Positions 1-55,688 of a stretch of DNA of 55,688 nt are shown here, one piece after another. Positions within the stretch are counted from its first letter, which is position 1. Each line of letters starts with the position of its first letter. Below the pieces are notes generated by a model. That model saw nothing but the letters and a program-made list of their open reading frames with translations. It had not been told where the DNA came from and made no database searches. The stretch spans positions 1 to 55,688 of the forward strand of contig MNXM01000224.1 of NCBI GenBank assembly GCA_001872605.1, written 5' to 3'. A program made the position numbers and the translations under genes. This DNA is from Armatimonadetes bacterium CG2_30_59_28 (GTDB lineage: Bacteria; Armatimonadota; Abditibacteriia; CG2-30-59-28).

Positions 1-639
1 GATTGAAGAAGAGGTTGCGCGGCGTCCGGGTTGTAGCGCGAACCTAACCTTCCCCCGGAACAAGTCCGGGGGGATTGCCATTACCGAATCAAACTGTCAA
101 ATAGCATAACCCCCCACTACCTTTTCGGGAACTATGGGACAGTATTTTTGACCACCTACATATCCCCGTCGAACGGGTGACAAAGCTGGAGCTTTATCCT
201 ACTTCATCCTTCCGCCCTCCCCGACGCGTCGGGAGGCTGGCCAAGGACAAGCCCTTCGGGCTGAGGGAACGACAATGCCCATGGAGGGGGGCGTACCGCG
301 AATCAACTCCACCCCTGAGGGGATCGCCACAGTGACCACTCCCTGCGATGGCAAAACCTCATTTTGGATAATGTACACATCTTCCGGGATGCACCCTGTC
401 AACGCTTCCACTTCCGCGTGGCAAGCCGCGACGCCGACCTCTCCGGCGCGGCCGCTTGGAGCATCTCCGGTTTCCATGCTATACTTCGGCAAGCTCAAGG
501 TTCTCGACCACACCCACTCGTCAGAAAATGCGGATTCCGGAATGCGGAATGGATCACATCCTTGCACGCCGGGTTTTTATCTCGCGTGGTGTGGGCAAGT
601 CGGCATGGGTGATTCTTTCAGCATAGTTGAGTATTCTCG
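1..639. other. Repeat-rich region without a confident gene
   Basis: No reading frame here carries a recognisable domain. The region holds a hairpin with 8-bp arms (CCCCCGGA/TCCGGGGG, 52-72), a palindrome AAAGCT-gg-AGCTTT (182-195), a perfect 14-bp palindrome CCCGACGCGTCGGG (220-233), a small hairpin AGCCC-ttc-GGGCT (250-262) and a dispersed repeat copy (542-620). A 122-codon frame on the - strand (199-567) and overlapping + frames are open but run through these repeats and match no family I know. The first ~50 bases could be the 3' end of a gene lying outside the window; this cannot be decided here. Confidence 0.5.
542..620. repeat. Dispersed ~80-bp repeat, copy 1
   Basis: This stretch aligns almost without gaps to 47860-47938 with roughly 80% identity, sharing blocks such as ATGCGGAATG, GCACGCCG, ATCTCGCGTGGT and CAAGTCGGCATGG. 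This copy lies just upstream of the recJ start. On the - strand both copies keep a 9-codon ATG frame (MPTC..HAR) ending in a stop. Neither copy is coding in any convincing way. It looks like a small dispersed or non-autonomous element. Confidence 0.7.
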
Positions 640-2397
640 ATGCGGCAAAAGACACAGAGACGCTGGCGGATTCTCCGGAGAATCGACGCGGAATCTCGCG
701 CTCTCGCGGAGACGCTGGGCATCCATCCGGTGTCTGCGTGTGTACTGCTGAACCGCAACCTCACTGAACCGGCAGCGCTCCAACATTTCTTGAACCCCTC
801 TCTTGAAAGTCTTCATGACCCCTATCTGATGAAGGACATGGACAAGGCCGTGGCGCGCCTTCGTCAGGCCATCGATGGACAAGAGCGGGTAATGATTCAT
901 GGGGACTATGACGTGGACGGCGTCGCTGCTACCGCGATGATGGTGCGCATGTTGTCCGCTCTTGGCGTTGATGTGACCCATCATATTCCGCACCGAGTGG
1001 ACGAAGGGTATGGCGTGAGCGCTGAGGGGATCAGGCAGGCAGCCGCGAACGGCGTCAAGCTGGTGGTGACCGTGGATTGCGGCATCTCGGCGTATGAGGA
1101 GGCGCTGCTGGCGCGTGAGCTTGGTCTGGACCTCATCATCACCGATCACCATCAGCCCCCCCCCGCTTTTGAGTCCCAGATTGCCTATTTTGGGGCCGCG
1201 GTCGCGGTCCTGAACCCCAACCGGCCAGATTGCGGGTATCCATTCAAAGGCCTGTGTGGGTGCGGGGTGGCCTACAAACTGGCGACTGCCCTTGTCGAAA
1301 ACCTCGGACACCCCGGCAATGCTCTGCAGCGCGCCTACCTCGACCTGACGGCCCTCGCCACAATCGCCGATATTGTGCCGCTCAGGGACGAGAATCGCGC
1401 CATCGCCCAATTCGGGTTGGAACGCCTTTCCGACACAAAGAAGCCAGGGCTGAAGGCATTGATGGGGGTGTGCGGTATTGCAGGGAAACGTTTGTCAAGC
1501 TACCACGTCGGTTTCGTGCTGGGGCCGAGGTTGAATGCTGCTGGCCGCCTCGACACTGCGGAAACAGCCCTGAATCTGCTTCTCACAAGAGACGACTCCG
1601 AGGCAGGGCGACTCGCTGATGCCCTGAATCAACTGAACCGCGAACGCCAGGAAGAGGAATCGTCGACGCTGCAGGATGCAGAGCTGATGATCGAGTCTGG
1701 CGCGGATGCTCTTGGGGGTGACATCCTGCTCGATTCAGACAAGGCGCTGGTGCTCGCCTCCGAAGACTGGCACATGGGGGTCGTAGGCATTGTTGCCTCG
1801 CGGCTCGCGGAGCGTTACGTCCGCCCGACAATCCTCATCACCATGGGAGAAGATGAGGGAAAAGGTTCGGGTCGCAGCATCCGTGCCTTCGATCTGAAGA
1901 AAGGACTCGACGGTTGCGCAGATTATCTGGTGGGCTACGGCGGACACGCGCAGGCGGCAGGCCTGACTGTGACTCGAGGCCAATTGTCTCAGTTCCGCGC
2001 CCGGTTTCTGCAGGTGGCAGACGAGCAGTTGGGTGCGGACGACTTGATTCCGGTAGTCGATATCGATTGCGAACTAGGCCCCAGAGACCTGACCTTCGAG
2101 TTGGTCAACGAACTTCGCCGCTTCGAGCCTTACGGACATGAGAACCCCGGCCCGGTTTTCGCGATCCGCGGAGCGAAACTGCTGGATCAGTGCACGGTGG
2201 GGGCCAACGGTAAGCACCTGAAACTGCGCGTTGGTTTTTGGGAAGCCTCCTACGATGCCCTCTGGTGGCGCAAGGGAGACAACTTCGGAAGGTTCTCTCG
2301 TCACCAGCTTCTCGACCTCTGCTTTTCTCTCGACATCAACGAGTACCAGGGCATCCCCAGCATGCAATTTGTAGTGAAAGATGTACAGCCTTCATAG
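640..2397 (+). CDS. recJ: Single-stranded-DNA-specific exonuclease RecJ
   Basis: RecJ is a 5'-3' exonuclease acting on single-stranded DNA in recombination and mismatch or base-excision repair in the cytoplasm. The 585-aa length is normal for the family. The DHH phosphoesterase motifs are visible: HGDYDVDG near residue 90, VTVDCGIS near 145 and ITDHH near 168. The DHHA1 glycine motif GGHAQAAGLTV lies near residue 435, followed by the C-terminal OB-type domain ending in FVVKDV. The ATG at 640 has no strong Shine-Dalgarno, but its position suits the usual RecJ N-terminus (reading ...AETLGIHPVSACVLLNR). The downstream DUF4091 frame overlaps the end of recJ by 17 nt, suggesting cotranscription. 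Confidence 0.95.
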   Translation: MRQKTQRRWRILRRIDAESRALAETLGIHPVSACVLLNRNLTEPAALQHFLNPSLESLHDPYLMKDMDKAVARLRQAIDGQERVMIHGDYDVDGVAATAMMVRMLSALGVDVTHHIPHRVDEGYGVSAEGIRQAAANGVKLVVTVDCGISAYEEALLARELGLDLIITDHHQPPPAFESQIAYFGAAVAVLNPNRPDCGYPFKGLCGCGVAYKLATALVENLGHPGNALQRAYLDLTALATIADIVPLRDENRAIAQFGLERLSDTKKPGLKALMGVCGIAGKRLSSYHVGFVLGPRLNAAGRLDTAETALNLLLTRDDSEAGRLADALNQLNRERQEEESSTLQDAELMIESGADALGGDILLDSDKALVLASEDWHMGVVGIVASRLAERYVRPTILITMGEDEGKGSGRSIRAFDLKKGLDGCADYLVGYGGHAQAAGLTVTRGQLSQFRARFLQVADEQLGADDLIPVVDIDCELGPRDLTFELVNELRRFEPYGHENPGPVFAIRGAKLLDQCTVGANGKHLKLRVGFWEASYDALWWRKGDNFGRFSRHQLLDLCFSLDINEYQGIPSMQFVVKDVQPS

Positions 2398-4192
2398 CAT
2401 TGAGTTTCTCATGCACTACTCGCGCCTTGCCTGCGTTATTGCTTCCGTTACTTTTTTCCTCGGATCCGGTCTCGTCTGGTGGACGAACCGATCAGTGGCG
2501 ACTTCGGAGAACCTCCGCGTTGCCGTGTGGGTTGTTGATCCGATGGAAAACGTCTTCCGCACGGCGCAGCCCCCGCCCGACGCGCCCGACAAGATTGAGC
2601 TCCATGCGGTCCGCAATGAGTTTGAGTGCGCGCAGATTGTGTTGCGCTCGGAGGAACGGATCGACGAACTGTCCGTCCAGTTCGCCTCACTAACATCATC
2701 CGTCGGTCGCATTGAAGCATCCAACTTGCGATGGAACGTGGTCGGATATGTTCCCGTGCAGAAGAACACGCCGAAGACCCCCGCGTCCGAATTGGCCGGC
2801 ATAGCGCCGGGGGAGTTCCCCGACCCGCTGCTGGAAAAGGCATCCTTTGCCCTCGCCCCGGGACGCTCCCAGCCTCTTTATCTGACCTTCCGAGTCCCCG
2901 TCGATACACCGCCCGGGGAATACCGTGGCGCCGTGCAAATCACCGCCGGTGAGACGAACGCGGATACTGCAGTGGCGGAGGTTCCCATTCTCCTGACCGT
3001 TCATGGAGCAGCCCTTTCCGAGGAGAGGCACTTCGGTTTTACTTCGTGGTTCAGCGCCGGTGACCTGGCGAAACAGCACGGCGTCACCGTATGGTCGGAG
3101 GATTTCTGGAGACTACTTCCCGCATACGCTCGCAATCTGAACGAGCACCGCCAGACGATGATTCTGACTCCCATGGAACTGATCAAAGTCAACCGGGCAG
3201 CCAATGGGTATCTCACCTTCGACTTCAGCCGGTTTGATCGATGGGCAAGGCTGTTCGTCGACGCGGGGGTTCCGGTGCTCGAAGGCAAGGAGATGGGGCG
3301 CCGGGTTGGCAAATGGACTTCGCCGTTGATGGAATTCCACCCAGTGCCGGTGAATGATCCTCTGAAGGCGACGCGCAAGCCTCTCCCAAATGACGCTGTG
3401 CTGCGCGCATTCTTCGGGGCGCTTGAGCAGCGCCTCGAAAAGCAGGGATGGCTGGATCGGTTTGTCATGCACGTTTCGGACGAGCCAACCCGATACAACT
3501 ACCCATCCTGGCGGAAGATGTCGCAATTCATTCGTGCCGCTGCGCCGCGGCTTCGTCGCATCGAGGCCAATCAGACGACGGAACTGGACGGAGATATCGA
3601 GATATCGGTGCCTCAGTTGGACAGTTTCGGTGTGGGGATGGATCGTTATTCGGCAAAGCGGAACCAGTACGGGAATGAGCTTTGGTTCTACACTTGCATG
3701 TACCCCACCGGCGCCTTTGCCAATCGCTTCGTAGACTACCCGCTGATCAAGACCCGACTGCTGCCGTGGATTGCCGCGCGCTACGGTCTCACCGGTTACC
3801 TGCACTGGGGGTACAACTACTGGAGTGAGAGGCCCTTCGAGTTCGTCGAGAGAAGCAACCTTCCACCCGGGGATTCCTTCGTCGTGTACCCTGGGAAGAA
3901 CGGGCCGCTCAACTCGCTTCGGTGGGAGATGTTCCGGGAGGGAATTGAGGACTACGAGTGTTTGCTTTTGCTGAGTCAGAAACAACAGACGCATACCACC
4001 CGCACACAGCCTCCCAGCGCGTCACCCCTCCCCCCGCTCGTTCATCAACCCAGTGAAGAAGTCGCGCAGTATATGCGGGCTATCGCCGCTCGGATGGTGT
4101 ACGCGCCGGACCAGTACAATCTCTCCCATCAGGACTTCAACGCGCTGCATCGGCAAATCCGGCAGATGCTGGCAGCGAGGACAAACGGTTGA
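2381..4192 (+). CDS. Exported DUF4091 / glycoside-hydrolase-like protein
   Basis: A 603-aa protein with an N-terminal membrane or signal segment (residues about 10-30), a beta-sandwich region (about 45-210, AVWVVDPMENVF onward), and a TIM-barrel-like half ending in the typical DUF4091 signature: a conserved HWGYNYW segment near residue 470, then a region resembling GKNGPLNSLRWEMFREGIEDYE. DUF4091 proteins are predicted glycoside hydrolases acting outside the cytoplasm; the substrate is unknown. The frame starts at 2381, overlapping recJ; ATG 2411 is an equally plausible start because it sits directly before the hydrophobic segment, and neither has a clear ribosome binding site. Family assignment is from memory of the motif; no substrate can be inferred. 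Confidence 0.82.
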   Translation: MYSLHSIEFLMHYSRLACVIASVTFFLGSGLVWWTNRSVATSENLRVAVWVVDPMENVFRTAQPPPDAPDKIELHAVRNEFECAQIVLRSEERIDELSVQFASLTSSVGRIEASNLRWNVVGYVPVQKNTPKTPASELAGIAPGEFPDPLLEKASFALAPGRSQPLYLTFRVPVDTPPGEYRGAVQITAGETNADTAVAEVPILLTVHGAALSEERHFGFTSWFSAGDLAKQHGVTVWSEDFWRLLPAYARNLNEHRQTMILTPMELIKVNRAANGYLTFDFSRFDRWARLFVDAGVPVLEGKEMGRRVGKWTSPLMEFHPVPVNDPLKATRKPLPNDAVLRAFFGALEQRLEKQGWLDRFVMHVSDEPTRYNYPSWRKMSQFIRAAAPRLRRIEANQTTELDGDIEISVPQLDSFGVGMDRYSAKRNQYGNELWFYTCMYPTGAFANRFVDYPLIKTRLLPWIAARYGLTGYLHWGYNYWSERPFEFVERSNLPPGDSFVVYPGKNGPLNSLRWEMFREGIEDYECLLLLSQKQQTHTTRTQPPSASPLPPLVHQPSEEVAQYMRAIAARMVYAPDQYNLSHQDFNALHRQIRQMLAARTNG

Positions 4193-4324
4193 GTCGCCGT
4201 CCCGCTCCGCGCCCGTGTAAATGGGACTGAACAACCTGCGCACGGATTCGTCTAACGACGACATATATCAAACATGTGCGGCTCATTGTCCCCGGCAGGG
4301 GCGCCGCCAAAGGAGGTTCCAGTC

Positions 4325-4993
4325 ATGAAGACGAGACAGAGATGGTGCAGTCGGATACCAGGATGGATCGCCGCGGCGGGAGTTGGCTTCACGCTGACGG
4401 CGGCAGCCGCTCAGGAAGGTGTCCCACCCCCGCCAGCCAACGAGAATCCGCAGGGGCAGAACAGGGATGCAGAGCGGGAGCGTTGGCGCAACATGACTCC
4501 CGAAGAACGACGCGCGCAGATGGAGCAGTTCATTGCGCAGCGATTGAGGCAACGGGGGTTTAGCGACCAAGATATTGCCGCTCTCAAGCAGTACAACTCC
4601 GAGCGCGAGGAAGCGCAGAAGTCCCTCGGAGAGGTCTTCCGTTCCTTGTCCCAGACAGCCAAAACACCTGAGTCCACCGAGGACCAGGCCCGCATCGCGA
4701 TCGCCGGATACAAGGAAGCGATGAAGACTCACGAGGCTACTCTGGAGAACTCGCGCAAGAAGCTGGACGAATCCATCCACTATTCGACCCGACCGAAGAT
4801 CGAGGCCATTCTTCTCACCATGGGTGTGCTGGACAACGGAATGGGCCTTGGTATGGGCATGGGCATGAGAAGAGGGGACGGAATGGGCGACGAAGCAAAC
4901 AAGCCTCTCCGAGGGGAAGGGCAACGTGGCGGACAGCGTCAGGGCCAGGGCGGCCAACCTCCCGCGGAACCCCCCAAGGCGCCAATGAACTGA
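4325..4993 (+). CDS. Exported Met/Gly-rich helical protein, function unknown
   Basis: Start ATG 4325 is chosen because AAAGGAGG lies at 4309-4316, 8 nt upstream; an upstream in-frame ATG at 4274 has no such site. The 222-aa product has a signal peptide (basic MKTRQRW, then a hydrophobic stretch ending AAAAQE), a charged predominantly helical middle (MTPEERRAQMEQF, about residues 50-165), and a low-complexity C-terminus with alternating Met-Gly (NGMGLGMGMGM) and Gln/Gly/Pro. The helical part resembles periplasmic Spy/CpxP-type or LTXXQ-like proteins in composition, but I do not see a diagnostic LTxxQ motif. No enzymatic role can be assigned. Confidence 0.7.
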   Translation: MKTRQRWCSRIPGWIAAAGVGFTLTAAAAQEGVPPPPANENPQGQNRDAERERWRNMTPEERRAQMEQFIAQRLRQRGFSDQDIAALKQYNSEREEAQKSLGEVFRSLSQTAKTPESTEDQARIAIAGYKEAMKTHEATLENSRKKLDESIHYSTRPKIEAILLTMGVLDNGMGLGMGMGMRRGDGMGDEANKPLRGEGQRGGQRQGQGGQPPAEPPKAPMN

Positions 4994-5111
4994 CAGCTTG
5001 TCGGTGGAGCGACCTGCAGGGTCCCATGCGGTCATCCTTCTGTCGCCTGCTCGTTGCGCGCCCGCGCGTGCCAGCCGGGGAGACCACGGGCGGGACGCCC
5101 TTGCCACTGGA

Positions 5112-7517
5112 TCAGTTTCTGCTCGTAACGCCCGCGCGTAGGCCGGGGAGGACATCGGTAACCACGTGCGGGCTGTAGTTGAAGAGGATGAAACCATCGC
5201 ACTGATGTTGACGGGCGAGGTTGATTTGCCAGGCCACTTCATCCGCGGCAAGGGTCCAACTCCCGAGTGTGACCCCGATACCTGGGACAAAGGGGATGCG
5301 GTGTTGCGTGGCCTCCAACTGGCTGGAAATCATCGTCTCGAACGTCGGGGCGGAATTGGTATAGTTCATCGGGCAGACGAAATCGAGGTATCCCTTCTCA
5401 ATCCACCCGACCCAGTCCTGTCCCGCGCCATCACGGCAGCCCGGCCAATTGCTGAACACCGCAGCGGAAATCTTGATTCCCGGCTTCAGCCTGTGCGCTT
5501 CCTCACTGACGGCCTTCACCAGGCGCGTGATGTTGTCGCAGCGGAACTCGAGGTATTTCGGCTTGAGCGATCCGTCGATGACATCCCGCGGCCAGTCCGC
5601 TACCGTCACGCCGAGCTGCTGCTGAAACCGCTCGCGGCATCCGTCGCAGTAGCATCCGTTGCTGCCGGGGTAACGGATGTAGTCGAAGTGCAGCCCGTCG
5701 ACTGCGTAGTTGCGCGCGACTTCCAGCATCGAGTCGCGCTCCAACTCGAAGTTTGCGGGATGCGAGGGACAGAGCCAGTCGATGTCGCCTCCCTTCGGGT
5801 CCTTCTGGGTTCTCCCTTCGGAACGCATCCGCTGGAGGAACTCCTTCGGCGCGTTGGAGAGATTCCAGTTGACCTTCCACACGTAAACCTGCACGCCGTG
5901 CTTCTGTCCGGCAGCGACGCACTCCGCAATCTGATCGCCCTTCACTGCCAGCGATTCATCGACCGGCAGCAAGCTGCTCCTATACCAGGCGCGGCCCGCC
6001 CAGAGGCTGTTCGGGACAACGGCATTGAATCCACCATCCGCCAGCGCCTTGACGGCCTCGTCCCAGGTCATTCCGGTAACGCCAAAGGCGGAATGGCACC
6101 ACACCGCGCGCAATTCATTGCTGCGTGATTTCTGCGCCGCGCAGTAGGCGGCGACCAACGCCTCCCGCCCCTTCCGCGCCGCGGCGATGGCTTCGGGGTA
6201 GCGCTTCGTGTCGGCCGCTTGCTTTGCTTCACGCATCAATCTCTCCGCATCATACAGATGCTGCGCCGCGGCGGCGACGCCCGACTCGCGAATGAATGCA
6301 GTAACGGACTCGAGGGATGTGAAATGCCCAACCTTCTCATTGCTCGTGAGGGCGCGCTCGGTCGCCCCGGGCCAGACTTCGGGGAGAAAATGTCCCAGAA
6401 GGGAGAGCATCATCTGCTGCTTACCAGCAGAATCTTCCGACAGGAGGATGTGGGTCATGAAGGCGCCGGTGTCGCTGACGGCGAGTGCAGGAAGACCGGT
6501 CGCCTCCCCTTTCGCGTTGAACCATTCTCCGAGGATGCGCGCATTCTCCCCCGCTGGCCGAACGCCGTTGATGTTCCACGAGTTCTGCTGCACGGATGGC
6601 GGCATGCCGGTGAAGCCCGTGGTGTCAAGGTGAATGGAGGCGAACTGGCCCTCGTATTCCCGCGCCACCCACTTGGTGGCCTGCAGTCCCAGAGCGGAAA
6701 GGAACCGAGGGTGCGCGGAGTAGAAGGCCATCACCTTGCCGCCGGCATTCACAAATTGCTCGACGGCCACTGCCTCCCTGTCAGACATGTTTGGGCTGTA
6801 TGCGAAGAGCGCCATCTTGCGCCCTTCGAGAGCGCCGGACTCGACATCGGTATCGCCAATCGCTCCCGCCTCGATGTCGAGAGATTTCAACAACTCACTC
6901 ATCCTCTGCGCTTGACTCTTGACGCCGGCCGCTTCTCTCTCATTCACTCGAAACGTGAGATCTCCCACGATCACCACAATGGGGGACTGAAACGACTCCA
7001 GATCGGAAAATGCCATGAAGGTAACGGCATCTTGCGACTTCCAGGAAGAAACCCGTATTCGCTGAATCCGGCGCCATCCTGTCGGCGCGCCCTCCACGCC
7101 GAAAGCGGACTTGTCCAGAACGATCTGTTTCCACCCCTTCTCGACGGAGAAAGTAGCGCCGTACCATCCTTCGCCACTGCCGAAATAGAGAGAGTAATGC
7201 CCGGCCATCTTCGAGGGGTTATCGACGTAGACCCAGAATGAGAACCGGTCGGCCCGCGTCAGTTCAAGGTCCACCGATAAGTCCCACGCCGCGCGGCGAC
7301 GGTCGCCCGTCATGTCGCAAGGCATCCGCACACCCGTCCGTCCTGCAAGTGGCTCGGCCATCGCTTCCACGGGGAGGCTTCCTTCCACGGGCGTCCAAAC
7401 GGCCCGGGCGGCAGCATCATCGGCGTAATCGCAGGAGGCAACCAGGGTACGTTCCGCGCCGTAGATAGGCGCGAGGAACTGCAGACTGGCGAAAATGGTT
7501 ACAAATCGGTTCAACAT
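5112..7517 (-). CDS. Exported GHL10/DUF187 glycoside hydrolase-like protein
   Basis: An 801-aa exported protein. AGGAG lies 8 nt before the ATG at 7517 and the first 20 residues form a signal peptide (MLNRFVTIFASLQFLAPIYGA). Residues about 25-190 form a carbohydrate-binding-like beta-sandwich, about 190-380 an alpha/beta segment resembling a class-I amidotransferase-like fold (PIVVIVGD, NAGGKVMAFYS), and about 470-800 a TIM barrel of the GHL10 (DUF187) type with LRAVWCHS, VDGLHFDYIRYP and FVCPMNYT. In this family the barrel is a predicted glycoside hydrolase acting outside the cytoplasm. It converges on the preceding + strand gene and diverges from none; the thermonuclease-like gene lies 33 nt upstream in the same direction, so the two may share a transcript. 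Confidence 0.85.
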   Translation of the reverse strand: MLNRFVTIFASLQFLAPIYGAERTLVASCDYADDAAARAVWTPVEGSLPVEAMAEPLAGRTGVRMPCDMTGDRRRAAWDLSVDLELTRADRFSFWVYVDNPSKMAGHYSLYFGSGEGWYGATFSVEKGWKQIVLDKSAFGVEGAPTGWRRIQRIRVSSWKSQDAVTFMAFSDLESFQSPIVVIVGDLTFRVNEREAAGVKSQAQRMSELLKSLDIEAGAIGDTDVESGALEGRKMALFAYSPNMSDREAVAVEQFVNAGGKVMAFYSAHPRFLSALGLQATKWVAREYEGQFASIHLDTTGFTGMPPSVQQNSWNINGVRPAGENARILGEWFNAKGEATGLPALAVSDTGAFMTHILLSEDSAGKQQMMLSLLGHFLPEVWPGATERALTSNEKVGHFTSLESVTAFIRESGVAAAAQHLYDAERLMREAKQAADTKRYPEAIAAARKGREALVAAYCAAQKSRSNELRAVWCHSAFGVTGMTWDEAVKALADGGFNAVVPNSLWAGRAWYRSSLLPVDESLAVKGDQIAECVAAGQKHGVQVYVWKVNWNLSNAPKEFLQRMRSEGRTQKDPKGGDIDWLCPSHPANFELERDSMLEVARNYAVDGLHFDYIRYPGSNGCYCDGCRERFQQQLGVTVADWPRDVIDGSLKPKYLEFRCDNITRLVKAVSEEAHRLKPGIKISAAVFSNWPGCRDGAGQDWVGWIEKGYLDFVCPMNYTNSAPTFETMISSQLEATQHRIPFVPGIGVTLGSWTLAADEVAWQINLARQHQCDGFILFNYSPHVVTDVLPGLRAGVTSRN

Positions 7518-7550
7518 TTATGGGACTCCTGTGCAAACGAGAATAGAACA

Positions 7551-8543
7551 TCATCTCCGTACTGCCGACCACGCGGAGCCGCCGCTGCCGCGTCCCCAGG
7601 TGCCGTTCAACGAATCTCCATGAAGCGTCGCCTGGATGACCCACTGGGTGCGCACATCCACGTGCAACGTCCCCGACAGCGTGTTGCCGGACACGGTTCC
7701 CTGGAATGTCGCTCTCTTGCCGTTGGGGTAGACGCAGTAGCCCTGGAGGTTGGAACCACTTTGGGTGAGCGCTCCGGGGATGCTGTCACGACCCCACTGG
7801 CAGTTCCAGTTGCCGCTGAAATTCGCGCGCCCTGTTGACGCGGCCGGTTCGGGTCTCGACAGTTGTGGGGGTGGAGTGGGCGACGGTCGCCGAGCAGGTG
7901 GCGGGGGTGTGTATGTTCTCCGAAGGGTCGACGGGGGAGCCGGAGCGGTTGGCGATGGAGATGGTTGCGGCGCTGACTTCGCGGCGACGGTCGGCTGCCA
8001 CTCCCACGGCGCTATCGGGTTTGGAGACGCCCACAACCCCCGCTGCGCTTTGCGGGCATCGGCCTCACACGCCGCCAGAATTCCATCATCGGGCGCGCTC
8101 TTGCGATCCCACCATGCGTCGCCACACCAGACCAGGGCACGATTAAGACTCTTGTCTCCGGGCAAGGCCACAATCCCCACAACCTGGTCGTCTCCTTCGC
8201 GCCTCTTTACTTCGACGACAACTTCCTTACCGGAACACATGGTGGTACACGCCTTCCGCGATTCGACGCCGTGAGGCTGTCCCTCCTCCGGGGCGTCAAT
8301 TCCGTAGAGACGGACGCGATCGTTCTTTCCGTCTTTTGCGACCTCGATCATGTCTCCCTCATGCACAGCTAACACCCTCACGGAATACCGGTTGGAAGAT
8401 GGTGAAGTGCTGGGGGCGGGTCGTGACTCTGCGCGGGCTACTTCCTCAACCTTGCGGGAGCATCCCTGCCCGGCCCAAAGGGCCAACACCAACAGCAAAG
8501 GCAAGCCGAGAATTTGGTGCGCGATGACAAGATGGTGAAGCAT
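7551..8543 (-). CDS. Thermonuclease-family (SNase-like) exported protein, catalytic Arg not conserved
   Basis: Start ATG 8543 is preferred because GAGGTG lies 7 nt upstream; longer frames reach 8576. The 330-aa product has a hydrophobic leader ending in AGQGC, compatible with a weak lipobox. An OB-fold SNase domain follows (about residues 50-190) with RLYGIDAPE, matching the Arg35 and Glu43 positions of staphylococcal nuclease, and the downstream LNRALVWCGDAWW segment. The motif that normally supplies the second catalytic arginine (YGRxxA) reads DQVVGIV here, so nuclease activity is doubtful. A Pro/Ser/Thr-rich linker (about 190-250) leads to a C-terminal beta-rich domain (NFSGNWNCQWG...LSGTLHVDV) of unknown role. 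Confidence 0.85.
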   Translation of the reverse strand: MLHHLVIAHQILGLPLLLVLALWAGQGCSRKVEEVARAESRPAPSTSPSSNRYSVRVLAVHEGDMIEVAKDGKNDRVRLYGIDAPEEGQPHGVESRKACTTMCSGKEVVVEVKRREGDDQVVGIVALPGDKSLNRALVWCGDAWWDRKSAPDDGILAACEADARKAQRGLWASPNPIAPWEWQPTVAAKSAPQPSPSPTAPAPPSTLRRTYTPPPPARRPSPTPPPQLSRPEPAASTGRANFSGNWNCQWGRDSIPGALTQSGSNLQGYCVYPNGKRATFQGTVSGNTLSGTLHVDVRTQWVIQATLHGDSLNGTWGRGSGGSAWSAVRR

Positions 8544-8678
8544 GGGAGGACACCTCATACTTTCCTGAACATCCAATCAGACCATGTCACTGGCATTCTA
8601 CTACAGCCCACAAGTCCACTGCAACGGACCGTTCGGGAGCACTAGATCCGAGGACAGATTGACGCGCAGTCCCGACCA

Positions 8679-8707
8679 TTGACAATCGTGCCAACATTGA
8701 CTAACCT
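8679..8707 (+). promoter_or_regulatory. Candidate sigma70-type promoter for the DGR operon
   Basis: TTGACA at 8679-8684 is followed by a 17-nt spacer and TAACCT at 8702-8707. The -35 is a perfect consensus but the -10 is weak. It lies 67 nt before the HEAT gene, the first gene of the target-avd-RT series, and no better promoter is visible between the genes that follow. Confidence 0.45.
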
Positions 8708-8773
8708 CATGGGCGAGTTTGTGATACGGGCAACCTTTGTTGTATTGCCTTCTCTTGAGCGGAGGTGTCTTCC

Positions 8774-9775
8774 ATGGTGCATCCAAGGATCGTTAGACTC
8801 ATCGGGTTAATCACGGTGTGGGTGGTGCAGACGACGATGGGGTTCGGAGCACCCGCGGGCTCACCGTCGGGTCGCAGGAACGCGCTCATCCAACAGGCCG
8901 CGAAGGGAACGGCCGCGATTCCGGCCCTTTCTGCCGCTTTGCAGGATGAGAATCTTGTGGTGCGGCGAACGGCGGCGCGATTGCTGGTCGAGTTGGGCTC
9001 GCCCGCGCGGGAGGCATTGGTAGAGGCTTTGGGCAACCCCGACTTTCTCGTTCGACGCTCTGCCCTGTGGGCGGTGTGCGATCCGCTGACCGCGGAGTCG
9101 CTGCCGCATCTCAAGAAGGCCGCCAAGGACCCAGATGCCCTGATGCGACTCACTGCCGTCAACCTGCTCGTGCAGTTCAAGCCGCGAACAAAGGAAGTTA
9201 ACGATCTTCTGGAACAAGCGAGGCAGGACGAATCGGGCGCGGTGCGGGACGTCGCCGCGCAGGCGGTGTGGCCGTTCTTCAAAGAGACGATCTCCATTCG
9301 CGACCGCAAAGATTGGGACCGTGACATCAAGGTCGTCCAGACCATTCCCCTGCCGAAGGAGGGCTGGCGCCTCAAGGAAGACCCCCGGAGCGATGGACAT
9401 TTGTTGAAATGGTACGAACCGGGCTTCAACGATTCGGCCTGGTCGGCCATCGACATCGAATCGGCCTGGGAAGAGCAGGGACACAAGTACGACGGCATCG
9501 CGTGGTATCGCGGCTCGTTTGACCTGCCGGCAAAGCCTGATTGTCTCGCTGTGGAGATCGCCTTCGGCGCGGTGGACGAGATCGCGTGGGTCTGGATCAA
9601 CGGCCGGTACGTCGGTCAGCACGACCTCGGCACCGAGGGTTGGGACAAACCATTCACCCTCGATGTGACGAAGGAACTGAAGTGGGGAGAGAAGAACCAG
9701 ATCACCGTGCGAGTGTATGACAGCGCCTACGCAGGCGGCATCTGGAAGCCGGTGAAGATTGAGGTGCTGAAGTAG
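8774..9775 (+). CDS. Exported HEAT-repeat protein with GH2-type jelly-roll domain
   Basis: ATG 8774 has GGAGG 8 nt upstream (8761-8765) and is favoured over the in-frame GTG at 8765, which lies inside that site. The 333-aa product has a signal peptide (ending near GFGAPAG), then about four HEAT-like helical repeats (residues about 30-165, e.g. LVVRRTAARLLVELGSPAR and FLVRRSALWAV), then a C-terminal galactose-binding/GH2 sugar-binding-like jelly roll (GIAWYRGSFDLP, VWINGRYVGQHDLGTEGW). It is a scaffold or binding protein, not an enzyme as far as can be seen. It sits 34 nt upstream of the DGR target gene in the same direction, so it could be coexpressed with, and possibly bind, the diversified protein; that partnership is inference. 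Confidence 0.85.
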   Translation: MVHPRIVRLIGLITVWVVQTTMGFGAPAGSPSGRRNALIQQAAKGTAAIPALSAALQDENLVVRRTAARLLVELGSPAREALVEALGNPDFLVRRSALWAVCDPLTAESLPHLKKAAKDPDALMRLTAVNLLVQFKPRTKEVNDLLEQARQDESGAVRDVAAQAVWPFFKETISIRDRKDWDRDIKVVQTIPLPKEGWRLKEDPRSDGHLLKWYEPGFNDSAWSAIDIESAWEEQGHKYDGIAWYRGSFDLPAKPDCLAVEIAFGAVDEIAWVWINGRYVGQHDLGTEGWDKPFTLDVTKELKWGEKNQITVRVYDSAYAGGIWKPVKIEVLK

Positions 9776-9809
9776 GGAATCATCAGCATTATCTTCAAGG
9801 AGACGTGAT

Positions 9810-12647
9810 ATGACAGACAAGTTGCGCAAAGCGCTTTCGGTGGCAATACTGACGCTAACGGTTGCTGGACTTGTATGCTTCGTGACGGCGGTCGTCGGCC
9901 AGGAAAGCAATAAATCAACGGGCACGGGATTCATCGTGGATCCGAACGGCTATCTGCTCACGTGTCATCACGTGGTTGAGGATTCAGGTAAAGTGGAGGT
10001 TGCCATCGGCGGGAAGACCTACGAGGCGACAGTGCTGGCGAGTGACGAGAAGCGCGACCTTGCTCTGCTGGAGGTCAAGGCGAAGGGACTGACGCCTTTG
10101 CCGCTGGCGAACTCCAACCAGGTCGAGGTGGGGCAGGAAGTGCGGGCGTTCGGCTTTCCCATATCCAGTTTGCTGGGCGCAAACGTGAAGGTGACGCGCG
10201 GCACGGTGTCAGGCATCGAGACGAAGGAGGCGCAGAAGGTCTTTCAGATCGACGCTCCGGTGAACCCGGGCAATTCCGGTGGGCCGCTGGTCAACGAACA
10301 GGGTGAAGTCGTGGCTGTTGTGAACGCCAAACTGGCCGGTTCAGTGGTGTCCAATGTCGGCTTTGCGGTGCCGATCAACTACGCCAAGACAACCTTGCAC
10401 GACAACGGGGTGGAGTTCGCCACCGCAGGGTCGAAGGAGAAGTTGGATGGTCCCGCTCTCGTCAAGCGCGTGTCGCCTTCGGTTGTTCTCATCACGGTCA
10501 CACCCAAAGGCGCCGCGCGGGAGGGCGAGGCTCCCGCCGAGCCACGCACGCCCGTTACACCTCCTCCGCCATCCCGCGCCGAAGACATGAAGAAAGCGCA
10601 AGCCGACGCATACGCGGAGTTGAAGAAGAAAGGCGTCGCATCGCCACCGGGGATGGTGCTTGTTCCTGCCGGTGAGTTTGAAACGGAGGACGGATCGAAG
10701 GTGTCTCTCAACGCCTTTTGGATCGACAAGACCGAGGTGACCAACGCCGAGTTCCAGAAGTTCGTGAAAGCTACAGGGCATCCACGGGAGGGTAAGGCTC
10801 CTGCCGCACCCGGCTCAGCAGTAAGCGCAGCGGCAGCTTCGCCCTCCCCCGATGAGCCGGTCACGAACGTAACCTGGGCGGATGCAGCCGCGTACGCCAA
10901 ATGGGCGGGGAAGAGAGTCCCCAGCGAAGCGGAGTGGGAAAAAGCCGCGCGCGGGACGGACCGGCGCGTCTATCCCTGGGGCAACGACTTCGACGCCGCG
11001 AAGGCAAACGGAGATGGTCAGGCCGATGGCTTCAAAGGCGCGTCGCCGTCGGGCACCTTCAAAGATGGCTTCTCTCCCTGGGGTGCGCTCGACATGTCGG
11101 GCAACGTCTGGGAATGGTGTAGTAACGACTTTAGTCGTTCGGTAGGCGACTCAAGTCGCGACTACAAGGGGCTGTCGAAGGTGATTCGCGGTGGCTCGTT
11201 TGCTTCCAGTGAGAAAGGATTGCGTTGTGGCCAGCGGGCAGCCTTGTTGCCGAACTTGTCCCTCAATGAACTTGGGTTCCGTTGTGTGAAAGATGAGCCC
11301 AACCTTGCCGCCGTCCCTGGCCCCACGTCCCCCGTCCCAGCTACGACAGAATGGGAGGGCGTCCTCAAGTTCAAAGGCGAAGCCGCGGAGTTGAAGTGTA
11401 CGCCGAAGTTTGAGCAGGTGACGTTTCAGACAAGCCTCGGGACGTTGACCCTCAAGAAGGAATACATCCAGTCCCTCGCACCCAACGAAGTGCAACTGCT
11501 TGGAGGTTCGGTGCTGAAAGGGAAGCTACAGGACGCCACCTTGCCGGTGCTCTGGTCGTTGGGCGAGCGACAGATTGCTGCGGCGGAGGTGGAGAGATAC
11601 CAGCGCGCCATCGAGCCGCCGGTGGTGAGTGTGGGGGTGACGAAGGATGGAGTCGTGGTTCCTCCAGGTTTTGGCGCGCAGCTTACGTTGAAGGACGAGA
11701 GCATCGTGGTGGGCGACTTGCAGGAGAAGGAACTACGCATGCGCCTCGTCGGAGTGGGCGAGACCTCAATCCCGACCGAGAAGGTCGTCCAGTTGGTCGC
11801 GGAAGGTAATCGCCTCCTGACCGTTCTCAAGGACGGAAACACCGTGCAGGGAGAACTGCTGGGCGATTACCACCTGATCTTGCTGGAAGGCAACCTGACG
11901 CTTACCGGCGGCGAGCGACTGGCCTCTCTGAGTTTCGTGCATCGAGGCGTCTCCGGACTCATTAGCCGAATAAACCCCAAGGATGGCGCGTGGATGGTGT
12001 GGATACCGACAGAAGGCAAGACGGCCGCCCAGGGCTTCTGGATGTACAAGTACGAGGTCACGAATGCACAGTACCGCAAGTTCATCGAAGCGAATCCGGA
12101 ATGGCAGTCAGGTGGAGCGAAGGCGAAGCAGCTTGCAGACTCTGACTACCTCAAACACCTGCGCGGCGATGACAAGGAGTATGCCTCTACCGATGACAAG
12201 TGTCCCGTGGCGTGGGTCTCATGGCATGCCGCCAAGGCGTACGCGGAATGGGCGGGGTGTCAGTTGCCCACTCACGACCAGTGGGAATGGGCCGCACGCG
12301 GCGGGCTGACGGGAAAGAAGTATGTGTGGGGTGACGAGTGGCCTCCTCCGAAGGGCGCGGGGAACTTCGCCGATCAGACGGCGAAGAAGAAGTGGAACTG
12401 GAGTGTCATTGAAGGCTATGATGACGGCTATGCCGGGACCGCGCCCGTGGGTAGTTTCTCAACCAACGGTTACGGGTTGCACGACATGGCAGGGAATGTG
12501 TGGGAGTGGGTGTCTGAGCAAGGACAACTGCGGGGCGGCTCGTTCGGCAGCTACGGTCCCGACGTCATCGCCGTCTCGTATCGCTTCTGCGGCATTCCGC
12601 AGTTCTGCTACGGCTGCTACGGGTTTCGTTGCCTGAGGACTCAATAA
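9810..12647 (+). CDS. DGR target: exported HtrA-like protease with two FGE-sulfatase/C-lectin-fold domains
   Basis: A 945-aa protein; AAGGAG lies 7 nt before ATG 9810 and residues 1-31 form a signal peptide or anchor. Residues about 37-215 are a trypsin-like serine protease with an apparent triad His54 (TCHHVV), Asp83 (KRDLALL) and Ser156 (GNSGGPL). The first FGE-sulfatase/CLec-fold domain spans about 280-495 (WIDKTEVTNAEF, DMSGNVWEW, GFRCVKDEP). Residues about 515-720 are beta-rich repeats. The second CLec domain spans about 725-945 (YKYEVTNAQY, LHDMAGNVWEW) and its last 39 residues are the DGR variable region. It lacks an obvious formylglycine-synthase Cys pair in its active site and should be read as a ligand-binding fold. 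Repeat-derived insertions occur at residues 236-246 and 325-334. Cotranscription with avd and the RT is likely. The protein probably acts at the cell surface or outside the cell. Confidence 0.93.
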   Translation: MTDKLRKALSVAILTLTVAGLVCFVTAVVGQESNKSTGTGFIVDPNGYLLTCHHVVEDSGKVEVAIGGKTYEATVLASDEKRDLALLEVKAKGLTPLPLANSNQVEVGQEVRAFGFPISSLLGANVKVTRGTVSGIETKEAQKVFQIDAPVNPGNSGGPLVNEQGEVVAVVNAKLAGSVVSNVGFAVPINYAKTTLHDNGVEFATAGSKEKLDGPALVKRVSPSVVLITVTPKGAAREGEAPAEPRTPVTPPPPSRAEDMKKAQADAYAELKKKGVASPPGMVLVPAGEFETEDGSKVSLNAFWIDKTEVTNAEFQKFVKATGHPREGKAPAAPGSAVSAAAASPSPDEPVTNVTWADAAAYAKWAGKRVPSEAEWEKAARGTDRRVYPWGNDFDAAKANGDGQADGFKGASPSGTFKDGFSPWGALDMSGNVWEWCSNDFSRSVGDSSRDYKGLSKVIRGGSFASSEKGLRCGQRAALLPNLSLNELGFRCVKDEPNLAAVPGPTSPVPATTEWEGVLKFKGEAAELKCTPKFEQVTFQTSLGTLTLKKEYIQSLAPNEVQLLGGSVLKGKLQDATLPVLWSLGERQIAAAEVERYQRAIEPPVVSVGVTKDGVVVPPGFGAQLTLKDESIVVGDLQEKELRMRLVGVGETSIPTEKVVQLVAEGNRLLTVLKDGNTVQGELLGDYHLILLEGNLTLTGGERLASLSFVHRGVSGLISRINPKDGAWMVWIPTEGKTAAQGFWMYKYEVTNAQYRKFIEANPEWQSGGAKAKQLADSDYLKHLRGDDKEYASTDDKCPVAWVSWHAAKAYAEWAGCQLPTHDQWEWAARGGLTGKKYVWGDEWPPPKGAGNFADQTAKKKWNWSVIEGYDDGYAGTAPVGSFSTNGYGLHDMAGNVWEWVSEQGQLRGGSFGSYGPDVIAVSYRFCGIPQFCYGCYGFRCLRTQ
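10518..10543 (+). repeat. In-frame intragenic palindromic repeat (copy 1) in the DGR target
   Basis: A 26-bp unit beginning CGGGAGGG and containing GGCTCC, encoding REGEAPAEP, lies in the linker after the protease domain. It agrees with 10785-10810 at 21 of 26 positions and contains GGGAG/CTCCC and GGCTC/GAGCC arms. The same peptide-coding repeat is, as I recall, frequent in Planctomycete- and Armatimonad-like genomes. Confidence 0.6.
10785..10810 (+). repeat. In-frame intragenic palindromic repeat (copy 2) in the DGR target
   Basis: This second copy of the 26-bp unit encodes REGKAPAAP and lies inside the first FGE-like domain, between FVKATGH and the conserved DEPVTNVTW strand. It therefore sits in a surface loop and keeps the reading frame. 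Confidence 0.6.
11119..11165 (+). repeat. Double palindrome inserted in-frame in the first FGE-like domain
   Basis: Two adjacent palindromes, AACGACT-tt-AGTCGTT (11124-11139) and GCGACT-ca-AGTCGC (11146-11159), are bounded by GTAG at 11119 and CTAC at 11161. They encode a Ser/Arg/Asp-rich loop directly after the conserved GNVWEWCSND motif. The form (CGACT...AGTCG) matches the style of the nrdJ and SNF2 palindromes in this window. Confidence 0.6.
12526..12642 (+). repeat. DGR variable repeat (VR)
   Basis: The 117-bp VR is the last part of the target gene, starting within codon 906. It aligns without gaps to the TR at 14199-14315 with 23 mismatches. Twenty-two are at positions where the TR has A; they alter 13 codons that are all AAC or AAT in the TR. 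The remaining mismatch (12638, G against TR C) lies at the 3' edge. The first 20 bases and several internal blocks (CCCGAC, ATCGCCGTCTCGTATCGC) are identical. The variable residues in order are G S Y G, V, F C G I, F, Y G C, the usual exposed positions of a CLec-fold variable region. Confidence 0.97.
12618..12637 (+). promoter_or_regulatory. Candidate IMH (initiation of mutagenic homology)
   Basis: A 20-bp block, identical in TR and VR, closes the variable part and includes GGGTTTCGTTGCCTGAG. It is directly followed by the single non-adenine difference (G in VR, C in TR). In characterised DGRs a GC-rich identical block at the VR 3' end marks where mutagenic cDNA is taken up, with a slightly different IMH* next to the TR. 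The role here is inferred from that position. Confidence 0.7.
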
Positions 12648-12684
12648 TCTAACCCTTTATACTTTTTTCTTTTGCCCTTTACAG

Positions 12685-12728
12685 GATGGCGGCTTCAGCC
12701 GCCATCTCGCCGAGCGGAGCGAGGCGGC
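12685..12728 (+). promoter_or_regulatory. GC-rich hairpins downstream of the VR
   Basis: A perfect inverted repeat GATGGCGGCT (12685-12694) and AGCCGCCATC (12697-12706) lies 48 nt after the IMH. A second possible stem uses GCCGC plus CTCGC (12698-12710) against GCGAG plus GCGGC (12719-12728); the two overlap and exclude each other. Hairpin or cruciform structures just downstream of the VR help target recognition in some DGRs. This one is farther from the IMH than the well-studied examples, so a terminator or a generic palindromic repeat is an alternative. Confidence 0.5.
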
Positions 12729-12756
12729 CGGCGGATTTTTTCGAGAGGCTTGGCGT

Positions 12757-13125
12757 ATGGATTCGAGTGCAACGCGACAAAGGGAGGCACCTTCCGCGGT
12801 GCAGAAGGCGTATGACTTCATGTTGTGGATGTTGCCCCACACGGCAAAGTATGCGAGGAACTACAAATACACGCTTGGCAGCGAGGTGCAACGGTACACC
12901 TTGCTTGTTCTGGAACGTCTCGTCGAGGCAAGCTACACCCGGTCGAAGATAGACCTGTTGCAGGAGGCGAATACGAAGCTGGAGGTTCTACGATATCTCC
13001 TGCGGTCGAGTTGTGACTTGCAGTGCATTTCTATTCGCCAATACGAATGCGCCATCAAGATGCTCTACAATCTGGGAGTTGAGGTGGGCGGATGGCTCAA
13101 AGAGCAGAGAGGGAAAGCGAATTGA
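12757..13125 (+). CDS. avd: DGR accessory variability determinant (Avd-like four-helix bundle)
   Basis: The 122-aa protein matches the bacterial Avd/23S-intervening-sequence-like family: AYDFMLWMLPHTAKYARNY, LGSEVQRYTLLVLERLVEA, a Lys/Leu-rich third helix (EANTKLEVLRYLLRSSCDL) and a closing helix ending LGVEVGGWLKEQ. Avd forms a positively charged pentameric four-helix barrel that binds the RT and the TR-containing RNA and is needed for mutagenic retrohoming in studied DGRs. GAGAGG lies 8 nt before the ATG. It ends inside the RT start region; the TGA stop overlaps a TTG start for the RT, so translation is probably coupled. Confidence 0.93.
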   Translation: MDSSATRQREAPSAVQKAYDFMLWMLPHTAKYARNYKYTLGSEVQRYTLLVLERLVEASYTRSKIDLLQEANTKLEVLRYLLRSSCDLQCISIRQYECAIKMLYNLGVEVGGWLKEQRGKAN

Positions 13126-14309
13126 AGAGGTACGGGGGCCTGGCGGAGGCTTTCTGCTCATTTGAGAATCTGTTCGTGGCGGCGCGCAAAGCCCAGCGCG
13201 GCAAGCGCGACCGTCCTTCAGTCGGGCGCTTCAACCACCGCCTGGAATGGGAACTGCTTCGGATGCAGAGGGAGCTGGAGGCAGAGACATACCAATTTGG
13301 GCGGTTCTTTGAGTTTCGCATCACCGATCCCAAGCCGCGTCTCATCAGCGCTGCGCCTTACCGCGACCGCGTGGCTCACCATGCCTTCTGCAACGTGGTG
13401 GAGCCTGTCCTGAACCGAGGATTCATCAGTGATTCCTATTCCTGCCGTGTGGGGAAAGGGACACACAGAGCCGTGGATCGGTTTACCCAGTATGCGCGGC
13501 GATATCGTTACGTGCTGCGAGCAGACATCAGCAAGTACTTCCCGAGCATCGACCATGACGTGTTGCTGTCACTCATCCGGCGGAAGATCAAGGACAGGAA
13601 GCTGCTATGGTTCGCGGAGAGCGTTGTCCGGCACAGTAATCCTCAGGATCCAGCGCTCCACTATTTTCCGGGGGACCACCTCTTCACACCGTATGAACGC
13701 CGGAGAGGGATCCCCATCGGGAACCTGACCAGTCAACTTTTCGCCAACCTGTATCTCGATCCCCTCGACCATTTCGTGAAAGAAGTGCTGCGCTCTCCTG
13801 GCTATGTCCGCTATACCGATGATCTGGCGCTCTTCAGCGATGACAAGGGCTGGTTGTGGTGGGCTGCGGAAGAGATGACCAGTTTTCTGCAGCGATTTCG
13901 TCTGATCCTGCATAAGCGGAAGCTCTACGTACAGCCAACACGAGTCGGGACGGACTTTCTCGGATACCAGGTGTTTCCCGATCATCGTCGGTTGCGGCGC
14001 TGCAATGGGGTGCGGTTCCAACGCCGTCTGGGTGAGTTGCAGCGCCAGTATGCGTGCTATGAAGTTGACCTTGAAAACGTGCATGCGTCGGTGCAGTCCT
14101 GGATCGCTCACGCTTCGCATGCGGATACCCACGGATTGCGGACCGCTGTGCTGGCAGAGACAGTCTTCCAGCGCGGCGCCACATCGGGAGCAGGGAAGAA
14201 CTGCGGGGCGGCTCGTTCAACAACAACAATCCCGACAACATCGCCGTCTCGTATCGCAACAACAACAATCCGCAGAACTGCAACAACAACTACGGGTTTC
14301 GTTGCCTGA
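13122..14309 (+). CDS. DGR reverse transcriptase
   Basis: The start is taken as TTG 13122, which overlaps the avd stop as TTGA, has GAGAGGG 8 nt upstream and gives the family-typical N-terminus MKRYGGLAEAFCSFENL; ATG 13092 is the alternative. The 395-aa product carries LISAAPYRDRVAHHAFCNVVEP, motif A Asp135 in RADISKYFPSIDH, the DGR-specific IGNLTSQ at 199-205 (QGxxxSP in most other RTs), and the catalytic YTDD at 231-234. No maturase, endonuclease or retron msr/msd is present. The usual family end (WIAHASHADTHGLR...VFQRG) is followed by about 36 residues encoded by the TR in a different frame, giving a Thr/Arg-rich tail ending at a stop inside the TR. The RT makes adenine-mutagenised cDNA from TR RNA. 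Confidence 0.95.
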   Translation: MKRYGGLAEAFCSFENLFVAARKAQRGKRDRPSVGRFNHRLEWELLRMQRELEAETYQFGRFFEFRITDPKPRLISAAPYRDRVAHHAFCNVVEPVLNRGFISDSYSCRVGKGTHRAVDRFTQYARRYRYVLRADISKYFPSIDHDVLLSLIRRKIKDRKLLWFAESVVRHSNPQDPALHYFPGDHLFTPYERRRGIPIGNLTSQLFANLYLDPLDHFVKEVLRSPGYVRYTDDLALFSDDKGWLWWAAEEMTSFLQRFRLILHKRKLYVQPTRVGTDFLGYQVFPDHRRLRRCNGVRFQRRLGELQRQYACYEVDLENVHASVQSWIAHASHADTHGLRTAVLAETVFQRGATSGAGKNCGAARSTTTIPTTSPSRIATTTIRRTATTTTGFVA

Positions 14310-14315
14310 GCACTC
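14199..14315 (+). repeat. DGR template repeat (TR)
   Basis: This 117-bp repeat is the invariant donor for the VR. Read in the target frame it encodes LRGGSF, then four Asn, PD, Asn, IAVSYR, four Asn, PQ, Asn, Cys, three Asn and YGFRCLST. All 13 Asn codons are AAC or AAT, the arrangement that lets adenine mutagenesis reach many residues without creating stop codons. It lies at the 3' end of the RT gene and overlaps its coding frame up to the stop at 14307-14309. Confidence 0.97.
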
Positions 14316-14370
14316 CATCGAGCTTCTGAGTCAGAATTCCGAGAGTCCACGGACACGGAAGCATACTCAG

Positions 14371-14481
14371 GGAGTCCATTTCCTGCGTCCGGGTTTGGGG
14401 GGCAGCCCCCGGGCCGAATACCAGAAAGCCCGGCGGCGGCTGGTAGTCCTGAGGAATCAGGACGAACGTCGTCGCCGGGCA
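14371..14481 (+). repeat. Structured repeat A (two-helix, RNA-like)
   Basis: This copy shares GGAGTCCAT, GTCCGGGTT, CCGAATA, CCCGGCGGCGGCTGGTA and GAACGTCGTCGCC with copy B at 15449-15573. Helix 1 pairs 14392-14401 with 14406-14415 (10 bp, three U-G wobbles). Helix 2 pairs 14428-14440 with 14468-14480 (13 bp, two G-U pairs) and encloses a GTCCTGA/TCAGGAC stem closed by a GGAA tetraloop. Wobble pairs and helix conservation favour an RNA. It begins 55 nt after the TR. It could be a small RNA, a guide-RNA-like relic of an IS605/IscB-type element, or a REP-type repeat. Confidence 0.6.
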
Positions 14482-14509
14482 GTTTCGTAGAGCGCGGGCT
14501 CCCGGTGCA

Positions 14510-14538
14510 TTGACACGTCTCGGCATCCCTCCTATGCT
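14510..14538 (+). promoter_or_regulatory. Strong sigma70-type promoter of the first toxin-antitoxin cassette
   Basis: TTGACA at 14510-14515, a 17-nt spacer and TATGCT at 14533-14538 lie 67 nt before the antitoxin start. Confidence 0.65.
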
Positions 14539-14605
14539 GTTGGTATCCGAGATGCAACAACTCACTCCCAGCATTCTACTGACATAGTCGATTGGAGGCA
14601 CACCC

Positions 14606-14851
14606 ATGACACCTGCCGTAGTCGAGGCCATTGAGAGCGTTCTGAAACTGCCGCCACAAGAGAGGGCCGATCTCGCGACTCGCCTCATCGAGAGCCTGGA
14701 CGAGGAAGTAGACGAGGAAGTCGCAGCCGCCTGGGACGCTGAGATAGCGCGCCGAATACGCGAGCTGGACGCGGGTTTGGTAGAGCCGATTCCTTGGTCC
14801 CAAGCGCGAGACATGATTCTGGGTTTGGACGATGGGCTTGGCAGAGCTTGA
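14606..14851 (+). CDS. Antitoxin of the addiction-module component family
   Basis: An 81-aa acidic protein with the pattern of the unstable antitoxin/addiction-module family (PF09720-like): a short N-terminal helix (VVEAIESVLKLPPQERADLATRL), then ESLDEE..DEEVAAAWDAEIARRIRELDAG, in which the WDAEI-x-RR motif and the following acidic residues are typical. It would neutralise the ParE/RelE-type toxin encoded next. The toxin gene starts 20 nt before its stop, so the two are translationally coupled, antitoxin first, as usual for this type II system. Confidence 0.85.
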   Translation: MTPAVVEAIESVLKLPPQERADLATRLIESLDEEVDEEVAAAWDAEIARRIRELDAGLVEPIPWSQARDMILGLDDGLGRA

Positions 14852-15128
14852 GCTGCATCCTGAAGCTGTGGCGGAGGCGAAGGCGACGCGGGAATGGTAC
14901 GCGGAGCGCAGCCCTCGCGCTGCCGCGAGGTTCGTCATTGAATTGGACGGCGCGCTCGGGAGGATCCGAGAGTTCCCCGATTTGTGGCCGTCTTACCTGC
15001 ATGGCACGCGCAGGTGCCTTTTGCACCATTTCCCTTATCAGATCGTGTACCGCCAACTCGACGACGTCATCCAGGTAGTCGCCGTAGCCCATTGCCGTCG
15101 TAGACCTGGTTACTGGCGTCACAGGTGA
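14832..15128 (+). CDS. ParE/RelE-superfamily toxin
   Basis: A 98-aa basic protein with the ParE/RelE fold pattern: ELELHPEAVAEAKATREWYAERSPRAAARFV, a central FPDLWPSYLHGTRRCLL, then HHFPYQIVYRQLDDVIQVVAVAHCRRRPGYW. The ending HxRR-P-YW is typical of ParE-like toxins that pair with addiction-module antitoxins. Such toxins either poison gyrase or cleave mRNA on the ribosome; sequence alone cannot decide which. It starts within the antitoxin gene and is followed 5 nt later by a zinc-finger gene. Confidence 0.87.
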   Translation: MGLAELELHPEAVAEAKATREWYAERSPRAAARFVIELDGALGRIREFPDLWPSYLHGTRRCLLHHFPYQIVYRQLDDVIQVVAVAHCRRRPGYWRHR

Positions 15129-15132
15129 AACG

Positions 15133-15377
15133 ATGATTTCACAGGACACACGCAAATGCACTCGGTGTGGAGTACAGACCGAGTGGACTCTCACGTCGGT
15201 GGAGATGACCGACGAGCACTCCTCGGTCACTGTGACGGGGGTGCCAGCGATGGTCTGTCCCCGTTGTGGAGAGGAATATGTTCCCGGACTGCAAGCGATG
15301 TCGCTGACTAACGCCGCTGAGGGGATCTTCAGCGTTCTCCGGGGGGGGGGACACAACCCGTCGAAGCCGTCGCATAG
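15133..15377 (+). pseudogene. YgiT/MqsA-type zinc-finger protein with a poly-G tract that decides its frame
   Basis: The product begins MISQDTRKCTRCG and has two CxxC pairs (CTRC, CPRC) around VTVTGVPAMVCPRCGEEYV, the pattern of YgiT-type zinc-finger proteins related to the MqsA N-terminus. Ten G residues follow at 15341-15350. As read, the frame continues to 15621 through repeat B, which looks unnatural. With one more G it would end at 15377 after TQPVEAVA, giving about 83 residues, near the family's size. The tract may be phase-variable, a recent mutation or a sequencing error. The gene follows the toxin by 5 nt and may be a third member of the cassette. Confidence 0.6.
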
Positions 15378-15448
15378 TCACCAGCCGTTGGTGTCCAGCC
15401 CTGGCCGCTGCGAGGTCCCTTTTACGGTGTGGAAGGGAGAGTGCGGGT

Positions 15449-15573
15449 GGAGTCCATCACAGAGCGAGGAATCGCTGCGGTTTCGAGTCCGGGTTGAGGG
15501 AGAGCCTCAGCCGAATAGACAACCCGCCCGGCGGCGGCTGGTACACCAGACGGCTGAACGTCGTCGCCCGGCA
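15449..15573 (+). repeat. Structured repeat B (two-helix, RNA-like)
   Basis: This diverged copy of the element at 14371-14481 keeps both helices. Helix 1 pairs 15492-15499 with 15505-15512; compared with copy A, T-G and T-G change to T-A and G-C, and another pair becomes A-T, which is covariation. Helix 2 pairs 15526-15538 with 15560-15572, 12 of 13 positions with two G-U pairs. An extra AGCGA-ggaa-TCGCT stem precedes helix 1. Copies A and B bracket the antitoxin-toxin-zinc-finger genes in the same orientation. Confidence 0.6.
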
Positions 15574-15644
15574 CACGTTGACTCGGCAACCGCTACCCTC
15601 TGTAAGTGTATGTCTTCGTGAGAAAGAAAAGTGAAGGAGAAGCC

Positions 15645-18600
15645 ATGAGGAATTCAAAGATCGTTGCACAGGTCATCACGGTTTGCTTACTCCTAGTCGC
15701 TACCAGGCTATCGTGGTCTGCCGACAACAAGCAGCCCTGGCAGCAGCTCTACACCGGCGCGGAAGCGACTGGAGCAAGCGTGATCTCCCTGTGGCAGTTC
15801 CTGCCGGGGCAGGAGTCAAAAGACAACTCCGGGCATGGGCACGACCTCAAGCTGCGCGGCGAGGCGCGGTTTGTGACGGAAGGACCGTTTGGCGGCGCAC
15901 TGGAGTCGTTTCCAGCGGATACGAAGAACGACAAGGCGCAGGGCGCCATCGCCAGGAGCAAACCCGACCTGTCGCCCGATGGCGGGTTTACACTTGAGGC
16001 GTGGTTCATGGCGAAGCCGGAAATGGATCAGTATGCCAACGTCTGGTTGCTGGATAAGAAGTACGTCAACTACGTGAGAGACACTCCCGAAGCTAACTGG
16101 GACTACTGCCTCTACATGAGTCGCAGCGGTACGAACAAGCGCAGGCTGACGGCCTCTTTAGGTTTTGGGAAAGACTCCGCATTCCTCACCGGCCCTGAGA
16201 TTGAGGTCCTGCCGGGGAAGTGGCAGCACGTTGCATTCACTTATGATGGCGCGGGAGTATGTCGCTTCTTCGTCAACGGCAAGTTGCTGGGAAAGGTGTT
16301 GCTCGAAGGGCGCGGACCGGTGACTCCGGGCAGACATGACCTCACCATCGGAGACCGCTTCGGCAGCACGCACGGCGGCTTTCCCGGTTACCTTGCGCAG
16401 GTGCGTATCTGTAAAGGCATCGTTCCGTACTTCACGGGGGGGCTGACCATCGGCGTGGGGAAAGGACGCACGGTCTTCGTCCGCATGGAAAAGAACGCAG
16501 CCGTGTCGGTGGTTCTCACGAATGACACCCCGGCGACATTGACCGGCGGTAGCGCCCAGGTCCTCTTTGGCAGCGGCAAGAAGGGAATTCGTCTGCCCGA
16601 CCTCACTCCCAGTCAGGAGCACTCCATTCCGGTTCCCGTGGATACCTCCGTCCGCCCGGACAGTTACACACTGAAAGTGATCGCGTCTGCCTCCGCTAAC
16701 GGGAAGAAACTCAATGTGGAAAAGGAGATCCCGATCACGATCGTCCCGCGTCGGCTGCCCAACCAGATGCCGGTGGTGATGTGGGGCGGGGGCGACATCG
16801 AGCGTCTGAAGAAGATCGGGTTCACGCACCAGTTAATTAGCCTGGTTCATGAAGGGAAAGTCTGGGACGTGGGAAAGCCGACGGAGGCGATGCCTCCCGC
16901 CCAGATCGAGCAACAGGGGAAAATGCTCGACGAGCTACTCAAGGAGGGACTCTACGGCGCGGTCTACGTCCATCCGGGAACCTGGGTTACCGGTGATGCA
17001 GACCGCAAGGCGAAGTACAACCGCGTGGATCGCGGCGGCAAGGTGCGGGAACACTCCAACGTGTGCGGGAACTTCCCGGAGGTCCGCCAGTTCTGCTACA
17101 ACATCGGCGCGTCCGTCGCGCAGACCTTTGGCCACTACCCCGCTCTGAACGCGTCGCTCATCCATTCTGAAGTTCGGGACGCTTCCGACCTCTGTTTCCA
17201 CGAGGAAGACCGGCAAGCCTTCCGTCAGTATGCCGGCTATGATATCCCGGAGGAAGTGATGGGGAAGAACGGACTGAGCTACAAGCGCATCAAAACCTTC
17301 CCGGCAAACCGCGTGATCCGGGACGACGACCGCCTCCTGACCTTCTACCGCTGGTTCTGGAAGAACGGCGACGGATGGAACCCGCTGCACTCGGAAATCC
17401 ACCGCGGTCTGAAGTCCACGGGGAGAAAGGACCTCTGGACCTTCTTCGACCCGGCGGTGCGAGTGCCCGATATCTGGGGCAGCGGCGGCGACGTGGATGT
17501 CATCTCACAGTGGACTTACTCCTACCCCGACCCCATCAAGATCGGTCAGTCGGCGGATGAACTGTTCGCGATGGCGGAAGGTAAGCCGGGCCAGCAGGTG
17601 ATGAAGATGACGCAGGTGATCTGGTATCGCTCCGGCACCGCACCCATCCCGGACATGCCGAAGGATGAATCGAAGCGTGCGCAGTGGGAGAAGGAGAAAC
17701 CCGAAGCGCCGTTCATCACGATTGCGCCCGATCATATCCGTGAGGCCTTCTGGTCGAAGATCTCCCGGCCTATACGCGGGATAATGTACCACGGCTGGCA
17801 GTCGCTGGTGGAGACGGGGAGCAAAACCGGCTACGTCTTCACCCATCCGCAGACCCAGGAAGTCCTGGCTGAGCTGACGCGCGACGTGGTGCGGCCCCTC
17901 GGCCCGACCTTGCTGCAAGTCCCGGACAGGAAGACCGACGTGGCGATGCTGGAGAGCTTCTCGTCCCAGATGTTTGCCGGTCGGGGTTCTTACGGCTGGA
18001 GCGAATCGTGGGAGGCGAGCATGCACCTCATCCTGCAATGGGCGCATCTGCAGCCGAAGATTCTCTTCGATGAGACGGTAGTGCGCGATGGATTGGACAA
18101 CTATCGTGTGCTCGTAATGCCCAATTGCGATGTGCTTACCGAGAGCGTTGTCCGCAAGATCAAGGAGTTCCAGAAGCGCGGGGGCATCGTTGTGGCAGAT
18201 GAGAACCTCTGCCCCGCCATTATCCCCGACATTGTCATCCCCAGCTACAAGCGCACCGGCAAAGCGGAGGAAGACAAAACAGTCCTTCAGGCAAAGGCCG
18301 TCGACTTGCGCCAGCAGTTGGATCCGTTCTACACACGCTATGGTGACGCCTTGAATGCCGATGTCGTCCTGCGCTTCCGCCGGTACCGCGACACCGACTA
18401 CCTCTTCGCCCTTAACGACAAACGCACCTTTGGCGATTACGTCGGGCACCACGGCAAAGTGATGGAGAAGGGCTTGCCCAACTCAGCGACTCTTTCCGTC
18501 AACCGGAGGGGCGGTTATGTCTACGACCTCGTCGCTCACAAAGCCGTGCCGGTCAAACGCACGGGGAGCAGCCTGCAATTCGACGCCGCGTTTGGTCCTG

Positions 18601-18935
18601 GCGACGGTCGTCTGTTCATGCTGACAAGTCAAGCGATCGCCGCCCTCAAGCTCGGCGCGCCGACGAAGGCCAAACGTGGCAGCCCGGTGAACGTGACAGT
18701 GGCCGTCGTGGACGGCAAAGGCGCGCCGGTTGCAGCGGTGGTTCCCGTACAGGTTAAGATCCTGGACCCACAAGGTCGCCCGGCGGAAGGCAGCGGGTTC
18801 TACGGAGCGAAGGATGGGAAACTGGCGCTGCGCCTCGACCTCGCGAGCAATGAGGCGACGGGCACGTGGACAATCAAGGTGAAGGAGTTGGCGTCGGGGA
18901 TGAGCGGGGAAAGGAAGTTGGCGGTGGGGTCATAG
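15645..18935 (+). CDS. Exported LamG / GH42-like putative glycoside hydrolase
   Basis: ATG 15645 has AAGGAG 5 nt upstream and begins a clear signal peptide (MRNSKIVAQVITVCLLLVATRLSW); a longer in-frame start at 15606 would bury it. The 1096-aa product starts with a LamG/concanavalin-like domain (about 35-240, GFTLEAWFM, WQHVAFTYDG, FPGYLAQVRI), then an Ig-like segment (about 250-370), a large catalytic-type barrel region (about 370-750) and a GH42-like trimerisation/class-I-amidotransferase-like domain (about 770-900, DNYRVLVMPNCDVL, RGGIVVADENLCP), ending in beta-rich domains. It probably acts on an external polysaccharide; the catalytic residues and substrate cannot be named. Confidence 0.8.
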   Translation: MRNSKIVAQVITVCLLLVATRLSWSADNKQPWQQLYTGAEATGASVISLWQFLPGQESKDNSGHGHDLKLRGEARFVTEGPFGGALESFPADTKNDKAQGAIARSKPDLSPDGGFTLEAWFMAKPEMDQYANVWLLDKKYVNYVRDTPEANWDYCLYMSRSGTNKRRLTASLGFGKDSAFLTGPEIEVLPGKWQHVAFTYDGAGVCRFFVNGKLLGKVLLEGRGPVTPGRHDLTIGDRFGSTHGGFPGYLAQVRICKGIVPYFTGGLTIGVGKGRTVFVRMEKNAAVSVVLTNDTPATLTGGSAQVLFGSGKKGIRLPDLTPSQEHSIPVPVDTSVRPDSYTLKVIASASANGKKLNVEKEIPITIVPRRLPNQMPVVMWGGGDIERLKKIGFTHQLISLVHEGKVWDVGKPTEAMPPAQIEQQGKMLDELLKEGLYGAVYVHPGTWVTGDADRKAKYNRVDRGGKVREHSNVCGNFPEVRQFCYNIGASVAQTFGHYPALNASLIHSEVRDASDLCFHEEDRQAFRQYAGYDIPEEVMGKNGLSYKRIKTFPANRVIRDDDRLLTFYRWFWKNGDGWNPLHSEIHRGLKSTGRKDLWTFFDPAVRVPDIWGSGGDVDVISQWTYSYPDPIKIGQSADELFAMAEGKPGQQVMKMTQVIWYRSGTAPIPDMPKDESKRAQWEKEKPEAPFITIAPDHIREAFWSKISRPIRGIMYHGWQSLVETGSKTGYVFTHPQTQEVLAELTRDVVRPLGPTLLQVPDRKTDVAMLESFSSQMFAGRGSYGWSESWEASMHLILQWAHLQPKILFDETVVRDGLDNYRVLVMPNCDVLTESVVRKIKEFQKRGGIVVADENLCPAIIPDIVIPSYKRTGKAEEDKTVLQAKAVDLRQQLDPFYTRYGDALNADVVLRFRRYRDTDYLFALNDKRTFGDYVGHHGKVMEKGLPNSATLSVNRRGGYVYDLVAHKAVPVKRTGSSLQFDAAFGPGDGRLFMLTSQAIAALKLGAPTKAKRGSPVNVTVAVVDGKGAPVAAVVPVQVKILDPQGRPAEGSGFYGAKDGKLALRLDLASNEATGTWTIKVKELASGMSGERKLAVGS

Positions 18936-18961
18936 CTCCCATGCTGTCGCACCCCTGAGCC

Positions 18962-19022
18962 AGCGACTTGGCAACAAGCGACTTGGCAACGGTTGTGGAT
19001 TGAATAGTCTCCGTGCTATGCT
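18962..19022 (+). promoter_or_regulatory. Direct repeats and weak promoter before the DUF433/DUF5615 pair
   Basis: A 14-bp direct repeat AGCGACTTGGCAAC occurs twice, 1 nt apart (18962-18975, 18977-18990). It abuts a weak -35 TTGTGG (18993-18998), an 18-nt spacer and TATGCT (19017-19022). The position suits an operator for the toxin-antitoxin genes that start 190 nt later, but the distance and the weak -35 leave this uncertain. The rest of the gap to 19212 holds no gene I can see. Confidence 0.35.
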
Positions 19023-19212
19023 ACGTGTGGAGAGGCTCACAAGAACCTGAACAGTCGCTGGTAGAGTTCTTTCAGAAGCCACCCCTGCGTGGCGCGGACT
19101 TGAGGGGGGGACACGGGCGACGAGGAGCGACCGTTCTCTGATATTCAACCCTTGGTTCAATGCTAACGAAGCGATGCCACCCGTGTTGGAATCAATCGTG
19201 AGGTGAGATGTG

Positions 19213-19704
19213 ATGGCAGAGAAAAGGAGATTTCACTTGGACTTCAATACGTGGGCGTCGGCTACTGACGCTACGGTTGAGGAGGTAGAAAAGGCTTGGG
19301 CGGACCTCCAACGTCGTGGCTTGGCAGAGGTGAAGCAAGGGAAAGTCATCCTTTCGCCTCTGGCGTTGCGGCGAGCGACCAACCATGTCCAGCGGCGACT
19401 GACAGTACATCTGTCCGGATACTTGTTCACGGAGAACTCCTTTATCGTCCGCTTGCCCGGAGACCCGCCAAGTCACCCCTACGTGCTCAACACCCGAATC
19501 GCCGTGGAACACATCGCCAACTACTTCCGCGAAGGCTGGGGACTCACAGACATCCAGAAGGACCTCAGCATCCTCACTCGGGAAGAGATCGAAGCGGCCA
19601 TTCAATACTATCTGAACCACCGAGAAGAAATCGACAACGTCATCCAACGCAGCCGCGATGTCTATGAGACGCATTCAGCCCACAGAGAGTTGGTTGCAGC
19701 GTGA
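19213..19704 (+). CDS. DUF433 antitoxin-like protein
   Basis: ATG 19213 follows GAGGTGAG by about 6 nt. The 163-aa protein has an N-terminal winged-helix-like part (DATVEEVEKAWADLQRRGLAEVKQG) and a C-terminal DUF433 domain (HPYVLNTRIAVEHIANYFREGWGLTDIQKDL, then TREEIEAAIQYYLNHREEI). DUF433 proteins typically act as the DNA-binding antitoxin partners of DUF5615 PIN-like proteins. The stop codon overlaps the GTG start of that partner here (GTGA), confirming a two-gene unit. Confidence 0.85.
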   Translation: MAEKRRFHLDFNTWASATDATVEEVEKAWADLQRRGLAEVKQGKVILSPLALRRATNHVQRRLTVHLSGYLFTENSFIVRLPGDPPSHPYVLNTRIAVEHIANYFREGWGLTDIQKDLSILTREEIEAAIQYYLNHREEIDNVIQRSRDVYETHSAHRELVAA

Positions 19705-20111
19705 GCGACGCGACGCTCCGGAAACTCAACGGCTCTCTGTTCGCCCGGCTGTTGTTCGACGTGATGATGCCCGCTGAATTGGCGGAAGCCATACGGGATT
19801 GTGGATACGATGTGTCCGAAGCGCGGGCCTTGCCGCTGGCAGTCCAGCAAGACGATACGGCCATACTGGAAAATGCAGCGCAAGAGCGACGCGTCGTGGT
19901 CACCTGCAACTACCATGATCCTCACAGCAACTTTTGCTCCCTTCATGACCAGTGGCAAGCTCAAGGCAGGGATCACGCAGGCATACTGCTCATCCCGCAG
20001 TTCCATATCAGCAACCGATTCCTCCGGTGGCAGGTACGTGACCGTATGTTGAGGTTGTTCAATCAACACACGTGGGATGATCTGTACAATCAGGTGTGGT
20101 GGCTCCCGTAA
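19701..20111 (+). CDS. DUF5615 PIN-like toxin candidate
   Basis: A 136-aa protein beginning at GTG 19701. It has the DUF5615 layout: LLFDVMMPAELAEAIRDCGYDV (acidic Asp after a beta strand), DDTAILENAAQERRVVVTCNYHD, and HAGILLIPQ. These PIN-like proteins are the predicted RNase toxins partnered with DUF433. In many members the second segment reads ...VTxDxDF; here it is CNYHD, keeping Asp after Tyr-His, so the metal site may be modified. Whether it is an active toxin is unproved. Confidence 0.8.
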   Translation: MSDATLRKLNGSLFARLLFDVMMPAELAEAIRDCGYDVSEARALPLAVQQDDTAILENAAQERRVVVTCNYHDPHSNFCSLHDQWQAQGRDHAGILLIPQFHISNRFLRWQVRDRMLRLFNQHTWDDLYNQVWWLP

Positions 20112-20156
20112 GCTTTGCCGCACTCGATGGGATCTAATCGAAACAGGAGGCCCACA

Positions 20157-20390
20157 ATGAAAGGAACACGAACGAAGGCTACCTATTGCGGAATGTTGTT
20201 GGCGTCTTGGTCAAACCTCGCCATCGCCGGCGAAACGCTCCTCTCCGTCTCCTGTGCCGACAAGCATTGGAAAATCCGCGTCACCGAGGTTGCCTCCGGG
20301 AAGTCACGGGAACATCAGATCGTGGTCGGAGGAACGTTCCTCGCGGGAGGTATTCGCGGGACTGACCAACCCGCAAAAGTAGGCCGATGA
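20157..20390 (+). CDS. Small exported protein, function unknown
   Basis: ATG 20157 has AGGAGG 6 nt upstream. The 77-aa product has a signal-peptide-like start (MKGTRTKATYCGMLLASWSNLAIAG) followed by a short beta-type stretch (LLSVSCADKHWKIRVTEV). I do not recognise it. Its TGA stop overlaps the ATG of the heparinase-like gene (ATGA), so the two are likely translationally coupled. It could instead be a remnant of a larger gene. Confidence 0.5.
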   Translation: MKGTRTKATYCGMLLASWSNLAIAGETLLSVSCADKHWKIRVTEVASGKSREHQIVVGGTFLAGGIRGTDQPAKVGR

Positions 20391-23132
20391 TTCTGCGTTT
20401 CGTCAAACCATTCATTATTCTTTTCGTCAGTTCGACGCTGTTGTCGGACTTGAATCCTGTTGAGGCCAAGGTGTTTCCTGTGACAGACAGCCCCGCCAAT
20501 CGACAAGCACTTGAATCTTCGGTGGCCTACCTCCTATCCCTGACCGACGAACAGGTCCTCGACATGGTCCCGGTGGAAAGCGGCGGTGTCTACTTCACCA
20601 GTTGCCCCCACTGCGATTACGGCGCGGAAGAGGCGGGGTGCTTCAACTCAACGTGGGACCCCAAGAAACCGAAGCAGCTCAAGTGCCGCGGCTGCGGAGA
20701 GGTTTACCCCAACCATCCGAAGTACCCGGACGACAAGGTTCATCGAGGTGGACGCGCCCGGCGGGAAGAAGCACCGGTTCTACTACTTCGAGCGCAAGGA
20801 TGGCTACCGCTTCTGGTTGCGCGCCCATGCCGACTACTGGGCGCGGGAGTACCTGGAGGACAAGGCGCGTGATCTGGGCGACCTATACTTCCTGACGAAG
20901 GAGGACCGCTACGCTCGACGCGTTGCTCTGATCCTCAATCGCTTTGCCGAGGTCTATCCGGGATACGTCTATCGGTTCGATTATCCCTTTCGGCAAAAGC
21001 TCTTCGCCCCGTACGCTCAGAGCCGGGTTCCTGGAGTGCCGGGAGATTATCGTACCGCGCGCTGGACGTGGTGGGCGTACATGGACATCTCCCTCGACCT
21101 CCTGCGCGCTTACGACGGACTACAAGACTGGCCCGGATGGAAGACCTTCGCCGATGGCAACACACGACAGCGCATTGAGAAGGACTTCTTCGAGCCGATG
21201 GTGGAGTTCGTCCTCGGCTTCAAGGATGACGCGACAAATATGTCGATGGGGATGTGGCGGAGCGCGATCTACGCGGGGAGGGTGTGGAGCCACCCGCAGT
21301 GGGTGCATGAAGCCGTCCGTCGCTATGAAAGACTCCTGGAGACGAGATTCCTCTATGACGGCCATTGGATGGAGACTGCAGACTCCTACGCCGAGCAAAC
21401 GCAAGGCGGGCTTCAGGTGGTCATGGAAGCCGCAGATGGTTATAGCGATCCTCCCGGCTACGCGAATCCGGTAGACGGGCGGCGGTTTGACGACCTGAGC
21501 TTGCGCCGTCTTACTTCGGGATACAACATCGCCGAACAACTGATCGGCGCGGTGCGCTTCCCCGACAGCCGCCTGCTGCCGGTAAACGACACCTGGTCGG
21601 TTGATGGCAAGACACAATACTGGCGGCAGTCGGGAGACAAACCGCGAGACCGCATGGAGCCGGTTCTACTTCCGGCAACCGGTTTGGCCGTGCTGGGCGG
21701 AGGCGAGGGCGAGCACCAGATCCACGCCTACCTCGACTACACGATGGGTGCGCATCATAAGCACTATGATGCGCTGTCCATCGGTCTCTGGGCGAACGGG
21801 CGGGAACTCCTCAGCGACATCGGCTACACGTGGACCAATTACCGATTGCACTGGGCCACATCAACGATGGCGCACAACGCGGTCGTCGTGGACGGAGGAA
21901 ACAGCGGGTTGGACCGAATGCACACCGGACATCGCCTGCGAACGTTCGTCGTCGATCCGGAAGGACTCCAACTGGCCAGCGTCGCCGCCGCGCCCACGGC
22001 CTATCCGGGAATTGCTACGCGCTACCGAAGGACGCTCGCGCTGGTGGGGACCGACAGCCGTGACGCGTATCTCATCGACATCTTCCAAGTAGATGGAGGC
22101 AGTCGTCACGACTACCTGCTGCACGGGTGCCGGGATGCTGATACCGACGCGTCCGCTACCGGCGTCGACCTGAAACCTTTTGAGGGGACGCTGCTGAATA
22201 ACGGCATCGAGTTCAGCCTGCCACAGTCGTTCCAACATCCCAACCCGTCGGGGTTTGGCTTTGGATTCATCCGCAATCTGCGGTCGGGAAACGTCTCAGG
22301 GAACCTGACGCTGGACTTCCGACTGCGTGCACAGCCGGAGAGCGGGACACGCACACTCGTCACCGGGGTGGAACCGGCAACACTGTTCGTCGGCGACGCG
22401 CCGGATGTGCGTCGGGCCAAAGAGATAAACGGCAACCTCGAAAAGTCGACCGCGCCCCTCTTCTGCTTGCAGCGGCGCGGCGAGCATCTCCAAAGTATCT
22501 TCATTGCCACACACGAGCCGGTGAACGGCAAACCAAAGATCAAGCGCATCGACGCGCAACAGTCCAACGGCGTGCTGCTGCTCAAAGTGGATCGCGGCGC
22601 GACGGATGCGGACTCTGCGAGTCCGATCGACTGGTTCGCTATGGCTCTGGACGAACCGACAACGGCGTCATTCAGTACCTCCAACGGTCCGCTCCAGTTT
22701 GGCGGAGACTACGGAATGGTGCGCACCGATGCCGCGAAGAACGTACTCAACGCATGGTTAGTCGCTGGCACGAAGCTGTCCTTCGGCGGCAAGACGCTCA
22801 CCGGCCGCTGCGGCTGGTCGGGACAGGTTCTCCGTCACGGCAACGACTCCCTCCACACCGGGGCGCAAGGGTATTTCGACATCGATCAAAACGTTGAACA
22901 AAAGCAAGTTGGGCCGTTCATGTTACGGTTCGCCGATGGCACGTTCTGGCCTTTCAACGTGGTCGCCATCGAGCGGCTCCCCCAGGGAAGCCGCGTCCAT
23001 GTACGTGAGAAACCGGCCTTTCAGATTGGCGACGGCAAAACCCGTCTGCTGGCGTTCCCACAGCGCGAGATCGATGGCGACAAGCTTGCATTCGACATGA
23101 CAGAGGTTGTACGTCTGCACCGATCCCAATAG
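20387..23132 (+). pseudogene. Heparinase II/III-like polysaccharide lyase, interrupted by a frameshift
   Basis: Two frames together give one protein of about 915 residues. The first (from ATG 20387) has a signal peptide and a four-cysteine zinc-binding-like segment (CPHC...CRGCG, about residues 70-107), then reaches PDDKV at about 20738. The rest continues one frame over as FIEVDAPGGKKHRF to 23132, so a single-base insertion or two-base deletion lies near 20738-20740. The second part has the alpha/alpha helical domain (NMSMGMWRSAIYAGRVW) and the heparinase II/III beta-sandwich (HHKHYDALSIGLWANGRELLSDIGYTW, HNAVVVDGGNSG). The family cleaves acidic polysaccharides. The frameshift may be real or a sequence error. 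Confidence 0.8.
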
Positions 23133-23152
23133 GTTGGAAGGAGACGAAGTCA

Positions 23153-23935
23153 ATGAAGTTCCGTATTGCTGCTCATCTGTGCGGATGGCCCCGCGAAGTG
23201 GTTGAGGACCGCGAAAGAGTCCTGCGGATTGCGAAGGAAGCGGGCTACGATGGTGTGGAAGGTTTCAGTGCTGAAACACCCGATGAGTTGGTGGAGCTTG
23301 CGGCGTTGGCCGCTGAGTACGGCCTGCATCTCGTGAACCTCAGCGCTCCCGACGCTCTGCTCAAGGCCAGATTCAACGCCACCCTCGGGAACGACGCGGC
23401 GGAGGTCCCCGCATGTCGCAAGCCGGGCGGGAAGCAACTGACTGATGCTGAGTTGGACGCCACCGTCGATCCGTTGAGGGAGCTTATTGACCAGTTCACT
23501 CGCTACGGTGTGAAACCGTTTCACCACATCCACGTGAACACGATTCTCGAGACGACCGAAGACTGCGCCCGGATACTCGATCGCGTTCCCGAAATTTGGC
23601 TGCTGTTCGATACCGGACACCTGTTGGCGGCCCACTCCAATCCCATGGACGTGCTACAACGATGGCCGAACAAGATCGCCCATGTACACCTGAAGAACTT
23701 CTGGACGGAGGACCCCGTGGGAGGATGGAACCACTGCAATCCCGACTTCTGGCAAACCAGTCGGTTCTGTGATTTGGCCGAGGGAAACGTCGGGTTCGAC
23801 GTGAAGGCCGTGTTGGATGGCCTGGCGGAATCCGGCTATACCGGATGGATTGCGGTCGAGGAAGATCACCCGCGTCGCGACATCGAACAGGTCGTCCGAG
23901 ACAACCGCGAGTTTCTCCGTGGTTTGGGATACTGA
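23153..23935 (+). CDS. Sugar phosphate isomerase/epimerase-type TIM barrel
   Basis: A 260-aa cytoplasmic protein whose length fits the xylose-isomerase-like (AP endonuclease family 2) barrel. Visible metal-site and strand motifs are AGYDGVEGF, HIHVN, LLFDTGHLLAAHSNP (Asp and His), AHVHLKNFW (His) and IAVEEDHP (Glu). GGAAGGAG lies before the ATG, and the gene follows the heparinase-like gene by 20 nt and precedes a Gfo/Idh dehydrogenase. These neighbours suggest it converts a sugar or sugar acid released by the lyase; the exact substrate cannot be told. Confidence 0.87.
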   Translation: MKFRIAAHLCGWPREVVEDRERVLRIAKEAGYDGVEGFSAETPDELVELAALAAEYGLHLVNLSAPDALLKARFNATLGNDAAEVPACRKPGGKQLTDAELDATVDPLRELIDQFTRYGVKPFHHIHVNTILETTEDCARILDRVPEIWLLFDTGHLLAAHSNPMDVLQRWPNKIAHVHLKNFWTEDPVGGWNHCNPDFWQTSRFCDLAEGNVGFDVKAVLDGLAESGYTGWIAVEEDHPRRDIEQVVRDNREFLRGLGY

Positions 23936-24045
23936 GACTGCCAAACGCTGGCGTGGAAAAATCGGGCGTGCGCTGCGGAATGCGTTTTCGATGGAACAGA
24001 TCTTGCGGTACACAGGGTAACGAGCAGAAAGTGAGGAATGGTTGG

Positions 24046-25092
24046 ATGAGCGATACAATTCGAGTCGGCATCATCGGCGCGGGAGGAAACACTCGTGCAC
24101 GGCATATACCGGGGCTTCAGAAGATTCCCGGCGTGAAGATTGTGGCCGTCTGCAACCGCTCGCGAGAGTCTGGTCAGAGAGTTGCGGATGAATTCGGCAT
24201 CCCCAGGGTGGTGGATCACTGGAACGAGATTGTCCTGGATGAGAGCATTGACGCCATCGCAATCGGCACATGGCCTTACATGCACCAACTGCTCACATGC
24301 GCGGCTCTGGAATGCGGCAAGCATGTTCTGTGCGAGGCCCGCATGGCCATGAACGCGGAGGAAGCCCATGCGATGTACGCCGAATCTCGCCTGTATCCCG
24401 AGTTAGTTGCCCAAGTTGTGCCCTCTCCGTTGACTCTTCGCTACGACCGGACGATGTGTGAGATGATTTCCGACGGGTATCTTGGCGAGTTGTACGCGAT
24501 CAATCTGCGATCCATCGCATCGCCTTTTATGGACCGAGACTCTCCTCTCACGTGGCGGCAGAGCTTCGACCCGAGTGGCTACAACGCCCTTACAATGGGC
24601 ATCTGGTACGAAGCGATCCTGCGCTGGGTGGGCGAGGCGAAGACGGTAATGGCGATGACCCATACGTGTGTGAAGCGGCGGCAGGATCCCCGCACCGGCG
24701 AGCCTGTCGGCGTCCGCGTTCCAGAACACGTGGACATCCTTGCAGAGATGGTCTGCGGGGCGCAGGCCAACCTGCAGTTCAGCGCGGTGACCGGCCTCGC
24801 GACGAATGCGAACGAGGTCTGGCTGTTTGGCGGAGAGGGCACCCTGAAGCTGGACATGGAGAGCGGGAAGTTGTTCGGAGGGTGTCGGCGGGACAAGCAA
24901 CTGCGAGAGATCGAGATCCCCCCCGGAAAAGCGGGGGAATGGCGCGTAGAGGAGGAGTTTATCAACGCCATTCGCGACGCAGGGGAAGTGAAGCTAACCA
25001 CCTTCGCCGATGGGGTGAAGTACGTGGAGTTCACGGAAGCCGTCGCCCTGAGCGCTGCGTCCGGAGAAGCTATTCACCTTCCCCTGATGTAG
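24046..25092 (+). CDS. Gfo/Idh/MocA-family oxidoreductase
   Basis: ATG 24046 is preferred over the long upstream frame (from 23845) because the protein then begins with the Rossmann strand IRVGIIGAGGN typical of the family; GTGAGG lies 9 nt upstream. The 348-aa product has the dinucleotide-binding domain at about 1-120 and the C-terminal beta-sheet domain after. The usual EKP motif reads CEARMAMNAEEA here, so the lysine normally involved in catalysis is replaced, as in some members of unknown activity. It follows the isomerase and probably acts in the same sugar pathway, oxidising or reducing a sugar with NAD(P). Confidence 0.85.
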   Translation: MSDTIRVGIIGAGGNTRARHIPGLQKIPGVKIVAVCNRSRESGQRVADEFGIPRVVDHWNEIVLDESIDAIAIGTWPYMHQLLTCAALECGKHVLCEARMAMNAEEAHAMYAESRLYPELVAQVVPSPLTLRYDRTMCEMISDGYLGELYAINLRSIASPFMDRDSPLTWRQSFDPSGYNALTMGIWYEAILRWVGEAKTVMAMTHTCVKRRQDPRTGEPVGVRVPEHVDILAEMVCGAQANLQFSAVTGLATNANEVWLFGGEGTLKLDMESGKLFGGCRRDKQLREIEIPPGKAGEWRVEEEFINAIRDAGEVKLTTFADGVKYVEFTEAVALSAASGEAIHLPLM

Positions 25093-25155
25093 ACAACGGA
25101 CAGTATACTCGTACGCCGCAACAGACTCAACTTGCCCAGACTCCGCTTGTTCGTC

Positions 25156-25184
25156 TTGACACACTCCACTGTCGGTCTTATATT
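25156..25184 (+). promoter_or_regulatory. Strong sigma70-type promoter of the beta-helix gene
   Basis: TTGACA at 25156-25161, a 17-nt spacer and TATATT at 25179-25184 lie 80 nt before the beta-helix gene. The -35 is a perfect match to the consensus and the -10 matches it at five of six positions. Confidence 0.7.
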
Positions 25185-25264
25185 CCACTGGCCCACGTCG
25201 AGACGGCTGCCTGCCGTGCCCTCGGCGCCTTGACTGACGCTTTATCGAGCAGGAGGATACTCAA

Positions 25265-28200
25265 ATGACCATAGGACTTTTTCTGTGCACGTTCCTTTTT
25301 GTGGCTAACGCTGCGCGAGTCTGTGCTGCCCCAACAGTTTTCTGGGCCAGCGATCCGGTTCGCCCCAACGAGACCGTGGTGGCGCAGGGAGACAACCTGC
25401 AGAGTGCCACGTCCGTGTCCGTAGCGCGTGTCAATGATCGGTCTCGCGGTGAGCCTTCTCTCCAGCAGGTTTCAGAGGTGAAGCCACTTCAGGCTTCCGA
25501 GGTTTCGCTCAAGTTCGCGCTTCCGGCATCTCTCAAGTTGGGCGTGTACGCCTTCCGGGTGAAGGCATCCGGCGGTGCGTCAGGTCCGGTATACGTCAAC
25601 CGCCCCGATGTCTGGTGGATACAGGGCGACCTGGGCGTGGACGCGTCACCGGGCGGCTGGCTTCGCGCATTCGGGAAATGCCTGTCCCTCGATACACGAC
25701 AATCCACCGCGGTTGCTCTCCGAGGGCCCGTTGAGGTGACACTCAAGTCGAAGGGCGATGGTTACTCGCTGCAAGCGGAACTGCCACGGAATCTTCCTGC
25801 AGGCGAGTACCTCGTGCGCGCACACAATGGCTTTGGGGGAGAAGCCGGATGGTCGCCGCCCCGCAAGTTGATTGTCAGAGAGTCAACACCGTGGCCGGAG
25901 GCACTGGTCGATCTTGTGGAGTTCGGTCCCGACCCGACGGGACAGGAAGACTCCACTCTCGCGTTCAAGCAAGCTCTGTCGCAGGCTGAGCAGAGGGGGG
26001 GTGGCATTGTTCGGGTCCCACGCGGCCGCTACATGTTGTCTGAAACGCTGACGCTTCCAAGGTTCACTGCGCTGAGAGGCGAAGACAGGCAACTGGCGAC
26101 CCTCTTCTGGGTGGATGCGGAGAAGCCGCTGCCCGTGCTGATTCAAGGCAGCAACTCTTTCAAGGTGGAGAACTTGAGCATCTATGCCACGCGGTACAAG
26201 CACATCATCTCCGGCGATCTGGGAGCGACGGTCGGCGCCGGGGACGTCACGCTGCAACGCCTGCTGGTGCGCGGCGTGGTTTACCGACCGTCCAAGACGC
26301 AGGACGATGTTGACAAGCGCTTCCGGGAAGGCCCAGGAGACACGGTTCGACTGGGTGGACAGAACGTGATCATCACCGACTGCGACTTCTATGGCAGCGG
26401 ACGCGCGCTCTTCCTCAGCCGCACTCGCGGCGGTCTGGTGGCCCGGAACAAGTTCTACAATGGTCGCTGGGGATGGTACTGCATCTCCGGGTCAGATGGG
26501 CTGATCTTCGAGGACAACGAAATCATCGGGGCGGACCTGATGGCCACCGGTGGCGGCCTGAATTGTCTCGACGGTTCCTCATACTCGCAGAACATCTACT
26601 ATGCTCGTAACAAACTGAGCCTCATGCACGGCTGGGATCGGGAAGCCATGACTTCCGACGCGGGAGGCGGCGCGTACCATGGGAAGATTGCTTCCTCCGA
26701 TGGGAAGATGTTGACGCTTGCGGATGACGCAAAGTGGGGTGGGCGCAACTGGGCAGGCGCTGGCGTTTTCATCGTCGATGGTAAGGGGCGCGGACAGTAT
26801 CGCAGAATTGTCAGCACCGACGGCCGCAACGTTGAGTTGGATCGGGGATGGGACGTTCCGCCCGATCAGACGTCCTACGTCAGCATCACCATGGTGCAAG
26901 AGAAGTACCTGCTGATTGACAACGACATCTCCGACGCGACCTGCGCCATTCAGTTCTATGGGATATCGCTGCACCACATCGTGGCAGGCAACCGTTCCAG
27001 TCGCGCGGGCGGATTCCACAATCTGGGGCTCAACTACTACGGCTTTCAGCCAAGTTGGTATGTGCAGTTCCTGAACAACGAAATTGTGGAAGGCAATCAG
27101 GGGTTCAATGCACCGCTGAATCAGTTCCCTCCGTTGGACTCGCACATCGCCGCGGGAGGGGTCTGGTACGAGCCAACCAAAGCCCCGCTGAATCGATGCA
27201 CCATCATGCGCGGGAACCAGCTGCGGAACAACGCCAGGATTGAGGTCGGCGGCGGAACCGCCGATACTCTGGTGGAAGGTAACTTGATCGAAAAGTCCGA
27301 CGTCGGCATCGAAGTCGGCGGAGCTGGCTCGCACCGGGTCGGAGAGCCATCGAGCGTGTTCCTGCGAAACAACAATATGTTGGAGGTGCGGAAACCTTAC
27401 ACTGGGTCAGGGCTGGACAACGCGTATCTGCACCCCGTCGAACGATTGCTGGGCCGTCTCCAAAGCGCACGATTCGCGATAACCGCGCAGGGACAGCAAG
27501 TGCCCTCTTCGTGGGCCGCCATCGAGACGGGCGACCAACGACTCCTCACAACGGGCACAAACGGTCCCGCGGTCGAGAAGCAGTGCTCAATCCTCTTGGG
27601 TGAAGCGGTGGCATCACTGGATGGTAGCGCGGACGTGGACGCGGTGTTGCTGGACGGCCTGCTTGGGCTTAAGCTTTCCGCGATCGGCAATGGCGCGTTT
27701 CAGGAGGCACTTGGCAGCAACTCGGGTGGAACGGGAGCCGTGGAGTTGAAAGCATCGCTTGCCATCGACGGAGTCGGGTTGCGGCTCGCACCGCAATGGA
27801 CGTGGCCCGAGGGATGGAAGGGAGAGGCGACGAGCGTGACGGAATTGAAGCTGGGTGGCACGGTGACAATTCCAGCGAGTGTGACGGTGCCAGCGCAGGC
27901 ATGGGGCATCTGGAACGTCCCGGTGAAAATCGACATGGATGTTGGTGAAGGGCGATTGCAGGCGCAATCCACTTTCCCGCTGGGGTGCGGCAACGTCCGA
28001 AACTGGTTGGTGGTGGGGCCTTTCGAGAACAAGGACAAAACACCACTCGACAACCAGCTTCATCCCCCCGAGGAACGCCTCGACGTCAAAGGGGAGTATG
28101 ACGGAATCAACGGCAAAGTGCGCTGGCAACCGGCGGCGCTGAAGGGGAACACGCTGGACTTGTCACAATTCCTCACGTCTACATCCAACGCAACCGGTTA

Positions 28201-29059
28201 CGCGGTAACCGTACTCAAGGCGAAGCAGGCGACCGCGGCCAAACTGCTCGTCCGCACCCATCAGGCTCTTTGACTGTGGCTGAACCAGGAACCCGTGGTG
28301 ACTCACGCACAGGCTCATTACGCAGAGCTGTCGAAAACGGTGACCTTGCAGCCGGGCGACAACGTGGTCATGGTTCTCACTTCGACGACCAGCGGGAAGT
28401 GGCAGTTCTCCCTCGAGGTGAACGAGCAGGGAGAGGGCGGCAACATCCAGGCTGTTCCCGCCGATCAACTGTCACGCGTTCCCGCTCTCAATCCGCCTGC
28501 CCTGACCAAAGGAAGCGCTGAGGGCATCGGTCATGCCTCTGGAGTGGCCTGGAATCTGGTATACAGCGACGCCTTCGACGGTGTGAGGTTAGGCCCGGAG
28601 TGGCGCGCGACCTCCGGGCGCTGGGAAGTGAAGGGCGGCTCGCTGCACGGGGAGAACCAGGCCTTTCTGGCGTTGAACCGAAAGTTCCGCGCGCCGGTGC
28701 GGATCGAGTACCGGGCAAAGGCTGTTTCCCCTGCTGACCTGTCGGCCTTCTGGCTGGAAGCGCCTCCCGATTTCAACACCGGCGTCCTCATCGCCTTTGG
28801 AGCAGGAGGGGGAAGTCGAGTGGATGTTAACGGCGAGAACTGCACGCGTGAGGAGGGACCTCAAGCCGACGCTACCCCCAACAAGTGGCATCACGTGATT
28901 GCGCAAGTGCTCCAGTCAGGCGTCGTGCAACTCTTCGTCGACAACCGGCGCGTCCTCGAGTGCCGCCAGACAACTGCGCTGAGTGGCTCGCGCTACCCGG
29001 GGGTGTGGACCTGGGGCGCCGGTGAGTTCGATGACGTGAAAATCTACGCGGCGGAGTAG
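25265..29059 (+). pseudogene. Exported right-handed beta-helix protein interrupted by an in-frame TGA
   Basis: The frame runs 1002 codons from ATG 25265 (signal peptide ending RVCAAPT), meets TGA at 28271-28273 and continues open in the same frame to 29059. Residues about 20-210 are Ig-like. About 215-720 is a right-handed parallel beta helix of the pectate-lyase type (LVDLVEFGPDPTGQEDSTLAFKQAL, VRLGGQNVIITDCDFYG, LIFEDNEIIG). Residues about 720-1000 and a C-terminal concanavalin-like domain follow (WEVKGGSLHGENQAFL to FDDVKIYAAE). Around the stop the text reads RTHQAL-stop-LWLNQEPVV, where the family expects an uninterrupted strand. A nonsense mutation or base error is likely; TGA is used as a normal stop elsewhere here. 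The intact protein would bind or cleave a polysaccharide. Confidence 0.78.
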
Positions 29060-29167
29060 CCTCGGTCACCGTCATCGCTTGTGTTGCGCAACTACGGCAG
29101 CTCGATTGCGATGCAGCCATGGTGCCGTAAGACGCCCGCCGGGGTCTGCGCCAACGCGCATTCCGCC

Positions 29168-29197
29168 TTGACACTCCTCTGCGGTTCGGTTTATATT
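29168..29197 (+). promoter_or_regulatory. Strong sigma70-type promoter of the aminotransferase gene
   Basis: TTGACA at 29168-29173, an 18-nt spacer and TATATT at 29192-29197. The expected transcription start is near 29203, about 36 nt before the start codon. The design matches the promoter at 25156-25184. Confidence 0.65.
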
Positions 29198-29238
29198 CCC
29201 TCTGATCTCTCAACGCACCTCGTGTCAGACGAAAGGCC

Positions 29239-30552
29239 GTGATTCTCCTGCAATTTGACAAATCACTTTCGCTCTATGAGCGCGCAAAATCGAGCCTCGC
29301 CGGTGGAGTTAGTAGCCACTTCCGCGTTGGCGGCCACCCGTGCCCGTTGTTCTTCGAACGCGGTGAGGGTTCGCGACTCTTTGATGTCGATGGAAACGAG
29401 TACATCGACTACGCCCTCGGACAGGGGCCGATGATCCTCGGGCATTCTCCGAAACCGGTCATTGAGGCGGTGGAGACCGCGTCGCGCAAAGGGCAGCTCT
29501 TCGCGGGGCAGCACGAATTGGAGGTGATCGTGGCGGAGAAGGTGCGGGAGTTTGTCCCTTGCGCGGAGTTGATGCGATTCTCCAACGCGGGTTCCGAGGC
29601 CATTCAGGCGGCGCTGCGTTTAGCGCGCGGTTACACTGGGAAGACGAAGTACCTCAAATTCGAGGGACATTACCACGGATGGTTCGACAATGTTCTTCTG
29701 AGCGTCGCCCCTCCGCTGGACAAAGCGGGACCGCGTGAATCCCCGCGAACGCTTCCCGGGTCGCAGGGGCAGGTGGCCGCGTGCACGGAAGAGGCCATCG
29801 CGCTTCCGTGGAATGATTTGGAGTTGCTTGAGAAGACGGTCGTTGCCAACAAAGACGACCTCGCCGCGGTGGTCATGGAACCCATTATGTGTAACACCAA
29901 CTGCATCGAGCCAGAGCCAGGATTCCTGGAAGGCGTGCGGGAGGTCTGTACGCGTGAAGGTATGGTGCTCGTCTTCGATGAGATCATCACTGGATTCCGG
30001 CCCTGCCTGGGCGGGGCGCAGGCTCATTTCGGCGTTGTGCCTGATTTGGCAACCTTCGGCAAGGCGATGGCCAACGGCTATCCGGTCAGTATGCTCGCCG
30101 GACAGGAGGAGTTCATGCGCCTCATCGCGGATGGCGCTGTCATGCACGCTGGAACGTACAATTCGAACGTCATGGTGATGGCGGCAACGAACGCGACGCT
30201 GAATTGTCTCGCAGAGAGCAACGGCGCGGTCTACGCCCATCTGGAAGCGCTGGGCCGGCATCTGATGGACGGTCTCCGCGATGCTGCGGCATCGGCAGGT
30301 CATTCAGTGCTGGTGCAGGGACTCGGGCCGATGTTCCATATGGGGTTCACTGCCGCAGAGAGAATCACCGATTACCGCACCCACGCCTCCAGTGTAGATA
30401 TGGCGAAGTACGCGCGGTTCGTGGCACTGATGCTGGAGCGCGGCATTCGTCTCATCGGGCGCGGTATCTGGTACGTGTCGGCCGCCCACACGCAGCAGGA
30501 CATGACCCGCACGTTGGACGCGGCTTCCGAGTCGCTGCGAACGCTTATTTGA
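29239..30552 (+). CDS. Class III aminotransferase, HemL-like
   Basis: A 437-aa protein starting at GTG 29239. It resembles glutamate-1-semialdehyde 2,1-aminomutase and related class III aminotransferases: SLAGGVSSHFR, GNEYIDYALGQGPMILGH, the glycine-rich FSNAGSEAIQAALRLAR, VFDEIITGFR, and PDLATFGKAMANGYPVS whose Lys would bind PLP. GSAM normally makes 5-aminolevulinate for tetrapyrroles, but no hemA lies nearby and the gene follows sugar-related genes, so a different amino-transfer reaction is equally possible. The gene symbol is withheld for that reason. Confidence 0.87.
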   Translation: MILLQFDKSLSLYERAKSSLAGGVSSHFRVGGHPCPLFFERGEGSRLFDVDGNEYIDYALGQGPMILGHSPKPVIEAVETASRKGQLFAGQHELEVIVAEKVREFVPCAELMRFSNAGSEAIQAALRLARGYTGKTKYLKFEGHYHGWFDNVLLSVAPPLDKAGPRESPRTLPGSQGQVAACTEEAIALPWNDLELLEKTVVANKDDLAAVVMEPIMCNTNCIEPEPGFLEGVREVCTREGMVLVFDEIITGFRPCLGGAQAHFGVVPDLATFGKAMANGYPVSMLAGQEEFMRLIADGAVMHAGTYNSNVMVMAATNATLNCLAESNGAVYAHLEALGRHLMDGLRDAAASAGHSVLVQGLGPMFHMGFTAAERITDYRTHASSVDMAKYARFVALMLERGIRLIGRGIWYVSAAHTQQDMTRTLDAASESLRTLI

Positions 30553-30570
30553 TTGGCCCCTTCAACCCAA

Positions 30571-33500
30571 CTACGAACACCCCATCGAGTTTCCACAATT
30601 AAGGCATTTGAAGCACGTGCCGTTGCGGATGGTGATGTTTCCGCAGTTATCGCAGAAGGGCGCATCGCCCACCATTTCCTCCAGTTGCTTCTTCATGGGG
30701 TTGTCGGCTGCGGCCGTCGGTCCTTTTACGGGTTTTGACTGCGGTTTTGCCGTCGCCGTCGCCGGTTTCCCTTCCTTGCCGTTCAGACCGTACTCATTGA
30801 TCTCGGCGTCAGCGGGGGGAACCTGGACAAAGTCGGTCCGGCCCAGGTATTCCATCCCCAGGACTCGGAAGACATAGTCGATGACGGAAGTGGCGCGCTT
30901 GATGTTCGGATGATCCACGCCGCCCTGCGGCTCGAATCGGGTGAAAGTGAAGGTGTTGACGAACTCCTCCAGCGGCACACCATGCTGCAGACCTTTGGAG
31001 ATGGCGATGGCAAAACAGTTCATCATGCTGCGGAAGGCCGCGCCCTCCTTGTGCATGTCGATGAAGATTTCTCCCAGGGTGCCGTCTTCGTATTCACCGG
31101 TGCGCAGGAAGACTTTGTGGTTGGCGATCTTGGCTTCGACGGTAAAACCATGCCGTTTCTGGGGGAGGCGACGCTCTCCCTTCACGGGCACCAACTCGGT
31201 GGCAGTGGTTTCATGGCCATCGGGGGCTTCTCTCTTCTCGCTGCTGCCGCTCAGCGGCTGAGACATCTTGCACCCATCGCGGTAGATGGCCACCGCTTTC
31301 AGTCCCAGCCGCCAGCCCTCAACATAGATGCGCTCGATGTCTTCCACCGTGGATTCGTTGGACAGGTTCACTGTTTTGGAGATGGCGCCGGAAAGAAATG
31401 GCTGCACGGCGGCCATCATCTTGACGTGTCCCATCGGCTCGATGACCCGCGTCCCGGACTTGCCGCACTTGCTGGCGCAGTCGAACACGGCAAGATGCTC
31501 CGGCTTCAGATGGGGCGCGCCTTCCACCGTCATGCTTCCGCAGATATGGGCATTGGCGGTTTCGATCTCGTCGTCGGAGAACCCGAGTGCCTGCAGCAGC
31601 CTGAAGTCGGGTGCTGCGCACTGGTCCACCGAAAGTCCGACGCGCGCGAGCGTTCGTTCACCGAGGAAGTTCGGCGCGAATGCAAAAGCAAGCTCGAAGA
31701 CGCTGGGCAGCTTTGCATCAATCCTCTGTAGATCCTCTTCGCTGAATCCCTTGGCGGCGAGAGACTCCGAGTTGATGTGCGGGGCGCCCTCGAGGGTGAG
31801 TGTGCCGGTGACATGCGCAATGATCTCTCGGACCTGGTCGTCGGAGTACCCAAGTTTCCGCAACGCCTCGGGGACCGACTGGTTCACGATCTTGAAATAG
31901 CCGCCGCCGGCCAGCTTCTTGAACTTCACCAGCGCGAAATCGGGCTCCACGCCCGTCGTATCGCAGTCCATCAGCAACCCGATGGTTCCTGTGGGGGCCA
32001 ACACGGATACCTGGGCGTTGCGGTAGCCGTTCTCGGCGCCTTCCTTGACGCAGGCGTCCCACTCTTTCCGCGCCGCGTCCAGGAGGTCGCTGAGGCATTG
32101 GTCAGGGGCGAACTCTGAGCTCGAATGGATCATGGACGCCGCGGTGCGGTGCTTGTTCATCACTTTGAGCATCGGCTCACGGTTCGCTGCAAAGCCGGCA
32201 AACGGCTCCTTCTGCGAAGCAATCTCGGAAGAAGCGCGGTACGCCTGGCCGGTCATGATGGCGGTGATGGCGGCGGCCATGGCGCGCCCTTCGTCGCTGT
32301 CGTAGGGGATGCCCTTCAGCATGAGAAGCGTGCCGAGGTTGGCGTAACCCAGGCCGAGGGGCCGATAGTCATGGCTGTTCCGCGCAATGTCCGCCGTGGG
32401 ATAGGAAGAGAAGTCGACCAATATCTCCTGAGCGATGATAAAGATACGGCAGGCGTGGCGGAATCCATCGATATCGAGGGTGCCGTCCGCGTTCAGGAAC
32501 TTCGTCAGATTGATGGACGCGAGGTTGCACGCGCTGTCGTCCAGAAACATGTATTCGGAACAGGGATTGGATGCGCGGATTTTGTCGGTATTGGGGCAGG
32601 TGTGCCAGTCGTTGATCTTCGTATCAAACTGCATCCCCGGGTCGGCACACGTCCAGGCAGCTTCGCAGATTTGGCGCATCAGATCACGCGCGCTGTATTC
32701 GTCGCATACCTGACCGTTTGTTCGGAAGATGGTCTGCCACTTCCCATCCTGTAAGTAGGCGTGCATGAAGTCATCGGTAACTCGAAGCGAGTTATTCGAG
32801 TTCTGACCGGAGACGGTACGATAGGCTTCTCCATTGAAATCTGCCGGGAACCCGGCCGCAATGAGAGCCTGTGCTTTCCTTTCTTCGTTCTTCTTCCAAG
32901 TGATGAAACTGGCGATCTCGGGATGATCCATATCCAGACACACCATCTTGGCGGCGCGGCGCGTCGTCCCCCCCGACTTGGTTGCTCCAGCGCCCCGGTC
33001 AAACACCTCCAGAAATGACATTAACCCGGACGACGTCCCACCGCCGGAGAGTTTTTCCTGGCAGCCACGAAGACGAGAAAAATTAGTGCCGGTGCCCGAT
33101 CCATACTTAAAGACGCGCGCTTCGTTCTTCACGAGATTGAAAATCGACATCAGGTCATCGTTGACGGCCTGAATGAAACACGCCGAGCATTGCGGATGGG
33201 AGTATGCGTCTTCAGCCTCAACAACATCCTTTACAAGAGAATCCCAGTACCAGTTCCCGCCACTCCCTCTGATTCCGTATTCGTGGTAGAGTCCGCAGTT
33301 GAACCACACGGGCGAGTTGAAGGCGCCCTTCTGCTGCAGCAGGAGATGCGCCAACTCCGCCTCAAACGCGTCGGCGTCTCCCTCTGTTCTGAAGTAGCCG
33401 CCCAAGCTCTCTCCGCCCTGCCGAATCGTGTGGACGAGACGGTGGACAACCTGGCGCACACTCGTTTCGCGGCCTTCGCCGGGGACTCCCGCCTTGCGGA

Positions 33501-33858
33501 AATACTTGGATACGGCGATATCGGTCGCCAGTTGTGACCAACCCGCGGGGACCTCGACGTTCTTGCTCTCAAAGATAACGTTGCCCTTCTCGTCGGTGAT
33601 GACTGAGCTACGCATCGCCCACTCCACCTCGTCATAGGGAGACTGGTGGGGCTGCGTGAATCGTCGCTCAATGATCAGCCCGGTGGCCGGTTTTGCTTGA
33701 GGCTTGTGGTGACCATTTCCGTTGCCATTTTCGGGCGCGGGCCTGCACAAGGGTTGACCGTCGGGTGCGAGCTCTGAGCTCGAAGCGAACTCTGAGTTCG
33801 CGATGATGGCGCCGATTTCTGCTGGAGGGGGGGCGGGTGCGATGGTTTGGTCCTTCAT
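30571..33858 (-). CDS. nrdJ: Vitamin B12-dependent ribonucleotide reductase
   Basis: A 1095-aa class II ribonucleotide reductase. It makes deoxyribonucleotides with adenosylcobalamin in the cytoplasm and needs no oxygen. Visible motifs are GSGTGTNFSRLRG, NPCSEYMFLDDSACNLASINL (active-site Cys region), APTGTIGLLMDCDTTGVEPDFALVKFKKLAGGG, and a C-terminal cysteine cluster (CDNCGN...CFKCLNCGNSMGCS). The first 40 residues are a non-conserved tail containing repeat-derived SEFA/SELA stretches. The 5' end has an unusually strong promoter and DnaA-like boxes. It is transcribed toward the aminotransferase gene, converging with it. Confidence 0.95.
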   Translation of the reverse strand: MKDQTIAPAPPPAEIGAIIANSEFASSSELAPDGQPLCRPAPENGNGNGHHKPQAKPATGLIIERRFTQPHQSPYDEVEWAMRSSVITDEKGNVIFESKNVEVPAGWSQLATDIAVSKYFRKAGVPGEGRETSVRQVVHRLVHTIRQGGESLGGYFRTEGDADAFEAELAHLLLQQKGAFNSPVWFNCGLYHEYGIRGSGGNWYWDSLVKDVVEAEDAYSHPQCSACFIQAVNDDLMSIFNLVKNEARVFKYGSGTGTNFSRLRGCQEKLSGGGTSSGLMSFLEVFDRGAGATKSGGTTRRAAKMVCLDMDHPEIASFITWKKNEERKAQALIAAGFPADFNGEAYRTVSGQNSNNSLRVTDDFMHAYLQDGKWQTIFRTNGQVCDEYSARDLMRQICEAAWTCADPGMQFDTKINDWHTCPNTDKIRASNPCSEYMFLDDSACNLASINLTKFLNADGTLDIDGFRHACRIFIIAQEILVDFSSYPTADIARNSHDYRPLGLGYANLGTLLMLKGIPYDSDEGRAMAAAITAIMTGQAYRASSEIASQKEPFAGFAANREPMLKVMNKHRTAASMIHSSSEFAPDQCLSDLLDAARKEWDACVKEGAENGYRNAQVSVLAPTGTIGLLMDCDTTGVEPDFALVKFKKLAGGGYFKIVNQSVPEALRKLGYSDDQVREIIAHVTGTLTLEGAPHINSESLAAKGFSEEDLQRIDAKLPSVFELAFAFAPNFLGERTLARVGLSVDQCAAPDFRLLQALGFSDDEIETANAHICGSMTVEGAPHLKPEHLAVFDCASKCGKSGTRVIEPMGHVKMMAAVQPFLSGAISKTVNLSNESTVEDIERIYVEGWRLGLKAVAIYRDGCKMSQPLSGSSEKREAPDGHETTATELVPVKGERRLPQKRHGFTVEAKIANHKVFLRTGEYEDGTLGEIFIDMHKEGAAFRSMMNCFAIAISKGLQHGVPLEEFVNTFTFTRFEPQGGVDHPNIKRATSVIDYVFRVLGMEYLGRTDFVQVPPADAEINEYGLNGKEGKPATATAKPQSKPVKGPTAAADNPMKKQLEEMVGDAPFCDNCGNITIRNGTCFKCLNCGNSMGCS
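32109..32123. repeat. Short palindrome inside nrdJ
   Basis: CGAACTC-t-GAGCTCG, encoding part of SSSEFAPD in a stretch between HRTAASMIH and QCLSDLLD. It belongs to the CGAACTC/CGAGCTC palindrome family also found at 33768-33801 and 34001-34019. Confidence 0.6.
33768..33801. repeat. Tandem pair of short palindromes in the nrdJ 5' coding region
   Basis: CGAGCTC-t-GAGCTCG (33768-33782) and GCGAACTC-t-GAGTTCGC (33785-33801) encode NSEFASSSELAPD in the variable N-terminal tail of NrdJ. They keep the frame and share the form of the palindrome at 32109-32123 and the one in the 5' leader. Confidence 0.65.
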
Positions 33859-34000
33859 TTGCTGTGACTCCTTTTTTCGAGGGCTTCCTTGTTCAGCGGG
33901 CTTCGCAAGTCCGATTCTTCTTGCGCTCTCGGTTGCCCAACCCCGTGCCAGAGAAGAGAGCGCCGTTTGTCAGAGACGGCTCAACGGATACGGCCATCTA

Positions 34001-34019
34001 CGCGAACTTTAAGTTCGCG
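34001..34019. repeat. Palindrome in the nrdJ leader
   Basis: CGCGAACTT-t-AAGTTCGCG with perfect 9-bp arms lies in the predicted 5' untranslated region of nrdJ, about 140-160 nt before its start codon. It can fold in RNA and could influence translation, or simply be another repeat copy. Confidence 0.55.
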
Positions 34020-34099
34020 AATTCTCAGGAGACATCGTTGAGAGGGTCGCCGATTCTCCTACCTGTGCTCCAAAGGGGTTCCTTCAGGGGCAGGGTCGA

Positions 34100-34128
34100 A
34101 TTATACCGGCAGAGAGTACTCGTGTCAA
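34100..34128 (-). promoter_or_regulatory. Perfect-consensus sigma70 promoter of nrdJ
   Basis: On the - strand TTGACA (34128-34123), a 17-nt spacer and TATAAT (34105-34100). Both hexamers match the consensus exactly. It predicts transcription from about 34093 and a leader of about 235 nt. The interval 33859-34402 holds no gene; it carries this promoter, the palindrome in the leader, an NrdR-like site and a DnaA-box cluster. Confidence 0.85.
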
Positions 34129-34146
34129 TACATAATCGAGAAAAAA

Positions 34147-34162
34147 ACGCTAAATATGGTGC
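34147..34162. promoter_or_regulatory. Candidate NrdR box
   Basis: The 16-mer beginning ACGCTAAATATGGTGC matches the palindromic NrdR consensus (ACAC[AT]ATATAT[AT]GTGT) at about 12 of 16 positions. It lies 18 nt upstream of the -35 of nrdJ. NrdR sites usually come in pairs about 31 bp apart, and no good second site is visible, so this is weak. Confidence 0.3.
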
Positions 34163-34193
34163 ACGGAGAGGGTCGTTCCCCCCACAAATTGGG

Positions 34194-34303
34194 TTATCCA
34201 CACTCCTGTGGAAACTGTGGAATTCTGGCTGCAGCTCCCTTCCTGACGGCACACAAGCTGTGGAAAAGGACTCATTGGGTCAATAGAGACAGCCTGTGGA
34301 TTA
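34194..34303. promoter_or_regulatory. DnaA-box cluster upstream of nrdJ
   Basis: TTATCCACA at 34194-34202 is a perfect DnaA box. Four more 9-mers carry the reverse-strand core TGTGGA: 34207-34215, 34216-34224, 34259-34267 (TGTGGAAAA, fits the relaxed consensus) and 34295-34303 (one mismatch). They lie 66-175 nt upstream of the nrdJ -35. DnaA control of ribonucleotide reductase genes is known in other bacteria. A replication origin is less likely, as no dnaA, dnaN or gyrB is near. Confidence 0.55.
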
Positions 34304-34402
34304 CCGAGTGAAGAGCCACTACCTGCCCAGACTGGTCAGACCGCACTCTCCTGTAATTCTGACAGCATCCGTTTACTCTCTCAACTCCGTCATATCCCTG
34401 AC

Positions 34403-35086
34403 TCAATACGGCGGTTCCGCCGGTCCGATGTAGCCACACATCCCCACCCGCGGAGAGTTGACCAGAGGGGCGGGATCACCGTAGTCTTCATGGGGGTGGT
34501 TCTCGGCATGTTCGTCACACAACAGTCCGGGGCTGTCGTCCTCACACACGCACTGCTGACAAAACCACTTCGCCGGGCGCTCACATTTGATGCACGTTTC
34601 TTCCGGCATCAGGTTGCGCGCCATCAGCGCGATGGGGCGTTTGGTGGTGGGCCTGCCTTCCCGCGCTCCCACGACTTTGATCAGCGTCTCCGACGAAGTC
34701 CCAAAGTCGTAGATGTGCGTTAAGTCGATTCCGGGCTGGAACACGTCATGCACTTTCCGGCTCATGGGAATCTCCTCGCCTTTCCATCCTCCGACGGAGA
34801 ATTGACTCATATGTCCGCAGCAATCCAGCCAGATGACCCGGAGATAGTAGTCAATATCAGCCAAAGTAGCGAAACTGCGCATTTCCAGGTCCAGCCAGAA
34901 ACTGCCGACATAGGCATCCTGCGCGCGAAGGTGGAAGAGAGTCTCCGCCTTTCCGCCTTGCGCGTTGGAGGCGTCAATCACCTCTTGGCGTTTCGCACAG
35001 GCGTCGAGGTGCTTGGTCGCTCCGCTCCGAGTGATCTCCAATTGACAATACGTACAGGTTCCTTTGAGGGCTGGTCTTCGTGCCAT
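34403..35086 (-). CDS. pRiA4b ORF3-like protein with cysteine-rich ends
   Basis: ATG 35086 is chosen because AAGGAG lies 6 nt upstream; the longer frame from 35146 does not offer this. The 227-aa protein opens with a C2HC-like finger (TCTYCQLEITRSGATKHLDAC), continues with a pRiA4b ORF3-like fold (FHLRAQDAYVGSFWLDLEMRSFATLADIDYYLRVIWLDCCGHMS), and ends with more cysteine pairs (CIKCERPAKWFCQQCVCEDD, CDEH) that resemble a treble-clef or B-box arrangement. The function is unknown; a nucleic-acid or protein-binding role is likely. Its upstream neighbour in the same direction is the SNF2 helicase. Confidence 0.75.
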   Translation of the reverse strand: MARRPALKGTCTYCQLEITRSGATKHLDACAKRQEVIDASNAQGGKAETLFHLRAQDAYVGSFWLDLEMRSFATLADIDYYLRVIWLDCCGHMSQFSVGGWKGEEIPMSRKVHDVFQPGIDLTHIYDFGTSSETLIKVVGAREGRPTTKRPIALMARNLMPEETCIKCERPAKWFCQQCVCEDDSPGLLCDEHAENHPHEDYGDPAPLVNSPRVGMCGYIGPAEPPY

Positions 35087-35151
35087 GATGGTCTCCTTCC
35101 AATTGATATTTAGAACTGTTGAAACGTCTGACTGAGTGGTGCTCAATATGT

Positions 35152-38100
35152 TTATGACATGAGTAGCTCCAAATCCTCCTTTGCCAGGTTGCGGATCAGG
35201 CTGTTGTCGGCGTTGATGATGGCGTCGGCGAGATCGCGCTTGGTCTGCTGCAGCTCCAGCACCTTTTCTTCGACGGTATCCCGCGCAATGAGACGGTAGG
35301 CGAACACCCGCCGCGTCTGCCCGATGCGATGGGTGCGGTCAATGGCCTGCGCTTCCACCGCGGGATTCCACCAGGGGTCCAGCAGGAACACGTACTCCGC
35401 CGCGGTCAGGTTCAGCCCCAACCCACCAGCTTTCAGGCTGATGAGAAACAGCTTGCAGTTCGGATCGTTCTGGAACTGTTCGACGATGGCTCCTCGATTG
35501 CTTGTCTGCCCGTCGAGATAGAGATACACGACCTTCTCCTTGTCGAGTTCCGTTTTCAGGAGAGACAACAAACTGGTGAACTGGGAAAAGACGAGCACTT
35601 TGTGGTTCTCCGACAATACTTCCACAAGCTGCGGCAGGAGCAGGTCGAATTTGGCGCTGGGCGCTTTGTTCTTCTGATCGAGAAGAGCAGGGTGGCAGGC
35701 CGCTTGGCGCAGTCGAAGCAGGGCCTCCAGTACCTGGATTTTCGCCTTGCTCAGTCCGACATCCTCAATGCGCTTCAGCAAGGAGCCACGGTAGTAATCG
35801 CGCAATTCGTTGTATAGCTTGCGCTGCTTGGGCTCCAATTCGCAGTAGACCGTCTGTTCCACCTTGTCAGGCAAATCCTTCGCGACTTGACTCTTGGTCC
35901 TGCGAAGGATGAAAGGGCGGAGGGCGTGAGCGAGAAGCTCCCTTGTCTCCGGTTCCGGGTTGCGCGCTTTGGTTGTGCTCAATTGGAAGACGGAAGCCGC
36001 GCCCAACATGCCCGGGTTCAGGAATTCGAAGAGACTCCACAGCTCACCCAGATGGTTCTCGATGGGTGTGCCGCTCAGGATCAGACGGTGATTGGCATTA
36101 ACCAGTCGGGCCGATTTGGCCGCCTGAGTGTTGGCGTTCTTGATGGCTTGTCCTTCGTCGAGGATGCAGTAGTCGAACTTTGCGTCCTTGAACTCAAGAG
36201 CGTCACTCCGCAGGATTCCGTAGGTAGTGACAATCAGGTCGTAGTCCCTGAAATGTTCTCCCGGTTTGAGGCGGCCTGTGCCGGTGTGATCCAACACTCG
36301 AAGGTTGGGAGTGAAGCGCGCGGCTTCCTGTATCCAGTTGAAGATCAGCGATTTGGGGGCCACTACCAGCGATGTGCCTGGAGCTTCCGGGGATGAGACG
36401 GGTTCGCCGCCAATGCCCGAACCCGAGGGCGGGTTCGAAGCGCCTTTTTCGCGCAACTCCCTTCGGGCCTCAAGTAATGCAAGCACCTGAACCGTCTTCC
36501 CCAACCCCATGTCATCCGCAAGGCAGCCTCCGAAGCCGAACTTTCGGAGGAAATGCAGCCACCCGAGGCCGTCTTTCTGATACCCGCGCAACGCGCCAAC
36601 GAACCCCTCGCCCGCATCGCACGGCTGGATTCCGTCGAAATGTCTCAACTCGTTCCGAAGCCGCTGGAAGGCTTCGTCACATGTTGCTTCAGGTTGCGAC
36701 ACCAGCAAGGCGTCCAGCAATCCCACCTGTGTGCGTGAAAAGCGCAGGTGACCTTCCTGGGGCGTGCCCAGCCCGGCCAGAAGCCCGTACTTCTTCAGCC
36801 ATTCCTCCGGAAGCATGCCAAAGGTTCCATCGTCCAACGATACCAGGCTATCCCCACGCTTCAGGGCTGCCAGCAAGTCGGGAAGTTTGGCGACCCGGTC
36901 ATCGAACTGAACCTCTCCGTGCAATTCGAACCAATCAATGCCGGAAGTCACCCCGAGGCTGAGCGCGCCCGGGCGACGGTACACCTTCCCTTCGGCTTCG
37001 ACGTGCCATCCCAGCGGGATCAACTCCCGCACCGCTCGTGGCAGGTTGCGCGGCGCCAGTTCTCGGCGCACGTCGCCATAGGAAGTGAACTCCCGGAACC
37101 CCAGATTGCGCAGCCTTTCAAACGCCTCTTCCTCGGCAGTGAAATCTCGCAGGAGGAAGCGCCGCGGCTCCGACAGAAGAAACCCTCGTCGAGGGTCCTC
37201 ATACGCAACCTTCTGCCCCTCATAGTCAAACGATAACTCCCAATTCAGTCGGTCCGGACCCCACCGATTCCTTCGTTGCGGCGATGAAATGGCGACCTGT
37301 CGCTGGGGCGTCACACAGACTTCTTCATACTGCAATTCCTCCGGCAGTGAGAGAGAGGGCAGGCCTGGCATCTCAAGCAGTTCCTGAACGAGGGCTTCTC
37401 CCTGAGCGAAAGGCACACGGAGACTCCTCTGCTTGCGCAGGAAAGCCACCCAGCCAAAGGCGCCCTCATCATGGAACCGGGAGACTTTGTTCCCGAAGAA
37501 AACAAGACCCCCGCCCACCAGAAGCGTAGGCTTCTCAAGCGGCACACATTCCTCGCCCCGCTGCAAGGTAGCGGAGATGATGTAGGTCTGGGAAGCCTCT
37601 TCTCTCTCTGCGGCAAGCGACAGTTCCCAGGGGTCGCCTTCTTCCCATTGAAGCGGCTCCCCCAAGTGAATGTCGGAATCGGTCTGCAGAAAGCACCGCC
37701 CCGTCTGGCAGAGAAGCGGAACCAAATGCTCCTGCAGGTTACTGGTCACAAGTCGGCGAAAAATGGCTTTCGAGTAGTAGTTGTAGTAGTGGATGGAGGA
37801 GTACCCATATTCTGCCGCGTCATCGCTCCCGTGCAGCAAGCCGAGAATGCGCTGATCCGCCGCGTCTCGCAGATTTTCAGGGTTGGCATACGCATCGGTG
37901 GACGACTTCAGTGGAGACCATTCCCCGTTCTTCTTCATCTCTCGGTGCGACACTTGGATGATCAGACCTTTCCCGTGGAGCGTGCCCTCCACATCAATCA
38001 GATAGACAATTTGCCGGTTCTCCGGCCAGGATTTTGGGGCCTGCGCTTGACGCGCTTGGAGTTCCCTCCGCAGAGAAGACAGGTGATCCTTCCAGTCAGG

Positions 38101-38526
38101 CGGAGGGGGGACGAGGCACAACGATGGTTTTTGCCCTTTGCGCGATCTGGACGGTGGAAACACGATCTGATACTCCATGTCCTCCTCTTCGTCCTCCTCT
38201 TCCTCCTCAAAGTCTAACTCCAGGCGCAGCGGGTCGGTGTTGTCCTCCCCTCTGAGGTACCCCTTCTTCTCCGCAGCGAGGAGCGTCGCCCAGAGGTGCT
38301 TGCAGATGTCAAGTTCGCCTTTGCAATACGGACAAGTGCAGGCACCGTAAAGGGTCTTGTCTTCACGAAACAGGTCTATTTCGTAAGCTTCTGAACCGAG
38401 GACCACGGCGAGCAACTCCTCAGAGTCCCCGTTTACGATCTCAACGGCGCCGCTCCGGTAGTAGTCCATTCCCCGATCACGGATCCTGCTACTCACATAC
38501 TTCGACAATTGAGACGTCAACGCCAC
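35152..38526 (-). CDS. SWI2/SNF2-family helicase with SWIM zinc finger
   Basis: A 1124-aa ATP-driven translocase starting at GTG 38526. A GAGGAGG site 10-11 nt upstream overlaps the end of the SGNH gene, so translation is likely coupled. A SWIM zinc finger lies at about residues 60-76 ([15 protein letters not shown], the CxCx(n)CxH pattern). The SNF2 ATPase begins near residue 660 with motif I DDMGLGKT, motif II DEGQ, and [16 protein letters not shown]. The helicase C domain has [16 protein letters not shown] and [16 protein letters not shown] non-conserved Gly/Ser/Pro/Glu-rich insert ([20 protein letters not shown]) coincides with an intragenic palindrome. Such proteins remodel nucleoprotein complexes and can recycle stalled RNA polymerase, as RapA does; the specific role is unknown. 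Confidence 0.92.
36399..36437. repeat. Intragenic palindrome in the SNF2 helicase gene
   Basis: CGAACCC-gagggc-GGGTTCG spans 36418-36437, and another GGGTTCG arm starts at 36400. It encodes the low-complexity insert between the ATPase motif I region and the [11 protein letters not shown] strand, and keeps the reading frame. Confidence 0.6.
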
Positions 38527-38529
38527 TGC

Positions 38530-39102
38530 TTACACAACCTCCTCGCGAATCGCCGTCGCGACCGCTTTACCAAGTATCTCCGATCCCTCCGGCTTGAAGT
38601 GGACCCCGTCTTCCGTCAGGATTTCATCGCGACCAGCGTCCATGACCACTTTGTAGAGATCGTTCACCGGGACCCCCAGCCGAGCGGCGACCTCACGCGC
38701 CGCGTCATTGTAGGCGAGGACGTCCGCCTCCCAGCGGTCGAAGCCCTTCCGTTCGTGATGCCACCGCTCGTTGACCGGAGTGGTCAACGCCCATATCACT
38801 TTCGCTGAAGTTGTTTCCTGGAGGTTCTTGAGAATCCGCGCGACGTTCTCCCTGTACTTCGGCAGGGGGACGCGTTGCTCCGATTTGCCGGAGTCGACCG
38901 CCAGGTCGTGCAGACCGCAGTTGATATGCAACACCTCCGGTTGCCGGACGATAAGCCACTCGTCCAGATTGACGAGGACATTCTCCGTGGTCCCTCCATT
39001 TTCCTCCGGCTGCCAGAACTCCACCTCACCCTCAAGCTCCCGATGGACCGCGTCCTGGTAACCCATGCGGATCGAATCCCCAATCAGGATCACCTTCTGC
39101 AT
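38530..39102 (-). CDS. SGNH/GDSL-family hydrolase
   Basis: A 190-aa protein of the usual size for small SGNH esterases, with block I ILIGDSIRMGY (nucleophile Ser), block II ENGGTTENV, block III HINCGLHDLA (Asn in the GxN position) and block V DGVHFKPEG with the Asp-x-x-His pair. GGAGGTG lies just before the ATG. There is no signal peptide, so it is probably cytoplasmic. It is the first gene before the SNF2 helicase (3-nt gap). It would hydrolyse an ester, perhaps deacetylating a sugar. Confidence 0.9.
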   Translation of the reverse strand: MQKVILIGDSIRMGYQDAVHRELEGEVEFWQPEENGGTTENVLVNLDEWLIVRQPEVLHINCGLHDLAVDSGKSEQRVPLPKYRENVARILKNLQETTSAKVIWALTTPVNERWHHERKGFDRWEADVLAYNDAAREVAARLGVPVNDLYKVVMDAGRDEILTEDGVHFKPEGSEILGKAVATAIREEVV

Positions 39103-39158
39103 CCTTCACCTCCACCAATCCAAGACCACATCATCCCAACACCCCAATCTTCCGCCCT

Positions 39159-42041
39159 CTACGGTATTCTCCCTGCAAACTTGTTTCCCACGTAAAACAG
39201 GTGCGCGGCGATGTTTCCGAGGGTTACCTCAAAGCTCTGCCCCGGTTTCACCGTGGCAATCTGCTTCCTGCTGTGCAAATCCCACACTGGTGACGCGGTG
39301 GTCACCGGCACGGTCACTTTCACCTTCGTTTCCGGAGGAAGGTTAGAGTAGTTGGACACCAACACCGCGAACTCACCAGCCAGAGTCATGCCGCACAACT
39401 TCACCTTGTCGTTGTCGCACTTCAGCCCTTCGGCAGGTTTGCCGTCCACGAAGAGGTCTTCGATAGGGGTGACGATGTCCACCGCCTCCGCATGATATTT
39501 GAAATGCAGCGGGTCGAAGTTGCGATAGTAGTAATAGGTTATTCCGCGCGCGCCGTTGGCAAAGGATTCGAGGATCATGTCCCGGGTGCGGACCGGTTCG
39601 TATTCTCCGTAGGTTCCCGGACTGAGCCAGGGGACGATGTCGTTGGTTTGCATGAGGGCGCGGTTCTGGGAGATGTTGTTGGCGACGGCTATCTGGTTTC
39701 CGGCGACGTACAGACTCGGCATCGCGATTTGCAGCAGGTCGGGGTAAAGCGTTCGCCACTGGAAGAGTCCGTCATTCAGCGGAGTGATGGGTTGGGTGCG
39801 ATAGCTGCCATAGATGACCTTCTGTTTGATCCCCGCGTCGGCGAGGGCTTTTTCAATGGCGCCCTTCATGTCCTTGTGCATTGCGATACCCATCGCTGCG
39901 CGGAAGTCGTCCCAGTCCTTGAAGTTCCCGGCGGCGTAGCGTTCCTTGCACCGGTCGCACCGCGGCGCTTCCTGGGAACCGCTCCAGAAGGCTTCGATAT
40001 CATAGAAGAGGTAATCCGGTCGACACCACGCCGCATGTTGTCCGAAGCTTTCGTGTTCTCTCTGGTAGCATTGTCCGCGGTACGAGGGACAGACGTGCTC
40101 GCCCGGCTTTCCGTTGATAACCGACTTTGTCTCCTCCTGTTGGCGATCACTACTGAGCGCACCGGCGGGAGACTCGTTGACGATGATCTGGAATCCCGCT
40201 TCGCGGGCCGCCTGCAGGATGGACTGGTTCTTTGCGACGTCCGCTTCTTTCCAGTAACGAGGGAAGCAAGCGACACAGTTAAAGCCGAGATGCTCCATTG
40301 CCTCAAGATAGTTGGGCCACTGGTCATAGAGGAACTCAATGTTACTCCATGCCAGACTAATGTGCAGGCGCTTCGGTTGCCGCGCTTGCGGAATCTCAAT
40401 GGACTGATAGGTGACTTTTCTCTCATTTTCCGGCCCGTTACCGGAATCCCCGTAGAGGTACATCGTGTCAGTCTTTCCCGGTGGCAGGAGGCTTTGGAGC
40501 ATGAACTCCTCCACCTTGCCGCGGTTGCAGGGAATGCTGTATCGGTTGAAGCTGCGTCCCTCGTGAACCACTGTTTCGGGAGTGAATCCCTCGGTGACGA
40601 ATCTCACGGTGTCGGGAAAGTCCACGAGCACCTTGCAGGCAGTCCCATTCTCCTTCCCGGGCCGCGCGTCGAGCAACGATAGTTTTGTCCGCAGCGGCAT
40701 GTTGGCACAGATCGGATGCTGTGGGTGGAGTGAGGAAAAGGCGACGCCCCTCGTAACGATGACCACTCTTTTCTCCTCGGAGGGCGTGAAGACGGGAAGG
40801 TTGTCCGTCCCCTTCACGACAGCCAGCTCATCCGAGCAGATGAACTGTTTCTGGTACTCAATCTGGAGGGCGACGTACCGCGCCTTGTGGCCGACAGGCA
40901 GACGAAAATTGTGGACCCACGCAAGATTCTCTTCCGGAAGATCCCAGGCTTTGGGCGACAGGTCGTCAAGACCGCGGCGATGACGGTCGCTCACGAGATA
41001 ATAGTCTTTGCCATCGTTGCTGAGCAAGACTCGGATTTCATCGGGGAAACGCAGGCTTCCCTGCTCGCCGCCGCCAAGCAGTCGAACGACGACTTCCTTG
41101 ACGGGTTGCACCGATTCGAGATCGGCGAAGAGGGTCACCAGCGGGGAGTGCTGCCAGCACACCGCGCCCTTCTCAAACCAGATGCGCTCATCGGTCCGCT
41201 CGCCGAACCGGCCGTCGGTGAGGTCCCTCGTGTCCTTTCCATCCGTCGTCAGACCGTAGTTGGGTTGGGGTGCGTATTGCAGTTCTTTCCCCGCGATCAG
41301 GTTGCCTGGCGCGATGAGCTTCTGGTACTGGTCTCGCCGGTCGAAGAGGTTGTCGAAGTACTCCCGCGTGCCCTCCGGAGCTGGAGGTAATGCCTGGACT
41401 TGCCCCGCCGCGGCGATCACGGCGATTTCGTCACAGATAAAGTGTTGCTTTGTGACCACGTCCAGACGCACATACCGCGCCTGGTATCCGGCTTCCAGCA
41501 CAAAGGCATGCACTCCAGCCCGACTTGGCGGCAGGGGTGCAAAGGTCAGAGCGGGGTTGTCCTGATCGTGAACTTTCTCCGCAAGGCTCCGCACCGGAGA
41601 GAAGTAATCTCCGTCATTGCTCAGCGCAAGATTGAGGTTTTTCGGAGTCACATCATTGTTGTTGATGGAAGTCTGGAATCTCGCCACGACGCGCCCGATC
41701 GACTGCGACTTTCCCAGATCTATCACGATACGCGCACAGGACTGGTACGCCCACCCCACCGACGCTTTGTCCTGGAAGAGGTTCGAGTCTGGTCGCGTGG
41801 ACAGCTTTCCGTCTACCAGTTGCACCGCGTCCCCGTCATCATGGGTGGGCGCATAATCCGGCGCAGGCCGCAAGGTCGCCGCGCTTCCCAGGGCCACGTT
41901 CTCTCCCGCCGTCACCGCAGCCCAGTCTTCCGCTGTGGTTTGCGTGTGAATGGACCATTTGGCGTCCGAGCGGATAGGTTCGGAGCAAGCGAAGGCCCCA
42001 ACCGTGAGACAGAACAGAACAGTCATGGTGAAACGCTTCAT
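39159..42041 (-). CDS. Exported discoidin-domain / TIM-barrel putative glycoside hydrolase
   Basis: ATG 42041 follows GGGAGGT by 5 nt and begins a signal peptide (MKRFTMTVLFCLTVGAFACSE); a longer frame to 42134 would displace it and overlap an inverted repeat. The 960-aa protein has two F5/8-type C (discoidin-like) carbohydrate-binding regions (about 60-230 and 270-430, e.g. ARIVIDLGKSQSIGRVVARF), a beta-rich linker, and a TIM barrel (about 560-880, LHISLAWSNIEFLYDQWPNYL, PDYLFYDIEAFWSG), then a C-terminal beta domain. Presumably it is active on a polysaccharide outside the cell; the substrate is not visible. Confidence 0.82.
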   Translation of the reverse strand: MKRFTMTVLFCLTVGAFACSEPIRSDAKWSIHTQTTAEDWAAVTAGENVALGSAATLRPAPDYAPTHDDGDAVQLVDGKLSTRPDSNLFQDKASVGWAYQSCARIVIDLGKSQSIGRVVARFQTSINNNDVTPKNLNLALSNDGDYFSPVRSLAEKVHDQDNPALTFAPLPPSRAGVHAFVLEAGYQARYVRLDVVTKQHFICDEIAVIAAAGQVQALPPAPEGTREYFDNLFDRRDQYQKLIAPGNLIAGKELQYAPQPNYGLTTDGKDTRDLTDGRFGERTDERIWFEKGAVCWQHSPLVTLFADLESVQPVKEVVVRLLGGGEQGSLRFPDEIRVLLSNDGKDYYLVSDRHRRGLDDLSPKAWDLPEENLAWVHNFRLPVGHKARYVALQIEYQKQFICSDELAVVKGTDNLPVFTPSEEKRVVIVTRGVAFSSLHPQHPICANMPLRTKLSLLDARPGKENGTACKVLVDFPDTVRFVTEGFTPETVVHEGRSFNRYSIPCNRGKVEEFMLQSLLPPGKTDTMYLYGDSGNGPENERKVTYQSIEIPQARQPKRLHISLAWSNIEFLYDQWPNYLEAMEHLGFNCVACFPRYWKEADVAKNQSILQAAREAGFQIIVNESPAGALSSDRQQEETKSVINGKPGEHVCPSYRGQCYQREHESFGQHAAWCRPDYLFYDIEAFWSGSQEAPRCDRCKERYAAGNFKDWDDFRAAMGIAMHKDMKGAIEKALADAGIKQKVIYGSYRTQPITPLNDGLFQWRTLYPDLLQIAMPSLYVAGNQIAVANNISQNRALMQTNDIVPWLSPGTYGEYEPVRTRDMILESFANGARGITYYYYRNFDPLHFKYHAEAVDIVTPIEDLFVDGKPAEGLKCDNDKVKLCGMTLAGEFAVLVSNYSNLPPETKVKVTVPVTTASPVWDLHSRKQIATVKPGQSFEVTLGNIAAHLFYVGNKFAGRIP

Positions 42042-42070
42042 GGTGTACCTCCCGATTGACACCCGTCGTA

Positions 42071-42211
42071 GTAGTGAACGGTCGCCGTGCCGTTCACCGT
42101 CGTGTTTTGCTATCGCTTCCTGTACAGGTTCCACCCATCAGTTTGACGCTTCCTATCTCTTGTGGGGTACGGGAAAACGTTACCGTGAACGGTACGGCGA
42201 CCGTTCACTAC
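42071..42211. mobile_element. MITE-like element with 27-bp terminal inverted repeats
   Basis: The ends 42071-42097 and 42185-42211 are inverted repeats that match at 26 of 27 positions, and each is itself palindromic (GTGAACGG...CCGTTCAC). Similarity continues weakly inward. The total length is 141 bp and no coding sequence lies between. It overlaps the 3' end of the nucleotidyltransferase gene, supplying that protein's last residues. No clear target-site duplication could be identified. Confidence 0.6.
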
Positions 42212-42575
42212 AATAGTCGGATCGATTCGCGTCAGACGACTTCACACAGCGCAGCGAGGTCCAGTTCCTCTTTTCATAGACCGTGACTCCCTTGTTTACT
42301 TCCGATAGAAACGCGGGGGTTGTACATCCTGCCTTTAGAGGAATGATATCCAGAGGGATTCGTTGAGCAATCTCGCGAGTCTTCTTCCGGTATTTCATCG
42401 CGAGCGAGAGATATCCCTCCTGACCGTCCTGAAACACAGCGACATCGAGATCGTGCGGATCGACCGACTCAAAAAAGGAGCCGAAGACGACAACCTTACG
42501 GACCTCAGATTCAGTACCGAGAAAATCCGCCAATTCCCTGGTAAGTTGTTCCTTCTCTTTTTGGGTCAAGCGCAC
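42180..42575 (-). CDS. MNT-type minimal nucleotidyltransferase (orphan MntA-like antitoxin)
   Basis: GTG 42575 has GAGAGGT 7 nt upstream. The 131-aa protein has the nucleotidyltransferase motif VVFGSFFESVDPHDLDVAVF (GS then DxD) near residues 28-48, as in MntA of HEPN/MNT modules, where the enzyme AMPylates and silences a HEPN RNase toxin. No HEPN gene lies on either side. The last ~20 residues (about VKSSDANRSDYCSERS onward) come from the MITE-like element, so the original 3' end has been replaced. It may be an orphan antitoxin or a decaying one. Confidence 0.78.
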   Translation of the reverse strand: MRLTQKEKEQLTRELADFLGTESEVRKVVVFGSFFESVDPHDLDVAVFQDGQEGYLSLAMKYRKKTREIAQRIPLDIIPLKAGCTTPAFLSEVNKGVTVYEKRNWTSLRCVKSSDANRSDYCSERSPYRSR

Positions 42576-42603
42576 TTGAGTTACCTCTCGGTTCAGTTTT
42601 TTT

Positions 42604-42633
42604 ATTCTACACGAGTTCCAGGTGGAACGTAAA
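42604..42633 (-). promoter_or_regulatory. Promoter with embedded palindrome before the nucleotidyltransferase
   Basis: On the - strand TTTACG (42633-42628), an 18-nt spacer and TAGAAT (42609-42604). A perfect palindrome GTTCCA-cc-TGGAAC (plus-strand 42615-42628) fills the spacer, a typical place for a repressor operator. Autoregulation by the gene product is possible but not shown. Confidence 0.5.
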
Positions 42634-42660
42634 TAAGAACGCCACCTTCGCTCGTTAAGC

Positions 42661-45600
42661 TCACTCCACTTCCCTCAACTCAATATCATCAAACCATGCC
42701 CGCAGGTTGGTGTGGGTGTTGTAGAGATAGATTGCGGCGCTGCTTCGCCAGGACTTGGCATCGCCCAGGGTAACGGTCTTCTCAAACCGCTGCCACTCGT
42801 TAGCGGGCAGCTTCTCATCGTCGCCAATGCCGTAAATTCGATATCCCTTCTCTCCAACAAACTCCACCAACGCCATGTAGATTTTGCTCGAAGGGGCGGA
42901 GCGTTTGATTCTCCCCGAGAAGTGGTACTTGGTGTTGGGTTTCAGCGGCAGATGCTGGATGAGGTACTGGAATTCCTTTTCCTGTCCCTGAACCCAGAAC
43001 GCGCCGTTCTCGATTCCGTACGGGAAATTGCTGGTGGTTCCTCCGGGATACCAGAAGTCTGGGCAGCCGTCCGAGTCTTCATCAATATCAAGCCCGCCAT
43101 TGAGAAGAATCGGATGGATGAGAGCCTGACCGCTCTTCTTCCCTCCGGGCCAGGTTAGACCGAAACTCACGTTGCCAAACCCCTTGAGTTGATCCGTTCC
43201 GCTGACATGAACCTCGGTCTGCCGTGTGCCGCGGGCAGGCACCGTGAGCGCCACCGCGTTCCCAGCAAGAGCGAGGGGCGGTTCTGCCGAAAGAGCAACC
43301 TTTACCGGCAGTGCCTGATCTCCCAGGTTGAGCACGTTGAGTTTGATTCGATCTCCGCCAACGCCACCCACTTGGGTCTCATCCCAGACATCCAGCAGCG
43401 TCGCCACACCGGTTGCGTATAGGAGCAGACCGGCGGAAAGTGTGCTGGCAGGAACATCAAAGAACATCTGACCGTTTCGGTTGTGGAATTCCACTGGCGT
43501 GACCACGCCCTCCCGGTCGAAGAGAAAGAAGGACCTCGGTGTTGTCCAACCCTTGGGGAGGGAGAAACTGCACGTCGCGCCAGACACTTCGTGTTCGTTG
43601 TCGAACGTAAAAACGATTGCCTTCTCTCGCGGCTCGTTACACCAAGCCCATCGGGCAAGCACGCGACGATCGGAGACAGAGAGCCCAACCGTGTCCATGA
43701 ACCGACCCGGGTACAGCCATCGCTTGATTCGCTGGCGCAGTCGAATTGCGGACTGCATCAACCGGTCGTTCACCCAGGCGTCGAACCGGTCGCCGTTAAG
43801 AAACGCGCGGCTGACGCGCTGTTCGCGGGAAAGGGGCGAGTTGTTGCAGAAACCACTGATCAGGATATGATCGGGAAAGGTGTAGTGGTAGACTTCGGGA
43901 TCGGTACAGAGACCGGATATAAGGTGCAGATTTGCATACTGCCCCAGAGCGTCTCCCGCGCCCTCGATGGAGAGGATAAAATCGGGATTGATCTTTCTCG
44001 CCTCCTCGATGCAGATTTTCAGAAGCTCGACATTCCCCATGCCCCAGGCCCCGATATCGGTATGCCCATGGTTCAGATTGTAGCAGGGCTTTGCGAGGGT
44101 CGCTCCGGTCTGATCGATGTAAATCCCATCCACGCCAAATCGCTTGCAGTACATGTCGACGATCCAGAAGCGCAGGTGCTCCTGAAAGCCCCGCGACGCG
44201 GGACACATGATATACCATCCCAAGGTGTCTGCATAGTAACCCATCGGCTTCCCGTCCAACGGAAAGAGCCGCCACTGCTCGAACCAGTCCAGCGGGCGGA
44301 CAAGATTCAGCGCCTCCTGGGGCAGGTCCGATTTTGCGGTATTCCGCAGCGATTCATTGATTGCGCTATCCCGTGTCCACGTCTGGCAATTCATGTAGGC
44401 GGTAACGTGCCCGCCAACCTTGTGAACTTCCTCAACGCCCTTCCTGAATCCCTCGGCGCCACCCAGCGACGGGGCCGGCCAGTAGAAATTGCCGCAGCAT
44501 TGATCGAGCCCGTCGGCCATGTGTCCCCAGTATTGGAGGTAGTTAAGTCCGTCCGCTTTCATTCGCTGCAGCAGACCGGCCATGCCGCTGAACTTGACGT
44601 TGCCCATTGCCTGCGCCCACCCGTCACACCACTTGAGCCACTCCGGGTTGTGCGGGCGCTTCATCCATGAATACGCCCATTCCCGGTAGCGGTCAGCCGC
44701 CCAGTGCCAGTCGCCGACGTGGACGCCCACCGCGTAGTCGCGCGTCTTCGACTCGCCGGCGCGCACGAGGGTGTGTGTTCTCATTGTGAGATCCGCGCCG
44801 CGTTGACCCTCGTTAGGAGCGCACTCCATCTCCGTGGACGTGAGCTGCTTGTCCAGCATGGCGAGGTATAGACCCGACTTCGCGTCACACAAATCCATCC
44901 AACTCATGGATCCGCCGCCGAGGTAAGTCGTTTTCCACGCCTTGCTTGCGGCGGGGTTCCCGATGCGCCATCCGCCGGTACGGGGGAGAACACACTCGTC
45001 ATCATTGGGGTCTCCGATGGCAGCGTTGGCGATGAGTGGAAAATCGATCCGAATGACTTCCATCTTGCTGAGATTGCGTACCGAGAGTTGCCACTTGCTG
45101 AGGGGTGTCGAGTCCACGTCGATGCGCAACGCGATCCTGATTCCACCATCCAGCGCACGGTAGCTGAGGATGAGGCTCTTCCCGTTCCTGTCGATCTTCT
45201 CAAGCTCAACATCGTTTGGAGAAATCACCGTCTGATGGGTGGCTCCCGGCTCGCGAACTGCCAGGCCAATCAACGGACGCTGAACGTGCAGCGGTGCGAC
45301 AACGGTCGCGGTCGCCTTGTTGAAGACACCGCAGAGCGTTCCCGTCTTCCGGCTGAACGAAACCCGGAAGCGGGCATTTTCAGCGGTGACCTCCGCGTCG
45401 GGCGCGAGCAAGAGCTGTACCTTCGCGGAACGAAGAAGAGGCGACTTGCCCTCCGGCGACACCTTCAGACGGAACCGTGTCAGGAGAACATCCCTCCCGT
45501 CGCCAGTCACCCGGATGGGCGACAGGTCGCCGTCGCTGGAAACCGGCTCCCATGATGTGCCTCCATCGGTACTGACCTCGACCCCCACTGAACCGTCGTT

Positions 45601-46296
45601 CATCTCCGTGTCCGCGACGATTCGCTCCCACTTCAGAACTCCCGATGGCAGAACCTGTTGAGTCACAACAACTCCGGTTCCTTTCTCTTCTAAAAACGGC
45701 GATCCCCAGATGTCCTCCAGAGACAGGTCGGTGTTGCGGCTGAAAACCAGTGCGTCCAGTCGGGCCCCGCCCAGCCAGTTGTGCAGGATAAAGGTGTGGT
45801 TGCCCTTCGCCAAATTGTACTTGCCCAGTCTGCTCCAGAACCACTGACCGAAGATGCCCTGCGCGCTGTCCGTAATCCGCTGCGGATTCCCTTTGTCCAT
45901 CGACTCCTGGTGATTCCAGCTTCCGGCGGATGGGAGGTACGTCAGCGCCCATCCCTGGTACTCGCCGGGTGCGGCCATGTTGAGGGGGAACTCGGCGTGA
46001 GTGACATGGGAAACGCACGCGCCTCCGCTGTACGCGGCATCCCGCAACACACCTCTCCCCTCCTGCATGGCAAGACCGGCTGCCTGTTCGGCTTCCAGAT
46101 AGATGAGGTCCGGCGCCGAGGTCTTCAGGAACTCCAGACCCACCATTGCTCCCTTTGGGGAGACCACGCATCCTTGCCCGGAGGTGAAGGGCAGATTGAT
46201 GACGACGGACTCCGCCGACACGCGAGCGAGGAGACCGAGTCCGAAAACGGTGAAGGCCGCGATGCGTCGGAACATGGAGAACTGTGCGGTGTTCAT
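42661..46296 (-). CDS. Exported DUF6259-type putative glycoside hydrolase with C-terminal CBM
   Basis: ATG 46296 is preferred (AAAGGAG 12 nt upstream, then signal peptide MNTAQFSMFRRIAAFTVFGLGLLARVSAES); the longer frame from 46371 would hide the signal. The 1211-aa protein has an N-terminal beta-sandwich (about 30-250), a galactose-mutarotase-like region (about 310-500) and a TIM barrel (about 545-800) of the DUF6259 type: LNYLQYWGHMADGLDQCCGNF, HVTAYMNCQTW, FGVDGIYIDQTG and ILSIEGAGD, the last two bearing candidate acidic catalytic residues. A C-terminal CBM-like beta-sandwich ends at FDDIELREVE. Probably an endo- or exo-acting extracellular hydrolase; substrate unknown. Confidence 0.83.
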   Translation of the reverse strand: MNTAQFSMFRRIAAFTVFGLGLLARVSAESVVINLPFTSGQGCVVSPKGAMVGLEFLKTSAPDLIYLEAEQAAGLAMQEGRGVLRDAAYSGGACVSHVTHAEFPLNMAAPGEYQGWALTYLPSAGSWNHQESMDKGNPQRITDSAQGIFGQWFWSRLGKYNLAKGNHTFILHNWLGGARLDALVFSRNTDLSLEDIWGSPFLEEKGTGVVVTQQVLPSGVLKWERIVADTEMNDGSVGVEVSTDGGTSWEPVSSDGDLSPIRVTGDGRDVLLTRFRLKVSPEGKSPLLRSAKVQLLLAPDAEVTAENARFRVSFSRKTGTLCGVFNKATATVVAPLHVQRPLIGLAVREPGATHQTVISPNDVELEKIDRNGKSLILSYRALDGGIRIALRIDVDSTPLSKWQLSVRNLSKMEVIRIDFPLIANAAIGDPNDDECVLPRTGGWRIGNPAASKAWKTTYLGGGSMSWMDLCDAKSGLYLAMLDKQLTSTEMECAPNEGQRGADLTMRTHTLVRAGESKTRDYAVGVHVGDWHWAADRYREWAYSWMKRPHNPEWLKWCDGWAQAMGNVKFSGMAGLLQRMKADGLNYLQYWGHMADGLDQCCGNFYWPAPSLGGAEGFRKGVEEVHKVGGHVTAYMNCQTWTRDSAINESLRNTAKSDLPQEALNLVRPLDWFEQWRLFPLDGKPMGYYADTLGWYIMCPASRGFQEHLRFWIVDMYCKRFGVDGIYIDQTGATLAKPCYNLNHGHTDIGAWGMGNVELLKICIEEARKINPDFILSIEGAGDALGQYANLHLISGLCTDPEVYHYTFPDHILISGFCNNSPLSREQRVSRAFLNGDRFDAWVNDRLMQSAIRLRQRIKRWLYPGRFMDTVGLSVSDRRVLARWAWCNEPREKAIVFTFDNEHEVSGATCSFSLPKGWTTPRSFFLFDREGVVTPVEFHNRNGQMFFDVPASTLSAGLLLYATGVATLLDVWDETQVGGVGGDRIKLNVLNLGDQALPVKVALSAEPPLALAGNAVALTVPARGTRQTEVHVSGTDQLKGFGNVSFGLTWPGGKKSGQALIHPILLNGGLDIDEDSDGCPDFWYPGGTTSNFPYGIENGAFWVQGQEKEFQYLIQHLPLKPNTKYHFSGRIKRSAPSSKIYMALVEFVGEKGYRIYGIGDDEKLPANEWQRFEKTVTLGDAKSWRSSAAIYLYNTHTNLRAWFDDIELREVE

Positions 46297-46852
46297 ATTA
46301 TGAAATCTCTCCTTTGGTGACATGCGGACTGAGCGTCTCCTCGATGGGCCCCAGTTGTTCTTCCAGTTCACAGGGGGGACTTGTGAGTATTCAGGTACTC
46401 ACCGCGGGCGCCAGCCTTCGCCAACTCCACAAAGTAGAAGAAGTTCCTCCATCGTTACTCCCTCGAGTGGAGGGATCCATCCGCATTCGATCTTCCCGAT
46501 GCCCGTCCCGCCGTCCTCGCCGACGAATGACGACCAGTTTGCCTGCTGCTCCTCGGGACAGTCCCTGCTTACGCCAGGCGGCGAAGGTCGACGCTCGCGA
46601 GGGGTCATGGCAGGCTCCTGTATTCAGCGTCTGCTGGTAGACGATAGGAGGCAGAATAGAACGGCGGTCGAGCACAGTCAATGTGAGAGCGTGAAGCGTT
46701 CTCGCCCGCCCAGGAACGAGCGATGGACATTGAACAATCACGGGAGCAGAAGGAGTAACGACAACCTCTCTGCTGTCCCTGTGGACCCCTGTTCAGCATG
46801 TAGGCCCTTGCCTCGCTTCTATGCCGTTTCGCGTGGGAGGAAGGGCGTAGAC
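46297..46852. other. Intergenic stretch without a recognisable gene
   Basis: Two overlapping - strand frames (46399-46608 and 46391-46741) are open but resemble no family I know and lack ribosome binding sites. The first 25 nt hold the ribosome binding site of the preceding hydrolase. No tRNA, terminator or promoter of quality is visible. Confidence 0.5.
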
Positions 46853-47671
46853 TCAAGGCATCAGCCGGAAGTTGGGCAATAGATCGGCGGTTCGATCCAT
46901 GCGAGTGTGATGGGAGAGATTCCAGAAACCTTCGTATTTCGTGTCGCTGTTGTCGTAATCCAGTACCGACCAGGAAAGCCCGATGATCTGAGTCGGCTCA
47001 AGATCGTGCTCTGCGCTATACTTCGCTCCACGGTAACTGGCGTAGTCGAACGGAGTGATGTAGAACTCCAGCCACAGCCGTCCGGGTTCGCCCTGCTGGA
47101 AATCGCAACGGTACGCGTGCCGCGCCCAAGGCTTCTTCACCAACCACTGTTGCGATCCCCACACCCACGCCCATGGACGTCCTTTCCCCGGCGGGGTGAA
47201 GATATGGTAGTTCTGGCACTGGGCGCTTTTCAGCCGCTCTTCCGTCTTCTCATCCACGTCGGCGAAACTGTGGTACGGCCCGCCGGAATGGTCCGCGTCC
47301 ACCACGATCTCAAAAATGTCCCCCCACTTTTCAGTGAATACGTGAGCGTCGTCGTCCACTCGATACAGGAAGTACAGTCGATTCGTCTTGTCGTTCCACC
47401 CCACCACCACGTCCACGTCGAGGCTTCCCAAGTCATGGTTTGTCCCATGCCCCATCACCGTGTCCTCCAGCGCCTCGGTGCCGATATGGCATCGCTGCGG
47501 CACACTCTCCCAATCCCGCGGATATCCATCGACCTCCGGCAATCGGTCGTCTGCAAAGCGGTAAATGGGGTACTTGGTGTTGGGAGGGTGATGAGCGTAG
47601 CACCACTCGGAGCTCCAGCAAGCAATGGCAAGGATGGGGGGTATGCAGGCGATTGGGTTGATCGTCCTCAA
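46853..47671 (-). CDS. Exported CBM9-like carbohydrate-binding protein
   Basis: A 272-aa protein starting at TTG 47671, with AGGGAG about 9 nt upstream and a signal peptide (ACIPPILAIACWSS). The rest is a beta-sandwich with the CBM9/DOMON-like pattern: PEVDGYPRDWESVP, VDVVVGWNDKTNRLYFLYRVDDD, FEIVVDADHSGGPYHSF, WLEFYITPFDYAS and IIGLSWSVLDYDN. It is probably a periplasmic or surface sugar-binding protein that assists the neighbouring hydrolase. No catalytic residues are evident. Confidence 0.8.
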   Translation of the reverse strand: MRTINPIACIPPILAIACWSSEWCYAHHPPNTKYPIYRFADDRLPEVDGYPRDWESVPQRCHIGTEALEDTVMGHGTNHDLGSLDVDVVVGWNDKTNRLYFLYRVDDDAHVFTEKWGDIFEIVVDADHSGGPYHSFADVDEKTEERLKSAQCQNYHIFTPPGKGRPWAWVWGSQQWLVKKPWARHAYRCDFQQGEPGRLWLEFYITPFDYASYRGAKYSAEHDLEPTQIIGLSWSVLDYDNSDTKYEGFWNLSHHTRMDRTADLLPNFRLMP

Positions 47672-47695
47672 CGGTGATGTCTCCCTTCGAAAATA

Positions 47696-47752
47696 AACCG
47701 CGAAGACGCAAAGAACGCAAAGGCTCTTTGCGGCCTTGGCGGCTTCGCGGTT
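47696..47752. repeat. Long hairpin repeat
   Basis: AACCGCGAAG (47696-47705) and CTTCGCGGTT (47743-47752) are perfect arms; inside lies CGCAAAG-gct-CTTTGCG (47716-47732). The design and bases recall a dispersed repeat I have seen in many bacterial genomes. It lies between the CBM9-like gene and the broken AbiEii toxin gene. A further palindrome CATGGGA-gat-TCCCATG sits at 47799-47815. Confidence 0.6.
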
Positions 47753-47859
47753 GAAAAGAACTCTCTCCCGTTTGCATCTTCCGTGGTGACCGAGCGGGCA
47801 TGGGAGATTCCCATGAAAACGCGGATGGAACCTGCCCCGACACCATCGGGGGAGTGCAG

Positions 47860-47938
47860 ATGCGGAATGACTCGCATCGTCGCACGCCGAATTTTCATCT
47901 CGCGTGGTACTGACAAGTCGGCATGGACAATTCCTTTA
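47860..47938. repeat. Dispersed ~80-bp repeat, copy 2, at the abiEii break
   Basis: Aligned with 542-620 at roughly 80% identity. On the - strand its edge follows directly after the last codons that look like AbiEii (GLWRGKFLERAAF), so this repeat or a larger element carrying it probably replaced the rest of the toxin gene. Confidence 0.65.
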
Positions 47939-47940
47939 CA

Positions 47941-48080
47941 GAACGCGGCGCGTTCTAAGAACTTGCCGCGCCACAGCCCCGGCAGGCGAGCTCCTGGAAA
48001 ATCTCGCGAAGGGCATTGACGTAGTCATCTGCAGTCCGGCAGTCGTATCGGTTGAGCATGTCTCGAATTGCACCATGCAT
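47941..48080 (-). pseudogene. Remnant of an AbiEii-type nucleotidyltransferase toxin
   Basis: From ATG 48080 the - strand reads MHGAIRDMLNRYDCRTADDYV then NALREIFQELA, the usual start of AbiEii toxins, and in a shifted frame GLWRGKFLERAAF, which in intact members leads into the catalytic YGGTALR motif. Here a frameshift lies near the Ala-Cys-Arg codons, and sequence after RAAF turns into the dispersed repeat. No catalytic motif remains, so this toxin is dead. It overlaps the 3' end of the abiEi antitoxin gene. Confidence 0.75.
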
Positions 48081-48726
48081 CGCTGTTCTCCCGCAACGAG
48101 CTGAGGTAACGAAGCAGTAAACGGATCTTCGGCGAATCGTATGCCTTCCCGCTCCCCGCCAGCCTCGTTGCGTCCGGGGACAACAGGTCGTATCGTTCTC
48201 TTCGCAGATCCTCGGTCAGGCATGGGCCAAAATCAGATAGACGAGTTCCAGAGAACCGCTTGTCCGCCCAAACCTTGTCCACCAGGGACTTCTCAGGAGA
48301 GGCAATGAGAAAAGACACTCCGTGAACGTGCTCGATGACCGCGCCGGTCGCGTATCGCTTTTCGCTGGCACCGCGGTAGAAGAAAACACCGAAAGGAGTC
48401 TGGAATTTACGGGACCTCCCCGTTGTGATGGAGGTCACTGCCTCAACTCGTTCGGGGGTCAGCCCGTGGTAGCTCAGTGCGTAGTCCAGACTCACATAGG
48501 ATGGGCCGTAAATGAGATTCGCCAAAAGCTCCCGGCCCACCGGAGCGCGCCGGTGCAGATCGCCGAATACGTACAACCCCTTCTTGACGCGAACGATGTT
48601 TTCACTCGCCAAGGGCCTTTGCACCTTGTCGCGCGACTTGCCGTAGCGCGAAAGAAGCCCGCTCAGTTGCTGGTAGTCGACAACCGCACTCTTTGTCATC
48701 TGTCGAAGGGCAGCCATCTCATTCAT
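48025..48726 (-). CDS. abiEi: AbiEi-family antitoxin/transcriptional repressor
   Basis: ATG 48726 has GGAG 6 nt upstream; a longer frame goes to 48759. The 233-aa protein has an N-terminal winged-helix part (VVDYQQLSGLLSRYGKSRDKV and IVRVKKGLYVFG) and the AbiEi core (ELLANLIYGPSYVSLDYALSYHGLTPERVEAVTSITTGRSR, ATPEKSL-like SPEKSLVDKVW, PKIRLLLRYLSSLR). AbiEi antitoxins repress their own operon and neutralise the AbiEii nucleotidyltransferase in type IV toxin-antitoxin systems. The last ~20 residues extend past the abiEii start codon in another frame, an overlap larger than usual. The toxin partner is broken. Confidence 0.85.
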   Translation of the reverse strand: MNEMAALRQMTKSAVVDYQQLSGLLSRYGKSRDKVQRPLASENIVRVKKGLYVFGDLHRRAPVGRELLANLIYGPSYVSLDYALSYHGLTPERVEAVTSITTGRSRKFQTPFGVFFYRGASEKRYATGAVIEHVHGVSFLIASPEKSLVDKVWADKRFSGTRLSDFGPCLTEDLRRERYDLLSPDATRLAGSGKAYDSPKIRLLLRYLSSLRENSDAWCNSRHAQPIRLPDCR

Positions 48727-48751
48727 AGGGTTCTCCGTAAACTTGCATACT

Positions 48752-48799
48752 ATGTCCACGATTGCTGGACATTCTATGCAAATAATGCGGCGTTGTCAA
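48752..48799 (-). promoter_or_regulatory. abiE promoter with palindromic operator
   Basis: On the - strand TTGACA (48799-48794), 17 nt and TAGAAT (48776-48771). A 7-bp inverted repeat (ATGTCCA and TGGACAT, 7-nt spacer) spans 48752-48772, overlapping the -10 and the expected start site. AbiEi proteins autorepress through inverted repeats in their promoters, so this is a good operator candidate. Confidence 0.65.
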
Positions 48800-48812
48800 T
48801 TTCGGCTGGCCT

Positions 48813-51002
48813 TCACAGACCCGCGGTGTCCGCGACAGAGGAAGCCCTCTGCAAACTGACTCCGGTGAACTGGACAGGGGTGGCGCTGTTGCCGGTTAAA
48901 CGTAAGCGAGGAGTGCCAACTTCGGGAACGTCGAAGTGCACCCACGCCCGCTGCCACTGGAAGCTGGTGACGAGACTCTTCGCATTGAGCAGTTGTTGGT
49001 TGCCTTTCATGCGCACGTTGACAGTGACGATCCGACCCGGCGCGTGTTCGGCATCCATCTTCATGGGATCGAACGCGCGATAGAAGAAGCCGAGAACGTA
49101 TCTGCCGGGCTGCACATCAGAGACGGTCGTTTGCCAGCCACTGCCTTTCCGGCACTCCACCAAACATCCACTAGGAACAACGCCGCAGCCAGATGAACGC
49201 ACAATCTCAAAGCCGAGAGCTGCGTGTGGTTGCTGTGGGAACCGGCGCACTCTCACAGCTTGCTGGTCAATCACTTCCGCGATAAGAAAACTGCCTCTCG
49301 CGTCTTCGGGACCGTCAGCGATTCGGAGCATGTCCAGAGGGCGAACGCCCGACATCGGCCGTTTGCCTGAGGTCCTGAATTGGTGGACGCGCTTCTCCTC
49401 AACAAAGTCACCGGTTCCTGCGACGACTACTCCCGCGGGAAGATAGACAGCGTTCCTGTTACGTCGCTGCCAGTGAGCGGGGCATCCACCTTCAGCGAGA
49501 GAGAAGTCTCCGTTGGCAATGAGGTTTTCCCCATCCACCGGCCACCGCAAGTCGCGGGGATCGGGCCAAGCAACGGGTTGCTCAGCAGCGCGGGAGCGAA
49601 AAGCCTTTAGGTTTCCTTCCAGAACGACCGCGGCGTAGTCCAGAGCCACCCCCTCACGGCCGCCGGTCAGGGCAACCCACAAGGCCCCTGCGTGGTCTGC
49701 TTGACGAAGGCTGTCGGAGGAAAGCGAAAGAGACAGCCTGCCGCTCCCATCAGCCACTTTCCTCCATTTCTTCTTTCCCCAGTCGAAGATGGAGACGCGC
49801 GTCGGATTCCCAACCACCAATTCCATCTGCGCGGCGGAGAGTTGTGCAGGGCTCCCCACACCAAACTGCAGTACCAAAGGCGTATCGGCGTGAAGCATAT
49901 TGCCGTCTGCCGCGTCGATCAAGGCATATTCATCCCGAACGCGGATCGCTGCGAGATCGAACTCATTCTCCCGGGGTTCGTTCTTTGCATTGTAGTCGGG
50001 TTGGCTGGTGCTGAGAGGTGACATGACTGTGCCTGGCGTTCGCAATCTCTGCGACGCGCGATACCCGCGCACGTAGTACGGGTTGTCCAGTACTCCGAGG
50101 TCGCGAAACAGGTGTCTCAGTGCCTTGATTGCGGTGATGGAACCGTCAGTGGTCGGATGCACGGTGTCCCGCCACACGCTGGTGCTGGTCTCGTCCAGAG
50201 CCATCAACACAGAGAACACGTCTCCGAAGGGGAGCCAGTATCGCGCACAGAATTTCGCGAGGTCAAAGGCGCGCACGGCGACGCGCTGGTTGCCTCCGGG
50301 ATGGGAACCTCCCTTGTTGGAGTCCATGTAAGGCACGCCGCTCAGGAATAGGGGCTGCGCCCCGATATCGCGCGTGCGCCGCAGAATCTCCTCCAAATCT
50401 GCGACGAACTGCTCTGAGGTCTTACCCGAATCGTTCACCGAATACATGAAGCAGGCATAGTCGGGTCGCTGTTCCGCAATCCTGACGCGCCAGCCCGCCT
50501 CGATGGCGTAGTCAGTGCCCTCAAAGTCCTCCTTTGCCGGTTCGGTAATCCAGAGATTCGATGCACGCTGGGCGTAGTCCACTGCCTCGATTCGGTCGAT
50601 GATGTACTCGTGCTTGCCGACTCTCACGTACTGTCCCGGATACGGACCGGCGTGCCACGGAACGTTCGTGCCGCGGATCGCTCTCTCTCCGCGAATGACG
50701 CTGGCTATCCCTCCGGTCATCTCATGAAGAAGCTGTGTGGTATTGGTGCCACCCACCGCGGTGTTGATCACGCGGGCCGGCATTTCCCATGAGAGCATCT
50801 GCGGATAGTCCATCGCTCCGACGCGCCCGCACGTCTGCGAATCGCCGGTAAACACAACGCGCGGCATGGCGTTGACGTCGACTCTCACCTGTTTAGCCAA
50901 TGGATTTCCTGTTGTGTTCATGGCGATCAGACCAACGACAATCCCAGATAGCTTGGTTGAGGGCATCCTGCGCACCGTCGTGGCAGTGCTAATCTTCGTC
51001 AA
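48813..51002 (-). CDS. SGNH/GDSL hydrolase with C-terminal carbohydrate-binding-like domains
   Basis: The longest frame starts at TTG 51002; ATG 50966 is the main alternative and neither has a strong ribosome binding site. The 729-aa protein has VVFTGDSQTCGR (block I, Ser), NTAVGGTNTTQLL (block II), DYACFMYSVNDSGK (block III, Asn in SVND) and WRDTVHPTTDG (block V, Asp and His), within about residues 45-290. The C-terminal half contains two beta-rich parts, the second CBM-like. It is likely exported, although the leader is poor. It could deacetylate or de-esterify a polysaccharide. Confidence 0.82.
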   Translation of the reverse strand: MTKISTATTVRRMPSTKLSGIVVGLIAMNTTGNPLAKQVRVDVNAMPRVVFTGDSQTCGRVGAMDYPQMLSWEMPARVINTAVGGTNTTQLLHEMTGGIASVIRGERAIRGTNVPWHAGPYPGQYVRVGKHEYIIDRIEAVDYAQRASNLWITEPAKEDFEGTDYAIEAGWRVRIAEQRPDYACFMYSVNDSGKTSEQFVADLEEILRRTRDIGAQPLFLSGVPYMDSNKGGSHPGGNQRVAVRAFDLAKFCARYWLPFGDVFSVLMALDETSTSVWRDTVHPTTDGSITAIKALRHLFRDLGVLDNPYYVRGYRASQRLRTPGTVMSPLSTSQPDYNAKNEPRENEFDLAAIRVRDEYALIDAADGNMLHADTPLVLQFGVGSPAQLSAAQMELVVGNPTRVSIFDWGKKKWRKVADGSGRLSLSLSSDSLRQADHAGALWVALTGGREGVALDYAAVVLEGNLKAFRSRAAEQPVAWPDPRDLRWPVDGENLIANGDFSLAEGGCPAHWQRRNRNAVYLPAGVVVAGTGDFVEEKRVHQFRTSGKRPMSGVRPLDMLRIADGPEDARGSFLIAEVIDQQAVRVRRFPQQPHAALGFEIVRSSGCGVVPSGCLVECRKGSGWQTTVSDVQPGRYVLGFFYRAFDPMKMDAEHAPGRIVTVNVRMKGNQQLLNAKSLVTSFQWQRAWVHFDVPEVGTPRLRLTGNSATPVQFTGVSLQRASSVADTAGL

Positions 51003-51085
51003 TATTCCATCCCCCGGTCGCCGTCGGCGTTACGCACAGGCCCCTTCCCGATAGCGGCAAGTCCCGACGTGCGACCTCATGCGCG

Positions 51086-51760
51086 TCAAAAAAAGAGCCC
51101 GGCCACGACGGCGAAGTAGTGACAGATGCTCCCGCCCAGAACAAACAGGTGCCAAAGGGCATGGTGGTATGGCAGCTTTCTCCAGGCGTAGAAGATAACT
51201 CCCACGCTGTAGAAGAGTCCGCCCGCGATCAGCAAAACGACACCCGTCGGCGGCACCGCAGCAATGATGGGTTTAATTCCGATGATCGCCAGCCAGCCCA
51301 TGAGAAGGTAGAATACGGTGGAAGCAACCTCGAATCTCCCGATGAAGAAGATCTTGAATAGAATCCCCAATAGAGCCAACCCCCAAAGTACCCCAAACAG
51401 AGACCATCCCCATGCTCCCCGCAAGTTGACCAGGGCGAAGGGCGTGAAGCTGCCAGCGATCAGCAGGTAGATGCAGCAATGGTCCGCCACCTTGAAGATG
51501 TCTTTCCGGCGTGGATTCTGCGTGCTGTGATAGAGAGTGGATGCAGCGAACAGGGCGACCGATGTTGCGCCGTACACGCTGCAGGCCACAATGTGCCAGG
51601 CGGAGCCGCGGCGGCAACTGATGATCGCCAGGAACACCAGCCCCACGATGCTGAGGATTACGCCGACACCGTGAGTCATTGCGTTGATGGCTTCCCCGCC
51701 GATGGGTAGCGAACTTCGTTTTTCAGTCAATAAGACTCCTGAATTTGAGTGGACTTGCAT
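51086..51760 (-). CDS. Hemolysin III / PAQR-family membrane protein
   Basis: ATG 51760 is preferred over the upstream TTG 51793. The 224-aa protein has seven predicted transmembrane segments and the family's metal-ligand motifs: NAMTHGVGVILSI, STLYHS, KVADHCCIYLLIAGSFTPF and HHALWHLFVLGGSICHYF. PAQR-type HlyIII proteins bind zinc in the membrane; the bacterial role is unclear and cytolysis is unproven for most members. It stands alone between the SGNH gene (same strand) and the divergent DEAD-box gene. Confidence 0.9.
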   Translation of the reverse strand: MQVHSNSGVLLTEKRSSLPIGGEAINAMTHGVGVILSIVGLVFLAIISCRRGSAWHIVACSVYGATSVALFAASTLYHSTQNPRRKDIFKVADHCCIYLLIAGSFTPFALVNLRGAWGWSLFGVLWGLALLGILFKIFFIGRFEVASTVFYLLMGWLAIIGIKPIIAAVPPTGVVLLIAGGLFYSVGVIFYAWRKLPYHHALWHLFVLGGSICHYFAVVAGLFF

Positions 51761-51848
51761 GGCATTATATTTCTTTCCGCGGGGGCGCGTCAAAACCTCC
51801 CGGCGGACTCATAACCCCGCGCCGCACAAAAAAACTTTCTAAAATCAT

Positions 51849-51878
51849 TTGCCAACGGACGCCCGACTGTGCTATAGT
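51849..51878 (+). promoter_or_regulatory. Promoter of the DEAD-box helicase gene
   Basis: TTGCCA at 51849-51854, an 18-nt spacer and TATAGT at 51873-51878. It implies a leader of about 140 nt before the helicase start, long enough for regulation by RNA structure. Confidence 0.6.
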
Positions 51879-52023
51879 TCCTGTCGTTAGAGATAAGTGA
51901 ATTCGATTTGAGAATGCTGCCCCATATTGTTAAGGCGTTGATCTCCTCTCTTTTTGCTCTCCTGACCCGTAGTGTCCCCAGCGGTTGTTCACCTCGGCAT
52001 ACTAAACCGCTCACAGGAGATTC

Positions 52024-53247
52024 ATGAGTTTCAGTCAGTTCCAGCTTGACTCCCGCCTACAGCAGGGCGTTGAGTCCATGGGCTTCGTACAGCCCACCCC
52101 TATCCAGACGGCCACCATACCCATCGCCATGGAGGGAAGAGATTTGCTGGGTTCAGCAGAAACCGGCACGGGCAAAACCGCCGCGTTCATGCTGCCCGCA
52201 CTGCAGGATACGCTCGGGCAGAAGCTTGGCAAACACATTGTCCGAACCTTGGTTCTGGTCCCCACTCGGGAGCTTGCTCTACAGGTGGCCGACCAAGGCG
52301 CGCAGTTGAGCCAGCACACACCGCTACGAGTCGGCGCCGTCTTTGGTGGCGTCGGTCTGGGACCTCAGGAGAATATGCTTCGGAGAGGCGTTGATGCGCT
52401 GGTTGCCACACCGGGACGTCTGCTTGATCACATGGCGCGCGGCAATGTCCGTTTTAGCTCCTTGCAAGTACTGGTTTTGGATGAGGCAGACCGCATGCTG
52501 GATATCGGGTTTCTTCCGGACCTGCGACGGATTGTTCGCCAGTTGCCGCGAAAAAGGCAGACAATGCTTTTCTCCGCTACCTTGCCGCCAGCGATCATGC
52601 GCCTGGCAACAGAGGTCACGCAAGATCCCGCTCGTATTCAGGTGGAGACATCCATCGCCCCTCAGGAAATTGCGCAGACCGTATTTCCCGTACCAGAACT
52701 GCAGAAGGTGGAAGCCCTTCGTGAGTTGCTGAAAGAAGAGGAGATGTCCAGCGTTCTCGTCTTCGCGCGTACCAAGCGCCGCGCGGACCGACTTGCGGCC
52801 CAACTGCAGCGATGCAACATTCGCGCCGCAGTTATCCACGGCGACCGCTCCCAGGGACAACGGATTGCAGCGTTGGAGGGATTCCGGGCAGGACGCTCGC
52901 GAGTATTGGTTGCCACCGATATTGCTGCCCGTGGGATTGACGTGGAAGGTATCTCTCACGTGGTCAACTACGATGTCCCCATGCAGCCTGAAGATTATGT
53001 GCACCGCATCGGACGAACCGGCCGCGCCCATGCTGTCGGAAACGCGTATACGTTGATGTCGTACCTGGATGAAGAGATGGTCTACAAGATTGAGACGGTG
53101 CTGCAGCATCGCATTGAGCGCCGCCATCTCGAGGGAATCGGGTACGAGCCCGTCGAACGCTCCCACCGGAAACCGGCACTTGCCTTTGGCTCGATTCGCC
53201 GGCGTTCCCGAACAGGCTCTCGGAGGCGATGTACCCACATCGCCTGA
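52024..53247 (+). CDS. DEAD-box ATP-dependent RNA helicase (RhlE/DeaD-like)
   Basis: A 407-aa RNA helicase with AGGAGA before the ATG and all the family motifs: Q motif QPTPIQ, AETGTGKT, PTRELALQ, ATPGRLLD, DEADRML, SATLP, FARTKRRADRL, ATDIAARGIDVEG and HRIGRTGRA. It unwinds RNA in ribosome assembly or mRNA turnover and is often cold-induced. The C-terminal tail (about 360-407) is not conserved and runs into a 9-bp palindrome AGGCGATGT/ACATCGCCT (53224-53245) that includes the stop codon, suggesting a recent tail change. It is followed by an RRM protein gene. Confidence 0.93.
   Translation: MSFSQFQLDSRLQQGVESMGFVQPTPIQTATIPIAMEGRDLLGSAETGTGKTAAFMLPALQDTLGQKLGKHIVRTLVLVPTRELALQVADQGAQLSQHTPLRVGAVFGGVGLGPQENMLRRGVDALVATPGRLLDHMARGNVRFSSLQVLVLDEADRMLDIGFLPDLRRIVRQLPRKRQTMLFSATLPPAIMRLATEVTQDPARIQVETSIAPQEIAQTVFPVPELQKVEALRELLKEEEMSSVLVFARTKRRADRLAAQLQRCNIRAAVIHGDRSQGQRIAALEGFRAGRSRVLVATDIAARGIDVEGISHVVNYDVPMQPEDYVHRIGRTGRAHAVGNAYTLMSYLDEEMVYKIETVLQHRIERRHLEGIGYEPVERSHRKPALAFGSIRRRSRTGSRRRCTHIA
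53224..53245 (+). repeat. Palindrome at the end of the helicase gene
   Basis: AGGCGATGT-accc-ACATCGCCT, perfect 9-bp arms, encodes the last residues and overlaps the stop. No T-tract follows, so it is not a standard intrinsic terminator; it is another intragenic palindrome. Confidence 0.5.
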
Positions 53248-53344
53248 GAACGACGGTTCCGCCGGACGTGAGGTCCATCTGGCAGGGAGCCGGTGCAAAT
53301 CGGGCCTCGTAGATCGATAATAGCAAGAAGAAAGGAAGAGGTAA

Positions 53345-53728
<384 letters not shown>

Positions 53729-53782
53729 GAATGGTAGGCTCGGACCCCGGGCCCACACCATCTTTGAGAACTCTTCGAGAGT

Positions 53783-53809
53783 GATGTCGGGCTCTTCGAG
53801 TCCGGCATC
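53783..53809. terminator. Hairpin between convergent RRM and dehydrogenase genes
   Basis: A 12-bp stem including two wobble pairs (GATGTCGGGCTC against GAGTCCGGCATC) with a 3-nt loop lies where the + strand RRM gene and the - strand dehydrogenase gene meet. There is no T-tract on either strand, so it is a weak or bidirectional terminator candidate. Confidence 0.35.
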
Positions 53810-54842
53810 ATTCTCCGATCTCGAACACGATCTTGAACGCGTCCTTTGACTTCAGCAGGGCAAAACCTTCGGCGATTTTGTCCAACGGCATGTTGTGTGA
53901 ATAGAAGTTGGACAGGTTGACAAGCCCCAGTCGGACCGCATCCAAAAGATATTGGTGTGCGGCATCCTCGCCAGTGGCTCCGGTTGTCAGCTTGTCGTCC
54001 GGGATTGCGTTCTTGATCGCGTCCGAACTTGAATAGGTGGCGTACGCTGCGGCTTTGCCCTTTTCAGACAGCGCCGGGAGACACTCCTTCATGAACACCG
54101 CGTCGCCGGTGGTGTCAATGAGTCTGTCCACTCCCCGTCCTCGGGTCAACTCTTGGATGCGTTCTGTCAGGTTCTCACGCTGCACGTTGACGACAAAGTC
54201 CGCTCCGATGCGCTCCTTTGCATAGTTCAGTGGTTCATCGCGTCGCCCAACCATGATGACGGGGTACGCCCCAAACACCTTGGCGAAGCGGCACATGCTG
54301 TAAGACACCGACCCGGAACCCAGCAGCGCCAGTGAGGAGTACAGGCTAATCCCTGCGCTTGATACATAACTGGCACATTCCTTGACGGTAATCAGCATGG
54401 TCGCATCTCCGGCGGAGATTGGGAGGTCAGATGGAACGACTTGCTGAAAGCGGGTGTAATTGTTCGGCTGCCCATCCGGGTCGTCCTTCCGCATCGCTGC
54501 CGCATCGGTGCACAGCCCGTACTCTGCGAACCCGCCCCACAGCGAAGTGTATCCGCCAAGCCGCTCGCCGGGATAGACGCACGTGGGACGCAGCACGAGG
54601 TCGCCTTCCCTGTAGTTCTTCACCTTGCTGCCAACGCTGACCACCTCACCGATGCTCTCGTGGCCCAGAATGCCGGGGTAGTTCTGCCCCCAGGGAAGCT
54701 TGTTGTAGATGTGTTTCTGATCCGTGCCGCTGCACGTAGCGCACGCCAGCATCCTGCACAAACACTGGTAATCATTCGCTTCTGGCATGGGAACATCATC
54801 CACCCACACTTTACCTTGTCCGTCGGTTATCGCTGCTTTCAT
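53808..54842 (-). CDS. Zinc-type alcohol dehydrogenase-like MDR protein
   Basis: ATG 54842 follows an AAAGGA site. The 344-aa protein of the medium-chain dehydrogenase family has an N-terminal GroES-like domain with CATCSGTDQK and GHESIGEVVSVG (Cys and His ligands of a catalytic zinc) and a Rossmann domain near 190 (LLGSGSVSYSMCRFAKVFG). The four-Cys structural-zinc lobe is missing. It oxidises or reduces an unidentified alcohol or polyol with NAD(P). It is convergent with the RRM gene. Its 5' part is repeated in inverted form at the window end. Confidence 0.88.
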   Translation of the reverse strand: MKAAITDGQGKVWVDDVPMPEANDYQCLCRMLACATCSGTDQKHIYNKLPWGQNYPGILGHESIGEVVSVGSKVKNYREGDLVLRPTCVYPGERLGGYTSLWGGFAEYGLCTDAAAMRKDDPDGQPNNYTRFQQVVPSDLPISAGDATMLITVKECASYVSSAGISLYSSLALLGSGSVSYSMCRFAKVFGAYPVIMVGRRDEPLNYAKERIGADFVVNVQRENLTERIQELTRGRGVDRLIDTTGDAVFMKECLPALSEKGKAAAYATYSSSDAIKNAIPDDKLTTGATGEDAAHQYLLDAVRLGLVNLSNFYSHNMPLDKIAEGFALLKSKDAFKIVFEIGE

Positions 54843-55688
54843 GGAAAATCCTTTCTTCTCAGATAAATTGACCTCATTTTGGTCAGCAGCAACAAACCTG
54901 CCTGTTCGCAATCAATTCGTGAAAGGCAGCGCCAACTCAAATCAGCTACTATTGCATCGCTTCGCAAGTTTGCCAACAGAAGGACACCGGATCGCTTCAG
55001 CGTCCGGTAGCTCACACAGGCAGCTACACGATGGAGGCTACCCTCCTTTTCTCCCCTTTCAACCCGTGTTCGTGCCGAACACGGGTTGAAAGGGGAGAAA
55101 AGGAGGGTAGCCTCCATCGTGTAGCTGCCTGTGTGAGCTACCGGACGCTGAAGCGATCCGGTGTCCTTCTGTTGGCAAACTTGCGAAGCGATGCAATAGT
55201 AGCTGATTTGAGTTGGCGCTGCCTTTCACGAATTGATTGCGAACAGGCAGGTTTGTTGCTGCTGACCAAAATGAGGTCAATTTATCTGAGAAGAAAGGAT
55301 TTTCCATGAAAGCAGCGATAACCGACGGACAAGGTAAAGTGTGGGTGGATGATGTTCCCATGCCAGAAGCGAATGATTACCAGTGTTTGTGCAGGATGCT
55401 GGCGTGCGCTACGTGCAGCGGCACGGATCAGAAACACATCTACAACAAGCTTCCCTGGGGGCAGAACTACCCCGGCATTCTGGGCCACGAGAGCATCGGT
55501 GAGGTGGTCAGCGTTGGCAGCAAGGTGAAGAACTACAGGGAAGGCGACCTCGTGCTGCGTCCCACGTGCGTCTATCCCGGCGAGCGGCTTGGCGGATACA
55601 CTTCGCTGTGGGGCGGGTTCGCAGAGTACGGGCTGTGCACCGATGCGGCAGCGATGCGGAAGGACGACCCGGATGGGCAGCCGAACAA
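54460..55688. repeat. Perfect inverted duplication at the window end (613-bp arms)
   Basis: The sequence from 55076 to 55688 is the exact reverse complement of 55072 back to 54460, as far as I compared it, with a 3-nt centre TGC at 55073-55075. It carries the first 127 codons of the dehydrogenase gene plus its leader. Zero divergence and termination at the window edge suggest a snap-back amplification or assembly artefact; a real inverted duplication or hairpin end is less likely. Confidence 0.85.
55306..55688 (+). CDS. Partial mirrored copy of the alcohol dehydrogenase gene
   Basis: From ATG 55306 the frame repeats the first 127 codons of the dehydrogenase gene at 53808-54842 exactly, ending mid-gene at the window edge after DDPDGQPNN. 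It is part of the inverted duplication and probably not an independent gene. Confidence 0.7.
   Translation, partial: MKAAITDGQGKVWVDDVPMPEANDYQCLCRMLACATCSGTDQKHIYNKLPWGQNYPGILGHESIGEVVSVGSKVKNYREGDLVLRPTCVYPGERLGGYTSLWGGFAEYGLCTDAAAMRKDDPDGQPN

Follow-up and report, generated by a model that had tools for sequence, protein, structure and literature searches.

Sequence analysis identifies a diversity-generating retroelement with a protease-lectin target and a conserved RNA beside its template repeat in an Armatimonadetes draft genome

The cassette described here lies in a 55,688-nucleotide stretch of DNA (the window) from Armatimonadetes bacterium CG2_30_59_28. As judged from its parts, it is a complete bacterial diversity-generating retroelement (DGR), a known kind of element, and we are highly confident in the joint reading of a complete, structurally intact DGR that works by the mechanism proposed below. 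Target gene, variable repeat (VR), avd, reverse transcriptase (RT) and template repeat (TR) follow one another in this order on the forward strand, with the target, avd and RT reading frames open. An earlier note on this DNA had claimed all five parts on one strand and given 8679-14315 as the complete element; each part could be located within that interval, but it also takes in a separate open reading frame (ORF) at 8765-9775 and omits a conserved RNA 3' of the TR. What the cassette contributes is a clean DGR whose protease-lectin target is rare, in a genome that carries several DGRs.

8765-9775, + strand: neighbouring HEAT-repeat / GH2-N-like protein (Pfam); separate ORF, outside the element
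9810-12647, + strand: target gene, 945 aa, with a hydrophobic N-terminus, Pfam Trypsin_2 and two FGE-sulfatase stretches
9921-10319 (aa 38-170), + strand: HtrA-like trypsin domain of the target (Pfam Trypsin_2, 5e-36)
aa 280-494 of the target, + strand: first FGE domain (Pfam FGE-sulfatase)
12006-12644, + strand: second FGE domain (Pfam FGE-sulfatase), containing the VR
12526-12642, + strand: VR, from the TR-VR alignment; its 3' block, 12617-12637, is identical to the TR and resembles an IMH
12685-12706, + strand: hairpin-forming inverted repeat, 9-bp GC-rich stem with TTCA loop, 42 bp after the VR
12757-13125, + strand: avd, accessory variability determinant (Pfam bAvd, 3e-16; NCBIfam DivGenRetAVD; PHROG Avd)
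13122-14309 (ORF from 13092), + strand: DGR reverse transcriptase, from family profile, tree, motif and structure match
14199-14315, + strand: TR, from the TR-VR alignment, nearly all of it within the RT frame
14305-14485, + strand: structured 3' portion of the template RNA, resembling DGR spacers and RT-14 (covariance-model match at 14369-14481)
14606-14851, + strand: neighbouring antitoxin (Pfam Unstab_antitox), outside the element
14832-15128, + strand: neighbouring ParE-like toxin (Pfam ParE_toxin), outside the element
15466-15573, + strand: second copy of the RNA element, not preceded by a TR (33.6 bits, E 2.8e-6)

The TR and VR form the longest direct repeat reported within 8000-15500. 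Their alignment gave the same counts as the earlier note, namely 23 differences over 117 positions, 22 of them at TR adenines, and this concentration at adenine has a hypergeometric P of about 1e-13 (over 116 nt). The sole other difference is a C>G at 12638, so that within the VR core (12526-12636) all 22 differences are at A and none elsewhere. The identical block at the VR 3' end, previously put at 20 bp, is actually 21 bp long. The TR has 13 AAY codons; every one is altered in the VR, and no stop is created. The substitutions comprise 12 A>G and 10 A>T; A>C occurs in 0/22 compared with 207/1439 in pooled pairs, a pool that contains the window's own pair and a few doubtful ones, and the chance of this, estimated by hand at ~3%, is too weak to use. 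After the VR, the 9-bp stem was equalled in length by none of 30 shuffles; across DGRs, stems of at least 8 bp follow 18 of 94 VRs, with p <= 0.05 in 44 of the 94 (30 simple shuffles each). The search for further VRs that had been called for covered the draft genome and turned up no other VR matching this TR. The best other place (69% identity, contig C114) has 22 A and 10 non-A differences over 102 positions, and we therefore treat it as a sister target and not as a second VR.

Searches of the RT and Avd against DGR families, also proposed earlier, placed both proteins with DGRs. Avd scored 96.6 bits against NCBIfam NF033474 (curated cut-off 80), and in a quick tree all 32 DGR rows (this RT and 31 others) stood apart from 20 other RTs with an SH-aLRT of 98. 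The (I/L)GNxxSQ motif is present in 32/32 DGR rows, four of which were labelled by that motif itself, versus QGxxxSP in 19/20 of the other RTs. Our RT reads PIGNLTSQ, as the earlier note had seen (IGNLTSQ in place of QGxxxSP), and its statement that retron and group II intron features are lacking also held up: there is no QGxxxSP, no Rfam match in 12400-15000 at E <= 1, and the tree places the RT with DGRs. Among solved structures the best match is 8ub7 'Reverse transcriptase' (E 1.5e-50), which we take to be the BPP-1 DGR enzyme; the best-matching group II intron RT reaches 5e-18. The closest RT among 150 relatives is 55% identical and none is near-identical. Translation likely starts at TTG 13122, overlapping the avd stop, a start favoured because homologues begin MKRYGNL there.

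These data bear on two other explanations of the cassette. Group II, retron and DRT profiles do match the RT, below cut-off where one is given, as they might if it were a group II intron, retron or defence enzyme; the tree refutes this, and the motif, the best PDB match and the presence of Avd and TR/VR argue against it as well, leaving it a negligible chance. Likewise, the two FGE domains of the target could suggest that TR and VR are products of ordinary duplication, or of gene conversion, involving two FGE repeats. This is refuted by the adenine bias, and the TR, inside the RT ORF, is moreover in a different frame from the VR, with avd and RT between TR and VR; we consider such an origin extremely improbable.

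The conserved part of the RT ends near 14173-14189, but the frame lacks the usual stop and continues across the TR until it meets a TGA at 14307-14309, which adds some 40 residues whose codons lie within the TR or immediately ahead of it. Either damage or a mistake in the assembly could account for the missing stop. Overlap of TR and RT ORF is itself already in print, the available text on DiGReF structural group 3 describing a TR that overlaps the RT ORF 3' end (PMC3521204), and our case does not differ from it in principle. The TR is 3' of the RT in 57 of the 67 loci that have a TR. The longer frame could also be a sign that the DGR was recently inactivated, the VR recording past mutagenesis by an element that no longer works. 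Other features of the genome point the same way: contig C133 has a truncated DGR RT, the C106 target frame ends before its VR, and a TR-less RNA copy lies near our element. The draft, whose 344 contigs lead us to infer a MAG, has, apart from this RT, three near-full DGR RTs and one fragmentary one; C133 also carries a TR-like sequence for which no VR was found among the own-genome loci examined. Against inactivation stand the VR core free of non-adenine differences and the open frames of target, avd and RT, and we judge it unlikely. For comparison, low-level adenine mutation upon resequencing is reported for a Nostoc punctiforme DGR in the accessible part of PMC12691664.

An FGE domain, which has a C-type-lectin fold, carries the VR at its 3' end, and the predicted structure of this domain (mean pLDDT 77.8) has a Foldseek match to formylglycine-generating enzymes. 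An FGE domain is present in 49/49 DGR targets scanned and Trypsin_2 in 1/49; HtrA/DegP models match our target below cut-off. The protein is probably exported and carries an N-terminal HtrA-like protease, and therefore the most likely effect of the cassette is to vary the recognition specificity of a binding domain linked to a protease. By analogy, the target probably has a conflict or sensing role. A Pfam scan of 24 window ORFs (the DGR's three included) found no MoxR, vWA, STAND or effector-associated domains, nor the MoxR ATPase, vWA protein and VMAP of a MoxR-vWA / VMAP ternary conflict system, and for this reason the argument is drawn from other DGR targets and sister cassettes. Targets of this RT group bear caspase (7/49), kinase (3/49) and EAD1 (1/49) domains, the C114 sister target has a vWA-like domain just under the Pfam cut-off (23.6 bits, cut-off 23.8), and the portions available to us of PMC7159879 and PMC10907252 tie such a domain make-up to conflict systems. 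These same observations weigh against the target being no conflict sensor but a surface or secreted adhesin, or a substrate-tuned protease. That reading, which draws on the hydrophobic N-terminus, the HtrA-like protease and the carbohydrate-active genes that surround the target (GHL10, GH123, heparinase-like, pectate-lyase-like), we regard as possible but somewhat doubtful.

In the mechanism we propose for the intact DGR, the TR would be transcribed together with the folded RNA 3' of it. RT and Avd would bind this template RNA, cDNA synthesis would be primed and the TR copied with errors opposite adenines, and the cDNA would then replace the VR at the target gene 3' end by retrohoming, with the identical 3' block, and probably the post-VR hairpin too, as guides. 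In the C-terminal FGE domain, this would rewrite as many as 13 residues of the segment bounded by RGGSF and GFRC.

The element is most like the DGRs of cyanobacteria and multicellular bacteria described in the available parts of PMC7517822 and, as 'clade 5', PMC10907252, a likeness of features and not an assignment to clade 5. Common to both are a C-terminal VR of FGE type, a TR 3' of the RT and several DGRs per genome, and our RT is 47-58% identical to the best 80 of 249 relatives (one genome scan) and 47-53% identical to the cyanobacterial ones. What sets it apart is a variable protein with a fused trypsin/HtrA domain and an RT frame that enters the TR; in PMC10907252, as far as the available text goes, trypsin occurs on other proteins and not on the variable one. 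The BPP-1 DGR shares avd, TR, a VR at the target 3' end, RNA 3' of the TR and a post-VR hairpin (accessible parts of PMC12875486 and PMC3240598), but its TR lies between avd and RT and its RT is 34% identical to ours. The hairpin loop is TTCA/TGAA here versus GRNA in BPP-1, and lies 42 bp from the VR here versus 4-34 in the available text of PMC3240598.

The region 14300-14500 folds with a z of -4.1, and a covariance model built without the window, also run with filters off, matches 14369-14481 with 53.6 bits (E 5e-11). Of the 42 pairs in the helices, 28 show compensatory changes in a MAFFT alignment. Among non-training sequences with a TR found, 41/42 matches begin within -12 to +63 nt of the TR end, whereas 29 loci without a visible DGR (133,614 bases) gave no match. 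Besides this genome's own phylum, nine named phyla have DGRs in which a related RNA adjoins the TR, whether the TR precedes or follows the RT. We read this RNA as the putative RT-Avd-binding spacer of the template RNA. It provides a search handle for DGRs independent of VR/TR comparison, and it offers a concrete candidate region for cDNA priming and the binding of RT-Avd in DGRs other than that of phage BPP-1.

Our first model, R1, missed the window's element; its only window match, 49716-49829 (E 0.8), was treated as chance. In the genome-wide scan R1 found nothing among the 150 of 985 candidates scored, and it found the C106 element when given that locus. Model R2 had no match in five of nine scan loci lacking an R1 match (L045, L056, L085, L095, L102). 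The BPP-1 spacer is not found by these models: R2 gave no match and R1 three chance-level ones (E 2.9-4.5). One of the latter (2680-2825, E 4.5) overlaps the known spacer. In relatives L046 and L063, Rfam RT-14 (RF02921) matches the RNA immediately 3' of the TR and shares its helix layout, scoring 46.8 and 42.4 bits. Its gathering threshold of 48.1 was reached neither by relatives nor by the window, and it is linked to the window solely via our own models. It had no match in L028, L015, L016 or L061 at E <= 0.1, and Rfam as a whole, RT-14 included, had none in window 12400-15000 at E <= 1. If RT-14 is this element, that family would gain a function. A literature search for 'RT-14 RNA' gave no paper. 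Searches combining DGR with structured or spacer RNA, covariation, Rfam and priming returned none recognised, from titles and abstract openings, as describing an RNA across DGRs; these left aside Handa 2025 Nature and Weinberg 2017 NAR, hence we make no claim that the RNA is unpublished.

A bolder synthesis, which we consider improbable and offer as speculation, is that the cassette diversifies an exported single-chain protease acting as both sensor and effector, that the 3' RNA is one RT-Avd-binding domain common to many phyla and identical with RT-14, and that TR-less copies act in trans, for instance by occupying RT-Avd and thereby restraining mutagenesis. The TR-less copy in the window lies 1 kb from the template RNA tail; its match has an E of 1.1e-4 when the whole draft genome is searched, and it contains several non-standard pairs.

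On sequence grounds, we consider the element in the window to be a real and complete diversity-generating retroelement (DGR), ordinary as a kind. It and the RNA copies beside it are laid out as follows.

9810-12647, target gene (945 aa), with a Trypsin_2 domain and two FGE-sulfatase stretches (Pfam)
12526-12642, variable repeat (VR)
12757-13125, avd (accessory variability determinant), matching NCBIfam DivGenRetAVD at 96.6 bits against a cut-off of 80
14199-14315, template repeat (TR)
14369-14481, template-RNA element, matched by covariance model R2 (53.6 bits, E 5.1e-11)
15466-15573, second copy of this RNA, ~1 kb downstream of the first (R2, 33.6 bits)

The reverse transcriptase (RT) has an RVT_1 domain (Pfam). 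Among solved structures it matches 8ub7 best (E 1.5e-50), which we take to be the BPP-1 phage DGR enzyme, followed by a group II intron RT (5e-18). A quickly built phylogeny of 52 RTs separates all 32 DGR rows from the others by a branch with SH-aLRT 98, and in it the nearest neighbor of the window RT is that of contig C328 from the same genome (support 96). The motif (I/L)GNxxSQ is present in 32/32 DGR RTs, four of which were labeled by the motif itself, and QGxxxSP in 19 of the 20 others; the tree lacks L137, L140 and L152, which had no usable ORF, and L141, L144 and L148, which are duplicates or a fragment.

The longest direct repeat reported in 8000-15500 pairs 12526-12645 with 14199-14318 at 80% identity and a spacing of 1673. 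Our recount agreed with the earlier note in finding 23 differences over 117 positions, 22 of them at adenines of the 3' copy, the TR; the identical block at the 3' end, previously given as 20 bp, is 21 bp long (12617-12637). With 35 adenines among 116 positions, 22/23 would arise by chance with P ~1e-13. The adenine changes from TR to VR comprise 12 A>G, 10 A>T and no A>C; beyond these, only position 12638 differs (C>G). Within a 111-nt core, 22/22 differences are at adenines. Each of the TR's 13 AAY codons is altered in the VR, at base 1 or 2, and no stops are created.

We surveyed TR placement in 83 loci (the window, two sister DGRs of the same genome, and 80 relatives) and found a TR in 67 and none in 16. 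The TR lies 3' of the RT stop in 55 of the 67, with the stop 6-26 nt upstream of the TR in 38 of these, and 5' of the RT in 10, including the doubtful L097, which has a better TR on the opposite strand. Only the window and L067 have a TR overlapping the RT frame. Past its conserved VFQRG end, the window RT lacks the stop that is present as TAG in the C328 sister, and its frame ends inside the TR at 14307-14309. This missing stop may be a base error of the assembly; overlap of a TR with the RT ORF has already been published as DiGReF group 3 (PMC3521204). Read-through of the TR gives the RT a threonine-rich tail (14173-14309).

A useful finding accompanying the window DGR is the RNA beside its TR. 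Cyanobacterial relatives resemble one another in the sequence that follows the TR; aligned with MAFFT, 25 of them give a fold of 42 pairs, of which 28 show two-sided pair-keeping changes. The covariance model built from this alignment, R1, gave 78 matches at E ≤ 1 in 94 loci. It matched 71 of 80 loci from the RT scan, of which 25 supplied the training sequences and one, L076, matched at E 0.05 only. Where a TR was found, 41 of 42 non-training matches begin -12 to +63 nt from its end, the lone exception being a second copy in L047; 11 more fall in loci where no TR was found. The RNA adjoins the TR even when the TR is 5' of the RT (L039, L040, L042, L049, L052, L055, L057, L060 and L076). In a model-fitted alignment of the 78 matches, which is biased toward its own structure, 94.4% of cells pair and covariation is 0.747 vs 0.08-0.13 for slid partners. 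Judged by the titles of their records and by labels in the RT tree, the TR-RNA pairs found with R1 span nine named phyla: Cyanobacteriota, Acidobacteriota, Poribacteria, Nitrospinota, Nitrospirota, Pseudomonadota, Marinimicrobia (Fidelibacterota), Myxococcota and Thermodesulfobacteriota.

R1 missed the window copy 3' of the TR. R2 was trained on the 3' portion of 26 diverse members, excluding the window and including the C106 sister. Across the draft genome, where 150 of 814 candidates were scored, its five matches at E ≤ 0.1 all fall in DGR loci (two in the window contig and one each on C106, C133 and C328), and it had no match in 29 loci without a visible DGR, totaling 133,614 bases. R2 recovers four of the nine RT-scan loci missed by R1, so 75/80 carry the element, and adds Bacteroidota (L073) and KSB1 (L078, L082) to the phyla. 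It also matched, at E ≤ 0.1, 14 of 29 viral contigs found by RT search, several being near-duplicates; in 11 of the 14 (L170, L171, L172, L174, L178, L180, L182, L183, L187, L188 and L189) the RNA match ends 16-33 nt upstream of the RT match. The region 14300-14500 of the window has a fold z of -4.1.

By position and companions, the window RNA would correspond to the spacer between TR and brt in BPP-1 (2743-2886 of NC_005357). This spacer recruits RT-Avd and primes cDNA (PMC12875486), and a 2025 paper predicts TR-flanking regions to be RNP parts (PMC12691664). On BPP-1 1-5000, R2 had zero matches and R1 only three at chance level, including one at 2680-2825 (E 4.5) that overlaps the spacer; the likeness is therefore one of place only and not demonstrated homology. 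Rfam gave nothing at E ≤ 1 on 12400-15000 of the window. Among six relatives scanned, L046 and L063 match RT-14 (RF02921) directly after the TR with 46.8 and 42.4 bits (gathering score 48.1), and L028, L015, L016 and L061 have no RT-14 match at E ≤ 0.1. Because of these sub-threshold matches, together with a helix layout identical to that of our 25-relative alignment, RT-14 is probably the DGR element found here. The literature searched, which did not include the family's presumed source paper, contained no mention of 'RT-14 RNA'.

The second window copy has an E of 2.8e-6 (1.1e-4 on the draft-genome scale), its R2 match includes several non-standard pairs, and no TR was seen upstream of it. 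Read plainly, it is the remnant of a cassette that was lost or rearranged; it may have a role in trans. Two Poribacteria loci likewise have a second RNA copy with no TR visible in front (L044 3561-3735 and L047 12348-12438). Between the window copies are a zinc-finger-like ORF and, directly after the DGR at 14606-15128, a toxin-antitoxin pair (Unstab_antitox, ParE-like).

The window's DGR target is an uncommon one. Its protease matches HtrA/DegP profiles under their cut-offs, and its hydrophobic N-terminus looks like a signal or anchor. The VR lies at the end of the second FGE-sulfatase stretch, whose predicted structure (mean pLDDT 77.8) matches formylglycine-generating enzymes. We scanned 49 DGR targets (the window, two sisters, and one per locus from 46 loci), drawn from 94 candidate VR-bearing ORFs with short and minus-strand ORFs excluded. 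All 49 have FGE; among the 25 of 38 families listed, caspase occurs in seven, kinase in three and Trypsin_2 in one, that of the window. Two papers associate FGE-type DGR targets that have vWA, caspase or trypsin partners with the conflict systems of multicellular bacteria (PMC7159879, PMC10907252). Among 24 window ORFs scanned, which include the three of the DGR, none showed a MoxR, vWA or effector-associated domain, and most of the neighbors that had a match are genes for carbohydrate or housekeeping functions. The fusion of a protease to a variable binding domain is compatible with a one-chain sensor-effector, and also with substrate or surface binding.

The draft genome holds four near-full DGR RTs (window contig, C328, C106 and C122) and a fragment (C133), and 28-residue avd-like N-termini occur close to the ends of C114 and C165. 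We recovered TR/VR pairs for the window, C328 and C106. The N-terminal target part is trypsin in the window and DnaJ on C106, with FGE alone on C328; that on C114 is vWA-like (23.6 bits vs a cut-off of 23.8). On C106 (L016 2968-3082), the frame of the DnaJ-FGE target stops short of its own VR, which is either a real break or an assembly fault. C133 (L018 10870-11760) carries a truncated DGR RT, a TR-like repeat and the RNA element, with no VR found among the own-genome loci compared. Among the relatives, a cyanobacterial locus has a HEARO RNA (RF02033; L063 4904-5120) ~4 kb from its DGR template repeat, and an Acidobacteriia locus (L042 1730-11074) has a single TR and four VRs, each VR in an ORF of its own.
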